DNA of 62,047 bases from Lactobacillus sp. UCMA15818 (GTDB lineage: Bacteria; Bacillota; Bacilli; Lactobacillales; Lactobacillaceae). The position numbers and the translations under genes are program-made. The notes below the pieces were generated by a model, which was given only the letters and a program-made list of their open reading frames with translations, ran no database searches and was not told where the DNA came from. Every line of letters starts with the position of its first letter. Position 1 is the first letter of the stretch. Shown one piece after another: positions 1 through 62,047 of this stretch. The stretch covers positions 1-62,047 of the forward strand of contig NZ_VJYB01000010.1 of NCBI RefSeq assembly GCF_030400225.1. The letters run 5' to 3'.

Positions 1-41
1 ATGAAGGTTAATTCCCGTGTGGTAAGATGTTTATAGGTCAT
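1..41 (-). CDS. IS30-family transposase, N-terminal fragment cut by the window edge
   Basis: On the minus strand an ATG at 41 opens a frame reading MTYKHLTTRELTF before the window ends. This matches the very conserved start of IS30-family transposases (MTYxHLTxxEL), whose N-terminal helix-turn-helix binds the element ends. A GAGAGG ribosome site lies upstream. Only 13 codons are visible, so the catalytic DDE region cannot be checked. The rest of the element would lie left of position 1. Confidence 0.7.
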   Translation of the reverse strand, partial: MTYKHLTTRELTF

Positions 42-92
42 TTGTGGTTACCTCTCTTTTGATTAGGGATATTCAAAAGTCTACCACAAATG
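39..92 (-). promoter_or_regulatory. Inverted repeat that would hide the IS30 transposase start codon in read-through RNA
   Basis: CATTTGTGGT at 39-48 and ACCACAAATG at 83-92 are perfect 10-bp inverted arms. In a transcript entering from outside the element, the transposase ATG would be paired in this hairpin. A transcript starting between the arms would leave it free. Such fold-back inhibition is known for other IS elements. The same arms followed by a T run at 95-100 could also act as a terminator on the plus strand. Confidence 0.45.
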
Positions 93-130
93 GCTTTTTT
101 ATTTCTAACTTAATTTTACAAACGACGAAT

Positions 131-172
131 ACAAAAAGAACCTCAATGAAATTATGTGTCTCACTAAGGTTC
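131..172 (-). terminator. Rho-independent terminator after csbD-glsB
   Basis: Arms at 139-149 and 161-171 pair over 11 positions, with G-U pairs in the RNA. On the minus strand they are followed by a T run (A run at 132-137). It lies just downstream of the glsB-like stop codon. Confidence 0.6.
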
Positions 173-211
173 CTATTATTTTTTATACTTCTCAAATAAA
201 AAGATACTACT

Positions 212-454
212 TTAATGTCTAAACAAAATAAATGAGACTAACCATACAAGTACTACCGCTCCGATAATTGATGGTATAATCGCCATTCCAGCTACTTGCG
301 GTCCCCAAGAACCAAGTACCGCTTCACCAATTGACGAACCAACTAACCCTGCAACAATATTACTAATCCATCCCATTGATTTACCTTTACTAGTAATTGC
401 GCCTGCAATTGCACCAATAATCGCACCCACAATTAAGACCCATAACCAATGCAT
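212..454 (-). CDS. GlsB/YeaQ/YmgE-family stress response membrane protein
   Basis: This is an 80-residue, glycine-rich, very hydrophobic protein with three predicted membrane segments and the GAIAGxITxxGKSMG loop typical of the transglycosylase-associated family. Members are small inner-membrane proteins induced by stress; no enzymatic activity is established. A GGGGGAGAGG ribosome site precedes the ATG. It lies 36 bp downstream of csbD in the same direction and ahead of a terminator, so the two probably form one stress transcript. Confidence 0.85.
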   Translation of the reverse strand: MHWLWVLIVGAIIGAIAGAITSKGKSMGWISNIVAGLVGSSIGEAVLGSWGPQVAGMAIIPSIIGAVVLVWLVSFILFRH

Positions 455-490
455 AACCTCTCCCCCTTAATACAACACTATTTACCAGAA

Positions 491-697
491 TTACTTATCA
501 ATTTTTGATTTCAAATCTGCAGCAGCATCTTTAACTGCATCCTTAGCATCGCCAAATTTTTCTTTGGCTTTACCTAAAAGGCCTTCTGCCTTTCCTTGTG
601 CTTCGCGAGCCTTGTCACCAGTCGCTTTTCCTTCAACTTCTTTAGCCTTACCAGTAACTTTATCCTTTGTTCCTTCAACTTTGTCATTCAAACTCAT
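491..697 (-). CDS. CsbD-family stress protein
   Basis: This is a 68-residue hydrophilic Lys/Ala/Glu/Asp-rich protein with repeated KxxGKAKExEGKATGD-like segments, the hallmark of CsbD-like proteins. CsbD is a general-stress protein in Bacillus; its molecular role is unknown. The start was placed at the inner ATG (MSLNDKVEGT) because AAGGGGG sits 8 bp before it. The upstream ATG at 715 overlaps that ribosome site. A good promoter lies at 763-791 and the glsB-like gene follows. Confidence 0.85.
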   Translation of the reverse strand: MSLNDKVEGTKDKVTGKAKEVEGKATGDKAREAQGKAEGLLGKAKEKFGDAKDAVKDAAADLKSKIDK

Positions 698-762
698 AAG
701 TTTAGCCCCCTTCAAAGATTTACTCTGTAATTAAGCTACACGGAACACTTAACCCTACTTAG

Positions 763-791
763 ATTCTAACAAAGGTTAATATTGTAATCAA
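763..791 (-). promoter_or_regulatory. Promoter of csbD-glsB
   Basis: On the minus strand TTGATT (786-791) and TAGAAT (763-768) are separated by 17 bp. They lie about 65 bp upstream of the csbD start, in the right orientation. Confidence 0.6.
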
Positions 792-907
792 TTTTTTTGC
801 TTTCACAAAATTAAAACAAATATCTTTTTAATTTCTCTCCAACAAAAAAATCTCCATCACTCAAAATATGACTTTGTACAACCATCCTAAGATTGTCGAA
901 AGGTTCA

Positions 908-3652
908 TTAAATTTTTGATTTGCTTGCTTTTTTTGAATACACGAGTCTTGCAATTTTCAATAATTCTGTGACTATCAGTACAATTAATCCCGTTATGCT
1001 TGGGATTACCCAGCCATAAAAGAAATTAATTGATCCAGTGTGGAATATTTCCTGCATAAATGGTAAGTAAATAATTCCCATCTGGAGCAACAACAATATA
1101 CCTATAATATAAAAGGCGATTTTATTTTGGAAGAAATATTTCGAAAAAACAAGATGATTATTTCGGATATTGAACAAGTAAAATATCTTACCAAAGATAA
1201 TAATATTCAATGTCATAGTACTCCCCATCACATGTGACATTCCCAGAGCAGTCATGCCATTGTACATAATCATACCTAAACTCGCTATCAGAATCGAGAC
1301 ATAGGCAATTTCGACAATATCAAACTTCGTCAAAATCCCACGGCTGATGTCCCTAGGTCCCCTAGTCATGATTCCATTTTCTGCGGGTTCGAAGATAAAA
1401 GCAAATTGAATTGTCAATGCTGAAACCATGTTAATCCACAGTAATTGTGTCGGATATAGCGGCATCGTCTGATCTAACAGGATACTGAAAACAACAATTA
1501 AGCCTTCCGCGAAACTCGTAGGCAGTAAGAAACGAATTGTCTTACGAATATTGTCAAAAACTAATCGTCCTTCTTTGACAGCAGAAAGAACAGTTGTAAA
1601 GTTATCATCAGCCAATACCATATCGGCTGAACCTTTGGCCACATCCGTGCCTTTAATCCCCATTGCAACACCTATATCAGCTTGTTTAAGTGCAGGCGCA
1701 TCATTTACGCCATCCCCTGTCATTGAAACAACGTGCTTCCTTTGCTGCTGTGCCTTCACAATTTTTAACTTATCACTTGGAGTTGTTCGCGCAAATACCG
1801 TATACTTATCGATTTTGTCAATCAATTCCTGGTCAGACATCTTATCCAGTTCTGGCCCCGTAACGGCTTTTAAATTCTCACCCATATCAAGCTGATTTGC
1901 AATAGCCAACGCAGTATTAGGATCATCGCCAGTAATCATCTTAACTTTAACGCCAGCATATCTGAGTTGCCTGATAGCAGCTTTGACTTCTTCTCTTGGA
2001 GGATCAATTATTCCAACTATCCCAACAAATTCAAACTGCTCCCCTATTTTTGCCGGATTGACAAGTTCTTCAGTCTCGTTAACTTTCTGTAGTCCCAGTC
2101 CAACCACACGTTTTCCTTGTTTAGAAAGTTTTACGACTTTATCTAGCCATTGTTGTTCTCCTGCAAACTCAGGATTAAACTTCTTGATTTTATTTAATAA
2201 AGTCTGTGGAGCTCCTTTGACCATTAAATAACGCTGACGTTCATCTTGTACAAGTCTTGCAGAATACCTAAATTCCGAATCAAAAGGAAGTGAATCAATC
2301 TCAGTTACATCTGGTTCTTTCCCAGTGATCTTATGATAGAGTCCCGTTAATGCCCCATCTGTCGGTTCACCTGTCAGCACCCAAGCACCATCTTCCAAAT
2401 GAAATGAGGCATCAGTCGTCTGTCCAGCAATCTTAATAAGCTTACGCAACTTATCATCATTTTCCCAAGTTGCAACTCTATTATTAGTGTCAAGAATTTG
2501 ACCAGAAGCATCATAACCAACACCAGACACCGTATATTCACCATTGAGAGTCACTATGTCAGTTACAGTCATTTCTTCATTCTTAGTAAGTGTTCCTGTC
2601 TTATCAGTATTGACAATATCAACAGCCCCAAGGGTTTCTACAGCCGGTAAAGTCTTAACAATTGCATTTTTACCAGTTAGTTTTCTAGTACCCATGGCCA
2701 ACACTACTGAAACACTCGCTGGCATCCCCTCTGGCATTGAACCCACAACCAAGGTAATAATCGCAACTGTCAAGGTAGGCAGACTATAGATTTCAAGATG
2801 CATTCCTAAGAAAAAGAGTAATACCGCAATTGCCAAAATAGCTAGTGATAATGTAATTCCCAACCTATTCAAGTTTTTCATCAGTGGTGTTGCTTTACTT
2901 TTGACTTTAATTACATCAGACTGAATCTTACCAATTTGTGACTGCATCCCTGTTGCCACTACAATTCCTGTACCAGAGCCACTTGTTACTGCTGTAGCGG
3001 CAAATGCCATATTTGCTCTTTCGGCCAATGGGACATTTTCTTTGGCAATTACCTCTTCAATTTTATCAACAGAATTAGTTTCGCCCGTTAGTGTCGACTC
3101 TTGTATCTTCAAGTTATCAGCCGTTAACAAACGCATATCAGCTGGAACAGAATCTCCTGCCTCAAGACTAACAATGTCTCCAATCACAATTTCTTTAGCT
3201 TCCATCAGCTTACGTTGCCCATCGCGAATAACAAAACTCTCAGCTACCAACAATTCTTGAATCTTGTTCAAAGCATTGTCAGCAGAAACCTCTTGAAAAA
3301 AGCCTACAAAAGCATTCGCGATGATTACAGAACCGATAACAATCGAATCTGGATAGTGTCGCATTAGCAGTGTAACAATTGCAGTTATTGCCAAAATATA
3401 GACAATACTGTTATTAAATTGCTTGAAAAAAAGAATCCAGTTAGATTTTTTCTTAACTTCAAGTTCATTTTTTCCGAATTTTTTCAATCTTTGTTCTGCC
3501 GCTTCAGTGCTTAATCCAGTAATTGCATCCGTCTGATACCTGTTCTCTAACTGTGCAGAACTTTTCTGCCAATTTTGCTTCTGACTGGGGGCGCCATCGT
3601 CTCCTGTGTCCTCATCTTGTTCAATTAAATGTGTTTGTTGATCATCTTGCAT
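908..3652 (-). CDS. P2-type cation-transporting ATPase
   Basis: This 914-residue P-type ATPase pumps cations across the membrane using a phospho-aspartate intermediate. Visible landmarks are an N-terminal cation-ATPase domain, TLTGET in the actuator (about residue 189), PEGMP in the fourth membrane helix (about 307), the phosphorylation motif DKTGTLT (about 350), then TGDD and GDGVND, and a C-terminal six-helix block. The sixth helix reads NMVSALT where calcium pumps have NLVTDGLP, so the calcium-ligand Asp is missing and the ion is uncertain. The start was set at the second ATG (3652), because AAAGGA lies about 11 bp upstream of it and directly abuts the first. The leader carries a small open frame at 3682-3729. 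Confidence 0.85.
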   Translation of the reverse strand: MQDDQQTHLIEQDEDTGDDGAPSQKQNWQKSSAQLENRYQTDAITGLSTEAAEQRLKKFGKNELEVKKKSNWILFFKQFNNSIVYILAITAIVTLLMRHYPDSIVIGSVIIANAFVGFFQEVSADNALNKIQELLVAESFVIRDGQRKLMEAKEIVIGDIVSLEAGDSVPADMRLLTADNLKIQESTLTGETNSVDKIEEVIAKENVPLAERANMAFAATAVTSGSGTGIVVATGMQSQIGKIQSDVIKVKSKATPLMKNLNRLGITLSLAILAIAVLLFFLGMHLEIYSLPTLTVAIITLVVGSMPEGMPASVSVVLAMGTRKLTGKNAIVKTLPAVETLGAVDIVNTDKTGTLTKNEEMTVTDIVTLNGEYTVSGVGYDASGQILDTNNRVATWENDDKLRKLIKIAGQTTDASFHLEDGAWVLTGEPTDGALTGLYHKITGKEPDVTEIDSLPFDSEFRYSARLVQDERQRYLMVKGAPQTLLNKIKKFNPEFAGEQQWLDKVVKLSKQGKRVVGLGLQKVNETEELVNPAKIGEQFEFVGIVGIIDPPREEVKAAIRQLRYAGVKVKMITGDDPNTALAIANQLDMGENLKAVTGPELDKMSDQELIDKIDKYTVFARTTPSDKLKIVKAQQQRKHVVSMTGDGVNDAPALKQADIGVAMGIKGTDVAKGSADMVLADDNFTTVLSAVKEGRLVFDNIRKTIRFLLPTSFAEGLIVVFSILLDQTMPLYPTQLLWINMVSALTIQFAFIFEPAENGIMTRGPRDISRGILTKFDIVEIAYVSILIASLGMIMYNGMTALGMSHVMGSTMTLNIIIFGKIFYLFNIRNNHLVFSKYFFQNKIAFYIIGILLLLQMGIIYLPFMQEIFHTGSINFFYGWVIPSITGLIVLIVTELLKIARLVYSKKASKSKI

Positions 3653-3681
3653 TAATAAAATCATCCTTTTCTATTCGTATT

Positions 3682-3729
3682 TTATCGATCTGGTATATGA
3701 AGCCCTAGTAATCCCTTTCTGATAGTCAT
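3682..3729 (-). CDS. Possible 15-residue upstream peptide in the ATPase leader
   Basis: The ATPase leader contains an extended Shine-Dalgarno match, GGAGGTGAT, running into an ATG that opens a frame reading MTIRKGLLGLHIPDR and a stop. The stop is about 30 bp before the ATPase start. The spacing from GGAGG to this ATG is short (2 bp), so translation is uncertain. It could be a regulatory upstream ORF or simply a strong ribosome stand-by site. No yybP-ykoY manganese riboswitch motif was recognised. Confidence 0.3.
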   Translation of the reverse strand: MTIRKGLLGLHIPDR

Positions 3730-3860
3730 CACCTCCACTTATTATTACTATTCATTATAAAGGATAGTGCCCTAAAAATAAAATTTCAAAGTTTTAAGAT
3801 TGCAAAAAAACTTGTTATATTCAATAATTAACTGATGCTAATAAAAAGGACGTTTGAATA

Positions 3861-5300
3861 TTGAAAAAAAGTAATCGGATCTTGATTTTATGTGCTATTT
3901 TCATAGCAACATTTATGACTTCAGTAGAAGTTACCATTGTTACCACCGCTTTACCTTCCATCATCAGTCAGCTTCATGGTCTCTCATTTCAAAGTTGGAT
4001 AATGAGTTCTTATCTCTTAACAACTGCCATCACTACTCCTATTTATGGAAAACTAGCAGACATTTGGGGAAGAAAATCATTATTTCAATTTGGCATTGTA
4101 CTATTTACCCTTGGATCTTTACTGAGCGGTCTAGCTCCCAATATTTTCTTTCTAATTATCGCACGCTGTCTCCAAGGAATTGGTGCTGGTTCTGTAATTC
4201 CACTTACATTCACTATTATCGCGGATCTTTATTCGTTCAAGGAACGTGCAAAAGTCATGGCATTCACTAATACCGCGTGGGGGCTGTCTGCACTTATCGG
4301 TCCACTCTTAGGGGGATTCCTCGTGGATCAATTAAGCTGGCATTGGGTCTTTTTCGTCAATGTTCCCTTGGGAGTATTAGTATTTGCAGTAATTGCAGCT
4401 GGTTACCACGAAACTTATACGAAACAAAAAATTACTGACATTGATAAGGCGGGAGTATTCTTTCTATCACTTACCTTATTGCTATTACTGCTAGGCATTC
4501 AGCTGTTAAACACCCAACTTATTTTTGGAATCATCGTCCTTATAATCTCAAGCGCTTGTTTGCTATTCTTTTCCCTAGCAGAAAGAAGGGCAAAAGATCC
4601 AATAATTCCAATCTCAATGTTTGCTAATCGTACATTCTCAAATCAAGTTATTACAGCCACTTTGTTAAGTGGGATTTTGATTTGCTACGAAATATATTTT
4701 CCTATATGGTTGCAGTCGCTTTACCATGTCCCAGCAACAGTCTCTGGACTTGTTGTAACTTCAAGTTCTGTTATGTGGCTGCTTTCGTCCTTTTTTGTTG
4801 GCCCTTTGCTACAAAGGTTCTCCCCTAAAAAAATTATATTAGTTGTCGTTGTCATCCAATGCATAAGTTATTTGCCTCTACTGGGAGCTAGTATGGCTTT
4901 CCCCGACTGGGCATTCTATATAATTGCCGCAATTAGTGGTGCTGGTATGGGAGTCGTTATCAGCATGAATATCATGCTATGTCAACACTTGGTCACACCG
5001 GAACAAGTTGGGTCAGCAACAGCCATAATCACCTTGGGCAGGTCGCTTGGACCAACTATAATGACTGGGATATATGGAGCTGCCTTAAATATTATTATTA
5101 AAAACAATCTTGACGGGATTTCACTTACTCAAGTTAACAACACTATCAGTTCTGCTAGTAAAAAGACGGCTGAAAATCAACTTAGTATTGAAAATATTAT
5201 TTTACAAGCACTGCATGGTGTCTTTGGAATTGCGATTCTTCTTTTTATTGTTATCCTTATTGCTAACGTACTTGATCCAAATAAGAAAATCATTGACTAA
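3861..5300 (+). CDS. DHA2-family MFS multidrug efflux transporter
   Basis: This is a 479-residue membrane protein of the drug:H+ antiporter-2 (EmrB/QacA) type. It has about 14 hydrophobic segments, GKLADIWGRKS between helices 2 and 3 (MFS motif A), a motif-C-like stretch (GLSALIGPLLGG) in helix 5 and the WHWVFFVNVPLG signature. It probably exports toxic amphipathic compounds by proton exchange. The start is TTG at 3861, supported by AAAAAGGA 10 bp upstream. It is divergent from the P-type ATPase. No dedicated regulator is adjacent. Confidence 0.85.
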   Translation: MKKSNRILILCAIFIATFMTSVEVTIVTTALPSIISQLHGLSFQSWIMSSYLLTTAITTPIYGKLADIWGRKSLFQFGIVLFTLGSLLSGLAPNIFFLIIARCLQGIGAGSVIPLTFTIIADLYSFKERAKVMAFTNTAWGLSALIGPLLGGFLVDQLSWHWVFFVNVPLGVLVFAVIAAGYHETYTKQKITDIDKAGVFFLSLTLLLLLLGIQLLNTQLIFGIIVLIISSACLLFFSLAERRAKDPIIPISMFANRTFSNQVITATLLSGILICYEIYFPIWLQSLYHVPATVSGLVVTSSSVMWLLSSFFVGPLLQRFSPKKIILVVVVIQCISYLPLLGASMAFPDWAFYIIAAISGAGMGVVISMNIMLCQHLVTPEQVGSATAIITLGRSLGPTIMTGIYGAALNIIIKNNLDGISLTQVNNTISSASKKTAENQLSIENIILQALHGVFGIAILLFIVILIANVLDPNKKIID

Positions 5301-5430
5301 TTTGACAGTTGCGGGAGTATTCTTTACACATTAATTACAATATTTATAACAGTTTCTTACCCTACCGGATTATAATAATCGTTAGATAATAATCTTTTTG
5401 ATTGAACTTCTAAAAGGGTGGTAAAAAATA

Positions 5431-6114
5431 ATGGAACAAACTTTGATTTTTGGTCATCGTGGCTTCCCTGCAAAATACGCTGAGAATTCACTTGAAGGCT
5501 TCCGCTACGCAATTGAACATCACATAGATAGATTAGAATTTGATATTCATTTGACCAAAGACAGCATACCTGTCGTGCTTCATGATGAAACTGTTGATCG
5601 AACAACCGGTGAAAAGGGAGAAATTCGCTCCTTTTCTCTCTCAGAATTGCGTGAATTCAAATTAGATAATGGTGAACCAATTCCAACTTTAGCTGAAATA
5701 CTTGAATTAGTTGGTACCTCTCCAGTTCAGTTGAATATTGAGTTAAAAACTGACAAAATAAACTATCCTGGAATTGAAAAAATCGTTCTTGATACCGTTA
5801 AGGGTTATAATTTGGACAAACCTGTTATCTATTCATCTTTCAATTTGGATACATTAAAGAGATGCAAAAAAATTGATGCTTCGCAGCTATATTGCTGGTT
5901 AACTATGCACAAAGTACCTGAAGCTGCACTATTTATTAAAAAATTGGGTTTATCAGGGCTGCACCTGCACCATTACCAAAAAGGTGATATTCTCCAAAGA
6001 ATTTGGACAGTGAACGACTCATTTAAAATCAAAAAATTATTTAATCAACAAGTAGCAGGAATCATTACCGATAATTTTGAAAAAGCCTTTAAAATCAGAG
6101 AAAAAATGTTGTAA
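5431..6114 (+). CDS. Glycerophosphodiester phosphodiesterase (GDPD family)
   Basis: This 227-residue cytoplasmic enzyme probably hydrolyses glycerophosphodiesters to glycerol-3-phosphate and an alcohol. It has the GDPD signature FGHRGF...AENSLEGF near the N-terminus, the metal-ligand stretch LEFDIHLTKD, HDETVDRTT, and the late IELKTD and IWTVND motifs. There is no signal peptide. AAAGGGTGG precedes the ATG. It stands alone between two converging or unrelated units and ends before a large palindromic terminator. Confidence 0.85.
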   Translation: MEQTLIFGHRGFPAKYAENSLEGFRYAIEHHIDRLEFDIHLTKDSIPVVLHDETVDRTTGEKGEIRSFSLSELREFKLDNGEPIPTLAEILELVGTSPVQLNIELKTDKINYPGIEKIVLDTVKGYNLDKPVIYSSFNLDTLKRCKKIDASQLYCWLTMHKVPEAALFIKKLGLSGLHLHHYQKGDILQRIWTVNDSFKIKKLFNQQVAGIITDNFEKAFKIREKML

Positions 6115-6120
6115 AAAAAG

Positions 6121-6256
6121 AGGATATGCCAGGAGTCAGATAAATTTGAGGACTAAACCGAAATTATGTGGAAAATTTTGACTTATGAAACGCATTTATT
6201 CGTGATCAATAGAGGACTAGATCAAAAGTTAACTTTTGATCTAGTCCTCTATTGAT
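6121..6256 (-). repeat. Dispersed intergenic repeat, copy 1 (minus orientation, partial)
   Basis: Read on the minus strand it has the family order: TCAAAAGTTAA hairpin, AT-rich bridge, then GTTTCATAAGTCAAAAT and a decayed tail. The central CATAGCAAAG palindrome is missing. See the repeat finding for the full list of copies. Confidence 0.6.
6205..6256. terminator. 52-bp perfect palindrome, bidirectional terminator
   Basis: Positions 6205-6230 and 6231-6256 are exact reverse complements with no spacer, centred on GTTAAC. It lies between the converging gdpD-like and scrA genes and forms the hairpin part of repeat copy 1. A bidirectional terminator is the simplest role. Confidence 0.65.
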
Positions 6257-6281
6257 TCCAGAAAACACAAACCTATGCTTC

Positions 6282-8243
6282 CTAACGTCTCGTAACCGCC
6301 ACTAACTTATCACCAACAGTCACCCTTTCTGTCTTGATTCTATCCACACTTGCATAATCAACAGTATTTGTCACCACAACCATCACCGTTGTATCATATC
6401 CAGCAGATTTGACAGCTACTACATCGAAATTCCCTAACTTCTGGCCTTTTTCTACGTGCTGTCCTTGAACAACTTCAGAAGTGAAATGCTTTCCCTTAAG
6501 CTCAACAGTATCAATTCCAAGGTGTAATAGGACTTCTGCACCATTGTCCGACTTTATTCCATATGCATGTTTTGTTTCATATGCAACAGTGATTTCACCA
6601 GAAACTGGGGCAAAAACATCTCCATTATTTGGAATAATTGCAGCGCCATCACCCATTAACTTGGCTGAAAATACCTTATCATTCACAGTAGTTAAAGATT
6701 CTGCTTCTCCGGCAACTGGAGCGACGATAATCTCATCTTTGAGATTTATTTGTCGTTGTGCAACTTCAGTAGCCTCTTGTTCAACCTCAACTTGTTCAGT
6801 ACCGCTTGCAACTGGTAATGGATCAATTAATTGCTGATGACTCTTTCCATATAGATAAGTTAACGTAAATGCCATTGCGAAACTAATTAATTCTCCAACT
6901 GCATACATTGGAATTGACTTAACATCAACCGACAAGAACCCAATAAAGCCAGCTGAGCCAAGCGAACGTGCCAAAACATGGAAGAAGCCTGCAAAAGCAG
7001 ATGAAATTCCTGCAGCAATGATCGCACAAAAGAATGGAAACTTGAGTTTCAAATTAACTCCAAACATCGCTGGTTCTGTAATTCCTAAAAGAGCAGATGC
7101 ACTCGCTGAAGATGCAAGGCCACGTAGTTTTTGGTTTTTTGAAAGTAAGTATACCGCAAGACAGGCCGCACCTTGAGCAACATTAGCCATTGACGCGATT
7201 ACAAAAATAAAATCACCACCGGTTTTTCCAATGTTTGAAATAAGCTGAGTCTCAATTGCTGGGAAGCTCTGATGCAATCCTGTAAGAACAATTGGGGAAT
7301 ACAATAATCCAAAGACCCCAGTCCCAACAAAACCACCAGTGTTATATAACCAAACAATTCCACTTGTGATACCATCACTGACCGTTCTCATCACTGGACC
7401 TACAACTGTAAAGGTCAATAACCCAGTTATAATAATTGCTAATAGTGGTGTAAAAGTAAAATCAAGGGCACTCGGCAATTTTTTGTGAAAGAATTTTTCT
7501 AGATTGGCTAAAATATAAACCGCTGCCAAAGTTGGAATTACTGAATTTTGATAACCTGCTTGGGCAACATTCAAGCCGAATATATGCCAATATGTCATCT
7601 TCCCCGCCGCCAAAGCTGTAGCAACATCACCAGAAGTTATTAATGATGGCGCACACATTATCATTCCCATTGCGGCTCCGAGATATTGATTCCCACCGAA
7701 GCGCTTCGCAGCTGAAACACCCACTAAAATTGGCATAAAAGTAAATGGTGCACCTGCCATCAAATTAATAATTTCATCTAGCCCTGTAAATTGTGGATAC
7801 ATCTGAATAATTGATTTAGCACCAAACAACCCTTGTGCAGTTAAAATATTATTAAGGGCCATCAATAAACCACCGGCAACTAAGGCTGGAATAATTGGAA
7901 CAAAAATATCAGATAATAACTTTATGAATGCCATTACTGGATTAAATTTTTTGTCTTTTTCTACAACTTTTTTCAATTCTTCTGTGGTCGCTTCTGAAAG
8001 ACCGGTCTGTTTTATTAATTCTTCATAAACATTGTTTACATCACCTGGGCCGATAATAATTTGAAACTGACCATTGGTTTTAAATGTCCCCTTGACTCCT
8101 GGATTATTTTCCAATGCATTTTGATCAATTTTTTCATCATCTTTTAACACTAGTCTTAAACGTGTAGCACAATGAGCTGCTGCCACAATATTATCTTGAT
8201 TAAGAGCTTTTATAATATCTGTAGCTACTTTTTTGTGATTCAT
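6282..8243 (-). CDS. scrA: Sucrose-specific PTS transporter EIIBCA
   Basis: This 653-residue membrane permease takes up and phosphorylates sucrose to sucrose-6-phosphate. Domain order is EIIB (phospho-Cys in [10 protein letters not shown], Cys25), EIIC membrane domain (about 105-465, with the GITEPAMFG motif) and a C-terminal EIIA domain with its phospho-His in [10 protein letters not shown]. The length is normal for the glucoside/sucrose BCA class. It is divergent from scrB-scrR-scrK with operator-like sites in between. Beta-glucoside or trehalose specificity is possible in this family, but the scr neighbours make sucrose most likely. Confidence 0.9.
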
Positions 8244-8260
8244 GATAATACACTCCTTTT

Positions 8261-8312
8261 TGAAAACGTTTTATTTACACTTCTATCATACCTAATAATT
8301 TCAATATGTCAA
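8261..8312 (-). promoter_or_regulatory. scrA promoter with LacI/CcpA-type operator
   Basis: On the minus strand TTGACA (8307-8312) and TATGAT (8285-8290) are 16 bp apart. Downstream, 8261-8274 reads TGAAAACGTTTTAT on the plus strand, a near-palindrome around CG that fits both ScrR (LacI family) and CcpA cre sites. Its place just after the start point suggests repression. Confidence 0.65.
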
Positions 8313-8379
8313 TCGTTTATCACAAAACTTTTTTTTATTTATTTGTTGTTGTTATATATAGGATTAAAATGGCATTCGT

Positions 8380-8433
8380 TTGACATATTAACTTAAACAC
8401 GATAAAATCAGCTCATATAAGATAACGGTTTCA
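8380..8433 (+). promoter_or_regulatory. scrBRK promoter with LacI/CcpA-type operator
   Basis: TTGACA (8380-8385), a 17-bp spacer and TAAAAT (8403-8408) form a strong promoter. An operator-like site at 8420-8433 reads TGAAACCGTTATCT on the minus strand, matching the cre consensus TGWAANCGNTNWCW. It lies just downstream of the -10 box and ahead of the ribosome site, mirroring the scrA side. Confidence 0.7.
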
Positions 8434-8448
8434 AGGAGGAATATCTTT

Positions 8449-9939
8449 ATGAAGTGGACACGGAAAAACTTATATTCACAATATGGTGAATGGTCAGCTG
8501 ATTATTTATTAACGTTGCAGGCACAAGCAGCTAAGTCAAGCTTCCGACCAACATATCACATTGCACCAACCTCTGGATTACTAAACGATCCAAATGGCTT
8601 TTCCTTTTTTAATAACCAATGGCATTTGTTTTACCAATCTTTCCCCTTTGGACCCGTTCATGGTTTAAAATCATGGGTCCATTTAGTTTCAGATGACTTA
8701 GTTGACTGGCGCAATTTAGGAACTGCCCTAACTGCAGATACAGTTCACGACTCGCATGGTGTTTATTCTGGTTCCGCAACAGTCATTGATGAACAGTTGT
8801 TCTTAATGTACACAGGAAATGTCCGCGACAAGAATTGGGTTCGCCACCCATTCCAAAATGGAGCTTATTTGACAACAGATAATCAGCTTACAAAGTTAGC
8901 TCACCCATTAATTGAACAACCAAAACATGTAACCGATCATTTTAGGGACCCACAAATTTTAAAGAAAGATGATACTTATTTCACATTACTTGGAGCACAA
9001 GACGCAGCTACCAAACGTGGAAAGATTTCTATTTTCAAATCGAAGAATTTAACTACCTGGGAAGATTTAGGTTATCTTAATTTCACGCAACAAGATATGG
9101 GATATATGATTGAATGCCCCAATCTTGTTGCCATTGATGGAAAACCAGTTCTTATTTTTTGTCCGCAAGGTCTCAACAAGAATATTATTAATTACAACAA
9201 TATTTATCCAAATACCTATCTTGTCGGGGATACTTGTCAATTAGAAAAAGGTAAATTCAATAGTAGCCATCGTCTTGAACTGCTTGATCATGGTTTTGAT
9301 ATCTACGCTAGTCAGGCATTCAACACACCCGATGGGAATGCTTATTTAGTTAGTTGGTTGGGATTGCCTGAAATTGATTACCCAACTGATTCTGAAAACT
9401 GGGCACATTGTATGAGTGTGGTGAAGAAGCTGACTATCAGAGACGATAAACTTTATCAAGAACCTGTCGCTGCTATCAAAAATTATCGTGAGGAACATGC
9501 AGTATTACATGGGTCACTAGACAGTCGGCAAAGAAAAGTAATCGTGGAAAAAGCTACGTTATCGTATGAGTTGGAACTATCTTTTCCCAAAAATCAGCAA
9601 GGAACCCTATCCTTATTGAATGGGCCTGATTCAGAGGGGTTAAAATTGCATTTTTCAACTTCTTCAGCTGCATTTTTTGAAATTGATCGTAAAAATTGTG
9701 GTCAAACTTTTGCAACAACTTATGGCACTAAACGCCGTGTATCTCTACAAAATAACGCACCTATTAAATTGCATATTCTTGTTGATCACTCTACATGTGA
9801 AGTTTTTATAAACGATGGAGAACTTGTTTTTAGTCAGCGCATTTTCCCAAACAACAATGATTTGCAAATCGTACTAGCTAGTGAAAGCGAAGTCATTTAT
9901 AATGGTGATTGGTGGAAGATTTCAAATACAATCCACTAA
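8449..9939 (+). CDS. scrB: Sucrose-6-phosphate hydrolase (GH32)
   Basis: This 496-residue cytoplasmic enzyme cleaves sucrose-6-phosphate to glucose-6-phosphate and fructose. GH32 landmarks are the nucleophile motif LLNDPNG (about residue 47), the transition-state stabiliser in FRDPQ, the acid/base Glu in MIECPNL, and a C-terminal beta-sandwich. There is no signal peptide, as expected for a PTS-coupled invertase. AAGGAGGA lies upstream of the ATG. It is the first gene of scrB-scrR-scrK. Confidence 0.92.
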   Translation: MKWTRKNLYSQYGEWSADYLLTLQAQAAKSSFRPTYHIAPTSGLLNDPNGFSFFNNQWHLFYQSFPFGPVHGLKSWVHLVSDDLVDWRNLGTALTADTVHDSHGVYSGSATVIDEQLFLMYTGNVRDKNWVRHPFQNGAYLTTDNQLTKLAHPLIEQPKHVTDHFRDPQILKKDDTYFTLLGAQDAATKRGKISIFKSKNLTTWEDLGYLNFTQQDMGYMIECPNLVAIDGKPVLIFCPQGLNKNIINYNNIYPNTYLVGDTCQLEKGKFNSSHRLELLDHGFDIYASQAFNTPDGNAYLVSWLGLPEIDYPTDSENWAHCMSVVKKLTIRDDKLYQEPVAAIKNYREEHAVLHGSLDSRQRKVIVEKATLSYELELSFPKNQQGTLSLLNGPDSEGLKLHFSTSSAAFFEIDRKNCGQTFATTYGTKRRVSLQNNAPIKLHILVDHSTCEVFINDGELVFSQRIFPNNNDLQIVLASESEVIYNGDWWKISNTIH

Positions 9940-9953
9940 AAGGGGGCTTTTGC

Positions 9954-10946
9954 GTGCGTCCAAAATTAATTGACGTTGCAAAAAAAGCAGGTGTCTCAGT
10001 TACAACAGTTTCTAGAGTAATCAATAACTATGGATATCTTAGTCAAGCAACTAAGGATAAGGTCCATGCAGCAATGGACTCTCTTAACTATCAACCAAAT
10101 TCACTAGCACGTTCACTGCATGGTAAGAAAACACAGCTAGTTGGTGTGATTTTTCCTTCAATCATTAATCCCTTCTTTGCAGAACTAATTGAGCAGATTG
10201 AAAATAAATTATTCTCAAATAACTACAAAATAATTCTTTGCAATAGTGCTGATAATAGAGAAAAAGAACGCGACTACCTAAAAATGCTGATTGCTAATCA
10301 AGTTGACGGCATAATCGCAGGAACTCATAATTTAGGCATTAATGAATACAATAAAGTCGGGCTTCCAATCGTTTCTTTTGACCGGTTGCTATCCCCGAAC
10401 ATCCCGATTGTCAGTAGTGACAACTTCAAAGGGACTTCAATGGCAACTAGTGAACTTTATCAAGCTGGAGCTAGACATATTTATTTTCTAGGGAATCCAC
10501 GAAAAGCAGGAAATCCCACTGATTATAGGCTTCAAGGCTATCAATCGACAATCAAAAAATTAAAGCTGACTTCACATGTTCACGCTATCAACTTTGCTGA
10601 GTCGCCTACTCTAAAGTTGCTTTCAATTAAGAAATTGCTGATGCAACACAATATAGATGGAATTGTTTGTTCTGATGACCTAACTGCGATTCTTGTTCTA
10701 AAGACCGCAAATGAATTGGATATTGCTGTTCCCGAGCAACTAAAAATTGTCGGTTTTGATGGAACATCATTCATTCAAGAGTATCATCCTGAATTATCGA
10801 CAATTGTTCAGCCGATTTCTGATATTGCTTCTTTATTAGTAAGTATTCTACTTCAAAGAATTGATGAACCAGATTCTAAGCTTGAACAAACACAGTACAT
10901 TTTACCTGTAAAGTTACTCCGTAGTCATTCAACATTTGGCTACTAA
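9954..10946 (+). CDS. scrR: LacI-family sucrose operon repressor
   Basis: This 330-residue regulator has an N-terminal LacI helix-turn-helix (PKLIDVAKKAGVSVTTVSRV, about residues 3-22) and a periplasmic-binding-like effector domain. The start is GTG at 9954, with AAAGGGGG 8-15 bp upstream. A longer frame from 9909 would overlap scrB and lacks a ribosome site. It starts 14 bp after the scrB stop. It probably represses scrA and scrBRK through the two CG-centred operators between them. Confidence 0.88.
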   Translation: MRPKLIDVAKKAGVSVTTVSRVINNYGYLSQATKDKVHAAMDSLNYQPNSLARSLHGKKTQLVGVIFPSIINPFFAELIEQIENKLFSNNYKIILCNSADNREKERDYLKMLIANQVDGIIAGTHNLGINEYNKVGLPIVSFDRLLSPNIPIVSSDNFKGTSMATSELYQAGARHIYFLGNPRKAGNPTDYRLQGYQSTIKKLKLTSHVHAINFAESPTLKLLSIKKLLMQHNIDGIVCSDDLTAILVLKTANELDIAVPEQLKIVGFDGTSFIQEYHPELSTIVQPISDIASLLVSILLQRIDEPDSKLEQTQYILPVKLLRSHSTFGY

Positions 10947-10978
10947 ATAAAAACATAAAATTATCGGAGGTTAGTTTA

Positions 10979-11851
10979 ATGCTCGTAGGAAGTATTGAAG
11001 CTGGCGGAACAAAATTTGTCTGTGCCGTTGGTGATGAAGAATATAATGTTAAAGAAAGTATTAGTTTCCCGACCGTTAAACCCGGAGAAACACTAAAAAA
11101 AGCTGTTGATTTTTTTAAAAAGTTTCCTGAATTAAAATCAATTGGAATTGCCTCTTTTGGGCCAATTGAAATCCGTCCATCCGCAGCGAACTACGGTTAT
11201 GTGACTTCTACTCCTAAGCCTGGTTGGAAAGATACCGATTTTGTTGGTGTAATCAAGGATGCCCTTGATATCCCAATATTTTGGACAACCGATGTCAATG
11301 GTTCTGCTTATGGAGAATACATGGCTTATAAAAATAAAAAAGAAGAGCTTAATTCTCTGGTCTACTATACAGTGGAAACTGGGATAGGTGCCGGTGTTAT
11401 TATTGATGGGAAGTTCATTGGCAGCCAAGGTCACCCTGAATTGGGCCACGTCTTTGTCAAACGTCATCCAGCGGATTTAGACTTTAAGGGAACTTGCCCT
11501 TATCATGGCGATTGCCTTGAGGGATTAGCTTCTGGTCCGACGTTCAAAGCCCGATTGGGAGTCCCCGGTCAAGAGGTTCCTTTGACTGATCCAACGTGGG
11601 ATATCATTGCCTACTATATTGCACAGGCAGCAGTGCAGACGACACTTACTTTCAGACCACAAAAAATTATAATTGGCGGCGGTGTTTCAAGCGAAGAATT
11701 TCTAGTAAAAGTCCGAAAGCAGTTCAAAGAATTATTAAACGACTACATTGACGTAGCAAATCTAAATGACTATATTGTGACACCACTTGTCCCTAAGAAT
11801 GGATCAGCAACTCAAGGTGATTTTGCATTAGCAATTAAGGCCATGAAGTAA
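10979..11851 (+). CDS. scrK: Fructokinase (ROK family)
   Basis: This 290-residue enzyme phosphorylates the fructose released by ScrB. The N-terminal phosphate loop SIEAGGTKF, the sugar-site region TDVNGSAYGE and the ROK zinc motif (GHVFVKRH with the Cys of CPYHGDCLEG) are all present. GGAGG precedes the ATG by 8 bp. It closes the scrBRK operon and is followed directly by a strong hairpin. Confidence 0.9.
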   Translation: MLVGSIEAGGTKFVCAVGDEEYNVKESISFPTVKPGETLKKAVDFFKKFPELKSIGIASFGPIEIRPSAANYGYVTSTPKPGWKDTDFVGVIKDALDIPIFWTTDVNGSAYGEYMAYKNKKEELNSLVYYTVETGIGAGVIIDGKFIGSQGHPELGHVFVKRHPADLDFKGTCPYHGDCLEGLASGPTFKARLGVPGQEVPLTDPTWDIIAYYIAQAAVQTTLTFRPQKIIIGGGVSSEEFLVKVRKQFKELLNDYIDVANLNDYIVTPLVPKNGSATQGDFALAIKAMK

Positions 11852-11852
11852 A

Positions 11853-11899
11853 AAAACTTCCTTTGAGATCTTTTAACTAAAGACTCTCAAAGGAAGTTT
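11853..11899. terminator. Bidirectional terminator between scrK and the MFS gene
   Basis: AACTTCCTTTGAGA pairs with TCTCAAAGGAAGTT around a short A/T-rich loop. There are A and T runs on both flanks, between converging genes. Confidence 0.85.
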
Positions 11900-11908
11900 T
11901 TATATACT

Positions 11909-13336
11909 TTATTGTTTCCTTGCCCTCATCCAGACACGATACAGTGTCAATAACCAGGTAAATGAAATAATATATGTTGCACTTGTGAAAGCAATATGCA
12001 TGCCATACACAAAAACACTGGCATCATGAGCTGGGTAACTAGTAATTGTATAGCCTATCTTTTGACTCATAGCAAAATACAAAATTGTGGTCACAAGACT
12101 TGTCCCAGAAATCATCCCTAGATTTCTAGCCAGTGCATTCATCGCTCCAGCTACACCTAGCTTTGCTTTAGGTGCATTGGTCATAATCAAAGCATTGTTA
12201 GGTGTTTGGAAAAACGACATACCTACCCCGCCAAGTACCAAGAGACCTCCTACAAATAATAAAGAGGACTCACCATTAACGACCCTCCAGCCGAAAAATG
12301 AAAGTACCAAGACTGTTAGTCCTAATAGTGTGACATACTCCTGGTCAAATTTATCTGCGATATAGCCCGCGATTGGTGTTCCAATCAGCATCGTTACTGG
12401 CCAAATCATCATATAAATCCCCGCAGTTCCTGACGAAATCCCTCTTAAATTTTCAAAATAAAATGGTAATAACACATTGATAAAAAAATTACTTGTAAAT
12501 ATTAGAAAGGCAGCAATCAGGCTAATCGTAAACAACGAAGATTTAAAAATCGTTAAGTCTAACAACGGCTTGGTCGTGTGTAATTCATGAACTATAAAAT
12601 AAGCTAATAATGCGATTGAAACGACAAATGCTCCCATTGGGATAGCTTCTACAAAGCCTTGCTCTTGCCCAATATTTACTCCTAAAAAGAAGACACTGAT
12701 TGTCAAGAACAAACTGATAATCCCTAAGTAATCAAAAGTAACCTTTGCAACAGATTTCGTTTCTTGCGGTAATACTTTTATTCCAATAATAATTGCTATA
12801 ATGCCGACAGGTACATTTACCCAGAAAATATACGACCATTTAAAATGTTCCAATATTAGTCCGCCAAGACCTGGTCCAGTAATTGTACCTAACGACACAA
12901 ACATTGCATTTAAAGCCATTGCACGCGCACGCATCTTCAAAGGAGCCGCACCTGTAATGATCCCAAAGCTATTACTCATTGTCATCGCAGCTCCCACCGC
13001 TTGAATAATCCGTGCAAAGAGCAGAAACCATAAACCTAGATTAATCCCAGCAAGTAGCGAACCAATCGTAAAAACATAAGTTCCAACTTTAAAAACCCTG
13101 ATTTTCCCTATCTGATCACCCAAGCCTCCAAAAAAAGTTACTAATCCTGAGATAAATATTAAATAAATTGCTACAGTCCACGTTGCTTTATTCATAGGAA
13201 TTGCTAAATCTTTAGAGATTACGGGTAAGGCAATATTAATAATTGATGAATCTAAAGTTGACATAAAAGTAAATATTCCTACCGCTGCAATCATCAACCA
13301 AATATTTTGCCGCGCTTTACTGTCCCCATTCTTCAT
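11909..13336 (-). CDS. DHA2-family MFS drug efflux transporter (second copy type)
   Basis: This 475-residue membrane protein is of the EmrB/QacA family, with STLDSSIINIALPVI in helix 1, GGLGDQIGKIRVF (motif A), GTITGPGLGGLI (motif C) and YIFWVNVPVG. It probably expels drugs by proton antiport. The ATG at 13336 was chosen because GGAGG lies 8 bp upstream; an upstream in-frame ATG at 13381 lacks one. It is only distantly similar to the transporter at 3861-5300. It converges with scrK. Confidence 0.85.
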   Translation of the reverse strand: MKNGDSKARQNIWLMIAAVGIFTFMSTLDSSIINIALPVISKDLAIPMNKATWTVAIYLIFISGLVTFFGGLGDQIGKIRVFKVGTYVFTIGSLLAGINLGLWFLLFARIIQAVGAAMTMSNSFGIITGAAPLKMRARAMALNAMFVSLGTITGPGLGGLILEHFKWSYIFWVNVPVGIIAIIIGIKVLPQETKSVAKVTFDYLGIISLFLTISVFFLGVNIGQEQGFVEAIPMGAFVVSIALLAYFIVHELHTTKPLLDLTIFKSSLFTISLIAAFLIFTSNFFINVLLPFYFENLRGISSGTAGIYMMIWPVTMLIGTPIAGYIADKFDQEYVTLLGLTVLVLSFFGWRVVNGESSLLFVGGLLVLGGVGMSFFQTPNNALIMTNAPKAKLGVAGAMNALARNLGMISGTSLVTTILYFAMSQKIGYTITSYPAHDASVFVYGMHIAFTSATYIISFTWLLTLYRVWMRARKQ

Positions 13337-13430
13337 TTCAAAGCCTCCATCATCCTCTTTTATAATAAAGCAAATTTTCATTTTGAAACTTCATTATACA
13401 AATGAGTTATCTTCACTTATGCTAACCAAA

Positions 13431-13462
13431 TAAAAAGAGTTGCTTAAAATTGCTACAACTCT
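13431..13462 (-). terminator. Terminator of the HAD phosphatase gene
   Basis: AGAGTTG (13436-13442) and CAACTCT (13456-13462) form a hairpin followed by a T run on the minus strand, downstream of the HAD stop codon. Confidence 0.6.
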
Positions 13463-13527
13463 AACACTATTTATATTTATCTCACATAGAAAAAAATAGA
13501 ATCCACTAAAGATACTCTCAACCGTGA

Positions 13528-14340
13528 CTATAAAACATATTTTTCAATTGCTTCTGCTACTCCATCATGATCGTTATCAGCAGTAGTTACACTCGCTGCC
13601 TCTTTAATCTGTGGAATAGCATTCTCCATCGCAACGCCCAACCCTGCAAATTTAATCATACTTAAATCATTTTGCTCGTCGCCAATTGCCATGATTTCAT
13701 CTGGTTTTATTCCAAGAACTGTTCCTAACTTAGACAAAGCATTCCCCTTGTTAACTCCTTTTGCATTGGCTTCTAGATAAAAAGGTGCACTTTTAGTAAA
13801 AACAAGATTAGCTTCCATCTTTGAAAATGGTTCCCAATTACTTAAAGCCTGATCTAAAATAGCTTGATCATCAATAAACATTGCCTTGATTAGGTTGACA
13901 TGGCTCATCTCATCCGGTGTACGGTATGATATTCCCAGTGAAACTAATGTACTCTCATAAACCGTATAATATCCGATATCTTTATTTGCTGTGTAGATTC
14001 TGTCCTCACTAATTGCATGAAAGTGCAAATTCAGCTTTCGGGCCAACTTTTCAAGTTTAAGATAATCTTGGTAGGTGATTGGCTGTGAGCTGATTATCTT
14101 GCCTGAAGTAGTCTGAACCACTGCACCACCGAAGCAAACTACATATTGCTCTGCTTGATCATCCAATTCCAATTCTTTCAATAATTCTCTGACCCCTGAG
14201 ATTGGTCTGCCCGTACATATCACAACCTTGATATTCCTTTTTTTGGCCTGTGTAATTGCCTGCTTGACCCGCTCAGTTAATTTCTTTTGTGAGTTTACTA
14301 ATGTTCCATCTATGTCAATTGCCACTAATCTAATTGAAAT
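13528..14340 (-). CDS. Cof-type HAD hydrolase (sugar-phosphatase like), probable ATT start
   Basis: This is a HAD phosphatase of about 270 residues of the Cof/YidA group. It has the nucleophile motif VAIDIDGTLV, CTGRP, a conserved Lys (ANAKGVNKGNAL) and the metal site IGDEQNDLSM, with a C2B cap in between. Such enzymes dephosphorylate sugar phosphates or FMN; the substrate is unknown. The first standard codon is GTG at 14325, but this trims the first beta strand and has no ribosome site. An in-frame ATT at 14340 (product MSIRLVAIDIDG...) has GAGGG 8 bp upstream and restores the usual family N-terminus, so I place the start there. Confidence 0.8.
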   Translation of the reverse strand: MSIRLVAIDIDGTLVNSQKKLTERVKQAITQAKKRNIKVVICTGRPISGVRELLKELELDDQAEQYVVCFGGAVVQTTSGKIISSQPITYQDYLKLEKLARKLNLHFHAISEDRIYTANKDIGYYTVYESTLVSLGISYRTPDEMSHVNLIKAMFIDDQAILDQALSNWEPFSKMEANLVFTKSAPFYLEANAKGVNKGNALSKLGTVLGIKPDEIMAIGDEQNDLSMIKFAGLGVAMENAIPQIKEAASVTTADNDHDGVAEAIEKYVL

Positions 14341-14546
14341 TGTAATTCCCTCATTTCTTATTCACTTTAATTTATATTTTAGACTAACTTTAAATTAATT
14401 TTTTGTAAAGCGTTCCCAATTCCAAAAGCCTTTCTAAACCTTATTAACCCATTTCATGTTACTTTTTATATTCTATGTAATTTTAACACATATCAGCTTG
14501 AAACTAACAAACTTCTTTATTTATTTTTTTAATATTTTGTGTTATA

Positions 14547-14561
14547 TTACTTTTAAAGTAA
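14547..14561 (+). promoter_or_regulatory. Palindromic operator ahead of the Rrf2 gene
   Basis: TTACTTT-T-AAAGTAA is a perfect 7-bp inverted repeat 25 bp upstream of the Rrf2 start, next to the ribosome site. Rrf2 regulators commonly bind such short AT-rich dyads, so autoregulation is likely. Confidence 0.5.
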
Positions 14562-14586
14562 CAACAGAGGAAAGGAGTGCCTTCTA

Positions 14587-15042
14587 ATGGCTAATAATCG
14601 TTTAAGTGACCTGATTCATATTCTAGTGTACATTGAGATGCATGATAAACAAAAACTCACAAGCGAATTGATTGCAAGTAGTCTTAATACTAATCCTAGT
14701 TTGACGCGCAGAATGATGGGACAACTGCGAAAAGCAAACTTACTTGAAACAACCCAAGGAGCTGCTTGTCCTAAATTGACAAAAGATCCAAGCAAGATTA
14801 CTATCTTTGATGTATATATGGCAACTTGTCCTGATTCTCCGCTTTTAAAAGTTGATCAAAATACTTCAAAAGAGTGCCAAGTTGGGCATATTATCCCAAC
14901 GATTTTAAACAAATACTACTTAGAAATTCAAAGTACTACAGAAGCTAAAATGCGGAAAGTAACCATCGCAGATATTGCTGATGATGTTAGGATGGATATT
15001 GAGCATCATCAAGAAAACAAGAGCACTTTTGCAAAAACTTAA
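14587..15042 (+). CDS. Rrf2-family transcriptional regulator
   Basis: This 151-residue protein has an N-terminal winged helix (residues about 1-60, with SSLNTNPSLTRRMMGQLRKA as recognition region) of the Rrf2 family. Some members bind an Fe-S cluster through three Cys. Here Cys occur in GAACPKL, ATCPDS and SKECQVG, which is not the IscR/NsrR spacing, so a cluster is doubtful and thiol sensing is possible. AAAGGAG precedes the ATG. It is divergent from the HAD gene; its targets are unknown. Confidence 0.8.
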   Translation: MANNRLSDLIHILVYIEMHDKQKLTSELIASSLNTNPSLTRRMMGQLRKANLLETTQGAACPKLTKDPSKITIFDVYMATCPDSPLLKVDQNTSKECQVGHIIPTILNKYYLEIQSTTEAKMRKVTIADIADDVRMDIEHHQENKSTFAKT

Positions 15043-15051
15043 TAATTATTC

Positions 15052-15080
15052 TTGACACTTTGGATAATTAACAATATACT
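15052..15080 (+). promoter_or_regulatory. Promoter of the trpXYZ leader transcript
   Basis: TTGACA (15052-15057), 17 bp, TATACT (15075-15080) is close to the sigma-A consensus. It lies about 280 bp before the trpX start, leaving a long leader. Confidence 0.8.
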
Positions 15081-15114
15081 AACATCAACAATTATTGAAG
15101 GGACGAGTTTGATT

Positions 15115-15177
15115 ATGAGAAAGTCTAATTTATTCAAAATGAATAGTTCATGGCAAAGCCGGCATAGCGGATTGTAA
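15115..15177 (+). CDS. Putative 20-residue leader peptide with one Trp codon
   Basis: A GAAGGGA ribosome site precedes an ATG frame reading MRKSNLFKMNSSWQSRHSGL and stop. The single Trp is codon 13 (15151-15153). The codons after it (15160-15176) also form the 5' arm of a long hairpin, the layout expected when ribosome position controls RNA folding. With a Trp-type ABC transporter downstream, a tryptophan-sensing leader is a reasonable inference. It is not a known peptide to me. Confidence 0.45.
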   Translation: MRKSNLFKMNSSWQSRHSGL

Positions 15178-15325
15178 TTCGTAATTACACGGATACAATC
15201 TGGCAAACAGTTTGTATCTGTGCCGACTAACTTTCTTGTATTCTAGAAGAAGTCTGAAGTCTGCATGGGTCTACACAGCAGGCTTTGGTTCGAGGGCGAC
15301 CAAGCATGCTGGTTTGCCCTTTTTA
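15160..15325 (+). promoter_or_regulatory. Structured leader / attenuator of trpXYZ
   Basis: CGGCATAG (15160-15167) pairs with CTGTGCCG (15218-15225) and closes a junction containing GTAATT:AATTAC and GATACAATCTG:CAGTTTGTATC. GATTGTA (15170-15176) can instead pair with TACAATC (15194-15200). Further down, AAGTCTGC (15257-15264) pairs with GCAGGCTT (15278-15285). GCTTTGGT (15282-15289) can pair with ACCAAGC (15299-15305), which would break the terminator at 15294-15325. This is a chain of mutually exclusive stems. No T-box core is present. Confidence 0.55.
15294..15325 (+). terminator. Attenuator terminator before trpX
   Basis: GGGCGACCA pairs with TGGTTTGCCC (one bulge) around AGCATGC and is followed by TTTTTATTT. 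It lies inside the leader, 44 bp before the trpX start, so it would stop transcription before the operon unless an alternative fold forms. Confidence 0.75.
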
Positions 15326-15368
15326 TTTGCTCTCATTATTTATAATAAAAAATGGGGAGATTTTAATT

Positions 15369-16376
15369 ATGAAAAGACTTTATGGATTTATTGCCGCACT
15401 AGTTATATTTTTGGGAGTCGCCTTTTTTATGACACAAAACAACTCGTCAAATACTGCCGCAGCGAAGAAAAAAATACCTACTGTTGGAATCTTACAGTTA
15501 ATGACTCATCCTGCACTCAATCAGATTCATAAGGGCTTTGTAGCTGGTTTAAAGGAATACGGCTATATCCCTGGCAAAAATATTAAGATTGACTTTCAAA
15601 ACGCACAAGGTGATCAGAGCAACTTAAAAACCATGAGTACTAAATTTGCAAATGAGAAAGTTTCACTAATGGCAGGTATTGCCACTCCTGCAGCACAAGC
15701 TCTGGCTAATGTCGCTGGTAACAAAACGCCTGTCATTCTTGCAGGCATAACTAATCCATCTGGGGCTGGTCTAGTTAAAACTGATAAGCATCCTGGTGCT
15801 AACATCACTGGTACTTCAGGCGAATCACCATTAAAGAAGCAACTGGCATTGCTAAAGGCAGTGATGCCCAATGCCAAAACAGTCGGTATTATCTACACAT
15901 CATCCGATCATGGTGGTACCTATAATGCAAAAAAATTCGCTGCACTTTGTAAAAAAGAAGGTATAAACTATAAGCTCTACACTATTTCAGGCACAAATGA
16001 CATGCAGCAAGTTGCCGAACAAATGGTTTCACAAGTTGATGCAGTTTATGCTCCGCAAGACAACGAGGTAGCTTCGGCTATGAAAACCTTGGTTGAAGTT
16101 GCAAACACATCCAAGATTCCCGTATTTGCAGCTGCTGACACAATGGTTAAAGATGGCGGTATTGCATCATATGCAATCAGTCAATACAAATTAGGCAAAG
16201 TCGCTGGCGAAATGGCTGCACAAGTTCTTCGCGGCAGAAAAACTAAAAATTTCCCAGTTGAATATGTAACTAAGGGCGAATATGTAATCAACACAAAAGA
16301 AGCTAAGTTATTAGGAATTACGTTACCTGATGATATTGTCAAACAAGCACAAAACAAAGGAGAGGTTTTCAAATGA
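15369..16376 (+). CDS. trpX: ABC transporter substrate-binding protein, TrpX-like
   Basis: This 335-residue extracellular binding protein belongs to the family annotated as tryptophan/tyrosine ABC transporters (DUF534 type). It has a single N-terminal hydrophobic anchor (about residues 5-22) and no lipobox Cys, so it is held by a membrane helix rather than by lipid. The binding core runs from PTVGILQLMTHPALNQI to the C-terminus. The ATG at 15369 has GGGGAG upstream; an upstream in-frame extension would run through the terminator. It overlaps trpY by 4 bp. Tryptophan specificity rests on family precedent and the Trp-containing leader. Confidence 0.78.
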   Translation: MKRLYGFIAALVIFLGVAFFMTQNNSSNTAAAKKKIPTVGILQLMTHPALNQIHKGFVAGLKEYGYIPGKNIKIDFQNAQGDQSNLKTMSTKFANEKVSLMAGIATPAAQALANVAGNKTPVILAGITNPSGAGLVKTDKHPGANITGTSGESPLKKQLALLKAVMPNAKTVGIIYTSSDHGGTYNAKKFAALCKKEGINYKLYTISGTNDMQQVAEQMVSQVDAVYAPQDNEVASAMKTLVEVANTSKIPVFAAADTMVKDGGIASYAISQYKLGKVAGEMAAQVLRGRKTKNFPVEYVTKGEYVINTKEAKLLGITLPDDIVKQAQNKGEVFK

Positions 16377-17275
16377 GTATGGTTGTCTCAAGTATTGGTC
16401 AAGGTCTCTTATGGGCTATATTGGGAGTTGCTTTATTTTTAACATTCCGTATCTTGAATTTTCCAGATATGACTGTTGAAGGAACCTTCCCGCTAGGTGC
16501 TGCTGTAACAACTGCTGCAATCACTCGTGGGGTTTCTCCTTTCCTCGCGTGCCTTCTTGGTTTTATCGCTGGCGCACTTGCAGGATTACTAACCGGATTG
16601 CTATACACAAAAGGCAAGATTCCTATCTTGCTAGCTGGAATTCTTGTAATGACAGCGTGTTTGTCCATCAACCTGCGAATCATGGGTGGCTCAAATATCT
16701 CTTTATTAGGGAAGCAGACTATTTTCTCAAATCATTTTCTTGAGTCACTTCCTAAATATTTTGATAGTGTTTTCGTTGGCTTAGTCACAGTAGCGATAAT
16801 CACCATTTTATTAATGCTCTTTCTCCAGACCGAGTTGGGGCAGGCATTCATCGCAACCGGTGACAACCCAACGATGGCCCGTTCACTGGGGATTAACACA
16901 GACTCCATGACCATTATGGGACTAATGCTTTCTAACGGAATTATCGGTCTTGGTGGGGCTTTAATCTCCCAAAGCAATGGTTATGCAGATGTTAACATGG
17001 GAATTGGAATCATTGTGATTGCCCTTGCATCAATTATTATTGGGGAAGTTGTCTTTGGTGAGTTAACACTTAATCAAAGACTAATTGCTGTAACCCTAGG
17101 AAGTATTATCTACCGTTTTGTCATTTTGATTGTGTTACAGCTTGGCTTCAGTACAAACGATCTCAATTTACTGTCAGCAATAATCTTGGCTCTTTGCCTA
17201 ATGTCGCCTGTATTAGGTAAAAAACTAAAATTGACTAAGATTCTCACTCAAGGAGGGAGTAGAAATGCAAAATAA
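16373..17275 (+). CDS. trpY: ABC transporter permease, TrpY-like
   Basis: This 300-residue integral membrane protein is of the branched-chain/ribose permease type (BPD_transp_2), with about eight to nine hydrophobic segments and the FPDMTVEGTFPLGAA region typical of this subfamily. Its ATG overlaps the trpX TGA (ATGA), indicating translational coupling. It overlaps trpZ by 11 bp at its 3' end. It forms the channel of the TrpXYZ importer. Confidence 0.8.
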   Translation: MSMVVSSIGQGLLWAILGVALFLTFRILNFPDMTVEGTFPLGAAVTTAAITRGVSPFLACLLGFIAGALAGLLTGLLYTKGKIPILLAGILVMTACLSINLRIMGGSNISLLGKQTIFSNHFLESLPKYFDSVFVGLVTVAIITILLMLFLQTELGQAFIATGDNPTMARSLGINTDSMTIMGLMLSNGIIGLGGALISQSNGYADVNMGIGIIVIALASIIIGEVVFGELTLNQRLIAVTLGSIIYRFVILIVLQLGFSTNDLNLLSAIILALCLMSPVLGKKLKLTKILTQGGSRNAK

Positions 17276-18044
17276 ACCCATTCTTTCTCTAAAAAACATC
17301 GTTACAACTGTAAATTCAGGAACTCCTTCTGAGAATATTATTTTAAGTAATCTAAATCTTGATATCTTTTCTGGAGATTTCATTACAGTTTTAGGTTCAA
17401 ATGGTGCTGGTAAATCCACACTTTTCAATACAATTGCCGGTAATCTTGCAATAACTAGTGGTCATATTCTATTAAATGGAAAAGAGATTGCAAAGGAAAC
17501 AGTTGAAAAAAGAGCACAATACTTAGGAAGGGTCTTCCAAGATCCAAAAATGGGTACAGCTCCCCGAATGACTGTTGCTGAAAACTTGAATTTAGCCCTG
17601 CGTCGAGGAAACTCGCGCAACTTAACACTTCGTCACTTAACTAGTCACAAATCGCATTTTAAAGAATTGACTAGTTCTATGAGCAATGGATTAAACACCA
17701 AGCTAGATGTTGCAACCGAGAGCCTTTCTGGTGGTCAAAGGCAAGCACTTAGTTTTTTGATGGCCATTATCAAGAAACCTGAACTACTATTACTTGATGA
17801 ACACACGGCTGCATTAGATCCTAAAACAAGCTTTCAATTAATGGAAGAAACAAACAAGACCATCTCCGAGCAGCGCCTGACTTGCTTGATGATTACACAT
17901 CACTTGGATGATGCGCTAAAATACGGCAATCGCCTAATTGTGTTAGATAAGGGTAAAGTTGTTTTTGATGTTGCTGGCCCTGAAAAAGAACAGTTAACCA
18001 AGGAACGACTCTTAAGCTTCTTTAACGACTTAATTGAAGCTTAG
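17265..18044 (+). CDS. trpZ: ABC transporter ATP-binding protein, TrpZ-like
   Basis: This 259-residue ATPase subunit has Walker A GSNGAGKST (about residues 43-51), Q-loop FQDPKMG, signature LSGGQRQ, Walker B LLLLDEHTAALDP and the switch His in MITHHLDDAL. GGAGG precedes the ATG inside trpY. It is the last gene of the operon and is followed by a strong terminator. Confidence 0.85.
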   Translation: MQNKPILSLKNIVTTVNSGTPSENIILSNLNLDIFSGDFITVLGSNGAGKSTLFNTIAGNLAITSGHILLNGKEIAKETVEKRAQYLGRVFQDPKMGTAPRMTVAENLNLALRRGNSRNLTLRHLTSHKSHFKELTSSMSNGLNTKLDVATESLSGGQRQALSFLMAIIKKPELLLLDEHTAALDPKTSFQLMEETNKTISEQRLTCLMITHHLDDALKYGNRLIVLDKGKVVFDVAGPEKEQLTKERLLSFFNDLIEA

Positions 18045-18063
18045 TATACAATTTAATTTTAAA

Positions 18064-18109
18064 TAAATAAGGAGATAAGGCCAAAATATTGGCCCTACCT
18101 CCTTATTTA
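18064..18109. terminator. Bidirectional terminator after trpZ
   Basis: TAAATAAGGAG pairs with CTCCTTATTTA, and the inner GGCCAA/TTGGCC arms extend the stem. It lies between the converging trpZ and racemase genes. Confidence 0.8.
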
Positions 18110-18117
18110 TATCAGAT

Positions 18118-18163
18118 GATTATATTCTATAAGTCAAAACTTTCCGTTTAATCAATCTACCTT
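18118..18163 (+). repeat. Dispersed intergenic repeat, fragment
   Basis: It carries only the CTATAAGTCAAAACTTTCCG section of the family (consensus CATAAGTCAAAATTYTCCGTC), directly after a terminator hairpin and before the racemase stop codon. Confidence 0.45.
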
Positions 18164-18179
18164 GTAACTTTTTTAGACT

Positions 18180-19286
18180 TCAGTGTATTTCTTTTTCCGC
18201 TACTGTAAATCTAGCTAAATTTTCGAAATCAGGTTGATACCCCAACCCATTTTCTTTAGAGACATTTACAAATGTTCCATCAAGTTCAATTTCTGGCTTG
18301 ATAATATCCGCATCATAATATCGATGTGAAGCAGCAATATCATTGGGTAATGTATATCCCGGTAGCGTTGCAATCGCAACATTTGCGGCACGAGCAATTC
18401 CAGAATCAAGCATTCCACCACACCAACACTCAATTCCGTTTTCAATAGCAAATTTTTGTATCTTTTTTGCCATACCTAGGCCACCAACACGTGCAACTTT
18501 AATATTAATAATCCTTCCACTTTTTAGTTTCAACATTTTTTCAGCATCGTCAAGACTCACAATGCTCTCATCCAAACAGATGCTTGTCTTCAATTGCGCT
18601 TGAAGGGTTGCATGGTCAATCAAGTCACCAGGTTCTAATGGTTGTTCAATCATTATTAAGTTTAAGTCATCTAATTTTTTCAGTAGCTCAATATCCTTTA
18701 GACGATATGCTGAATTTGCATCTGCCATTAACATAGCATTCGGGAACTGCTTTCTTACCGCAGCAATATATTCATAATCTTTACCTGGTTTAATCTTCAT
18801 CTTAATCCGACGATAGCCATCTGCAATATATCCTGATACTGCTTTGACCAATGCTTCCGGTGACTCTTGTATCCCAATGCTTACACCCGTTTCAACTTTT
18901 ACTTTGTTTCCGCCAAGTGCTTCTGCCAAAGTTTTATTATTTTGTTTTGCATAGATATCCCATAGTGCACAATTGATTGCAGATTTTGACATATTATTCA
19001 TTCTTATATATGCAAAAATTTTATAAATATCATCTGGATGATTAATTTGTACATTCATTATTTTGGGAATCATTTGCTTTTCTAATAATTTCCAACTACC
19101 CTCCCTAAATTCCTCATTATAAAAAGGTATTTCCAGTGCTGAAGATTCTCCGTAACCCAATGTTCCATCTCGATCCTTTAATTCCAGAATTACACACTTT
19201 TTGTACTTCATTGCAGCAAAGCTTGTCTCGAAGGGTTTATTTAAGGGTAAATCAACTTTATACATCTTGACACTTTTAATAAACAT
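18180..19286 (-). CDS. N-succinyl/N-acyl amino acid racemase or OSBS-like enolase-superfamily enzyme
   Basis: This 368-residue enolase-superfamily enzyme of the MenC/NSAR branch racemises N-acylated amino acids or makes o-succinylbenzoate. Catalytic residues are all visible: the KxK pair (Lys162/Lys164 in IKMKIKPG), metal ligands Asp189 (DANSAY), Glu214 (IEQPL) and Asp239 (LDES), Lys263 (NIKVARVGG), and the GGMLDSGIARAAN loop. No menaquinone genes are near. An M20 amidohydrolase and a transporter share the operon, so N-acylamino acid racemisation is the better guess. The ATG has TAGGAG upstream. Confidence 0.78.
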   Translation of the reverse strand: MFIKSVKMYKVDLPLNKPFETSFAAMKYKKCVILELKDRDGTLGYGESSALEIPFYNEEFREGSWKLLEKQMIPKIMNVQINHPDDIYKIFAYIRMNNMSKSAINCALWDIYAKQNNKTLAEALGGNKVKVETGVSIGIQESPEALVKAVSGYIADGYRRIKMKIKPGKDYEYIAAVRKQFPNAMLMADANSAYRLKDIELLKKLDDLNLIMIEQPLEPGDLIDHATLQAQLKTSICLDESIVSLDDAEKMLKLKSGRIINIKVARVGGLGMAKKIQKFAIENGIECWCGGMLDSGIARAANVAIATLPGYTLPNDIAASHRYYDADIIKPEIELDGTFVNVSKENGLGYQPDFENLARFTVAEKEIH

Positions 19287-19309
19287 TACACAAATCTCCT
19301 ATCATTTCA

Positions 19310-20539
19310 TTAGTTAATTTCTGCATCTTTTTTTGATTCTGCCATCTTCTTAGTATTGAATGTTAATGCAACAATGAATGATACTGCTGCAGCAGCTACC
19401 AAGAACAAAAATGCCACACTATATGAACCACCAAATTGTTCTACCAAAATACCAATTAAAATAGGTGCTAAAAATCCAGCTAATTGTCCACCAAAGTTAA
19501 CAATGCCCACGGATGAACCATATGATTCCCTTGAAGCTAACTGTGCAAACAATGCAAAGCAACCACTAAACGCCATTGATTTAAAGAAATATGTCAATAT
19601 TTCAAATGAAATAACCCAAGTTAGTTCTGTGGAATGGTACATACCAAACATGAATACAGTAGTCAACAGACTTGCTAAAGCAATAAACCATTTTTCTCTT
19701 CCTACAAAAAAATGAACCATTAAATAGCCGCTCAAAATAGCACCTACACCTGCCGCAACAGATGGTAAAGGAACCATCCAAGCAATCCCAGCTAGATTGA
19801 TATGTCTTACCTGCAATAAATATGTCGGCATCCATGAGTCTAAGCCTTTTGTGATAACACTTAGACCAAAAACAACAATAACAAATTGCCAAATCATTTT
19901 GTCGAAAATAACCGCTCTTAATGGTACCTTCTGTGTAGTTTCAGCTAAGGTCTGATTCTGTTTTCTGATTGGTCTTAAGAGACAGAAGTAGACTACTACA
20001 AAAACCAGCCCTAAAATACCCATTAAATGAAAAGCATTCTTCCACCCAAAGGTTGCGATGATTGGTGCGATTAGAACAGGAGCAATCGCCGCACCAGCAT
20101 AATTTGATGAAACAATTGCTGATGTTGCTTGTGACCGTGACTTATAGGTAAATTCTTCTGCTATTTGCTTCAAACTAGCCGAAGGAAATGCACCCTCACC
20201 TATTCCAAACAAAACTCTAATAACTAATAATGATGCAAGTGACCATGCAAAACCTGTTGTGATAGTAAAAATTGACCACATAGTAATTGCAATAATAACT
20301 GTCAACTTTGAACCAAATTTATCAGTAAGCCAGCCTCCAGGTATCTGCATAAAAGCATAACTGAAGAAAAATGCACTTGAAACAATACCTAGTTGTGTTG
20401 TACTTAAATGAAATTCTGTTCCAATATATGAAAGAGCAATATTTATTGCTGAACGATCAATAAAACAAATTATAAAGGCAATATAAATTAAAATAAAAGT
20501 TACTTTTGGTTTCTTTTTCTGATCCATTATTTGATCCAT
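19310..20539 (-). CDS. MFS transporter, anion:cation symporter (ACS) family
   Basis: This 409-residue, 12-helix transporter has the ACS signature CFIDRSAINIALSYI in helix 1, GGWLTDKFGSK (motif A) and RVLFGIGEGAFPSASLKQIAEEF in helix 4. ACS members import organic anions such as hexuronates, phthalate and N-acyl or peptide-like acids. The second ATG (20539) was chosen for its 8-bp spacing from AGGGGAG. It lies between the M20 hydrolase and the racemase, so it probably brings in their N-acylated substrate. Confidence 0.82.
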   Translation of the reverse strand: MDQIMDQKKKPKVTFILIYIAFIICFIDRSAINIALSYIGTEFHLSTTQLGIVSSAFFFSYAFMQIPGGWLTDKFGSKLTVIIAITMWSIFTITTGFAWSLASLLVIRVLFGIGEGAFPSASLKQIAEEFTYKSRSQATSAIVSSNYAGAAIAPVLIAPIIATFGWKNAFHLMGILGLVFVVVYFCLLRPIRKQNQTLAETTQKVPLRAVIFDKMIWQFVIVVFGLSVITKGLDSWMPTYLLQVRHINLAGIAWMVPLPSVAAGVGAILSGYLMVHFFVGREKWFIALASLLTTVFMFGMYHSTELTWVISFEILTYFFKSMAFSGCFALFAQLASRESYGSSVGIVNFGGQLAGFLAPILIGILVEQFGGSYSVAFLFLVAAAAVSFIVALTFNTKKMAESKKDAEIN

Positions 20540-20563
20540 AATCATTTCTCCCCTACGTTTGAC

Positions 20564-21901
20564 TTAAGCCAAATTTTGTATTAATTCATAAACTAAAGTA
20601 ATACCCTCAATAAATGCCTTTTGGCTAATATTCTCATTCGTTGAATGATTAGCCTGATCAAAATTTGCAAGCGGCAATGTATATGCAGGTACTTTCAATA
20701 CATCTGTCCAAATATAGTTTGGTACCGTTCCTGGCATAACGGGCTCTACTAAAGCCTTGCCATCTATTTTTTTCAATGCTTTACATATTTTTTTAATATC
20801 CGGTGCGTTACTTGCAGTATTACTTGTTGGAACTTCAACTAAATAATCAACTACAAATTCTTCTGAAAGAAGATCTTCCTTTAGTAATTGCTGTAATCCC
20901 TTTTTTATCTCAGTAATATTTTGTCTTCCTACCAACCTACAATCTATTTTTAGAATAGCTTGGTGTGGAATAATTGTCTTTATACCTTTTTCGCTATACC
21001 CTGCATTTATACCTGAAATATTAAAAGTAGGTTCAAACATTAACTTGTGATAATATTCTTTAGCATTACATGGTAATTTTTTTACACCGGTCTGTTCCTC
21101 AATTACTTCTTTTTCATAGGGTAATTCAGCCAACCAATTTTCTTCTTGCTGGTTTGGTTCCTTGACACCTTCATAGAAATTCGGAATCAATACTCTTTCC
21201 TGTGAAAAATCATATATCTTATTCAATATGTTAATAAGCTTTGCAGCTGCATTATCCATGACATTTCCCATATTGCCAGAATGATTATCATTTAGAGCGG
21301 TCTTAGCTCTGATTTCGAATCCAAATGCACCACGATTACCCAATCTCAAAATATGTTGTCCAAATTGATTAATTGAGCCATCAACCACAAAAGCTGAATC
21401 AACATTATTTAACGTCTTACTAGCTAGCTTAACAATTGTATCTTTTAAATGGGGACTGCCCTGTTCCTCTTCACCTTCAATTACCAATTGAATATTAAAT
21501 GGAAAATTCCCATGAACCTCTTTGTACATATATAATCCAAAAATTACTGCCAATAGCTGCCCTTTGTTATCACCTGTTCCTCTGCCCCAATACCTATCGT
21601 TAGCTTTCTTCAAGGTAAAAGGTTCACTATTCCATTCATTAATATTTCCTGGAGGCATCACATCATAATGTCCATAGAATAATTTAGTTGTATCTGACTT
21701 ACCAGTGACTGTTGCTACAATCAAAGGTGCACCATCCGTATTAATTATTTTTACCTTTGCAGCAAATAATCGGGTCAATAATCTATCTAGGAAAAAAACA
21801 GCAGCTTCTTGATCTTCATTGCCACTAGTACTTCTCAATCGTATAAACTTATCCAAAATATCTTCAAAGTATCCGATATGTGTCTCAATGAACTTTCTCA
21901 T
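20564..21901 (-). CDS. M20-family metallopeptidase / amidohydrolase
   Basis: This 445-residue cytoplasmic di-zinc hydrolase has the metal-site motifs GHYDVMPPG (His, Asp), GRGTGDNKGQ (bridging Asp), EGEEEQGS (catalytic Glu and ligand Glu), VVDGS and the late NHSTNENI His. A dimerisation domain is inserted at about 190-320. Family members cleave dipeptides or N-acyl groups from amino acids. The ATG at 21901 is favoured by its distance from AGAGG; a GTG at 21913 overlaps that site. It is the first gene of the operon and divergent from a LysR gene. Confidence 0.82.
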   Translation of the reverse strand: MRKFIETHIGYFEDILDKFIRLRSTSGNEDQEAAVFFLDRLLTRLFAAKVKIINTDGAPLIVATVTGKSDTTKLFYGHYDVMPPGNINEWNSEPFTLKKANDRYWGRGTGDNKGQLLAVIFGLYMYKEVHGNFPFNIQLVIEGEEEQGSPHLKDTIVKLASKTLNNVDSAFVVDGSINQFGQHILRLGNRGAFGFEIRAKTALNDNHSGNMGNVMDNAAAKLINILNKIYDFSQERVLIPNFYEGVKEPNQQEENWLAELPYEKEVIEEQTGVKKLPCNAKEYYHKLMFEPTFNISGINAGYSEKGIKTIIPHQAILKIDCRLVGRQNITEIKKGLQQLLKEDLLSEEFVVDYLVEVPTSNTASNAPDIKKICKALKKIDGKALVEPVMPGTVPNYIWTDVLKVPAYTLPLANFDQANHSTNENISQKAFIEGITLVYELIQNLA

Positions 21902-21967
21902 ACTAAAACTCACCTCTTTTTAATTTAATTTTAATTTTAATAAAAATTATATTGCTATAGATTAATG

Positions 21968-21980
21968 TTGTAAAATACAA
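21968..21980 (+). promoter_or_regulatory. LysR-type box (T-N11-A) between the M20 operon and the LysR gene
   Basis: TTGTA-AAA-TACAA is a perfect dyad with the T-N11-A pattern of LysR binding sites. It is placed in the 127-bp divergent intergenic region, where a LysR regulator would control both directions. Confidence 0.5.
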
Positions 21981-22028
21981 TAAATGCAATAGACTATATC
22001 AGAAATGTTATATTAGGGAGGATTCAAA

Positions 22029-22898
22029 ATGCGCCTTTTACAATTACATTACTTTATCGAAGTTGCTGAAACTCAAAATATCTCACAAACGGCTAAAAAG
22101 CTTCATATTTCTCAACCTGCCCTTAGCCGTAGTATTAAAGAGCTTGAACAAGATCTTGGTATCGAACTTTTTTCTCGTAATAAGCATTCGTTGGAATTAA
22201 ACCCACAAGGAAAATCGTTTCACCATAATATCCGACAAGCACTTGAACTAATTGATGATGCTGTTGTAATCGCACAACGACTAAATGATTTGAAAGCACA
22301 CAGTATTATTTTACGTGTACAGCGAACCTCACCTCTCATTCCAGAAATAATTCATCATATTAAAAAAATAGTTCCCGAGGTGGATATTCAGCTTGCCCAA
22401 CATGGTTTGGAGAGTGACTGGTTGGACCGCTATGACTTTGAGTTTTCTACTTATCCAATTAAAGGCAATGAAAATATTTTGTTGCTTGATGAAGAAATAC
22501 TAATTGCCACAAGTACTAATTCTGAACTCGCTTCTTTTAACACAGTTAATTTGAATCAATTGAAAAACAGAAAAATTATTATGACCAATCCCTCTCCATT
22601 AAGAGGGATTATTGAAAATTATTTTAGAGAATCCAAGTTTGCAATTAAGCCTGAATTTGTAACGAGTGATCTAAACACCTTGTTTGGTTTGATTTCAGAA
22701 AATATTGGAATTGGTTTTATTCCCGAAAAATCTTGGAATATGCCAGTTAAACCTAAAATTCATCTAGCACATTTTGAACCAGATATTTTAAAAAGAAAGC
22801 TTTATTTAAGTTATTTACCCTCACTAGAAGAACGAAAATATCATGTTAACGTAAAGAATGCTATTTTGAAATATTTTGAAGAATTGGGAAAATCATAA
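22029..22898 (+). CDS. LysR-family transcriptional regulator
   Basis: This 289-residue regulator has an N-terminal winged helix (LLQLHYFIEVAETQNISQTA, ISQPALSRSIKELE) and a C-terminal substrate-binding domain. AGGGAGG precedes the ATG. It is divergent from the M20-transporter-racemase operon with a T-N11-A dyad between them. It is therefore likely to be the activator of that operon, responding to the imported N-acylamino acid or a product. Confidence 0.85.
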   Translation: MRLLQLHYFIEVAETQNISQTAKKLHISQPALSRSIKELEQDLGIELFSRNKHSLELNPQGKSFHHNIRQALELIDDAVVIAQRLNDLKAHSIILRVQRTSPLIPEIIHHIKKIVPEVDIQLAQHGLESDWLDRYDFEFSTYPIKGNENILLLDEEILIATSTNSELASFNTVNLNQLKNRKIIMTNPSPLRGIIENYFRESKFAIKPEFVTSDLNTLFGLISENIGIGFIPEKSWNMPVKPKIHLAHFEPDILKRKLYLSYLPSLEERKYHVNVKNAILKYFEELGKS

Positions 22899-22920
22899 TT
22901 CTTTATTTTACACTGAAAAG

Positions 22921-23092
22921 AGTGTGTCATAAGTTGGGAAAATTTGAGTCCCAACTAGAAATTACGAACATAGCGAGTACTTTGCTATGAGTAATTCGAA
23001 GTTAAAGGGAGTTTTGACTTATGAAACATGTTTACTCGTAATAAATAAAGGAACTGAATCAAAAATTAACTTTTGACTCAGTCCCTATCTAT
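22921..23092 (-). repeat. Dispersed intergenic repeat, near full-length copy (minus orientation)
   Basis: Read on the minus strand: hairpin CTGAGTCAAAAGTTAA..., bridge, GTTTCATAAGTCAAAA, then the palindrome AATTACTCATAGCAAAGT...GCTATGTTCGTAATT and the tail ATGACACACTC. The hairpin at 23049-23083 probably terminates the LysR transcript. Confidence 0.7.
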
Positions 23093-23131
23093 TTTAAGAA
23101 ATATTAAATTTACAATTTACGAAAATTTTTT

Positions 23132-23167
23132 TAAAAAAAAGATACTTCCAAAATTGGTAGCATCTTT
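23132..23167 (-). terminator. Terminator of the small membrane protein gene
   Basis: AAGATGCTACCAA pairs with TTGGAAGTATCTT (two mismatches) on the minus strand, followed by eight T. It lies downstream of the stop at 23201. Confidence 0.7.
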
Positions 23168-23200
23168 TTTCATCAATTTAATCTGCTCAATCATACTAAA

Positions 23201-23464
23201 TCATTTTGTTTTTTCAATACTAAACACTGGTCGTACCAAAATACCCAACAGTACTACACCTAATGCTGCAACCACTATGCCAGCAAGAAAACTTCCAGCT
23301 AAGAAAATTCCTAATGCAGTTGTTGCAACTAACCCAAAGATAGTCAAAAAGATTCCTAGTTTCTGAATCATATTTAGACGATTAAATTCTCGATAAAAAC
23401 CTACTTCCAAGAGTAAAACACCAATAACTGCGATAGTTCCGAATAACACGTGTCCAAATACCAT
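23201..23464 (-). CDS. Small membrane protein of unknown function
   Basis: This 87-residue, strongly hydrophobic protein has three probable membrane helices and a charged segment FYREFNRLNM after the first. I do not recognise a named family. AGGAGGAAATAATT before the ATG and a dedicated terminator make it a real gene. It lies downstream of the panE-like gene on the same strand with a 106-bp gap, so it may be transcribed alone. Confidence 0.65.
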   Translation of the reverse strand: MVFGHVLFGTIAVIGVLLLEVGFYREFNRLNMIQKLGIFLTIFGLVATTALGIFLAGSFLAGIVVAALGVVLLGILVRPVFSIEKTK

Positions 23465-23570
23465 AATTATTTCCTCCTCTTTTTTAACTCTTTGAGTTTA
23501 AAACATTGATATATCCTTGAGTATATCAATCATTTTAGTATCCCGTCAAGTAGATTGTGTAAAATATTTT

Positions 23571-24527
23571 TTAGTGATATTTTCTCATCAACTCAGCCAG
23601 GTGAACTTGTTGTGTAACAAATTCATGAGTACGACAAATATAATCATGTTCACGACCGATTTTTGCAATATAGCCATTGATATAGTCAACTTCTGTTGGC
23701 CTTCCTTTAGAAAAGTCTTGATACATAGACGGATAATGATACTTAAGTGCATGGCTTGTAGTTGTAACTGAATCAATCTCCTCTTGTCTAGTTTCAATCA
23801 GATAAATTCCAGCCCGTTCGCACGCATCATATGCTTCATCAAATAATTGACGTGCCATCTGAGGAACACCTTCATACTCAATAAACTGACCCATTTGGAC
23901 TTCAAACATCGTACACAACGTATTTACAACAGCATTAAAAACCACTTTTGACATGCACATTCCAAGATAATCTGCAACAACAATTGGCCCTAAGTATGCT
24001 TTTTTCAAATCCGCAACAAAATCTGTAATCTCTCCTGGAACACTCTTGCTTGCATACATGGCAAGATGCATAACTTCTGCACCTTTTGCTCCCATAAAAT
24101 CAACATCTGCTGGTCCATCTAACCTTGTGGCAATCATTGCAGTCCCGCAAATTATTTTCTCAGGTGAAAAATATTGAGCGATTTTTTCAAAATGACCCAT
24201 TCCATTCATCGCAGAAAAAACATATTGATCATCATGAAAAAGTCCTGCTTTGGCATCACGTGCGAGTTCTTCTTCCAGCTGCATTTGTTTTTTAAAAACT
24301 ATCCATACATCGGGATGACCTTGATATTCTTCTGGATAATAAATATTAATTGGAACAACCCTCCGATTTTCATGGTCTCTGGCTACTGAAACTCCACCCA
24401 ACTCACGAACTTTCTCTACATTTGGTTCCCAAGTATCAATGAAGTCAACCTCAACACCTGCATTCTCCTGTAACATAACACCATAACGATAACCCATTGC
24501 GCCTGCACCAATAACTCCATACTTCAT
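23571..24527 (-). CDS. 2-dehydropantoate 2-reductase-like (PanE/ApbA) 2-ketoacid reductase, copy 1
   Basis: This 318-residue NADPH-dependent reductase has the N-terminal dinucleotide site GVIGAGAMGYRYG, a central linker AMNGMGHFEKI and an ApbA C-terminal domain with the conserved Lys/Asn region MSKVVFNAVVNTLC and GRPTEVDYINGY. PanE makes pantoate, but in lactic acid bacteria homologues also reduce branched-chain 2-ketoacids to hydroxyacids. Control by a T-box leader on an amino acid signal favours the ketoacid role. It is clearly paralogous to the divergent gene at 25279-26223. Confidence 0.8.
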   Translation of the reverse strand: MKYGVIGAGAMGYRYGVMLQENAGVEVDFIDTWEPNVEKVRELGGVSVARDHENRRVVPINIYYPEEYQGHPDVWIVFKKQMQLEEELARDAKAGLFHDDQYVFSAMNGMGHFEKIAQYFSPEKIICGTAMIATRLDGPADVDFMGAKGAEVMHLAMYASKSVPGEITDFVADLKKAYLGPIVVADYLGMCMSKVVFNAVVNTLCTMFEVQMGQFIEYEGVPQMARQLFDEAYDACERAGIYLIETRQEEIDSVTTTSHALKYHYPSMYQDFSKGRPTEVDYINGYIAKIGREHDYICRTHEFVTQQVHLAELMRKYH

Positions 24528-24555
24528 ACTATCAACATCTCCTTTTTTTTAATAC

Positions 24556-24828
24556 AAAAAACGCCCTTAGATTGATTGTATCATCAATCCAAGGGCGTTC
24601 GTAAACGCGGTACCACCTTTTTTGAACTAAAAAGTTCATCTTACAGGAAATAACAAAATTGTTATTCCAACTTTATAATGGAAGTATCCATCTTACCTCT
24701 GAAAGCAAGCTCTCAAATACAACTTTCGTAAAATAGTTTTGATATGTTTGCACCACCACATACTCTCTAAGCAAAACTAAGTCATTAATCTTTGTAGTTG
24801 AATAAACTAGTCTATTAATATTGGTATT
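24556..24828 (-). promoter_or_regulatory. T-box leader of panE-like copy 1
   Basis: The minus-strand RNA contains AGAGAGTATG with a GGTGGTGCAA loop in Stem I, and the T-box core GGTGGTACCGCG (24606-24617). A terminator follows, pairing AAGGGCGT and ACGCCCTT (24561-24598) and then a T run. It senses an uncharged tRNA; the specifier codon could not be fixed with confidence. Confidence 0.9.
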
Positions 24829-24857
24829 AGTTTATTCCAAGAAGTTTAAGATGTCAA
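24829..24857 (-). promoter_or_regulatory. Promoter of T-box leader 1
   Basis: On the minus strand TTGACA (24852-24857), 17 bp, TAAACT (24829-24834). Confidence 0.65.
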
Positions 24858-24924
24858 TCTTTTTTTAATAAAAAACTAATTTTAAATTCATTTTACATAT
24901 AATCATCTTTTCTTTCAAAAGCTA

Positions 24925-24953
24925 TTGACTACAGCAAAAAAAAGTATTAGACT
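24925..24953 (+). promoter_or_regulatory. Promoter of T-box leader 2
   Basis: TTGACT (24925-24930), 17 bp, TAGACT (24948-24953), just upstream of the second T-box leader. Confidence 0.5.
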
Positions 24954-24959
24954 TCAAAC

Positions 24960-25242
24960 ATATTAAAAAAAGATGAGATAGCGTGTTGATGAGAAGCTTT
25001 ATTAATTAGATGGATTTAGCGAACCTAATCTTGGTGAAAGTAGGTATCCTAGATTAATAAAAATCATCTCTGAGCGTAGTGGTCGAAATTTGCAGCAAAT
25101 AAGTAAATCACTTTGGGGGCACCCATTATAGTGCTGACGAATTGATTTTTAGTTCGAATAAAGGCTCACATCGTGAGTGAACAAAAGGTGGTACCACGCG
25201 AGGGCGTCCTTTAGACATTTGTCTATTGGACGTCCTTTTTTT
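24960..25242 (+). promoter_or_regulatory. T-box leader of panE-like copy 2
   Basis: Stem I begins around GAGAT (24975) and closes with ATCTC (25066-25070). Just before the closing arm, ATC (25063-25065) followed by A is a candidate isoleucine specifier. The T-box core AGGTGGTACCACGCG lies at 25186-25200. The terminator pairs GGGCGTCC with GGACGTCC (25202-25236) and is followed by seven T. Confidence 0.9.
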
Positions 25243-25278
25243 CATCTTCATCATAAAATATTACTAGGAGGAGTCTTC

Positions 25279-26223
25279 ATGAAATTTACAGTATTAGGTT
25301 CAGGCGCTATGGGTTATCGCTATGGTGTTTTACTTCAAGAAGCGGGCAATGAGGTTGAATTTGTTGATACTTGGAAACCAAATGTTGAAGCAGTCAAAAA
25401 ACAAAACGGTGTCTTTGTATCACGTGATCATAAGAATAGGCAGCTCACTCCTATCAAGATGTTTTATCCTGAAGAATATACGGGTAATCCTGACGTATGG
25501 GTAGTTTTCGCAAAACAAATGCAACTTGAAAGTCTGCTCCAACGAACAGCACCTAAATTCAACGAAAATCAATATGTCTTAACATGTATGAATGGAATGG
25601 GACACGTTGAAAAGCTGTTAAATTATTTTAAACCCGAAAAATTAATTGCTGGAACTGCCCTTGTCGCTACAGTCTTGAATGGACCTGGAGATGTCGATTT
25701 TATTGGTGCACGTGGAGCCGGAACAATGAATTTGGCAAATTATACTGAAAAGCCGGATGAGCTGACACATAAAATTGTAACAGAACTTGAAAAAGCACAA
25801 TTCAATCCGACCTTAACCACTAATTTCTTAGGGACCTTAATGGCCAAAGTTGTTTTCAATTCTGTTGTCAACACATTATGCACACTCTTTGAAATCACCA
25901 TGGGAGAGTTTGCAAGCTATCCCGGTGCCGATGAACTGAGTCGCCAATTGATTAATGAAGCCTACGACATCTGCGAACGTGCAAACATTACCATGATTAA
26001 CTCACGTCAAGAAGAATTAAATAGTGTTAATTATGTGTCAAAAGTTGCTAATCCGCTACATTACCCTTCAATGTATCAAGACATGTCACACAATCGTCCA
26101 ACTGAAGTTGATTACATCAATGGCTATCTCGTTGATCTTGGTAGAAAATACCGTTATGAAGCCTCAACACATGCATTCCTGACTCATTTGGTTCACTTAG
26201 CAGAACACACACGCCATCATTAA
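25279..26223 (+). CDS. 2-dehydropantoate 2-reductase-like (PanE/ApbA) 2-ketoacid reductase, copy 2
   Basis: This 314-residue paralog of the divergent gene shares GSGAMGYRYG, CMNGMGHVEKL, MAKVVFNSVVNTLC and NRPTEVDYINGY. The start is the ATG at 25279 preceded by AGGAGGAG; the longer frame from 25177 would begin inside the T-box and is not credible. It probably reduces a 2-ketoacid with NADPH, and the T-box ties its expression to amino acid starvation. Having two such genes with separate T-boxes suggests distinct substrates or signals. Confidence 0.82.
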   Translation: MKFTVLGSGAMGYRYGVLLQEAGNEVEFVDTWKPNVEAVKKQNGVFVSRDHKNRQLTPIKMFYPEEYTGNPDVWVVFAKQMQLESLLQRTAPKFNENQYVLTCMNGMGHVEKLLNYFKPEKLIAGTALVATVLNGPGDVDFIGARGAGTMNLANYTEKPDELTHKIVTELEKAQFNPTLTTNFLGTLMAKVVFNSVVNTLCTLFEITMGEFASYPGADELSRQLINEAYDICERANITMINSRQEELNSVNYVSKVANPLHYPSMYQDMSHNRPTEVDYINGYLVDLGRKYRYEASTHAFLTHLVHLAEHTRHH

Positions 26224-26244
26224 AGAGACTCAAACAAACATAGG

Positions 26245-26310
26245 AAAAAGATGTATGACACAAACTGATAATTTCGAATTAAACGGAAATTTTTGACTTA
26301 GAGTATCCGC
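26245..26310 (-). repeat. Dispersed intergenic repeat, partial copy (minus orientation)
   Basis: On the minus strand it carries CTAAGTCAAAAATTTCCGT, then TTAATTCGAAATTA and a GTGTCATAC tail. The family's hairpin position is occupied by the pepN-side terminator. Confidence 0.45.
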
Positions 26311-26322
26311 TTATCCAGAATC

Positions 26323-26366
26323 AAAAAAAGCTGAAGCAAAATTCAAAATTTGCCTCAGCTTTTTTC
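26323..26366. terminator. Bidirectional terminator between panE copy 2 and pepN
   Basis: AAAAAAAGCTGA-GCAAA pairs with TTTGC-TCAGCTTTTTT, with A and T runs on both sides, between converging genes. Confidence 0.85.
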
Positions 26367-26386
26367 TGCCTTATATTACTATATTT

Positions 26387-28918
26387 TTATAATGCTTCTT
26401 TAATTGCTTTATTTACACTCTCTCCTTGTTCAGCAATTAACTTAACACGGCTTTCAATTACACTTGTATCCATCTTAATTTCACGTGTCAGTCCAGGAAC
26501 CTCCAGCTTAGGTTCAAAGAAGTCTTTAAACTCAAACAGTCTTTTCTCGGTACGCAAAACGCGGGCAATTACTGTGATAAAAGTCGTAAACTCCATGTCG
26601 CCACCAACAGTAGCTTCCAACCATTGCCAATCATTTCTAATCCAGTCCCAGGCTAGCTGCTCACCTTCATCATTTGATAATACCCCTGCAAACCAAGCAC
26701 GCAAATCTTGTGGCTTAATTGTTTCTGAATCTTCAAATTTGTCAACAAGTTCCCTAAGAATTACTAAATCTTTGGTACTTGTTAATGCTCCACAAATATC
26801 TGCTTTATAGCTTCCATCTGCTGATTGACGGTACTCTGCCAATAACTTTTCGAATAATTCATGGCTACCGAAACTTTTGACTTCATTTATTAATACTGCC
26901 GCGCGGACATCCGCCTGTAAACCTGATAATTGGGTTTGATTTGCAGTAAACAACTTATGAGCTTGAGCAACGGCTGTCTCATTGTCACCATAGATTGCTG
27001 CACCAACAACATAAGGCCTCGTTAATTGATCATCAACCGATTCATTTGTTTTTTGAATCCAACCTAAGCGTTCAACTTGGTGTGCACTTAATTTAACATA
27101 CAGCATCTTTAAATTTTGTTCTTCTGGAGTATGTGGTGCCGCAAATTTACGCAGATTTCTCGCTACACTGTACAAAGAAGTGTTGACTAATGCATATTTA
27201 CTATCTGCAAACTTGCCAAGTAATGGCACAATTGTTTCATATGAAACCTGATTACCCTCAGCCAGCAAACGCAAGTCTTGAAGAATTTGCAATTGTGTGA
27301 TCGAATCAAATTCCGTAACATCCTGTAAGATATCATTCAACAACGTATCATCATATCTGATAATAAAGTGTGAGCTATTACCAACATTGATTCGCAGCGG
27401 TTCACCCTTTTGTTCCCGCAAATGCTGGTACCCAGCAATTGTAACTTCATTTTTCGACATAATTGTAGGAACTTCTTCGTAGTTACTGTTCAGTGGAATT
27501 TGCCATTGACGTCCCTCATCATGGCCTTCACCAATAAAAAACTGTTTCTGTGACAGGACAATATTGTCATCTACAACTTTTGCAGTTACTACAGGATAAC
27601 CCGGTTGCTCTAGCCAAGAGTTAATAATCTTTAACACATCTATTCCTGATGCTTTGCCTAGTGCTTTCCATAAATCAGCACCGGTTGCATTGCCGTATTG
27701 ATGTTCTTCAAAATAGTCTTTCAAACCAGCCCGCAATGCAGTATCGCCGATTAGTGCTCTAACCATCACTAACATTCTGGCTCCCTTAGCATAGACAATT
27801 GCACCATCAAATAATGCATCAATCTCAGCAGGATTTTCAACTTGAACATGCACCGATTGAACACCATCAGTTGCATCTCTTTGCAATGCTGCAGGAACTT
27901 CCGCCGCTTGGAAAGTCTCCCAGATTCCCCAATCTGGCTCTAATGCATCAATTGCCACATACTCCATCATGTTAGCGAAACTCTCATTCAACCATAAATC
28001 ATCCCACCACTTCATGGTTACTAAATCGCCAAACCATTGATGAGCTAGCTCATGAGCGATTACAGTAGCAACAAGTTGCTTCATGTCTAGTGAAGTATTA
28101 TCTGGGTCAAGTGTCAGATAGGCTTCACGATAAGTCACCAAGCCCCAGTTTTCCATTGCTCCTGCCGAAAAGTCAGGTAACGCCAATTGCCATGAATGTG
28201 GCAGTGGATATGGTGTTTCATAGAAATCTTCATAAAATTCAATTGAACGTTTTGCAATATCCAAGCCAAAATCTAATTCATTAGCCTTATGTGCTTTTGT
28301 TGCAAAAACCCCAATCTTAACCCCACTTTTAGTCTCAGCATACTTGCCTTGCAAGTCCCCAAACGCAAATGCCACCAGATATGTTGACATCCGAACAGTC
28401 GTATCAAAATAGTGTACACCAGCTTTAACATGATTTTCAGGCATATTAGCCAGTGTCAATTCTCCTGGATGTTCATCATATTTCAAAGCTAAATCAAATG
28501 TTGCTTTCGCCTCAGGTTCGTCAATACAAGGAAATGCTTGGCGCGCAAAATTTGTCTCGAACTGGGTCCCAATAATCTGTTTTTTGACACCATCAACTTC
28601 ATAGTAAGAAGGATAAATACCCATCATCGAATCAGTTAATTTCGTCTCATAATCAATCTTGATTTCAATTTCACCCGGTTTATCTACAGTCAGACGAAGA
28701 GCCTCACTAGCCGTATCAATCTCAAATTTACTTTGTTTCCCATTTACCTCAACAAGACTAACCTTCAGATTTTTTTGATGAATTGCAATATTTGTGCTGG
28801 TTGCGATTCCCGTAATCTTGGTTGTCCCATTTATTTTCTTAGTCTTACGATCTATCTCAATGTAGATATCATAATGTGCTGGTTGGAAATCATTGTAGAA
28901 TTGTGCTATTTCAGTCAT
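26387..28918 (-). CDS. pepN: Aminopeptidase N (M1 family)
   Basis: This 843-residue cytoplasmic zinc aminopeptidase removes N-terminal residues from peptides and is a main peptidase of lactic acid bacteria. It has the exopeptidase motif GAMEN and the zinc site HELAHQWFG followed by the ligand Glu in WLNESFAN, and a long helical C-terminal domain. The ATG at 28918 (MTEIAQFYND) has GGGGAG 6 bp upstream; an upstream ATG at 28957 lacks one. Length is normal for lactobacillary PepN. Confidence 0.95.
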   Translation of the reverse strand: MTEIAQFYNDFQPAHYDIYIEIDRKTKKINGTTKITGIATSTNIAIHQKNLKVSLVEVNGKQSKFEIDTASEALRLTVDKPGEIEIKIDYETKLTDSMMGIYPSYYEVDGVKKQIIGTQFETNFARQAFPCIDEPEAKATFDLALKYDEHPGELTLANMPENHVKAGVHYFDTTVRMSTYLVAFAFGDLQGKYAETKSGVKIGVFATKAHKANELDFGLDIAKRSIEFYEDFYETPYPLPHSWQLALPDFSAGAMENWGLVTYREAYLTLDPDNTSLDMKQLVATVIAHELAHQWFGDLVTMKWWDDLWLNESFANMMEYVAIDALEPDWGIWETFQAAEVPAALQRDATDGVQSVHVQVENPAEIDALFDGAIVYAKGARMLVMVRALIGDTALRAGLKDYFEEHQYGNATGADLWKALGKASGIDVLKIINSWLEQPGYPVVTAKVVDDNIVLSQKQFFIGEGHDEGRQWQIPLNSNYEEVPTIMSKNEVTIAGYQHLREQKGEPLRINVGNSSHFIIRYDDTLLNDILQDVTEFDSITQLQILQDLRLLAEGNQVSYETIVPLLGKFADSKYALVNTSLYSVARNLRKFAAPHTPEEQNLKMLYVKLSAHQVERLGWIQKTNESVDDQLTRPYVVGAAIYGDNETAVAQAHKLFTANQTQLSGLQADVRAAVLINEVKSFGSHELFEKLLAEYRQSADGSYKADICGALTSTKDLVILRELVDKFEDSETIKPQDLRAWFAGVLSNDEGEQLAWDWIRNDWQWLEATVGGDMEFTTFITVIARVLRTEKRLFEFKDFFEPKLEVPGLTREIKMDTSVIESRVKLIAEQGESVNKAIKEAL

Positions 28919-29135
28919 ATTTTCTCCCCGCTTTATCAGAATATAATTATTATACATCCTTATAGTACTAACTTGAAACAGACAAGTTTCATATCCTTTA
29001 CTTTTGAAGCCCTAAATTGTCGATAACTTAAATAAGCAACAAATCCACAATGAAATAGTTACTTTCTGCAGTTTTATTGCCAATAAAGTTAAATTTTTGA
29101 CCTTTATTCAAGGACTGCTACTTTTATCGTATCTT

Positions 29136-30620
<1,485 letters not shown>

Positions 30621-30650
30621 TCACCTCTCGCTGATTAAAATTATGGTCCA

Positions 30651-30968
30651 TTAAGCCATTAATTCTTCTGCTTGTTTCAAAACTTTTGCACCATTCATCA
30701 TCCCATATGCCTGCATATCAATTACATCCAGTGGAATTTTTTTATCAAGTAACTTCTTACTAACATCATTCTTCATGTATCTAATCTGCGGCCCTAATAA
30801 AACAACATCAATTTCTTTTTCTATTAACTTTTGACTAATTTCGGACGCCGAGATTGCAAAAATATCATATTCTTTGCCTTGTTCCTTTGCTGCACCTTGC
30901 ATCTTAGCGACAAGCATACTAGTACTCATACCTGCTGCACAACATAACATAATAGTTTTTTCACTCAT
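30651..30968 (-). CDS. PTS lactose/cellobiose-type EIIB component (orphan)
   Basis: This 105-residue soluble phosphocarrier of the Lac family has the phospho-Cys loop MLCCAAGMSTSM near the N-terminus. It accepts phosphate from EIIA and passes it to sugar in EIIC. The ATG at 30968 is set 11 bp after AGAGG. No EIIA or EIIC gene is next to it, so it must work with components encoded elsewhere. It is co-transcribed with the GH1 gene. Confidence 0.85.
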   Translation of the reverse strand: MSEKTIMLCCAAGMSTSMLVAKMQGAAKEQGKEYDIFAISASEISQKLIEKEIDVVLLGPQIRYMKNDVSKKLLDKKIPLDVIDMQAYGMMNGAKVLKQAEELMA

Positions 30969-31017
30969 AATAAACATATCCTCTCTTCATCATTTTTAAA
31001 TATCTATTTACACACTT

Positions 31018-31046
31018 ATTTTACATTATTTAGATAGCGCTTTCAA
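31018..31046 (-). promoter_or_regulatory. cre-overlapped promoter of the EIIB-GH1 operon
   Basis: On the minus strand TTGAAA (31041-31046), 17 bp, TAAAAT (31018-31023). The cre-like site TGAAAGCGCTATCT (31032-31045) covers the -35 box, so CcpA binding would block the promoter directly. Confidence 0.7.
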
Positions 31047-31062
31047 CCTTTCTAAGATTTAT

Positions 31063-31094
31063 AAAAAAATAGAGCTGTCTTTTAAACAACTCTA
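31063..31094 (-). terminator. Terminator after the fumarate reductase gene
   Basis: TAGAG-TGT pairs with ACA-CTCTA on the minus strand, with one internal mismatch, followed by seven T. It lies just after the stop at 31129 and before the EIIB promoter. Confidence 0.65.
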
Positions 31095-31128
31095 GCAAAG
31101 AAGAACTCTTATCTAGTTTTCAACCCAA

Positions 31129-32520
31129 CTATTGCTTCAAATACACATATGCTTGCTGTGCAGCCTGTCTTCCAAAAACAACTGTTTCTGCAATGGAGTT
31201 GCCTCCGATTCGATTATTACCATGTAATCCACCTGCAACCTCTCCAGCAGCGAAAATTCCTGGAATCACATATCCATTTCCATCTAATACTCTGGTCTTC
31301 TCATCAACATGGACCCCACCCATTGTATAATGGACTGCTGGTGCAACATGAATTGCATAATATGGCCCTGCATCTAATTTGATGTTCATTCCTGTTTTTC
31401 TGCCAAATTCGGTATCCACTGTGGTTTCAACTGCCTTATTCCATTCTGATAAAGTTGAAACTAAGTTCTTACTATCAATTTTTAAGATTTCAGCCAATTC
31501 AGCAATTGTTGGTGCACTCTTTATCAATCCTATATGATTATAGAATTCAATTGCCTTAACACGTTTTCTGACTTTTTCATCAAAGATTAGGTACGCACTC
31601 TTTTCTGGTAAAGCAGTAATTGCATGTGAAACAATTTTTCTTGTATCCAATTCATCAACAAATCGTTTTCCTTTTGCAGATACAAGAATGGCCCCTTCAC
31701 CACGAACCGTTTCGCCTATCAGATATGCATGCGGTGTGTCTTGTTGCACTGTCGGATGAATTTGAATCATTTCCATCTGAATCAATTCCGCGCCTATTTC
31801 TTGTGCCAGCAACAATCCATCCCCCGTTGCACCACTTTGGTTGGTCGTCTTATAATTCATCAATTCTGGACGATATTTCTTGATCCATTCACTGCCAGCC
31901 CCAAAGCCACCGGTTGCAATGACAATCGACTTCCCCGTAATCGTCTTTTGCGTCTTATCATCCAGACTGATAACTACTTGCATATCAGCCGTATTCTTCT
32001 TTATATGTTCAACCTTAACTTGTGTAAATAGAGGAATTTTCTCTCTCTGAACAACACCTAACAGCCCTTTAATTAAATATGCTCCAACTGGTGCAGTTGA
32101 AGCTGGCCGATGTGCTCTTTTTTTGCTCATTCCACCTGTAATCGTTAGATCCGTCAACTCTATATTGTGCGAAGAAAGCCATTCAATCGCCAATGCAGCA
32201 TGCGTAGTAAAATATTCCAACATTTCTTGGTTATTCAGCTTTCCTCCACCTTGATATGTCTCATTATAGAATTCAGCAAAACTGTCAACTACTCCATGTG
32301 TTAATTGTACTTCCGTTTCGGCAGCATTCATGCCAGATGATGCACGATTAGTATTACCTCCAATCTTATCCATTTTTTCTAGAATAACTGGTTTGAGTCC
32401 AAGTTCATTTGCTTGGATTGCGCAAGTTAGGCCCGTACTGCCGGAGCCTATTATTATTACATCGTAATCTGCTTTAAGTTGCTCAATTGGGCTAGATGTG
32501 AAAACGAACTTTTCAGGCAT
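31129..32520 (-). CDS. Soluble FAD-dependent fumarate reductase
   Basis: This 463-residue FAD_binding_2 flavoprotein has FAD motif DVIIIGSGSTGLTCA near the N-terminus, GKRFVDELDTRK (catalytic Arg region), HYTMGGVHVD (substrate His) and GGLHGNNRIGGNS (substrate Arg), matching the fumarate reductase active site. There is no signal peptide, heme motif or FMN-binding domain, so it is a cytoplasmic enzyme reducing fumarate to succinate. The ATG at 32520 has GAGGAG upstream. It lies 64 bp after fumC on the same strand. Confidence 0.85.
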   Translation of the reverse strand: MPEKFVFTSSPIEQLKADYDVIIIGSGSTGLTCAIQANELGLKPVILEKMDKIGGNTNRASSGMNAAETEVQLTHGVVDSFAEFYNETYQGGGKLNNQEMLEYFTTHAALAIEWLSSHNIELTDLTITGGMSKKRAHRPASTAPVGAYLIKGLLGVVQREKIPLFTQVKVEHIKKNTADMQVVISLDDKTQKTITGKSIVIATGGFGAGSEWIKKYRPELMNYKTTNQSGATGDGLLLAQEIGAELIQMEMIQIHPTVQQDTPHAYLIGETVRGEGAILVSAKGKRFVDELDTRKIVSHAITALPEKSAYLIFDEKVRKRVKAIEFYNHIGLIKSAPTIAELAEILKIDSKNLVSTLSEWNKAVETTVDTEFGRKTGMNIKLDAGPYYAIHVAPAVHYTMGGVHVDEKTRVLDGNGYVIPGIFAAGEVAGGLHGNNRIGGNSIAETVVFGRQAAQQAYVYLKQ

Positions 32521-32584
32521 TCTTTTTTCTCCTCTCATTTTTAGCACTATTTACATTTAAACTTTCTATTCCTACACACACTCT

Positions 32585-33967
32585 TTACTTTGAGTTAATT
32601 TGTGTCATCTTCTTAGGATCTACCCATTTATCAAAATCACTTTCTGAAATCTCTCCCGAGTCTAATGCCACTTCTTTCAATGAAAGGCCTTGCTTTTGTG
32701 CCTTTTGTGCGATCTCAGCACTTTTATGATATCCCAAATGCGGTGACAAAGCTGTAACAGTCATTAGTGAATTATCTACTAAAGCTGCCATTTTCTTTTC
32801 ATTAACTGTCATTCCAGCAATCATTTTTTCATTAAAGCCATTGACGGTAAGCGCCAGCAAGTTCGCTGATTCCAGAAAAGCCTCAATAATCACAGGTTTA
32901 TAAACATTCATTTCAAAGTTTCCTTGTGATGCTGCCACTGAAATTACTGTGTCGTTGCCAATCACACGCACAGCTGCCATCGTTAGTGCCTCGGCCTGCG
33001 TAGGATTAACTTTACCTGGCATGATTGATGATCCAGGCTCATTTGCCGGAATATTCAATTCACCATACCCAGCACGAGGACCGCTTGCTAAAAACCTAAC
33101 ATCATTTGCAATTTTAAGCAAATCTGCCGCCAACGTTTTTAGTGTCCCATGTACAGCGTTTATCGCTGAGTGTGCAGCTAATCCATAAAACTTATTATTT
33201 TTCACATTGAATTTGCCTTGATAATATTTACTAAGCTCATCATTTACAATTTCAGTAAATTCTTTTGTTGTGTTCAGCCCTGTTCCTACCGCAGTTCCTC
33301 CTAGCGGCAATTCATACAAACTCTCCTTTGTACCATTGATAAACCCTAAATCATGCTCCAACATGCTTACCCAACCGCTAATTTCTTGACCAAAAGTCAA
33401 TGGCGTTGCATCCTGCAGGTGTGTTCTCCCTATCTTTACAGTCTCCCAATAAAGATCTTGTTTATTCTTTAACGTGATAGTTAGTTTCTGAACTTCTGTA
33501 ATGACATTCTTCAAAGCCTGAGTCGCTGCAATATTCATCGCGGTAGGGAAAACGTCATTAGAACTTTGACCCATATTAACATCATCATTTGGTAAAATTT
33601 CTAGACTGGAATTAAGCTGCTTCGCCATATGGGCGATAACTTCATTAACATTCATATTCGTTTGTGTCCCGGAACCGGTTTGATAAACGCGCAATGGAAA
33701 GTCACGCCTTAATTCTGCATCTTCAAGCTGTAATAAGGCATCAGCCGACTTGATAATTAAATCACTTTTTTCTTCAGTCAGCTTTCTTAGTTGCCCATTA
33801 GCCACTGCGGCGGACCTTTTAATTACTAATAATACTCTAATTACATCCAAAGGCATCTTGTTGCCCGCTTTGAAATTTTGCCTACTTCTCTCAGTTTGTG
33901 CCCCCCACAGGACATTTACAGGAATATTAACAGGCCCAATTGTATCGCTCTCAACTCTAAAATCCAC
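32585..33967 (-). CDS. fumC: Fumarate hydratase, class II
   Basis: This 460-residue enzyme interconverts malate and fumarate. The family signature GSSIMPGKVNP, the catalytic regions GSGTQTNMN and TxLQDATPLTFGQE, and NDVFPTAMN are present. The start is GTG at 33967 with AAAAGGAG 10 bp upstream; an in-frame ATG at 34039 would add 24 unconserved residues. Together with the next gene it forms a malate-fumarate-succinate branch that can reoxidise NADH. Confidence 0.92.
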   Translation of the reverse strand: MDFRVESDTIGPVNIPVNVLWGAQTERSRQNFKAGNKMPLDVIRVLLVIKRSAAVANGQLRKLTEEKSDLIIKSADALLQLEDAELRRDFPLRVYQTGSGTQTNMNVNEVIAHMAKQLNSSLEILPNDDVNMGQSSNDVFPTAMNIAATQALKNVITEVQKLTITLKNKQDLYWETVKIGRTHLQDATPLTFGQEISGWVSMLEHDLGFINGTKESLYELPLGGTAVGTGLNTTKEFTEIVNDELSKYYQGKFNVKNNKFYGLAAHSAINAVHGTLKTLAADLLKIANDVRFLASGPRAGYGELNIPANEPGSSIMPGKVNPTQAEALTMAAVRVIGNDTVISVAASQGNFEMNVYKPVIIEAFLESANLLALTVNGFNEKMIAGMTVNEKKMAALVDNSLMTVTALSPHLGYHKSAEIAQKAQKQGLSLKEVALDSGEISESDFDKWVDPKKMTQINSK

Positions 33968-34023
33968 TTTGTTGCAACTCCTTTTATATGATAGTTTGTT
34001 AAGTTTTACACAATAAATTTTAC

Positions 34024-34198
34024 AAGGGAGCTGAGTCAAAAGTTATATTTTGATTCGGTTCCTCTTTTATCTATTAAGAATAAACGTGTTTCATAAGTCA
34101 AAACTCTCCGTCTAACTTAGAATCATTCATAGCAAAGTTTTCACTATGTTCATAATTTTGAGTTAGTTTTCAAATTCCCCCGACTTTGTACTGCCTTC
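34024..34198 (+). repeat. Dispersed intergenic repeat, near full-length copy
   Basis: It has the complete order: GAGTCAAAAGTTATATTTTGATTC hairpin (given here in parts), TTTCATAAGTCAAAACT, then the ATTCATAGCAAAGT...CTATGTTCATAATTT palindrome, and the end CCCGACTTTGTACTGCC. It lies between fumC and the aldo/keto reductase. Confidence 0.7.
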
Positions 34199-34208
34199 AT
34201 ATTTTCTA

Positions 34209-35048
34209 CTATTTTAAATTTTCAAGTTCTTTAAATTCAGCATCCGTTAGTTCAATCTTAGCTGCTTTTAAATTCTGCACTGCATGTTCCTTTGACTTAG
34301 TACCAGGAATTGGCATTACGACTGCACTCTTTTTCAATAGCCAAGCCAGCGCAATCTGCGAAGAGCTTGCATCGTATTTATCTGCAATCTTCAGCAATCT
34401 TTTATCTTTACTTAACTTTCCTGTTGCAAGTGGGAACCATGGAATAAACGCCAAATGATTTTTTTCAGCAAACTCCAATACATCTTCATCAGCACGGTCA
34501 ATCAAATTATATCTATTTTGAACAGATACGATTGGAACAATCTTTTGTACTGCCTCAATTTCAGGAATTGAAACTTGACTCAACCCAATATGCTTAATCT
34601 TTCCTTCACTTTGCAATTCCTTTAGAACATTGATCTGATCTTCAAGAGGGACCGTCTTGTCAATTCTATGAAGCTGTAGAAGATCAATTTGCTTCAATCC
34701 CAATGAAAACAAATTTAATTCAACCTGTTGCCTTAGATAATCCGGACGGCCATTAGGGGTCCATTGCCCTGGCCCTTGTCTTGTAAATCCAACTTTTGTT
34801 GCTACCATTACATTGCTATCCGGCCGCTGTTTCAATGCTTCTTTCAAATAAAGATTGGCGAAAAAAGGCCCATACGAATCTGCAGTATCAATAAAGTTAA
34901 CACCATTATCAATTACAGTTGTGATTACCTCCACAGCATTTTCAACGTCTTTAGCAGGTCCCCAAACACCCTCACCAGGCAATTGCATTGTCCCATATCC
35001 TAAACGATTGACCTTCGAACCACTGCCAAAATCAAAGAATTGTTCCAT
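34209..35048 (-). CDS. Aldo/keto reductase
   Basis: This 279-residue NADPH-dependent oxidoreductase with a TIM-barrel fold has catalytic residues Asp and Tyr (FIDTADSYG), Lys (VATKVGF) and His (LLQLHRID), and the cofactor site PIPGTKSKEHAVQN. It reduces an unknown aldehyde or ketone. The ATG at 35048 has GGAGG 9 bp upstream. It appears to be a single-gene unit. Confidence 0.88.
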   Translation of the reverse strand: MEQFFDFGSGSKVNRLGYGTMQLPGEGVWGPAKDVENAVEVITTVIDNGVNFIDTADSYGPFFANLYLKEALKQRPDSNVMVATKVGFTRQGPGQWTPNGRPDYLRQQVELNLFSLGLKQIDLLQLHRIDKTVPLEDQINVLKELQSEGKIKHIGLSQVSIPEIEAVQKIVPIVSVQNRYNLIDRADEDVLEFAEKNHLAFIPWFPLATGKLSKDKRLLKIADKYDASSSQIALAWLLKKSAVVMPIPGTKSKEHAVQNLKAAKIELTDAEFKELENLK

Positions 35049-35155
35049 GTGCAGTTCCTCCTTTTTATTTATATATTGATGATACATCAGATATCTTCAA
35101 GAATTGTTACAGAAGCGTTTCTTTTTTATTTTTTTAAATTTCTGATAGATTCTCA

Positions 35156-35211
35156 TTGTTTTTCCTAACCCCCAGTGCTATATTTAAGACAATATGAACA
35201 TATACTCATAT
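35156..35211 (+). promoter_or_regulatory. czcD promoter with CzrA/SmtB-like operator
   Basis: TTGTTT (35156-35161), 17 bp, TATATT (35179-35184). The dyad ATATGAACATATACTCATAT (35192-35211) closely resembles the zinc-sensing CzrA/SmtB consensus ATATGAAC-N4-GTTCATAT and lies over the start region, so it should repress the exporter until metal binds. Confidence 0.65.
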
Positions 35212-35234
35212 CATCATAGAGGGGAAGTAGGAGT

Positions 35235-36146
35235 ATGGAACAATCTAATAACACTAACTTAAGATTCTTATCAGTCACGACTCTAAATATTTTAATTACT
35301 TTTTTTGAATTAGTTGGCGGCCTACTTTCAGGCAGCCTTTCACTGATTTCTGATGCATTTCATAATTTTAGTGATACTTTTTCAATTGTTTTAAGCTATT
35401 TTGCTAATGCTATCGGCCACAAAAAGGCTACTCCTAAAAACTCCTATGGTTATCGCCGTGCAGAAATTCTAACTGCTCTGCTCAACTCAATCATATTAGT
35501 ATTAATCTCTTTATTCTTATTATTCGAAGGAATTAATCGTATTCAGCATCCTGAAGCCGTCAAGGGTGCAATCATGTTTTGGGTGGCAGTCGTTAGTTTT
35601 ATTGCTAATTTAGGTGCTGCTCTCTTGTTACATGGCGGAGCAAACAATAATCTTAATATTAAAGCTACTTACTTACACCTGTTAAGTGACTCCCTTGCCT
35701 CAATTGGAGTAATAATTGGTTCCATTTTTATTTACTTTTTTAATCTCACTTGGATTGATCCTGTTATTACTATTTTAGTATCACTCTATATTGCTTATGA
35801 ATCTCTCCCAATTATCCAGCAAACATTCAGAATCCTTATGGAAGGATCACCCGATATTAATGTCGAACACGTTAAGAATGATTTGTTAGCTATTCCTGAA
35901 ATAAAGGATGTTCATCACTTTCATTCTTGGTCAATTAATGAAAATGAGCTAATGGCATCTGTACACGTCAATCTGCCCGATTTGCCACTGAGTGAAACCG
36001 AGAAGATATATAGCAGTATTGAAAGCATATTAAAAGATAAGTACAATATTAGTCATGTTACAATTCAAGCTGAATGTACCCGTGGCCTAAAAAAGGCGAT
36101 GTGCCTATCCAGTGAGGATGAGAATAGCAGCGTAAACAACAAATAG
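35235..36146 (+). CDS. czcD: Cation diffusion facilitator, zinc/cadmium exporter
   Basis: This 303-residue CDF transporter exchanges cytoplasmic Zn2+ (or Cd2+/Co2+) for protons. It has six membrane helices with metal-site residues in SDAFHNFSD (helix 2) and YLHLLSDSLAS (helix 5, HxxxD), and a C-terminal cytoplasmic domain with VHHFHSWS. GGGGAAG and AGGAG precede the ATG. An operator of the CzrA type lies upstream, but no ArsR-type regulator gene is in the window. Confidence 0.88.
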   Translation: MEQSNNTNLRFLSVTTLNILITFFELVGGLLSGSLSLISDAFHNFSDTFSIVLSYFANAIGHKKATPKNSYGYRRAEILTALLNSIILVLISLFLLFEGINRIQHPEAVKGAIMFWVAVVSFIANLGAALLLHGGANNNLNIKATYLHLLSDSLASIGVIIGSIFIYFFNLTWIDPVITILVSLYIAYESLPIIQQTFRILMEGSPDINVEHVKNDLLAIPEIKDVHHFHSWSINENELMASVHVNLPDLPLSETEKIYSSIESILKDKYNISHVTIQAECTRGLKKAMCLSSEDENSSVNNK

Positions 36147-36182
36147 AAACACGTTTCAATGGAGGTTGTATTTATACGGAAA

Positions 36183-36292
36183 ATGAGGCTAGGTCAAAAG
36201 TTAATGTTTGGCCTAACCTCTCTATTTATTCCGTATAAACGTGCGCCATAAGTCAAAATCCTCCGTCTAACTTCGATTTCCCGTATGGCACA
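36183..36292 (+). repeat. Dispersed intergenic repeat, copy lacking the central palindrome
   Basis: It carries the GAGGCTAGGTCAAAAG...CCTAACCTC hairpin, then TATTTATTCCGTATAAACGTG, CATAAGTCAAAATCCTCCGTC and the ATGGCACACTCC tail. It sits directly after czcD, and its hairpin probably terminates that transcript. Confidence 0.7.
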
Positions 36293-36375
36293 CTCCCCGC
36301 TTATTCATAACAAAACTATTATATACAATGTTTCAAATCTAATTTTTACTTAAAAACTAAGAACTACTGAATGGC

Positions 36376-36870
36376 TCATTTATTTTCATTCAAAAACTCT
36401 AAAGCAGCTTGGTAATCCGGCTCATTTGACTGTTCAACAATCAACTCGCGGTATGCTACTTCACCATTAGGATTGAGAATCCAGATACTACGGGCATCAA
36501 TCTTTCCATCCTCTACGAAAATTCCTACTTTTTTCCCAAGAGAACCTTCTGAGTCCGAGAGTAATTTCATCTTTGCAACACCTTCAGCAGCACACCAATT
36601 TTGTTGTTGTTCACTAGTGTTAGTTGAAATAGTCAAAAAGTTAATATTTGGAAAATTATCTATATCTCCATTGAATTTTTTTGTCGAAAGACTGCACACA
36701 CGGGTATTAATATCTGGAACAACACTGATTAGCGTATAGTTTCCGCTGAGATCTGCTTTTGTAACAGTCTCACCTTGTGTACTTCTTAATTCGAATTCTG
36801 GAAAACTACTTGCAATGCTTGTTGGTTCTCCATTAGTAGTTGCTGGTTTTTCATGTCTGGTTATCTTCAT
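36376..36870 (-). CDS. tpx: Thiol peroxidase
   Basis: This 164-residue atypical 2-Cys peroxiredoxin reduces hydrogen peroxide and organic peroxides with thioredoxin. The peroxidatic Cys lies in the Tpx signature PDINTRVCSLSTKKF and the resolving Cys in QQNWCAAEG. The ATG at 36870 was chosen because AAGGA is 9 bp upstream; the family length is about 165. It stands alone between czcD and yitT. Confidence 0.92.
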   Translation of the reverse strand: MKITRHEKPATTNGEPTSIASSFPEFELRSTQGETVTKADLSGNYTLISVVPDINTRVCSLSTKKFNGDIDNFPNINFLTISTNTSEQQQNWCAAEGVAKMKLLSDSEGSLGKKVGIFVEDGKIDARSIWILNPNGEVAYRELIVEQSNEPDYQAALEFLNENK

Positions 36871-37058
36871 TTTGACCATTCCTTCCATAACTTAATTGTC
36901 TCAATTGTATGCTAGAAACTCCCTGATAGGCAAAATATTTGTTCTGCTAAAAATTACATTTATACAAAAAAATATCTCTACCCATCTTGTCTTATAAAAC
37001 CGTTATATTTATACTTAGATTGCACTAAATAATTATCTTCTGAAGGGAGTCATTACTC

Positions 37059-37889
37059 ATAAAAACAACTCGCAAATTATTTTATATCACTTTGGGTTCA
37101 TTATTATATGCAATTTCAATAAATTATTTTCTTATTCCCACAAGATTGGGTGAGGGTGGAGTTACTGGCCTGACAACCATTGCTTTTTATACATTACAAA
37201 TTCCTGCATACATAACGAATCTTGTTCTTAACAGCATCTTATTATTGATTGGATTGAAATATCTCAAGCGAAAAACAATTTTATTATCACTTTGGGCAAT
37301 TATTTGGCTTTCTATTTTTCTAAAGCTTCCCGTTATCTATATTTATCATACACAACAAACTATCATTCCAACTATTGTCGGTGGTGCTTTAACCGGAATT
37401 TCTATGGGACTGATTTTAAACTCAGAAGGATCTATTGCAGGTAGTACTATTTTGGGAAGAATTCTTAATCAATATCTTGGAATACCTATAGGTTCAGCCA
37501 CACTTTTCTTTGACTTGATTGTTGCGATTCCATCCGTATTCATTATCGGATTTGAAAACATGTTGCTAACAGTTCTTGAGCTATACATCTCTGCCAAAAT
37601 AACAAACCTTGCTCTAGAAAGATTTGGTTCAAAAAAAGTAATTCAGATTATTTCATCTCACAACAATAGTATTGCCCAAGCTATCTCCGATTCACTAGGG
37701 CAAGGTGTCACTTTATTGCAAGCTACTGGCTTTTACAGTCAATCAGAAAAACCCATTATATATTTTGTCTGTACTTCTAAAAGTCTTGTAAGAATTATCC
37801 CTCTCATAGCAGCCACTGACCCCTCTGCCCTAATCATCACTGAAAATGTTCGCAGTGTGCGTGCAGTTGACATATATCGTCTACTTTAG
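37059..37889 (+). CDS. YitT-family membrane protein, probable ATA start
   Basis: This protein of about 276 residues has five to six membrane helices followed by a C-terminal DUF2179 domain (about residues 215-276), the YitT family layout; function is unknown. The first usual start, TTG at 37092, would cut into the first helix and has no ribosome site. An in-frame ATA at 37059 (MKTTRKLFYITLGSLLYAIS) has GAAGGGAG 9 bp upstream and gives the normal family N-terminus. The in-frame stop at 37041 leaves no ATG/GTG/TTG between. I therefore place the start at ATA. Confidence 0.78.
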   Translation: MKTTRKLFYITLGSLLYAISINYFLIPTRLGEGGVTGLTTIAFYTLQIPAYITNLVLNSILLLIGLKYLKRKTILLSLWAIIWLSIFLKLPVIYIYHTQQTIIPTIVGGALTGISMGLILNSEGSIAGSTILGRILNQYLGIPIGSATLFFDLIVAIPSVFIIGFENMLLTVLELYISAKITNLALERFGSKKVIQIISSHNNSIAQAISDSLGQGVTLLQATGFYSQSEKPIIYFVCTSKSLVRIIPLIAATDPSALIITENVRSVRAVDIYRLL

Positions 37890-38025
37890 TTGTAATCTTA
37901 TTGTAATAATTTATCTTAGTAATTATAGTTCATATTATAATATTCTTTTGCTATACTGTAATTATTCTTATATGTCAATATTGAAATTAAATTTTAAAAA
38001 AGAATTTATTTAAGGGGGGAATTTT

Positions 38026-40254
38026 TTGAAAAAACGTAGGGAACGAATTGCTCATCAAAAATATTTACAGCAAATCAAGCATATCAAAGGCATCAGCCGA
38101 ACTGCTTCATACGTTGGAACGGGGTTTTTGCTTGGCTCAGCCGCTCTGCCAATTTTTAAAGTAAAAGCCAACACCACAACTTCTCAAAATGCTGTCACTT
38201 CTGCTGCTGGATCCATAAGCACTGATGCATCAAGCAGCACTCTGACTTCGAATACAAGTTCTGCCAGTTCAACTAATTCAGTCGCTTCAAGCACTGAAAG
38301 TACATCTAGTTCTGCAGCAGAAAGCACTGCTAATTCAAGTAGTAGTGCTCAGAAGTCTTCCGTTGTATCTTCTAGCAGCTCAAGTTCGCAAGATTCTGCG
38401 GCCTCATCTTCTAGCAGTTCAGCTAATACGGCGATTTCATCTGCAAGTGCCATTACTTTAAATACGTCCTCTTTGACATCTGCTCCCGTAAAAGTATCTG
38501 CTTTTATCAATAGTATTGCTAGTGCGGCACAACAGGTTGCACAGCAGTATAATCTCTATGCATCTCTAATGATTGCGCAAGCTGCAACTGAGAGTGCTTG
38601 GGGTACTAGTTCTTTATCTACCAGAGCTCATAATCTCTTTGGTATTAAGTATTCTGGATCTGGCAGTTATATCACTATGAATACATCGGAATATTATAGT
38701 GGTACCTACCATACGGTTTCTGCCAAGTTTCAGTCATATAGCAGTTACAGTGACTCGTTAGTTGCATATGCAAAGCTAATATCTAATAATTTCAGCAATT
38801 CGACCAAAGCTAATGCAGCTTCAGTTTCAATTGCCGCATCTAACCTTGCCAAGGGTAAGTATGGTACATATGCAACTGACCCTACTTATGCTACGAAACT
38901 TTTGTCTATTATTAGCCAGTACAACTTAACAAAATACGATACTACTAATTCGAACAGTTCTAATACTAGTTCTTCTAATTCTTCATCAAGTTCTAGTAGC
39001 TCCAATGATAATAGCAGTTCCGGTTCCTCTACTTCAGATAGTTCGACCACCTCATATATCGTTAAGTCTGGTGATTCTCTCTGGGCTATTGCTAACAAGT
39101 ACGGGATTTCTGTTGCTAACTTGAAAAGTTGGAATAGTCTTTCTTCAGACACTATCTACATTGGACAAGCTTTGAAAGTTTCAGCTTCTTCACAATCCAG
39201 CAGTAGCAGTTCTAGTTCAAGCAGTTCTAATTCAGATAATTCAAGTAGCTCTGCATCCTCTACTGCATCTACTTATACTGTTAAGTCTGGTGACTCGCTC
39301 TGGGCTATTGCTAACAAATATGGTGTTTCTGTTGCTAACTTGAAGAGCTGGAATAGTCTTTCGTCAAGCATCATCTATATTGGACAAGCTTTGAAAGTCT
39401 CTAATTCTTCACAGTCCAACAATAGCAGCTCTAGTTCAAGCAGTTCTAGCACGAATAATTCAAGTAATTCTACATCTTCTTCTACGTCTAATTATACTGT
39501 TAAGTCTGGTGACTCACTTTGGGTCATCGCTAACAAATATGGGATTTCTGTTGCTAACTTGAAGAGCTGGAATAGCCTTTCTTCAGACACTATCTACATC
39601 GGACAAGCTTTGAAGGTTTCAGCTCCTTCACAATCCAGCAGTAGTAGTTCTAGTTCAGGTACTTCGAATTCAGGAAATTTCTCGGCCTCCACAACAGCTA
39701 GTTACACTGTTAAGTCCGGTGACTCGCTCTGGGCTATCGCTAACAAATATGGTATTTCTGTTGCTGACTTGAAGAGCTGGAATAGTCTTTCTTCAGACAT
39801 TGTCTATATTGGACAAGCCTTAAAAGTTTCAAATACTGCTTCACAGTCCAGCAGTAACAGTTCTAGTTCGAACAACTCAAATAATTCAAATAAGTCGAGC
39901 TCAGAAACTTCTGCTACTTCGTCAACTTCTGCTTATACTGTTAAGTCTGGTGACTCACTCTGGGCTATCGCTAATAAGTATGGGCTCACAGTAACTAAGT
40001 TAAAAGAATTAAATTCTCTGAACACTAACACTATTTATATTGGACAAGCCTTAAAAGTCTCAAATACAGCCGCAACAACTAATAGCAGTTCTAGTTCATC
40101 TACTTCTGCAATGGAAAAAACTTATACAGTTAAATCTGGCGATTCCTTATGGCAGTTGGCTGTTAAATACAACACAACTGTTACACAAATCAAGTCCACG
40201 AATCACTTGAGTTCCGATACTATTTACGTTGGGCAATCATTAACAATAAAGTAA
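38026..40254 (+). CDS. Secreted glucosaminidase (GH73) with six LysM repeats
   Basis: This 742-residue wall hydrolase has an N-terminal signal peptide (cleavage near VKA/N, about 48), a Ser/Thr/Ala-rich linker (about 49-155), a GH73 N-acetylglucosaminidase domain (about 156-305, catalytic Glu189 in AATESAWG), then six LysM modules separated by Ser/Asn-rich linkers. The LysM modules bind peptidoglycan and the catalytic domain cleaves it, usually for cell separation or autolysis. The start is TTG at 38026 after AAGGGGGGA. Five LysM copies are nearly identical, suggesting recent duplication; the sixth is diverged. Confidence 0.9.
39055..40254 (+). repeat. Six tandem LysM-linker DNA repeats
   Basis: Units of about 190-230 bp begin near 39055, 39271, 39490, 39701, 39931 and 40121. 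Each starts with a TAYACTGTTAAGTCTGGTGA-like stretch and is followed by (AGT/AGC/TCT)-rich serine codons. Units 1-4 are most alike. Confidence 0.85.
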
Positions 40255-40268
40255 CTGCTAAATACATG

Positions 40269-40311
40269 CGGGGCTGGGTCAAAGTTAAATTTAAACTTTG
40301 ACCCAGCCCCG
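40269..40311. terminator. Strong bidirectional terminator, part of a dispersed repeat
   Basis: CGGGGCTGGGTCAAAGTT pairs perfectly over 18 bp with its complement around a 7-base A/T loop. It lies between the converging LysM gene and glpD. The following 40312-40360 keeps weak similarity to the dispersed repeat family. Confidence 0.85.
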
Positions 40312-40369
40312 TTATTGATTTTCCATATAAACAAACATGTGCTATAAAATTGGTAAAATTTAATAATCT

Positions 40370-42046
40370 CTAACTCGTAACCTCCGCTTTCTTGAAGGCC
40401 TGCCTAATTTCAATCTGTTTTTCAACTTCAGCCAACATCTTACCCTTTGTTTCATCTGACCAGTTGTAGTAATTAGCCATTTCATCAATTATTCCTCTAT
40501 AAACCAACTTCATGTGTTCAAATCCAAATAGCATTTGACTACTTCTACGTAAAAGATAATCAATTGGATGAACTACCATTTCATCTTCTAACCCATAATG
40601 CAGTTGAGCATAATCAAGCGGATCCAATTCTGTAGCTGCTTCCTTAGCTTCTGCTAAAAACTTGTAGACCTCATCAACATTTAGACCATAGCGATGAACT
40701 AGAGCTTCTGCTTGTGCTTCCTCTAAACCGTCATCAATACCTCGTTCAACTGCTTCTGGTAAGAACTCTTTAAATCCCTTACTCCCCTTATTATCTGCCC
40801 CTGACAATGGTAAATTTTCTGTTTGTGTCTCTACATAGTGATAGTCGCCATATTCTTGTACAAAATCTTTAGCCAATTTATCAATAATCTTCTCTGCCAT
40901 CTTGCGATATCCGGTTAACTTACCCCCTGCAATTGAATATAGACCCGAATCCGAATGAAAAATTTCATCTTTACGCGAAATTTCGGAAGGACTCTTGCCT
41001 TCTTCTTGAATTAATGGTCTAACACCTGACCAAGCAGACTCAACATCTGCGAAAACCAGTGGTTCAATTGCAAACATCTGATTAACGGCACTCAAAATAT
41101 AATGTACATCTTTACTTGTAATTGATGGCTCACTTGCATCTTTATCCCAACTAGTATCAGTTGTACCAAAATATGTCTTGCCTTCACGTGGAATGACAAA
41201 CATCATCCTTTTATCATTGAACGGTGTATCAAAGAAAATCGCATTTTTAACTGGGAATTTTGCATTATCAACAACTAAATGAACACCCTTAGTAAGATGC
41301 AAATGCTTGCCTACATCACCATCCATTTGTCTAATATTATCTACCCATGGTCCCGCTGCGTTAACAACACGTTTTGCATAAATTGTCCCTGTTTCACCGG
41401 AGACTTGGTCAACATATCTTGCCCCATTCACTTTTCCTTGGCCATTGTATGTCAGGTCGGTAACTTTTGTGTAATTTGCCAACAAAACTCCTTGTTCATT
41501 TGCCCTTTTAGCTACCTCTAAAACAAGCCGTGCGTCATCTGTTCGATACTCAACATATACTCCGGTTCCTTTTAATCCATCAGCCTTTAGATATGGCTCG
41601 CGCTTAAGAGAGTCACTAGGATCAAGCATGAATTTTCGCTCATTTTTTTTCACTTTTGCTAAATAATCGTAAACGTCTAGAGCAAGTGCTGTTGTGAACT
41701 TACCAAAAGTTCCACCTGCATAAAATGGAAGCATCATCTTCACCGGTGTTGTCACATGTGGTGCGTTCTCGTAGACAATTGCCCGCTCAGATCCAACCTC
41801 TGCCACTTCATGAATCGCAAGTTGTTTAAGATAGCGCAACCCACCATGAACAAGTTTAGTTGATCTGCTGGAAGTTCCAGAAGCAAAGTCCCGCATTTCT
41901 ATTAGACCAGTCTTCAAGCCTCTCGTCTCAGCATCTAGGGCAATTCCGACACCCGTTATCCCACCACCGATTACTAGCACATCAAGTTCTTCATCTTGCA
42001 TTTTCTGTAAATTATTTTCTCTTGTCTGCATATTAAAAGTCGTCAT
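40370..42046 (-). CDS. glpD: Glycerol-3-phosphate dehydrogenase/oxidase, FAD-dependent
   Basis: This 558-residue FAD enzyme oxidises glycerol-3-phosphate to dihydroxyacetone phosphate. It has the N-terminal FAD motif VLVIGGGITGVGIAL, the FASGTSSRSTKLVHGGLRYL signature and the C-terminal DAO domain. It lacks the roughly 50-residue insert of streptococcal GlpO, which the second copy at 60005-61732 has. The ATG at 42046 has AAGGAGGGG upstream. It follows glpK by 15 bp, so the pair is one operon under a cre site. Confidence 0.9.
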   Translation of the reverse strand: MTTFNMQTRENNLQKMQDEELDVLVIGGGITGVGIALDAETRGLKTGLIEMRDFASGTSSRSTKLVHGGLRYLKQLAIHEVAEVGSERAIVYENAPHVTTPVKMMLPFYAGGTFGKFTTALALDVYDYLAKVKKNERKFMLDPSDSLKREPYLKADGLKGTGVYVEYRTDDARLVLEVAKRANEQGVLLANYTKVTDLTYNGQGKVNGARYVDQVSGETGTIYAKRVVNAAGPWVDNIRQMDGDVGKHLHLTKGVHLVVDNAKFPVKNAIFFDTPFNDKRMMFVIPREGKTYFGTTDTSWDKDASEPSITSKDVHYILSAVNQMFAIEPLVFADVESAWSGVRPLIQEEGKSPSEISRKDEIFHSDSGLYSIAGGKLTGYRKMAEKIIDKLAKDFVQEYGDYHYVETQTENLPLSGADNKGSKGFKEFLPEAVERGIDDGLEEAQAEALVHRYGLNVDEVYKFLAEAKEAATELDPLDYAQLHYGLEDEMVVHPIDYLLRRSSQMLFGFEHMKLVYRGIIDEMANYYNWSDETKGKMLAEVEKQIEIRQAFKKAEVTS

Positions 42047-42061
42047 CAATACCCCTCCTTA

Positions 42062-43624
<1,563 letters not shown>

Positions 43625-43827
43625 TTATATAAAATTGCAAGAAATTGAGCTTTTACTTTCTTAGTGAATAGCCTTTCCCCAGCTGCTCATCTTATCACAA
43701 AAATATCGTGTAAAATATCTTATTACATATTTCACAATCTTTTTAGATATACCAATTGTTTTTTCTATCTCCAAATATTAGTTGTATAATATCATTAATT
43801 AATCAATTTCCGAGAAAGGGGATTTTT

Positions 43828-44520
43828 ATGAAAAAAATAGGTTTGATTGGCGGTATGGGACCAGTCTCAACCGTTGACTATTATCAACAACTGGTAACTA
43901 AATTCCAGCAAAGCCATCCCAATGCTTGTCCACCAATTGTGATCGACAGTCTAGATGTTTTCAAGCTTCTGACATTAGAGGAAATGAGAGATAGACACAG
44001 TCTTATACAGATATTATTAGCTAGTCTCAATAATCTGAAAAAAGCGGGGGCCAGTTTCGCCGCCTTAACTGCAAACACACCTCATATGGTTTTCGATGAA
44101 TTAACTGCTGTTTCTCCCTTGCCTCTGATAAGCATTATTGACTCAACACTTGCAGCTATCAAAAAAAATAGACAAAGAAATATTGGTCTCATTGGTACAA
44201 AAATGACGATGGAACTTGGATTTTACCAAAAAAAATTACAATCTGCCGGCATAAATCTTGTAACTCCTTCTGCAGAACAAATCGATACTATTCACCAAAT
44301 AATATCTGAAGAGTTAGAAGTTGGAATTGTAACTGCCCAAAGCAAACAAAAATTACTTGAAATAATTAAAAAAATGAGCTCAAAAAGCAATCTAGAGGGA
44401 ATAATTCTAGGTTGCACTGAGCTTCCTTTAATACTAGGTCAAAAAGATATCTCTATAACTGTATACGATACTGTTTCAATTCATGTAAATGATATTCTCA
44501 ACACTGCACTACAGGACTAA
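43828..44520 (+). CDS. Aspartate/glutamate racemase family protein (YgeA-like)
   Basis: This 230-residue amino acid racemase has GLIGGMGPVSTVDYY at the N-terminus. The first catalytic position reads LTANTPHMVFDE (Thr instead of Cys) and the second is LGCTELPLIL with Cys. A Thr/Cys pair is known in the YgeA/L-aspartate-glutamate-specific subgroup, so activity is still expected, but the substrate is open. The ATG at 43828 has GAAAGGGG upstream. It converges with a TetR gene with only 1 bp between stops. Confidence 0.8.
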   Translation: MKKIGLIGGMGPVSTVDYYQQLVTKFQQSHPNACPPIVIDSLDVFKLLTLEEMRDRHSLIQILLASLNNLKKAGASFAALTANTPHMVFDELTAVSPLPLISIIDSTLAAIKKNRQRNIGLIGTKMTMELGFYQKKLQSAGINLVTPSAEQIDTIHQIISEELEVGIVTAQSKQKLLEIIKKMSSKSNLEGIILGCTELPLILGQKDISITVYDTVSIHVNDILNTALQD

Positions 44521-44521
44521 G

Positions 44522-45079
44522 TTAATACTTTATTCCAAATAAAATCATCCGAAAAAGGGACATTACCGTTTCTTTGAAGTTCAGTCTGTTTTCTTCAAGA
44601 TAGTTTTCTCCTAGCAGGTGTACGAGCGTTTGTTGTATGAGCATTTGTAAAACTTTTTTCTCGGTATTAGTTAACTCCTTGATATTCTCATTCTCAACTA
44701 AAACCTTATATATTAATTCACTTAACTCATCTAGATTCGCTTGTAATTTGTTCCATTGTTCTGGATAATCAGTCCTTATTTTTACCGCAAACTTAATAAG
44801 CTTGTCTATATCATATGTATCCGGAAAAATATTCCATTGGCACTTCAATAACTCTGAGGGCGATATCCTCCTTCCCAGTGCCGCTTGCCAGCTATCTCTG
44901 AATTCGTAAAAAAAGAAATCAATTGTTTCATTTATAATAGCAACTTTGCTTGGGAAGAGTGTATACAAGGTTCTTTTACTAATCTTAAGTTCACTAGCAA
45001 GTTCCGCTGTAGTAAATTTTGTACCTTTTTTCTCCATTAGATCTATAATTTTTTCATATATTTCCCTTTTTTTATCCAT
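44522..45079 (-). CDS. TetR-family transcriptional regulator
   Basis: This 185-residue regulator has an N-terminal TetR helix-turn-helix (KFTTAELASELKISKRTLYTLF, about 21-42, shown here as KFTTAELASEL...TLYTLF) and a helical ligand domain. It is divergent from the tyrosine phosphatase gene, which may be its target, and converges with the racemase gene. The ligand is unknown. Confidence 0.78.
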   Translation of the reverse strand: MDKKREIYEKIIDLMEKKGTKFTTAELASELKISKRTLYTLFPSKVAIINETIDFFFYEFRDSWQAALGRRISPSELLKCQWNIFPDTYDIDKLIKFAVKIRTDYPEQWNKLQANLDELSELIYKVLVENENIKELTNTEKKVLQMLIQQTLVHLLGENYLEENRLNFKETVMSLFRMILFGIKY

Positions 45080-45264
45080 AAACTTTTGCTCCTAAATCTT
45101 ACTGAATAATATGTCATCCTCAATAGTAATTTTTTCACAAAGCTTGCAAAAAGTAGATAATTATTTTTTTCTCAAGATATTTACCTACCTTTTTACATTT
45201 TTTCTCTCCATAGTGTACAATCAGTATTGTGCTTTAAAACAAATATACCATGGGAGTGATTCGT

Positions 45265-46023
45265 TTGACTGTCGACTATACCAAAAAAACCACCATTGTA
45301 AATATTAGAGATATCGGTGGTATCCCTGTTACACATGGTCAATTAAAAGAAAAAACTTTTTTCAGAAGTGGTGAACTATGCAACATTTCTACCTATGATA
45401 TCTCTTTTCTTGAAGATAAACTACATCTTAAAAAAATATATGATTTTAGACGACCAGAAGAAATAGAAAATCGCCCAGATTCTCTATTTGAAAAAATTAA
45501 ATATGAAAACATCAATTTGATGTCCACCGCTGGTCAAGCCAATCCCAGCCTAAAAAATATGACTATTTCTGATAACATCGAGTCACACATGCTTGATGCA
45601 TATACAGAACTTGTCTTGGGCAACTCCGCCCAAACCGGCTATCATACTTTTCTTATGGAGTTGGTTAAAACACCCCAGCCCGTAATCTTTCACTGCTTTG
45701 CTGGCAAAGATCGGACTGGTTTTGCTGCAGCTTTGATTCTAAAAATTGCAGGTGCTACTTCAAATGAAATCTATAAAGATTACTTGCAGACAAATGAAGC
45801 CCGTAAGAATGCTAACAAAGAAATTTTAGCCACTTTCTCCAATAGACTGTCTCCTAAAAAATTGGCAGGACTAGAGGTATCATTAAATGTCAAAAGTGAC
45901 TACTTAGCACATGCATTTGATTTAATAGACCACCATTTTGGAAACTTTAACAGCTACCTTCTTGATGGACTTGGTCTTCCAGAAAATTATACTTCAGCTT
46001 TCCAAAAAATTTATGTTGACTAG
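45265..46023 (+). CDS. Tyrosine-protein phosphatase (dual-specificity/MptpB-like)
   Basis: This 252-residue phosphatase has the Cys-based loop HCFAGKDRTG (about residues 148-157). The N-terminal NIRDIGGIPVTHGQLKEKTFFRSGE is typical of the bacterial PtpB/LipA-like group, which dephosphorylates phospho-Tyr and sometimes phosphoinositides. No signal peptide is visible. TTG at 45265 is preferred as start, since TGGGAG is 7 bp upstream and the ATG at 45250 is part of that region; the ATG start cannot be excluded. It is divergent from a TetR gene. Confidence 0.82.
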   Translation: MTVDYTKKTTIVNIRDIGGIPVTHGQLKEKTFFRSGELCNISTYDISFLEDKLHLKKIYDFRRPEEIENRPDSLFEKIKYENINLMSTAGQANPSLKNMTISDNIESHMLDAYTELVLGNSAQTGYHTFLMELVKTPQPVIFHCFAGKDRTGFAAALILKIAGATSNEIYKDYLQTNEARKNANKEILATFSNRLSPKKLAGLEVSLNVKSDYLAHAFDLIDHHFGNFNSYLLDGLGLPENYTSAFQKIYVD

Positions 46024-46105
46024 TACTATAGACATAAATCGGTATTATTCAAAGTTAGATGAAAAATTTTGACTTATGAAACATGTCTATCCTGAATGCA
46101 TAGTA
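46024..46105 (-). repeat. Dispersed intergenic repeat, partial copy (minus orientation)
   Basis: On the minus strand it carries GACATGTTTCATAAGTCAAAA, TCTAACTTTGAATAA and a short tail. It starts directly after the phosphatase stop codon. Confidence 0.5.
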
Positions 46106-46144
46106 AAATCGAATTAAAAAACTGTAATCTTTTTTTTAGATTGC

Positions 46145-46189
46145 AAAGAGGCTAGTGAAAATTATTTAAAAATTTTCACTAGCCTCTTT
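46145..46189. terminator. Bidirectional terminator between phosphatase and nitroreductase
   Basis: AAAGAGGCTAGTGAAAAT pairs perfectly over 18 bp with its complement around an A/T loop, between converging genes. Confidence 0.85.
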
Positions 46190-46258
46190 CTGTTAATTAT
46201 CTTGTTCATCTGCAAGATTATCCATCTTTTACAAATAACTGACTTCTTAAAATAAAAA

Positions 46259-46864
46259 TTAGTCTCCGATTACAAGGACACGTTCTTCATCATCCATGTA
46301 AACTTTTTCTTCACGTGTTGCTTCGATTGATCCAAATGGCATCTCTGCACGTAAAACCCAACCTTCAGGAACATTGAACGCTTCTTTGAAAGCATCATCT
46401 ATAAGTGGGTTATAGTGTTGTAAACTTGCTCCCAGTTTATTTTCTGCAAAGGCAACCCAAACATTCTGCTGAGCTCCACCAAGACCTTGTTCTGACCAAT
46501 CTTGGAAGTTATCAGCATACAAAGTAAACTGTGCTTTATTATCATCAATTGTTGTTTGATTTGTAAAGAACAAGACCGTTCCAAACCCAGCTTTGAATGA
46601 ATTTATTTTTTCTTTTGTCTTAGCATATGCTTCCTCTGTTGGTACTTCAGACTTCAATCTTTCAATTACCAAGTCCCAAGCCTTATCCGATGCATCTCCA
46701 AAAAGGACGATTGCACGGGTTGATTGGTTATTAAAAGCTGTGGGTGACTCTTTGATAGCATTTTTTACTAATTTAACAATTTCCTCTTTTGATTCAGTAA
46801 CATTTTTACCTAAAGCATAAATTGAGCGTCTATTTTTTAATAATTCGATTAGTTTTTGTTCCAT
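46259..46864 (-). CDS. Nitroreductase family protein (Frm2/Hbn-like)
   Basis: This 201-residue FMN-binding oxidoreductase has NRRSIYALGKNV at the N-terminus (FMN phosphate site), SPTAFNNQSTRAIVLFG, and C-terminal GASLQHYNPLID and PFGSIEA, matching the Frm2/YdgI-like subgroup. It probably uses NAD(P)H to reduce nitro or quinone compounds. The ATG at 46864 has CAGGAG upstream. It is a single-gene unit. Confidence 0.85.
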   Translation of the reverse strand: MEQKLIELLKNRRSIYALGKNVTESKEEIVKLVKNAIKESPTAFNNQSTRAIVLFGDASDKAWDLVIERLKSEVPTEEAYAKTKEKINSFKAGFGTVLFFTNQTTIDDNKAQFTLYADNFQDWSEQGLGGAQQNVWVAFAENKLGASLQHYNPLIDDAFKEAFNVPEGWVLRAEMPFGSIEATREEKVYMDDEERVLVIGD

Positions 46865-47039
46865 TAAAAATTCTCCTGACATGAATTTATTTGTTATCTT
46901 TTATATAACAACTATAATTGTAGTGACTTTTTTATCATTTGTCAACACTTACTTTTTAAAAGCTTATCTTTTATTGCATGTCTTATCACAATTTGCTATC
47001 ATTTGTTAATACTACCTGGAAAGTTGGTACATTACATTC

Positions 47040-47531
47040 ATGAATACATATAGTTTATTAAAAAATAAAATGCCACCATCCATCAAGAAGGCTTGGATCA
47101 TAAAAGATTTGATATCTTTTTTTGTTTCAATTATTGTCATTGAAGCAGTTGGCTTTCTTGCTAATCATTTTTGGCATTCTACCTGGATAAATCAATCTAT
47201 AATAATACTTATAAGCATTGCAACATTGATAACTCTGTTTTCTTTAATTTCAATTCCATACAGATATTTTTTTCATCGTTATGAAATCAATCAAACAGAG
47301 GTTACAATTCAAACTGGTTTTTTCTTCCGAAAAACAACATATATCCCGCTTATTCGGATACAGCACATTGAAACTTCTCAAGGCCCAATTCTTCGTTTTG
47401 TACATCTGACTGAGCTATCTATTCATACCGCTGCCAATACACATTCCTTGAGTGGACTGGATATTAAAATAGCTGCTGACTTGCGGACACAAATATTAGA
47501 GTTAGTTGAGGTGATTCGTGAAGATGTCTAA
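47040..47531 (+). CDS. PH-domain membrane protein (YdbS-like)
   Basis: This 163-residue protein has two N-terminal membrane helices (about 25-45 and 52-72) followed by one bacterial PH domain (bPH_2), with YEINQTEVTIQTGFFFRKTTYIPLIRIQHIET. The family is YdbS; role unknown, though ydbST in Bacillus is linked to envelope stress resistance. The ribosome site is weak (GGAAAG). Its last 14 bp overlap the next gene, so the two are translationally coupled. Confidence 0.82.
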   Translation: MNTYSLLKNKMPPSIKKAWIIKDLISFFVSIIVIEAVGFLANHFWHSTWINQSIIILISIATLITLFSLISIPYRYFFHRYEINQTEVTIQTGFFFRKTTYIPLIRIQHIETSQGPILRFVHLTELSIHTAANTHSLSGLDIKIAADLRTQILELVEVIREDV

Positions 47532-49029
47532 TTATCAGCGACTTCATCCACTTGTAATATTGAAGAAAAGCATTTCATGGGCATTTTCTTTCGTACTCAT
47601 ACTCATATTTGATACTTTACGTAATACTAGCAACAAATCTGATTGGGTTTTTAGTATCACAATTTTTGGGGGATTAATTGTGCTGGCAGTCATCTTCAAT
47701 ACTTACCACTGGTTTACCTTTAAGTACGCAATCAATCCTACAACCTTATCAATTAAATCTGGTATTTTTTTTAAACATGAACAAACTATTCCTTTTTCGA
47801 GAATCCAGTCAGTTCATCAAGAATCATGGCTTTTATTTCGACCTTTTAGAGTCGTTAAACTTACTATTGAAACTGCTAGCTCAAGCAGCAAAGTCGAAAG
47901 TACCATATTAGAAGTCGTGTCCCAATCAACGTACGCTTTGCTTGAGAAGTTACGGCTTGGAAAGAATGTCCCCGCTGATATAGAGCTCAAGCCAATTAAT
48001 AAACAACATTACAAGTCGCAATACTCGGTCTCAATGAATGATATCATTGTCTTTTCATTAGTTGATTTCAATATTATTTCCGGAATCTTAGGATTAACCG
48101 CAGTATTTTATCATTTTAGCGACTTTGCAGATAAATATCTAAATCCATTTTTGAATAAGATAGTTGCTAGTGGATTATTGCTGCTGATTTCTTTTGTAAT
48201 CATAATTGTTATACTCGCTATTTTAGGATCTATTACAAAAAATATTTTCAAATATTACAAGTTTAACGCACAGAGGGAACTCAACCATATAATTATAGAA
48301 CGAGGTTTCTTTACACGTACAACTCTAAGTATTCCAATTGAACGAATTCAAGCTATTCGCATAAAAGGTTCTTTATTGCAAATACTCCTGCACATTAAGA
48401 CAGTTGAGCTTTTATTAGCATCAGGTAAAGAAAGCGAAGACAAAGAAAATGCTGAAGACACTACTTTCTTTCTTTTTCCCATCATAAATAGCCGCTTATT
48501 GTCTGAAAAACTTGCACAAATTCTGCCTGAATTTACTGAAACGATTGCCCCAAAAACCTCCCAATCATTCCCATGTCTGCCACACTATTTTTTGTTCAGT
48601 CGTTTCCAGTTTTTAGGCCTCTTATTACTGGTTCCATTATTTTTTTGGAATAACAACTGGAGCTTCTTACTTGGCATAGCGATACTTCTTTTTACCTTAT
48701 TGTTTGTTATTAATTCTCTTTGGAAAACTAAAAGTCAATCTAGCACATACTACGAAAAACAGTTGCTCATAATTAGAACCGTTCATTTTTTCACACTGAC
48801 TGAATATCTCTGCCCTTTGAATAAGATTCAGTCAATTTCAATATCCACCACACCTTTTCTCTATCAGCAGCAGCTCGGACATACGACTTTCTCACTTAAA
48901 ACAGGAGAAACTGCTCTAGAGATAAAATTAAAATATCTATCATGGTCAATCTGTAAGGATATCAAAGAAGCTTGTAGTCCTAAAATCAGAAAATATACTT
49001 TTAAAAAAACAAAGAAGTATATACCATAA
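47518..49029 (+). CDS. PH-domain membrane protein (YdbT-like)
   Basis: This 503-residue protein has about six membrane helices and three bPH_2 domains, seen as repeated patterns of the type (K/N)AI-(P)-L-I-(S/K)-GIFxKHExTIPFxRIQSV near residues 65-125, 245-330 and 410-480. The partner gene upstream is YdbS-like. The start is GTG at 47518, 6 bp after GAGG; an ATG two codons later is an alternative. YdbS/YdbT-type pairs are linked in Bacillus to resistance against antimicrobial compounds. Confidence 0.82.
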   Translation: MKMSNYQRLHPLVILKKSISWAFSFVLILIFDTLRNTSNKSDWVFSITIFGGLIVLAVIFNTYHWFTFKYAINPTTLSIKSGIFFKHEQTIPFSRIQSVHQESWLLFRPFRVVKLTIETASSSSKVESTILEVVSQSTYALLEKLRLGKNVPADIELKPINKQHYKSQYSVSMNDIIVFSLVDFNIISGILGLTAVFYHFSDFADKYLNPFLNKIVASGLLLLISFVIIIVILAILGSITKNIFKYYKFNAQRELNHIIIERGFFTRTTLSIPIERIQAIRIKGSLLQILLHIKTVELLLASGKESEDKENAEDTTFFLFPIINSRLLSEKLAQILPEFTETIAPKTSQSFPCLPHYFLFSRFQFLGLLLLVPLFFWNNNWSFLLGIAILLFTLLFVINSLWKTKSQSSTYYEKQLLIIRTVHFFTLTEYLCPLNKIQSISISTTPFLYQQQLGHTTFSLKTGETALEIKLKYLSWSICKDIKEACSPKIRKYTFKKTKKYIP

Positions 49030-49147
49030 TGATGATAAAAACTTGTGTGATAACACGAACTGTAATTATAATTTATCCTTTATTATAAATAACTTACGAT
49101 TAAACCAAAATTTTGGATTACAAAGTCAAGAGCTTGACTAACCGTAA

Positions 49148-49241
49148 AAAATGGGGCAGGGTCAAAAGTTAAATTTTGACCCTGCCCTCATACTTATTAC
49201 TAATAAGCGTATTTCATAAGTCAAAATTTTCCGCCTAATTT
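49148..49241 (+). repeat. Dispersed intergenic repeat that runs into a coding 3' end
   Basis: GGGCAGGGTCAAAA...TTTTGACCCTGCCC hairpin (49154-49187) is followed by GTATTTCATAAGTCAAAATT and TTCCGCCTAATTTC. The last part forms the final codons and stop (GGKF-stop) of the gene at 49221-49922. Confidence 0.7.
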
Positions 49242-49922
49242 CACAGCAGGATTACCAGCCTTTTTCGCCGCTGCTCCTCTCTTTGTTGTCTCAAAAGAGA
49301 GTAATCTTTCTTTTAATTCATTATATTTTAAGTTTGCACCAAACACTGGGCTTCCAGGTTCCATCCGAATTCCTTGCATAAGACTGCCCTCATCCAGAGG
49401 ATCAAACCCAAAATCATCGACTATGACAGCAACTTTTTGAACAGCATCCTTATTATCACCAACTATTGCAATTGCCTTTCGATTGTTTTGCCCTTTAGGC
49501 TTAGCTTCATCATACAAATCATGATATCCCATGTGATTGAAAGCCTTTATAACAACACTTTTTTTTAGATAGTTCTGAACTAGTTCACTTGATGAACTAC
49601 TGACATCAGTTAGTTCTGGACGCTGACCATCTACTTCCCACCAATAATTCATCGCATCTATTACAAGCTTTCCGGCTAGTTGCTCAACTGAAAGTGACTT
49701 ATACTTTCCTAATGGAAGGGCTAAAATAACAGTATCTGTTTTTGCCAGAACTTCTTTTGCAGTGAGCGCTTGGGCTTCTGGTAACAATATTTCAGTTGTT
49801 AATGCAATTTTTTCAGCACTGCCTGAACCAGCAATATATACTTGGTATCCAGCCTTTAGCGCAAGTTGTCCCAATACTGTTCCTAACTTCCCAGCTCCTA
49901 AGATTCCAATTTTTTTTGCCAT
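49221..49922 (-). CDS. NAD(P)-binding oxidoreductase, F420-reductase (NpdG)-like
   Basis: This 233-residue Rossmann protein has GILGAGKLGTVLGQLALKAG (NADP site) at the N-terminus and VVIKAFNHMGYHDL and GFDPLDEGSL later, as in NADPH:F420 oxidoreductases. Lactobacilli are not known to make F420, so the partner is probably a flavin or unknown. Its ATG is 2 bp after the stop of the luciferase-like monooxygenase gene, so the two are tightly coupled. Its last four residues and stop fall within a dispersed repeat. Confidence 0.78.
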   Translation of the reverse strand: MAKKIGILGAGKLGTVLGQLALKAGYQVYIAGSGSAEKIALTTEILLPEAQALTAKEVLAKTDTVILALPLGKYKSLSVEQLAGKLVIDAMNYWWEVDGQRPELTDVSSSSSELVQNYLKKSVVIKAFNHMGYHDLYDEAKPKGQNNRKAIAIVGDNKDAVQKVAVIVDDFGFDPLDEGSLMQGIRMEPGSPVFGANLKYNELKERLLSFETTKRGAAAKKAGNPAVKLGGKF

Positions 49923-49924
49923 TT

Positions 49925-50968
49925 TTATTCCTCTCTTAATAACTCGCGCACTCTTGGAATCACCTTGGTAGCATACAGCTCAATTGTTCGTTCTCGAGCA
50001 CTTGCCGAAAGTTCGCCAGCACCATACACTAGTTCAAATCTTCCTGCATCCAAAGTCTTAAGCATTCTAGCAATTCTTTTTGCTACAGTTTCAGGCGAAC
50101 CAACATAGAATGAACCATTTTGGACTTCACTTTCATACTGTTCCCGAGACATCGGTGTCCAACCACGATCTTGTCCAATTCTCACAAAACTTGCTCTGAT
50201 ATGATTCCATCCTAATTCAATTGCTTCTTCATCCGTATCAGCAATCACCCCGTGTGAATGAACTGCAACTGGATATGTCTGCTGCTCAAATTTTGCCGCA
50301 GCTTTTTTATACAACTCAATATATGCTTTAAACCTCTCAGGTGAACCTCCGATAATGGCCAGTGTCAATGGAAAACCATATCTCGCTGTCCTCACAACAG
50401 ATTCAGGCGAACCTCCAACTGCAATTCTTGTTGCTATCTTACCATTATCTGTTTTTGGAAAAACATCGGCATCTTTTAATGCAGCCCTAGTTGATCCCTT
50501 CCATGTCACTGGCCTCTCTTCTAATAACTTAGAATACAGGTCGAGCTTCTCTTCAAAGAGAACATCATAATCTTGTAAATCATATCCAAACAATGGGAAT
50601 GATTCCGTAAATGAACCTCTACCTAACACTGCTTCTGCACGCCCATTCGAGATTGCTTCAAGTGTTGCAAAGCGCTCATATACTCTCACCGGATCATCCG
50701 AACTCAACACTGTAACTCCAGTGGCTAACGTAATTTTCTTCGTAATAGATGCTATGGCAGCTAAAACTGTATCTGGACTTGAAATAGCGTAATCCGCGCG
50801 ATGATGTTCGCCCAGAGCAATGACATCAATTCCCAACTCATCAGCCATTTTTGCTTCCTTGATTACTTGCCTGATAGCCTCTGCCTGTGTGAAGACTTTA
50901 TCCGCATTTTCACGCGGAATATCTCCAAATGAATCAAGACCAAATATTATTTTTCCTGGGTTTATCAT
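49925..50968 (-). CDS. LLM-class flavin-dependent oxidoreductase (luciferase-like)
   Basis: This 347-residue TIM-barrel monooxygenase is of the bacterial luciferase family, with DELGIDVIALGEHHRADYAI, TGVTVLSSDDPVRVYERFATLE and GRAEAVLGRGSF. It uses reduced flavin (or F420 in other phyla). AAAGGCGG precedes the ATG. It is coupled to an NpdG-like reductase that may supply reducing equivalents. The substrate is unknown. Confidence 0.85.
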   Translation of the reverse strand: MINPGKIIFGLDSFGDIPRENADKVFTQAEAIRQVIKEAKMADELGIDVIALGEHHRADYAISSPDTVLAAIASITKKITLATGVTVLSSDDPVRVYERFATLEAISNGRAEAVLGRGSFTESFPLFGYDLQDYDVLFEEKLDLYSKLLEERPVTWKGSTRAALKDADVFPKTDNGKIATRIAVGGSPESVVRTARYGFPLTLAIIGGSPERFKAYIELYKKAAAKFEQQTYPVAVHSHGVIADTDEEAIELGWNHIRASFVRIGQDRGWTPMSREQYESEVQNGSFYVGSPETVAKRIARMLKTLDAGRFELVYGAGELSASARERTIELYATKVIPRVRELLREE

Positions 50969-51154
50969 TTCATTACCGCCTTTTTTTAAATTATATTCTT
51001 ATTTTTTGTAAGCATATTAAAATACTAGTATGCCTTGCCTTGAGTGTCAAGAAAAATAACTATTATCTCAAATCCTTCTTTATCTTAATATTAGCTTAAC
51101 AAAAAGCACTATTATTCATTAACTATTATTCATAGTTTTTTCAAAATTTCACCC

Positions 51155-51283
51155 TATACTATGAATATAGTCTTGATACAAAAACATCCCGCTCCCCCAA
51201 AACGAGATGCTACAGACTACTAAAATTCGTTTTTTCTCTACTCCCTTTCTCCGTGGTTAACCCCAAGACCACGGAGTTTTTTT
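51155..51283 (+). ncRNA. Candidate small RNA with C-rich loops and its own terminator
   Basis: A -10 box TATACT (51155-51160, weak -35) precedes about 117 nt ending in the strong terminator CTCCGTGGT...ACCACGGAG plus seven T (51249-51283). The 5' part folds as CATCCCG:CGAGATG with loop CTCCCCCAAAA. A linker CTACTCCCTTTCTCC and the terminator loop TAACCCCAAG are also C-rich, so three segments could pair with Shine-Dalgarno sequences. No convincing protein is encoded. No plasmid Fst-like toxin frame was recognised opposite it. The rest of 50969-51154 shows nothing. Confidence 0.4.
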
Positions 51284-51479
51284 ATACACTAAATAACTTA
51301 TGATATCAGTTTTGTTGGCAAAGTAACTAGCATTCATAGAGGCTGTACTTACTAATTTTCAAAATAATATTTTATCATCGAATTTTCTTTACTTATCATG
51401 TTAAATTTATGCTTATAAATAATCTCTCAAATATTATTATCTTTATTCAAATTAAAAGTTGTTGCTTTTTTTATTACAG

Positions 51480-51505
51480 GTTGTTATAGTTAGCTTGTTA
51501 ACAAC
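51480..51505 (+). promoter_or_regulatory. Inverted repeat upstream of the FMN reductase
   Basis: GTTGTTA (51480-51486) and TAACAAC (51499-51505) are perfect arms 12 bp apart, about 28 bp before the start codon. They may be a repressor operator; no regulator gene is adjacent. Confidence 0.4.
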
Positions 51506-51532
51506 ATTATAAAAATTAAGGAGTGGTTTTTA

Positions 51533-52087
51533 ATGACAAAAAAAGTTGGTTTAATCGTTGGTAGTTTAAGAAAGGGTTCTTTCACTCGGGCTGTCGCTGA
51601 ACAAATGGCCGCACAATTACCTAGCGGATTTGAAATTAAGAATATTGATATTAGTAAGCTTGATTTATACAATCAAGATTTGGACGATGAGGATAGGGTT
51701 CCTGCCAGCTGGACTAAATTCCGTGAAGAAATGAAAACTGTTGATGCAGTAATTTTCGCAACACCCGAATTTAACCGTTCGGTTCCTGGAGCATTAAAAA
51801 ATGCACTTGATGTTGGGTCACGTCCCTATGGAGCAAGTATTTGGGATAAGAAGCCTGCAATTATCTTGAGTGTATCGCCAGGTGCAATTAGTGGATTTGG
51901 TGCTAATCATCACCTTCGTCAATCATTAGTATTCCTCAACATGCCTACTATTCAACAACCTGAATTATATATTGGAAATGTTACAGAATTACTTAATGAA
52001 GATTTGAAGATTACTAATGAAGGTACGCTTAAGTTTCTCGGTAATGCAATGACTATTTTTGCCGATTTTATCAATCGCCTAGCTTAA
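51533..52087 (+). CDS. NADPH-dependent FMN reductase
   Basis: This 184-residue flavodoxin-fold enzyme has FMN-binding LIVGSLRKGSFTRAVAEQMA at the N-terminus and the family signature ATPEFNRSVPGALKNALDV. It reduces FMN, quinones or azo compounds with NADPH. AAGGAG precedes the ATG. It stands alone with an inverted repeat upstream; it could supply reduced flavin to other enzymes, but no direct link is visible. Confidence 0.88.
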   Translation: MTKKVGLIVGSLRKGSFTRAVAEQMAAQLPSGFEIKNIDISKLDLYNQDLDDEDRVPASWTKFREEMKTVDAVIFATPEFNRSVPGALKNALDVGSRPYGASIWDKKPAIILSVSPGAISGFGANHHLRQSLVFLNMPTIQQPELYIGNVTELLNEDLKITNEGTLKFLGNAMTIFADFINRLA

Positions 52088-52321
52088 GGGCTTCTAATTA
52101 ATTTTATTTAAATAATCAAAAAGTCATCTTAATTCATAGCTATCGCCTTTTTGAAAGTTATTTTCTTGATACTCACAATTATTTTCAAGGAATAGTTTTA
52201 TTAATTTAAAAAAAGGCGGAGACCATCTTTTTTAATACAGTAATGCTCTTTCCTTGATTGTGAATAACGTTCAATATAGAATTAAGTTGTGTTAAAATTA
52301 ATGAAAGGCGGTAAATCAAGA

Positions 52322-52798
52322 ATGACTAAAACTATTGCTTCTTCCAAAACACAGTTGCAGTTAAACCAACTACTAGCTGATTTAACTCAACTGCAAAATA
52401 ATATCCAACAAACTCACTGGTATATGCGTGGTAAGAACTTCTTCCATCTGCATCCTCTGATGGATGAGTACAAGGATCAATTAGGTGAACAACTTGATGA
52501 GTTAGCGGAACGACTTATTGCATTAGGCGGAAGCCCCTATGCTACGGTTAAAGAGTTCATTTCTAACACTGGATTACCTGACGAAAAAATAGAGTTTGAT
52601 CAGTTTACCTTACCAGAATTAATGGACAGATTACTAACCGAATTTAAATATCTACGTGATCAATATCAGATTGGGATAGAAGTTACTGATGAAGAGAAAG
52701 ATTTCCCAACTCAGGATATTTTGAATGGCTACAAAAGTGATACTGAAAAAACAATTTGGATGATCAGTGCGTATTTAGATGAAAGTCCAACTGACTAA
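52322..52798 (+). CDS. dps: Dps/ferritin-like DNA-protecting protein
   Basis: This 158-residue Dps protein stores iron and protects DNA from peroxide. The ferroxidase motif is visible as HWYMRGKNFFHLHPLMDEYKD (shown in parts: HWYMRGKNFF, HPLMDEYKD, LDELAERL). The ATG at 52322 has AAAGGCGG 10 bp upstream; the in-frame ATG at 52289 has no such site. The 234-bp gap before it has AT-rich short dyads but no certain element. Confidence 0.88.
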   Translation: MTKTIASSKTQLQLNQLLADLTQLQNNIQQTHWYMRGKNFFHLHPLMDEYKDQLGEQLDELAERLIALGGSPYATVKEFISNTGLPDEKIEFDQFTLPELMDRLLTEFKYLRDQYQIGIEVTDEEKDFPTQDILNGYKSDTEKTIWMISAYLDESPTD

Positions 52799-52828
52799 TA
52801 TTGGCGAACAGCATTTTGAAACAATCTA

Positions 52829-52930
52829 TAGTGCCCCCAAAAATTGGATTAAAAGCTAATTTTTAGGAGTGCTATTTTTATGACAAAATACAATAATAAC
52901 CGTTATGATGAACTTAATTCCCTAAGTTGA
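52829..52930 (+). pseudogene. Decayed left end of an IS3-family element
   Basis: TAGTGCCCCCAAAAATTGGA resembles an IS3/IS150 terminal repeat. It is followed by AGGAGTGCTATTTTT and an ATG frame MTKYNNNRYDELNSLS then stop, like a broken orfA start. The element is lost beyond this point. The remaining 52931-53197 has no recognised feature apart from AT-rich dyads before the antiporter gene. Confidence 0.45.
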
Positions 52931-53197
52931 AAGAAAAATGGCTCAACAGCATTTACAGTACAGTTTCCAAATAAACATTTATAACTTTAAGCATAATTTT
53001 GATAATACGATGATAGACATCTCTTTATAGTTTTAAAATATTTGGTCTCTAGTTACACCTTAGGCCTAATAAGCAATTCAAACCACTTTCTTATTTTTCA
53101 CATGCAATACCTTAGGAGTAGATTCTGATTGTTCAGAATGATAGTATTAATTAATAATATTAATTTTTGGTGGAGACTGTCAGAGTGGAGTTTTGTT

Positions 53198-54346
53198 ATG
53201 TCTTTTATTGGAACACTTGCCGTTATCTTGGTAGCTACTACAGTTTTTGGTCATTTATCTGTTAGATTGGGAATGCCCGCCGTCATTGGTCAATTAATTA
53301 GTGGCATCATTATTGGCCCAGCCATTTTGGGAATTATCCAACCTGACGAGTTGGTTGTTAACTTTGCAGAAATCGGTATTATCTTATTGATGTTTATCGC
53401 TGGAATAGAGAGTGATCTGCAGCAGCTTCGTAAATTTTTAAAACCCGCTCTTTTAGTTGCAACTTGTGGAGTAATATTTCCTATCTTTGTAATGGGGACT
53501 TTTAGCCTTTTTTTTAGCTATCATTTTCAAGAAGCTCTCTTTATTGGCGCTGTTTTCTCTGCAACATCAGTGAGTATTTCAATTGTTGGCTTGCGCGAAT
53601 TTAGATCACTCAATACCAAGGAAGGAACAACGATTTTAGGGGCAGCCGTTGCAGATGACATTATGGGTGTCATCATTCTCAGTCTCTTAATCTCATTAGA
53701 AAATAGTTCTGCTGTAGATATTAATAATCTAATTATTCAACTAACATTCCAATGTGTGTTTTTTATCGGTGTATTCTTCCTTGTTCGCTGGATAGCCCCA
53801 ATACTAATGCATTTCAGTGAGAAGTTATTAATTCCTACCAACCGAACTATCTCTGCTATGATTATCTGTTTATTAATGGCATATATTGCCGAAACGGTTG
53901 GTTTATCAGGGGCGATTGGTGCTTTCTTTGCTGGAATTGCTGTTGGTCAAACAAATAGCAAAAAAGTTGTTGTTATGTATATCGAACCAATCGGCAATGC
54001 CATCTTTATTCCTGTTTTTTTCGTGAATATTGGACTTGGTATCTCATTTAGTAATTCTCTCACCTCACTAATATTTATTGTTACAATGACACTTCTTGCA
54101 ATCTTAACTAAATGGTTTGGCGGCTACTTGGGTTCAATACTATCTGGATTCACTAAACAAAGTAGTAACATTGTAGGTGCAGGTATGGTTGCACGTGGCG
54201 AAATGGCCTTGATTACTGCACAAATAGGATATAATGCTCACTTTATTCAAAAAGAGCTTTATATCGATCTTATTTTTATCATTGTACTTGCTACAATTAT
54301 TGCTCCCTTATTACTACGCTGGAGTTTACGACAAAAAGTTGATTAA
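53198..54346 (+). CDS. Cation:proton antiporter (NapA/CPA2 family)
   Basis: This 382-residue membrane protein has about 12 hydrophobic segments. It carries the CPA2 features GQLISGIIIGPAILG in an early helix and the ion-site AAVADDIMGVI (paired Asp) in the fifth. It exchanges Na+ or K+ for H+. The ATG at 53198 has GTGGAG upstream; the frame from 53129 lacks a site. No regulatory TrkA-N domain is attached. It ends before a strong hairpin. Confidence 0.88.
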   Translation: MSFIGTLAVILVATTVFGHLSVRLGMPAVIGQLISGIIIGPAILGIIQPDELVVNFAEIGIILLMFIAGIESDLQQLRKFLKPALLVATCGVIFPIFVMGTFSLFFSYHFQEALFIGAVFSATSVSISIVGLREFRSLNTKEGTTILGAAVADDIMGVIILSLLISLENSSAVDINNLIIQLTFQCVFFIGVFFLVRWIAPILMHFSEKLLIPTNRTISAMIICLLMAYIAETVGLSGAIGAFFAGIAVGQTNSKKVVVMYIEPIGNAIFIPVFFVNIGLGISFSNSLTSLIFIVTMTLLAILTKWFGGYLGSILSGFTKQSSNIVGAGMVARGEMALITAQIGYNAHFIQKELYIDLIFIIVLATIIAPLLLRWSLRQKVD

Positions 54347-54430
54347 ACAATAGACATGCTGGATTTAAAAATATTTTCTCTACTGCAAACCAATTTAACT
54401 TTGAATTCACATGTATATTTGGTCATAAAA

Positions 54431-54478
54431 AAGTGCTCTATAATAATTAGACTTTTGTCTAACTATTATAGAGCACTT
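54431..54478. terminator. Terminator after the antiporter gene
   Basis: AAGTGCTCTATAATA-TTAGAC pairs with GTCTAA-TATTATAGAGCACTT around TTTT. A decayed copy of its right arm (GTCTACCTATTATGAGGCACTT) recurs near 54575-54597, shown here only as GTCTACC...GGCACTT. Confidence 0.7.
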
Positions 54479-54484
54479 CAGTTT

Positions 54485-54560
54485 GGCGTAACCTCTCTAT
54501 TTATTCCGGATAAACGTGTTTCATAAGTCAAAATTCTCCGTCCAACTTGTGTAACACTGC
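54485..54560 (+). repeat. Dispersed intergenic repeat, partial copy
   Basis: It has CCTCTCTATTTATTCCGGAT, AACGTGTTTCATAAGTC, AAAATTCTCCGTCCAAC and a CACTGCC end. It lacks the central palindrome. Confidence 0.65.
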
Positions 54561-54679
54561 CTTGACTCCAATTTGTCTACCTATTATGAGGCACTTTAGT
54601 CCCTTATTTAACTAATATTCACCCAAGAATTAAGAACCAAATTTTTTGAAGCTTTAATATCACTGCTTATCAATTATTT

Positions 54680-56701
54680 TTAACCAACTACTACATGTTT
54701 CTTGTACTTATCAACCAAATGAACTTCATTCAAAATCCCCCTAGCTTCTTGTGTTCCTTCATAGATTCGACGAGCACGCTTGGAGTCTCCAATATTCAAC
54801 AATGTTATTCCTTCATTTTGTGCAAATTGTTGTAAATCGTTAAAACCTGGAATATAACTTCTCATCCCTAAGCATACAAAAGCTTTATCGAATTGTAATG
54901 TTCTCTCTTCGTCCGCACAGCTCACAACTGCTGCTGTATTTGAAATTGATAACAACTTAGTACCGACAAACTGTTCAACATTATATTTATTTAATAACTC
55001 TTTCATACCAAGTTTAGTAATTATATCCAAGTCTTTGCCTATTTCAGGTAACATCTCTACCATTGCTACTTTAGAATTCTGATGTTCCGTAAAGTATTCC
55101 ATTACGTCTAGCCCAACAGCACCTCCACCAATGACTAAGATCTTTTCTTCTTTTTGATTAAAGCGCTCTAAGTCATTTAATAAATCAAAAATATCAAACA
55201 CATGAGAATCATTCTCCATACGTGCTTCTTGTAATCCTTCGATTGGTGGTAAAAACGGATGAGCACCAGTTGCATTAATAATGATATCTGGTTTCTGCTT
55301 CTTAATTATATCCAAGTCTGCATATTCATTTAGATGGATCTCAAGATTACTCAACTTTTCTGCTCTTACTCGCAAATAATTTACATAATCATCTATTCTT
55401 CGCTTGTCAGGTAAACGTGCAATCTCATGGGCCAATCCACCTAAATAACTTTTTTTCTCATAAAGGCATACTTCCGCGCCTATTTCTGCAGCAGAACAAG
55501 CTGCTTCAAGAGCTGTCGTCCCTCCACCAATTACAACTATTTTAATTTTGTTTTTTAATTTATCCAGTTTAAAATCATCTTCACCAATTACGTCAGGATT
55601 TACTGTGCAACGGATTGGAAGCCCCTTCCCGATTCGATGATCTGCACACCCAATATTACATGAAATACATTTTCTCAGCAGCTCTTTATTTCCGAATTTC
55701 ACCTTATTGACCCAATTAGGCTCTGCAATCAAACCTCGGCCCATTGCAATCAGATCTGCTTGCCCTGATTCCAATACTCTTTCAGTTACTTGAGGGGATC
55801 TAAAATTCCCAGAAGTAACAGTAATCTTATTAAATTTATTTTTTACTTTCTGTGCCATGAACGAACGCCAACCATCTGGTAGATTCATCTTATCAATCTG
55901 ATATTGTAAATTATCATTGATTCCGGCAGAAACATTCAGAATATCAGCTTCTTTACTGAAGTAACTTAATAATTCTAGAACGTCATCAATCGTATTTCCA
56001 TCCTTAACAAATTCGTCAGCACTAACTCTTACAGAAATTGGGAAACGCGGCCCGACAGCTTTTCGAACAGCTCCCAAAACCTCATTTGCAAATCTTGCTC
56101 GGTTTTTCGCAGAACCACCATATTGATCAGTCCTATGATTATAATGTGGTGAAAGAAATTGATCAAGTAAGTAGCTATGTCCAGCATGAATTTCAATACA
56201 ATCAAACCCTGCTCTTTTTGCACGATCTGCGGCAATTGCATACTTACTGACTATCATCCTTATCTCCTCGATTGTTAAAGGCCGAGGGGAATTCATTCCT
56301 TTTTTAGAAGCAACATCTGATGCAGATACTGGCTGAAGACCATTTAACCTCAATGTAGTTGCAGATGCTCCAGCATGGTTAATCTGAACAGAAGTACATG
56401 CACCATAGGCATGCATCCTTTCGTTAAACTTCCAAAGACCTGGTAAAAATTGATCATTATCCATCCTTAATTGAGTCGTTCCATTAGTCCCCATTGGATA
56501 ATCAAAACATACATTTTCCAAAGTAATTAAGGCTGTGCCACCTTTTGCCCTTTGTTCATAGTATTTAATATGATCATCATTAATTGTACCATCATAGTTA
56601 GCAAAATTAGATCCCATTGGTGGCATAACAATCCTGTTCTTTAATGTCATCCCGTTAATTGTAATAGGCTCAAAAATATACGGATATCTATTCATTATCA
56701 T
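54680..56701 (-). CDS. OYE-type NADH:flavin oxidoreductase with Fe-S and FAD domains (enoate reductase-like)
   Basis: This 673-residue enzyme is of the 2,4-dienoyl-CoA/enoate reductase, FldZ and BaiCD type. The order is an OYE TIM barrel with FMN (about 1-335, with EIHAGHSYLLDQFLSP), a [4Fe-4S] site (Cys345, Cys348, Cys352, Cys365), then an FAD domain (VVIGGGTTALEA, about 389) and an NAD-binding half (ILVIGGGAVGLDVMEYF). It passes hydride from NADH to an activated C=C bond; the substrate is unknown. AAGGAG precedes two possible ATGs (56701, 56695). It lies downstream of the covalent-FMN reductase on the same strand but after a terminator. Confidence 0.85.
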   Translation of the reverse strand: MIMNRYPYIFEPITINGMTLKNRIVMPPMGSNFANYDGTINDDHIKYYEQRAKGGTALITLENVCFDYPMGTNGTTQLRMDNDQFLPGLWKFNERMHAYGACTSVQINHAGASATTLRLNGLQPVSASDVASKKGMNSPRPLTIEEIRMIVSKYAIAADRAKRAGFDCIEIHAGHSYLLDQFLSPHYNHRTDQYGGSAKNRARFANEVLGAVRKAVGPRFPISVRVSADEFVKDGNTIDDVLELLSYFSKEADILNVSAGINDNLQYQIDKMNLPDGWRSFMAQKVKNKFNKITVTSGNFRSPQVTERVLESGQADLIAMGRGLIAEPNWVNKVKFGNKELLRKCISCNIGCADHRIGKGLPIRCTVNPDVIGEDDFKLDKLKNKIKIVVIGGGTTALEAACSAAEIGAEVCLYEKKSYLGGLAHEIARLPDKRRIDDYVNYLRVRAEKLSNLEIHLNEYADLDIIKKQKPDIIINATGAHPFLPPIEGLQEARMENDSHVFDIFDLLNDLERFNQKEEKILVIGGGAVGLDVMEYFTEHQNSKVAMVEMLPEIGKDLDIITKLGMKELLNKYNVEQFVGTKLLSISNTAAVVSCADEERTLQFDKAFVCLGMRSYIPGFNDLQQFAQNEGITLLNIGDSKRARRIYEGTQEARGILNEVHLVDKYKKHVVVG

Positions 56702-56744
56702 TATTCTCCTTCTTAAAAATTTTATTTCATCTTCTGTAAAACTT

Positions 56745-56927
56745 TAATTGAGGTTGGGTCAAAAGTTAAATTTTGATTCATTCTCTATTTATTACAAATA
56801 AACGAACTTCATAAGCCAAAACTTTCCGTCTAACTTCGAATTACTCATAGCAGAGTTTTCACTATGTTCGTAATTTCTAGTTGTTACTCAAATTTCCTCG
56901 AATTATGGCACACTCCCAAAGTTTTCT
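56745..56927 (+). repeat. Dispersed intergenic repeat, near full-length copy
   Basis: It has GGGTCAAAAGTTAAATTTTG, CTTCATAAGCCAAAACTTTC, then the palindrome AATTACTCATAGCAGAGT...CTATGTTCGTAATTT, and the tail TATGGCACACTCCC. It lies upstream of the OYE gene, in its promoter region. Confidence 0.7.
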
Positions 56928-57166
56928 CGTTGCTTGTGATATCAAAATCAATCTTTAAAATGCTAATATATTTTACAACTCGGCAAATATTTTTTTGAAT
57001 CACTAAAAAGTCTGTTAAATTAGTAATCCAAGCTCAAAAAAGCCAAAACTTATACTATCTAAAATAGAATAAAGGTATATCCTATTCTCATTCTTTATTT
57101 TTTGTTACCTTATTCACATATTATAATCAAAAAATTCAATATAATAAATAAATAAAATTTCAATAA

Positions 57167-57201
57167 TTCATAAAGAAAATCTATTGAATTGCCTTTATGA
57201 A
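57167..57201. repeat. Inverted repeat in the AT-rich gap before the OYE gene
   Basis: TTCATAAAG (57167-57175) and CTTTATGAA (57193-57201) are perfect arms 17 bp apart. The surrounding 56930-57226 is AT-rich and gene-free; an operator or minor hairpin is possible. Confidence 0.3.
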
Positions 57202-57226
57202 ACTTATTTCATACTTAAACAAGTTA

Positions 57227-57284
57227 TAAAAAGCTGTAACTAACTCTCTCGATTCAAACTAATTCGAGAAAGCCCGTTACAGCT
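57227..57284 (-). terminator. Terminator after the covalent-FMN reductase gene
   Basis: AGCTGTAAC pairs with GTTACAGCT, with inner arms CTTTCTCGA/TCGAGAGAG, followed by TTTTTAT on the minus strand. It separates this operon from the OYE gene. Confidence 0.75.
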
Positions 57285-57305
57285 GTTCTTTATTTAATAT
57301 TATTT

Positions 57306-59015
57306 TTATATCTGATGCTCGTAGTCAACTGCTGCTTTTCCTGCCGCAAAGCCAGAAGAAAAACTCCAACTATTCATCATACTTGGCATTGAATCACGTC
57401 CGTTCGCTCCACCAATAATTTCCCCTGTACCAAATAAGTTCTTAACTGGGCGATTCATGCTATTAAGCAAGTTCATTTTGTCGTCAACCATATATCCACC
57501 TAAAGTAGTGGCAAATCTATCTCTTTGTTCTATTGCATAGAATGTATTTCCTTCGAATAGATGCATACAATCATTAGTTCTACCAAATTCAAGATCTTCT
57601 CCATTCACTACATATTCGCGATATTTCTTCAGTGTTGTAATTAGCTCATTCCCGTCTATCTTTGCTTTAGTAGCAATTTCTTCAAGTGAACCCTTTACAA
57701 AAATTGGATTCTTACTTCCATCATTTTTCAAATATTCCTTTATTTCATTTTCAGAGAAATCATGTAACAACAACAGTTTGTAAAACTCCTTCCATGTCCG
57801 TTCATCCATAATTAAATATGCAACTCTCCCTGATTGTTTCAAAATTGCATCTCGGAATTTTGTGTAGACCTCGGATTCATTAACTATTCTTTTACCTTCC
57901 TTATTTACATAGATAGCTCCCATATCCGTTGCTAACTTAGAGGCATAGGTCGTTAACTTAGCAATTCCTGGCTCTACTTCAACACCATGTGGATAAATTT
58001 TGAGCCAATCCGAATCATGAACTTTCAATGATAATGCATGCGTAAATTGATACGAATCTCCAGTAGAAGTCATAGGTCCGTAGTAATCGATGCCCTTCCC
58101 ATTTCCTTCCTTTAATACCTTAGCTCCATATCCGCCAGCGGCTAATATTATGCTCTTAGCTTCAATGTAGTAAGAAGCATGTTTACTTTCTGCAATGACC
58201 CCTTTGACCATATTTCCTTCAACCACAATATCTTCAACTCGGACATCTAGCAGTATCTCTCCGCCTTTTTTTTGAAATGATTCAGACATCTTACTAATAA
58301 ACTCGTAACTACTTGAACTAGGTAATTCAATCTGGCGCTCCACACTATGTTCAGGTGTCTGCGTTTGTGCCTTCTTATAATCCAAATTTGCAAACTCGCT
58401 AACAAAATCAATTGCATCCCCAATATTATCTACCATAATTCTTGTTAAGTTAGTATAATTTGTTTTTCTTGATTCTTTAAAAACATCATTAGCAAGAAGC
58501 TCAGGAGAGTCCTTGTAATCTGACCCAAATATCTTCTTACTTGTTTTTGAACCCGTACCTACAATATTTGATCCATTTAAAATGGTTGCTCCACCCATAT
58601 ACCCATTCTTCTCTAATAGAATAACTTTTGATCCTAAAGACAATGCCTTACTAGCTGCTACTAAACCTGCGCCCCCTCCGCCTACAACAAGAGTGTCTGT
58701 AATTATTTGTTTTCTTGCCTGGCTTTGTTCATCCTCAATTTTTCTACCATTCAACTCTATTTTACTGTCAACCATGGCCTCCTTTGCTGTATCTAAAATT
58801 GCTTTAGTCATTATTGTTGCACCACTAACTGTATCAACATCAAAGCTTTGATTAGAGAGTACATCACCCTTCAGCTTACTAAAAACCTGATTGAATATTC
58901 CTGGTGTTTCCGTGTGCTTGATGACTTTTAAATCTTTAATTTCATTTTTATCAATATTAATTTCAAATTCTATTTTTCCATTACGACCTTGAGTCTTTAA
59001 ATTTATTTTTTCCAT
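57306..59015 (-). CDS. Flavoprotein reductase with covalent-FMN domain and FAD_binding_2 domain
   Basis: This 569-residue cytoplasmic flavoprotein has an N-terminal FMN_bind domain (about 1-85) with the ApbE flavinylation motif DTVSGAT (acceptor Thr67), then an FAD_binding_2 domain (FAD motif VVGGGGAGLVAA, about 110). There is no signal peptide. The architecture equals fumarate, urocanate, acrylate or cinnamate reductases. However, the fumarate-site catalytic Arg position reads NESEVYTKF (Tyr), the substrate His reads FATTLGGYM (Thr), and the final Arg loop reads GGANGRDSMPSMM. A substrate other than fumarate is therefore likely. It lies 36 bp after a RibF paralog. Confidence 0.85.
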   Translation of the reverse strand: MEKINLKTQGRNGKIEFEINIDKNEIKDLKVIKHTETPGIFNQVFSKLKGDVLSNQSFDVDTVSGATIMTKAILDTAKEAMVDSKIELNGRKIEDEQSQARKQIITDTLVVGGGGAGLVAASKALSLGSKVILLEKNGYMGGATILNGSNIVGTGSKTSKKIFGSDYKDSPELLANDVFKESRKTNYTNLTRIMVDNIGDAIDFVSEFANLDYKKAQTQTPEHSVERQIELPSSSSYEFISKMSESFQKKGGEILLDVRVEDIVVEGNMVKGVIAESKHASYYIEAKSIILAAGGYGAKVLKEGNGKGIDYYGPMTSTGDSYQFTHALSLKVHDSDWLKIYPHGVEVEPGIAKLTTYASKLATDMGAIYVNKEGKRIVNESEVYTKFRDAILKQSGRVAYLIMDERTWKEFYKLLLLHDFSENEIKEYLKNDGSKNPIFVKGSLEEIATKAKIDGNELITTLKKYREYVVNGEDLEFGRTNDCMHLFEGNTFYAIEQRDRFATTLGGYMVDDKMNLLNSMNRPVKNLFGTGEIIGGANGRDSMPSMMNSWSFSSGFAAGKAAVDYEHQI

Positions 59016-59051
59016 AATTCATTTCTCCTCTAAAATCTTCAAAAAATATTA

Positions 59052-59915
59052 TTAATTTAACCGCTGTAATATATTCATTACACTTGCGCCCTTTTTCGTT
59101 GCTTTACTATTCAAAAATCTAATTTTTACATTTCTTCCAGTCATTAGCCAGTTACATTTACCTATTATTTCAGCATTATTATTTAACATTCTTATTTGCA
59201 CTGGAAATTTCTCTCCAGACAGCTCCACTTCTCCATCATATATTCCATCAGCTGGACGAACTTGAAATTCATTTTTCTGAACAAATTTATCAAAACTTTG
59301 TTTACCTTTCCTCACGATAATACTGCCTTCAATTTCATAAATATGCCCCAATAATTCATTTGCAGAATTTATTTCACCTAATTTAATTAATTGTCGAATT
59401 AAAGTTGATCCTATCTTTTCACCTTGGTATGTTTCTTCAGGTATCATAATGACATCGAATCGTCCTTCACTGTACACTTGCATTTTTTTCATGTTTGCAA
59501 TCCCATACTTCCCAAATGTATAGTCAAATCCTGCTACCACAGTATCGCTATTTAATTTAATAATAAAACTCTCAACAAATTCATATGGCGATAAAGATGC
59601 AAACTCCATTGTAAACTCTACAACATATAAAATATCCGCTCCAATGTCTTCTAAAAGTCGTTCTTTTTGAGATAAATTGCATAGGTATCTTATTTTAAAA
59701 GGTGCCTTCGGTCCACTAAACACCTCTGAAGCATGTTTATCAAATGTCATAACAGCAAGAGGTAATCCCTTTCTTAATGCTATTTTTTTAGCCTCACTAA
59801 TAACTTTTTGATGTCCTAAATGAACACCATCAAAAAAGCCTAAAGCAAGTACAATCTTATGCGGGTCAACAAGCTTTTTTAAATTATATGGATATTTCAA
59901 ATCAATGATTTTCAT
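59052..59915 (-). CDS. RibF paralog: FAD synthetase domain with degenerate riboflavin kinase part
   Basis: This 287-residue protein has an intact N-terminal FMN adenylyltransferase domain: GFFDGVHLGHQKVI, AGFDYTFGKYG and GSTLIRQLIKLGEI. The C-terminal part lacks the riboflavin kinase motif (GxPTAN) and reads RKGKQSFDKFVQKNEF there, so it should make FAD from FMN but not FMN from riboflavin. AGAGG precedes the ATG. Its place between two FAD enzymes suggests a dedicated FAD supply, like FmnA in flavin-based electron-transfer loci. Confidence 0.82.
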   Translation of the reverse strand: MKIIDLKYPYNLKKLVDPHKIVLALGFFDGVHLGHQKVISEAKKIALRKGLPLAVMTFDKHASEVFSGPKAPFKIRYLCNLSQKERLLEDIGADILYVVEFTMEFASLSPYEFVESFIIKLNSDTVVAGFDYTFGKYGIANMKKMQVYSEGRFDVIMIPEETYQGEKIGSTLIRQLIKLGEINSANELLGHIYEIEGSIIVRKGKQSFDKFVQKNEFQVRPADGIYDGEVELSGEKFPVQIRMLNNNAEIIGKCNWLMTGRNVKIRFLNSKATKKGASVMNILQRLN

Positions 59916-60004
59916 ATTAGCACCTCTTTTAGTTGCCCCTTAAAAATATACGAAAAAACTGTGAATGACCTAAGACTGCCACACACAGTAAGTTTTTTAC
60001 CTTG

Positions 60005-61732
60005 CTACTTTAAATACGTCAATTCAGATTCGTCAATTGCCTTATTCAATTCTTCAGTTCTTATAGAAAGTTCTTCCGTATCCCACTCTAAATAATTAGC
60101 CATATTTTTAAGTACTGCTTTTTTTACCTCATTCAAAGTATTCGCCTTAAATAACATATGATATGTTCTGCGCAATAAGTAATCTACTGGATCAAGAACC
60201 AATTCTTCATCAAGAGAGTATCTGAGTGTTGCTGCTTCAGCTTTTGAAAGTCCTTCAATATTCTCAACACTATTTAATAAATTAAATATTTTAGTAGCAT
60301 TAGATCCAAACATCTTTGCGATTGAAAGTGCTTCTTCGTGATTGAGCCCCTTATCTTCACCAATCTTTGCAAATTCAGCTAATACTTCTTCCACATTCTC
60401 TGAATCAAAATTGCCACCTGAAACTATGGTTTCCTTAGAATCAGCTAATATAAATTCTTTATTGAAATCATTTTCTAATTTTTTTACAATCATTTCGAGA
60501 GCTGCCTGTGCCATTAAACGATAATCTGTCAATTTTCCTCCAGCCAGAGTGATTAATCCATCTTCACCAACAGCTAAAGAGCTCCCCCTCGAAACTGTTG
60601 ATGGAGCTTTAGAATTGCTTACAGATTGACTAGCTCCTGAAACCACATCCGTCGTGTTGTCTGTTATAATTAATGGTCGTAGTCCAGCCCAACTAGACTC
60701 AATATCATCTATTGTTAAATTAGCTGTTGGATATTTTCTATTGATTATCTTAAGCAGATAATCTACATCCTCCATATCTACTGTTGGATTTTCAAAGTCA
60801 CCATGATAATCAGTATCAGTCGTTCCAAAATACGTCTTACCTTCCCGAGGTATTGTAAAAATCATGCGGCCGTCATCTGTACCAGAACCAAAATAAGTTG
60901 GCTGTGGTACTTGCAATTTTGAGCTATCTACAACGAGATGTATTCCCTTTGTAGGCCGCATTTGTGGTCTATCCGTATTTGTATTATCAATTGACTTCAC
61001 TAAATCTGACCATGGACCGCCTGCATTAATGATAACTTTTGCTTTAATTTCAAATTTCTCACCTGTCAGCATATCCTTAACTGTGCATCCTACAGCCCGA
61101 TTGTTTACATCATGTAATATTTCAACCGCTTTTATACGATTCAACATAATCCCGCCGTCATCGTGGGCCTTTTTCACTGCTTCAATTACCAATCGTGAAT
61201 CATTATTTTGATAGTCCAAGTATACCCCGGCCCCAACTAATTTATCTGGATTTAATTGTGGTTCTCTTTTTAGAACCTCTTCTTTAGTCAACGTATAGTT
61301 TGCATATTTCCTAAGCTGCTTAGATTTGTTGATTTCTGCTAAATGATCATATAAGTCCATTGCAACTTTGACAGAAAACATTGTAAATGTAGTTCCCGGT
61401 TCATCATAAATAGGTAAAATCATCGGATCAGGATAAACTAAATGTGGAGCAATATGTTGTACAATAGCTCGTTCTTTAACTGTGTCAGAGACAACCTGTA
61501 CATCAAAAGTTTTTAAATATCTAATTCCACCATGAACTAATCTTGTAGATCTTGATGATGTTCCACCGCCAAAGTCTTGCATATCGATCAGAGCCATCTT
61601 TATTCCTGAAGCGGCTGCTTGTAAGGCAACTCCTGCACCTGTAATACCTCCACCAATGACTAATAAATCAACTTCTTCACCATTTTTTAATAACTCAATT
61701 TCTTTTTGTCTTGTTTTTTTTGAAAAACCCAT
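60005..61732 (-). CDS. glpO: Alpha-glycerophosphate oxidase
   Basis: This 575-residue FAD enzyme oxidises glycerol-3-phosphate with O2 to dihydroxyacetone phosphate and H2O2. It has LLVIGGGITGAGVALQ, GTSSRSTRLVHGGIRYL and, unlike the copy at 40370-42046, a flexible Ser-rich insert near residues 370-400 (DVVSGASQSVSNSKAPSTVS) typical of GlpO. AAAGGAGG precedes the ATG at 61732. It is followed by the RibF paralog after 89 bp that contain a weak hairpin with T run. A cre-like site lies upstream. Confidence 0.88.
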   Translation of the reverse strand: MGFSKKTRQKEIELLKNGEEVDLLVIGGGITGAGVALQAAASGIKMALIDMQDFGGGTSSRSTRLVHGGIRYLKTFDVQVVSDTVKERAIVQHIAPHLVYPDPMILPIYDEPGTTFTMFSVKVAMDLYDHLAEINKSKQLRKYANYTLTKEEVLKREPQLNPDKLVGAGVYLDYQNNDSRLVIEAVKKAHDDGGIMLNRIKAVEILHDVNNRAVGCTVKDMLTGEKFEIKAKVIINAGGPWSDLVKSIDNTNTDRPQMRPTKGIHLVVDSSKLQVPQPTYFGSGTDDGRMIFTIPREGKTYFGTTDTDYHGDFENPTVDMEDVDYLLKIINRKYPTANLTIDDIESSWAGLRPLIITDNTTDVVSGASQSVSNSKAPSTVSRGSSLAVGEDGLITLAGGKLTDYRLMAQAALEMIVKKLENDFNKEFILADSKETIVSGGNFDSENVEEVLAEFAKIGEDKGLNHEEALSIAKMFGSNATKIFNLLNSVENIEGLSKAEAATLRYSLDEELVLDPVDYLLRRTYHMLFKANTLNEVKKAVLKNMANYLEWDTEELSIRTEELNKAIDESELTYLK

Positions 61733-61769
61733 TATAATTCCTCCTTTGATCTCAACCTCATTCACAAAA

Positions 61770-61783
61770 AGGTACCGCTTTCA
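61770..61783 (-). promoter_or_regulatory. cre-like site upstream of glpO
   Basis: On the minus strand TGAAAGCGGTACCT, one mismatch from the cre consensus at the ninth base, about 40 bp before the glpO start. Confidence 0.5.
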
Positions 61784-61804
61784 AAACGTAAAAAAATAAC
61801 AACT

Positions 61805-61973
61805 TACGGGGGTGGGTCAAAAGTTAAATTTTGATTCAGTTCCTCTACTTATTCCGTATAAACGTGTTTCATAAGTCAAAATTCTCCGTCTAACTTCGAA
61901 TTACTCATAGCAAAGTGCTTGCTATGTTCGTAATTTCGAGTTAGTACTCAAATTTTCCCGACTTTGTACTGCC
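61805..61973 (+). repeat. Dispersed intergenic repeat, full-length reference copy
   Basis: Order: GGGTCAAAAGTTAAATTTTG, CTCTACTTATTCCGTATAAA, GTTTCATAAGTCAAAATTC, a 57-bp imperfect palindrome at 61889-61945 centred on CAAAGTGCTTG, then CTCAAATTTTCCCGACTTTG and TACTGCC. It abuts the IS3 element end. Confidence 0.75.
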
Positions 61974-61991
61974 TTAAAAAAGTTGGACATG
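61966..61991 (-). mobile_element. Terminal inverted repeat of an IS3-family element
   Basis: The stretch TGTACTGCC...AAAAAAGTTGGACA has the TG start and GTTGGACA core of IS3/IS150-group ends and sits just past the transposase stop codon. The exact boundary with the abutting dispersed repeat is unclear. Confidence 0.5.
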
Positions 61992-61997
61992 TTTATT

Positions 61998-62047
61998 TTA
62001 ATTGTTAGCTAGATACTGTTTACGATATTCGACTGGAGTTAATCCAT
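61998..62047 (-). CDS. IS3-family transposase (OrfB), C-terminal fragment cut by the window edge
   Basis: The minus strand reads GLTPVEYRKQYLANN then stop at 61998, matching the conserved end of IS3-family (IS150 group) OrfB integrases (LTPVEYR). The rest lies right of the window. Confidence 0.75.
   Translation of the reverse strand, partial: GLTPVEYRKQYLANN

Follow-up and report, generated by a model that had tools for sequence, protein, structure and literature searches.

Two enoate-type flavin reductases of Lactobacillus sp. UCMA15818, very probably part of a quinate/shikimate cluster

Genes of the flavin cluster and the contig end

Four open reading frames lie together on the minus strand of the window, the whole stretch of 62,047 nucleotides of Lactobacillus sp. 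UCMA15818 that we analysed. An OYE-type NAD(P)H/Fe-S/FMN/FAD enoate reductase of 673 residues (OYE; 54680-56701; Pfam Oxidored_FMN and Pyr_redox_2) is accompanied by a 569-residue protein with the Pfam domains FMN_bind and FAD_binding_2 (FMNB; 57306-59015), a RibF paralogue of 287 residues (RibF2; 59052-59915) and a GlpO of 586 residues read from GTG (GlpO2; 60005-61765; Pfam DAO and DAO_C), which scores above the cut-off of the type 1 glycerol-3-phosphate oxidase model (870.6 vs 840). These frames and their domains bear out the original prediction, which had grouped an OYE/Fe-S reductase, an FMN_bind/FAD_binding_2 reductase, a RibF paralogue and glpO on one strand. It had also correctly called RibF2 an FAD-synthetase-only paralogue, since RibF2 has Pfam FAD_syn without Flavokinase, its riboflavin kinase part being degenerate, while the genome's other RibF has both domains. 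An in-frame ATG of GlpO2 matches the gene end given in that prediction, 61732. Positions 50000-62047 gave no riboswitch or RNA element match in Rfam up to an E-value of 1.

FMNB and OYE are separated by 604 bases, part of which is a copy (56752-56904, no strand assigned) of a dispersed repeat of about 150 bases; a second copy (61810-61964, likewise without strand) lies upstream of glpO2. An intrinsic terminator had been predicted in this gap, and a strong fold confirms it after FMNB at 57232-57284 (limits approximate, minus strand): the segment 57220-57300, read on the minus strand, folds with -29.4 kcal/mol and a z-score of -7.2, which none of 200 shuffles equalled. The list of a simple terminator scan does not contain it; it was found by folding against shuffles.

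At the end of the window's contig, 61998-62045 (minus strand) holds the apparent end of a transposase frame (GLTPVEYRKQYLANN*), and the left end of another contig of the genome, C16, holds the apparent start of one; we take both to be of IS3 type, and they look like pieces of one insertion element. C16 has the gene order apbE-glpK2-LysR|aroE-MFS-aroD-MFS. In Liquorilactobacillus mali a single contiguous locus reads OYE-FMNB-ribF2-glpO-apbE-glpK-LysR|aroE-MFS-aroD-MFS, with proteins 76-94% identical to those of the window's genome (AroD compared over 194 aa). As such, the second half of an L. mali-type cluster sits on C16, and from this gene order and the two contig ends we infer that the window's contig joins C16.

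Quinate/shikimate genes around the two reductases

An AroE-type quinate/shikimate dehydrogenase, a type I AroD and an MFS carrier thus occur together in the window's genome, on C16. The best solved match of the C16 LysR protein is 5ted (Lmo0488; 176.6 bits, the next 78.5), which the available excerpt of PMC11602165 describes as the effector domain of QuiR with shikimate bound, and the protein is by sequence likeness probably QuiR-like, with shikimate as its putative ligand. The C16 AroE best matches the shikimate dehydrogenase 3tnl (360.8 bits) and YdiB-type quinate/shikimate dehydrogenases; because the genome encodes chorismate synthase and the search used found only one AroE, this enzyme could also serve biosynthesis.

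The same company recurs around relatives of FMNB. AroE or AroD shares the stretch at 63 of 70 FMNB loci, and at 59 of the 61 of at least 13 kb (L107 and L152 being the two without aro genes), gene labels in the locus surveys and in the aroE tree coming from HMMs built on part of the same loci (L034-L054, L081, L083-L086). AroE, AroD or ApbE directly adjoins FMNB on the same strand, within 250 bases, at 45 of 67 loci. ApbE is in the stretch at 26 of 70, an SDR at 16 of 70 and a TIM barrel like Lmo2234, presumably a dehydroshikimate dehydratase, at 11 of 70; neither the L. mali stretch nor C16 1-9000 yielded such a barrel. The window OYE is in turn orthologous to the reductase in aroE-aroD operons of Listeria, Klebsiella and lactobacilli: OYE orthologues of 50-91% identity have AroE and/or AroD in the stretch at 11 of 13 loci (lactobacilli, Listeria, Klebsiella). 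Aro genes are absent near a Paenibacillus OYE (59.5%) and from G285, whose OYE is broken.

The two reductases seldom occur together. The original prediction had made them partners, naming beforehand a rare pairing as refuting, and rare it is: none of 19 FMNB relatives has OYE, RibF2 or this GlpO in its stretch, and of 70 FMNB loci only that of L. mali has them. Other genomes of the genus mostly lack FMNB (it is in none of seven). These three counts are not independent because the genome and contig samples overlap (L. mali is in both). OYE is found with aro genes and without FMNB at 10 of 13 loci, and among the FMNB and OYE loci surveyed both reductases are together only in L. mali. A shared OYE-FMNB complex is not supported as the rule, since the two are not regularly paired.

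AroE fails as a marker of the catabolic operon, since the same family is found without either reductase: at 14 of another 20 AroE loci, a set picked mainly because the reductases were missing there, and in 15 of 82 rows of the aroE tree, one of which, L151, is scored as having neither because its FMNB is broken. No third reductase emerged among the five proteins annotated at four of the 14 loci, which were UvrA, UvrB, a glycosidase, a PTS protein and a rhodanese. In the aroE tree, where row L105 is a very long branch, the two species having both reductases form one clade (100/99), which groups with OYE-only rows of the same genus (100/95).

Active site and family of FMNB

FMNB carries the sequence DTVSGAT (T67), which agrees with the motif D-x-x-[S/T]-G-A-[S/T] of ApbE targets given in the available excerpt of PMC12052999. 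The motif is exact in 67 of 68 relatives, one having A at the fourth place. The window's genome has one ApbE, in which no signal peptide was evident, as judged by eye only.

The residues around the expected active site (Y341, Y384, R388, A502, T503, D541 and S542) are not those of a fumarate reductase. With columns matched by reading the alignment to Arg402, the hinge histidine and Arg544 of Shewanella frigidimarina flavocytochrome c3, all 68 FMNB proteins have Y in place of the proton-donor Arg402, and in all 68 the histidine pair is replaced by A/C/S and T; the Arg544 column is S in 66, with A and P in one each. Two control reductases of the same genome keep both arginines and the first histidine, the HcrB-like one keeping both histidines. 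Relatives of FMNB elsewhere are annotated 'FAD-dependent oxidoreductase'. In a fold search urocanate and fumarate reductases rank first, and enzymes of cyclic ketones follow lower down: ketosteroid dehydrogenases first appear at rank 22 and cyclohexanone dehydrogenase at rank 31, with the fumarate reductase Osm1 between them. Fumarate and hydroxycinnamate were rejected as FMNB substrates on the replaced catalytic residues and the aro context.

Proposed function and comparison with known systems

Both flavin reductases very probably belong to one cluster for uptake and reduction of quinate/shikimate. The evidence suggests that they pass spare electrons to these acids rather than form a split cinnamate reductase, and the region is likely to form an arm of a locus for using quinate/shikimate, in which OYE and FMNB, stacked in this strain, would be alternatives for reducing a ring C=C bond and act as an electron sink. 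Shikimate would be sensed by the QuiR-like LysR protein, quinate or shikimate imported by the MFS carriers, and either converted by AroE and AroD to 3-dehydroshikimate. A flavin enoate reductase would then use NAD(P)H electrons to saturate the double bond in the ring of 3-dehydroshikimate, or of shikimate, giving dihydroshikimate-type products, whereby NAD(P)H would be re-oxidised without oxygen. In the OYE route electrons would pass through the protein's own NAD(P)H/FAD site, 4Fe-4S cluster and FMN, and in the FMNB route from covalent FMN to FAD, the FMN being taken from FAD and attached by ApbE, for which RibF2 may be a private FAD synthase; a separate FMN reductase is the candidate for NAD(P)H input to FMNB in this genome. 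A single reductase, OYE or FMNB, would serve at most loci, and an ancestor of L. mali and the present strain may have added an FMNB/ApbE/RibF2/Glp module to an OYE-type operon. An electron sink with its own flavin supply had been predicted. The supply is borne out by RibF2 beside the reductases and ApbE on the linked contig C16; of the sink, two enoate-type flavin reductases, probably serving a plant-derived unsaturated acid, are supported. Hydroxycinnamate as the substrate is not supported, since the context is that of quinate/shikimate and another protein of the genome, the HcrB-like one, keeps the usual catalytic residues.

Other assignments deserve weighing. It is improbable that OYE takes NADH and hands the electrons to an acid-reducing FMNB within one complex. 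The genes do lie side by side in the window and in L. mali, and FMNB needs an electron donor because it lacks the C-terminal FMN_red domain that is fused in 25 of 70 relatives, a part that OYE, with its NAD(P)H domain, could fill. However, of the 45 loci at which no fused FMN_red was found (a few genes being broken or contig-cut), 44 have no OYE in the stretch; OYE accompanies aro genes without FMNB, as described above; the terminator and the 604-base gap lie between the two genes; and elsewhere the genome encodes a stand-alone FMN reductase that shares 53% identity with the fused domain. We think it quite unlikely, too, that GlpO2 is a private electron donor of FMNB rather than mainly an oxygen-using oxidase, with glpK2-apbE-glpO2-ribF2-FMNB as a flavin relay in which electrons of glycerol-3-phosphate would reach 3-dehydroshikimate or shikimate by way of the FAD of GlpO2 and then FMNB's covalent FMN; such a relay would allow anaerobic use of glycerol, with a plant ring acid consumed in return. 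It is very improbable that FMNB reduces fumarate or hydroxycinnamate in the ordinary way and has its aro neighbours by chance: the solved structures that match it best over the full length are flavocytochrome c fumarate reductases, and 2lfc, a closely matching fragment, was deposited as a fumarate reductase, but the catalytic arginine and histidine pair are missing throughout the family, aro linkage holds at most of its loci, and FMNB (211.8) falls below the flavocytochrome c cut-off of 285.45, a threshold passed both by the HcrB-like protein (330.3) and by the fumarate reductase-like protein that the window encodes at 31129-32547 (479.4).

Within the quinate/shikimate reading it is possible, if doubtful, that OYE and FMNB catalyse successive steps with different substrates; one might reduce the enone of 3-dehydroshikimate and the other an enone that arises once a ring hydroxyl has been lost, en route to 3,4-dihydroxycyclohexanecarboxylate. 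Two species retain both reductases, and the many matches of the SDR found at FMNB loci include, below cut-off and not as the best, a hydroxycyclohexanecarboxylate dehydrogenase model; against this, most loci have only one of the two reductases. The opposite direction, in which OYE and FMNB dehydrogenate or aromatise 3-dehydroshikimate as ketosteroid and cyclohexanone dehydrogenases do their substrates, is unlikely. It would fit the tyrosine in place of the catalytic arginine, the dehydrogenases among the next folds, and a plasmid locus of L. salivarius where FMNB has a TIM barrel like Lmo2234 two genes away and, further upstream, UbiD/UbiX. In the available excerpt of a cider review, moreover, shikimic and quinic acids are metabolised by lactic acid bacteria and the products named are catechol and ethylcatechol, not reduced ring acids (PMC7464816). 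However, none of the loci showed a recognisable electron acceptor for this oxidation, and the FMN_red and NAD(P)H domains fused to or within the reductases suggest NAD(P)H as donor. To our knowledge, moreover, the known OYEs of this domain layout are reductases.

Cider and plant lactobacilli have long been known, from biochemical work going back decades, to reduce quinate and shikimate. Among the matches listed from the open-access literature, the excerpts available name no enoate reductase gene for it. The gene context now offers two candidate families for it, of which the OYE one reaches Listeria and Klebsiella, and makes both testable. FMNB further represents a class of FMN_bind/FAD_binding_2 reductases with tyrosine at the usual catalytic arginine in every aligned member, and RibF2 a riboflavin-kinase-less FAD synthase seemingly dedicated to a predicted flavinylated enzyme.

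Like the present cluster, the Listeria qui genes, whose pathway reportedly yields protocatechuate, bring together in one locus a QuiR-like regulator, AroE, AroD and an OYE, which has 56.5-56.8% identity to that of the window, whereas FMNB, ApbE, RibF2 and GlpO were not found in the two Listeria stretches scanned. With BaiCD, 2-enoate reductase and 2,4-dienoyl-CoA reductase OYEs the window OYE has in common its domain layout and Fe-S cysteines (CxxCxxxCx12C, present in it and in the five orthologues checked), but it falls below the BaiCD equivalog cut-off (468.9 vs 825). FMNB shares its fold and FAD_binding_2 domain with the fumarate and urocanate reductases flavocytochrome c3 and UrdA, and differs in the catalytic replacements described above. 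HcrB of L. plantarum is of the same flavin reductase family; the genome's HcrB-like protein, so labelled from its domains, also combines FMN_bind and FAD_binding_2, but is 24.8% identical to FMNB, with another domain order and locus and canonical catalytic residues. The fumarate reductase of K. pneumoniae requires a cytoplasmic ApbE (PMC12052999, available excerpt), and the present genome likewise has an FMN_bind and FAD_binding_2 reductase together with ApbE. In the cytoplasmic NADH:fumarate, acrylate and cinnamate reductases of Klebsiella and Vibrio, OYE-like, covalent-FMN and FAD domains occur in one polypeptide, in contrast to the present system, in which OYE and FMNB are products of two genes that are distributed independently of each other.

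Flavin genes of the window and their probable continuation on a second contig

Reading frames and domain matches confirmed the predicted set of four minus-strand genes: by Pfam domains, an OYE/Fe-S enoate reductase (OYE; 54680-56701), an FMN_bind plus FAD_binding_2 reductase (FMNB; 57306-59015) whose FMN_bind domain bears the flavinylation motif, and a RibF paralog (RibF2; 59052-59915) that has FAD synthase but lacks the riboflavin kinase domain, in which it differs from the genome's other RibF; and a glycerol-3-phosphate oxidase (GlpO2; 60005-61765). The predicted terminator does sit between FMNB and OYE. OYE combines an FMN TIM-barrel domain, a CxxCxxxCx12C motif and a pyridine-nucleotide/FAD half, and because this half is its own, OYE alone could use NAD(P)H. 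A dispersed, MITE-like repeat of about 150 bases occurs at 56752-56904, 61810-61964, 22920-23080 and 34032-34186, the long window copies being 80-88% alike, with shorter pieces elsewhere in the window and further copies in the stretches L055, L056, L009 and L053 and at many sites in this genome.

In Liquorilactobacillus mali, a close relative, OYE, FMNB, RibF2, GlpO2, ApbE, GlpK2 and LysR form one contiguous run, with AroE, MFS, AroD and MFS divergent from it. The corresponding apbE-glpK2-LysR and aroE-MFS-aroD-MFS genes of the window's genome lie on another contig, C16. The terminal codons of the window read as the end, and the opening codons of C16 as the start, of a transposase that we take to be IS3-type, each on the strand required by one element between apbE and glpO2, and we infer that the two contigs are joined via this single element. 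RibF2 was found in 2 of 301 family genomes, the window's and L. mali (76%); the remaining four matches at E 1e-60 (46-49% identity) cover residues 1 to 204-235 only and sit in frames of 315-320 aa, the size expected of a full RibF.

Genomic company of FMNB and OYE

FMNB relatives occur in 20 of 201 family genomes, the window's own included, and in none of the seven other same-genus genomes of that sample. The other 19 loci mostly carry aroE, aroD, LysR, MFS and ApbE genes, sometimes with an SDR and a TIM barrel; neither OYE, RibF2 nor a GlpO2-type GlpO was found near any of them in the fetched stretches, some of which stop at a contig end. A scan of named genomes gave 71 FMNB loci, and after Alkaliphilus (29%) was left out, AroE or AroD lay in the stretch at 63 of 70, or 59 of 61 among stretches of at least 13 kb; five of the seven exceptions (L107, L122, L131, L139, L140, L152 and L153) are short. 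ApbE was present at 26 of these 70 loci, a fused FMN_red domain at 25, an SDR at 16 and a TIM barrel at 11, and OYE, RibF2 and GlpO at one each, in every case L. mali. Where the FMNB frame scores above 800, AroE, AroD or ApbE is a direct same-strand neighbour within 250 bases at 45 of 67 loci. Twenty further AroE loci, picked largely for having no known FMNB or OYE, held FMNB in 6 cases and neither gene in 14.

OYE orthologs of at least 70% identity were found in 7 of 301 family genomes, again counting the window's own, and two more at 61-63% among 398 genomes of the class. We compared thirteen OYE loci sharing 50% identity or more (L. mali, G208, G146, G050, G108, G285, G684, G402, Listeria monocytogenes, L. 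innocua, two Klebsiella and one Paenibacillus), and a plasmid search matched further records outside this set. One Klebsiella record of 5.37 Mb (L194, CP125156.1) is filed as a plasmid and looks like a chromosome. AroE and/or AroD are on the same stretch in 11 of the 13, the exceptions being G285, in which OYE is interrupted by stops, and Paenibacillus. FMNB accompanies OYE at one of the 13, that of L. mali, and given this count and the absence of OYE from the fetched stretches of all 19 other FMNB loci, the original prediction that the two are partners in a split NADH:enoate reductase needs revision.

When 82 AroE proteins were placed in a tree, that of the window strain and that of L. mali fell into a single clade (100/99), which groups with two same-genus OYE-only rows (100/95); the OYE rows of Listeria and Klebsiella, together with two from the same order, make up an outer group of their own with a weak base (95/14). 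From the grouping with OYE-only rows, it seems that the FMNB/ApbE/RibF2/Glp module later joined an OYE-type operon.

The FMNB active site

The window's FMNB was aligned with 67 relatives, columns being matched via flavocytochrome c3, whose aligned entries include an Arg402Tyr mutant. For UrdA, part of one report (PMC7921117) describes arginine and histidine contacts as conserved family-wide, and the arginine as the likely proton donor. In all 68 FMNB proteins the proton-donor arginine column is Tyr384, the histidine-pair columns are Ala, Cys or Ser502 and Thr503, and the His365 column is Tyr341; the second arginine column is Ser542 in 66, with one Ala and one Pro, and Lys353, His343, Arg388 and Asp541 are invariant. 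Both arginines persist in two other proteins of the same alignment: an HcrB-like protein, whose histidine pair is complete, and the fumarate reductase-like protein encoded at 31129-32547 of the window, which has His-Tyr there. A structure model of FMNB (pLDDT 83.8) matched urocanate and fumarate reductases first, followed by ketosteroid and cyclohexanone dehydrogenases. The tyrosine-based site would fit a cyclic enone such as 3-dehydroshikimate. Residue 67, the FMN acceptor, is Ser rather than Thr in 24 of the 68.

The HcrB-like protein (L053:7252-9672; 806 aa) has an FMN_red-like N-terminus and canonical catalytic residues, is preceded by an FMN_red-like gene of 181 aa (L053:6682-7227), and is a more likely candidate than FMNB for the genome's hydroxycinnamate reductase. 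At 31129-34039 in the window, a flavocytochrome-c-type protein above its NCBIfam cut-off adjoins a gene that reads by eye as fumarate hydratase, possibly a separate fumarate sink.

A candidate quinate and shikimate sink

The proposed electron sink is probably right, but the substrate class suggested for it, the hydroxycinnamates, needs revision in light of the aroE/aroD context of FMNB. On the likeliest reading, MFS carriers would import quinate and shikimate, AroE and AroD would turn them into 3-dehydroshikimate, and the flavin reductase would saturate the ring double bond; for quinate, one oxidation and two reductions would consume a net one NAD(P)H.

An FMNB without an FMN_red domain would require an electron donor. 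A further contig of the genome, C46, encodes a stand-alone FMN reductase that shares 53% identity with the fused FMN_red domain; its neighbours are an MFS gene and a gene whose product matches the VprA model below cut-off. A bolder alternative is that GlpO2 itself donates electrons to FMNB; however, GlpO2 clears the oxidase cut-off, and domain-less FMNB is common at loci without such a GlpO nearby. Another glpO, adjoining a gene that reads as glpK, lies at 40370-43624 and scores 559 against the type 1 GlpO cut-off of 840, which GlpO2 passes.

As to the proposed quinate and shikimate route, the top solved matches of the genome's own AroE are a shikimate dehydrogenase, 3tnl, and quinate/shikimate dehydrogenases of the YdiB type. 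The search used turned up no second AroE in the genome, and a chorismate synthase is present, so AroE may have a double role. Among solved structures the LysR protein best matches 5ted, the effector domain of Listeria QuiR (Lmo0488), at 176.6 bits against 78.5 for the next; 5TED contains shikimate, according to a passage in PMC11602165.

On plasmids, FMNB relatives occur in 28 records, Ligilactobacillus throughout. In the one examined, from Ligilactobacillus salivarius (L184, 1-11365), FMNB has AroE and AroD after it and, before it, an SDR and a TIM barrel that scores 320.7 bits against Lmo2234; with UbiD and UbiX further upstream, the locus may include a catechol branch; no UbiD or UbiX relatives were found in the 71 named FMNB loci at E 1e-20. 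According to a cider review (PMC7464816), lactic acid bacteria convert shikimic and quinic acids to catechol, ethylcatechol and other compounds.
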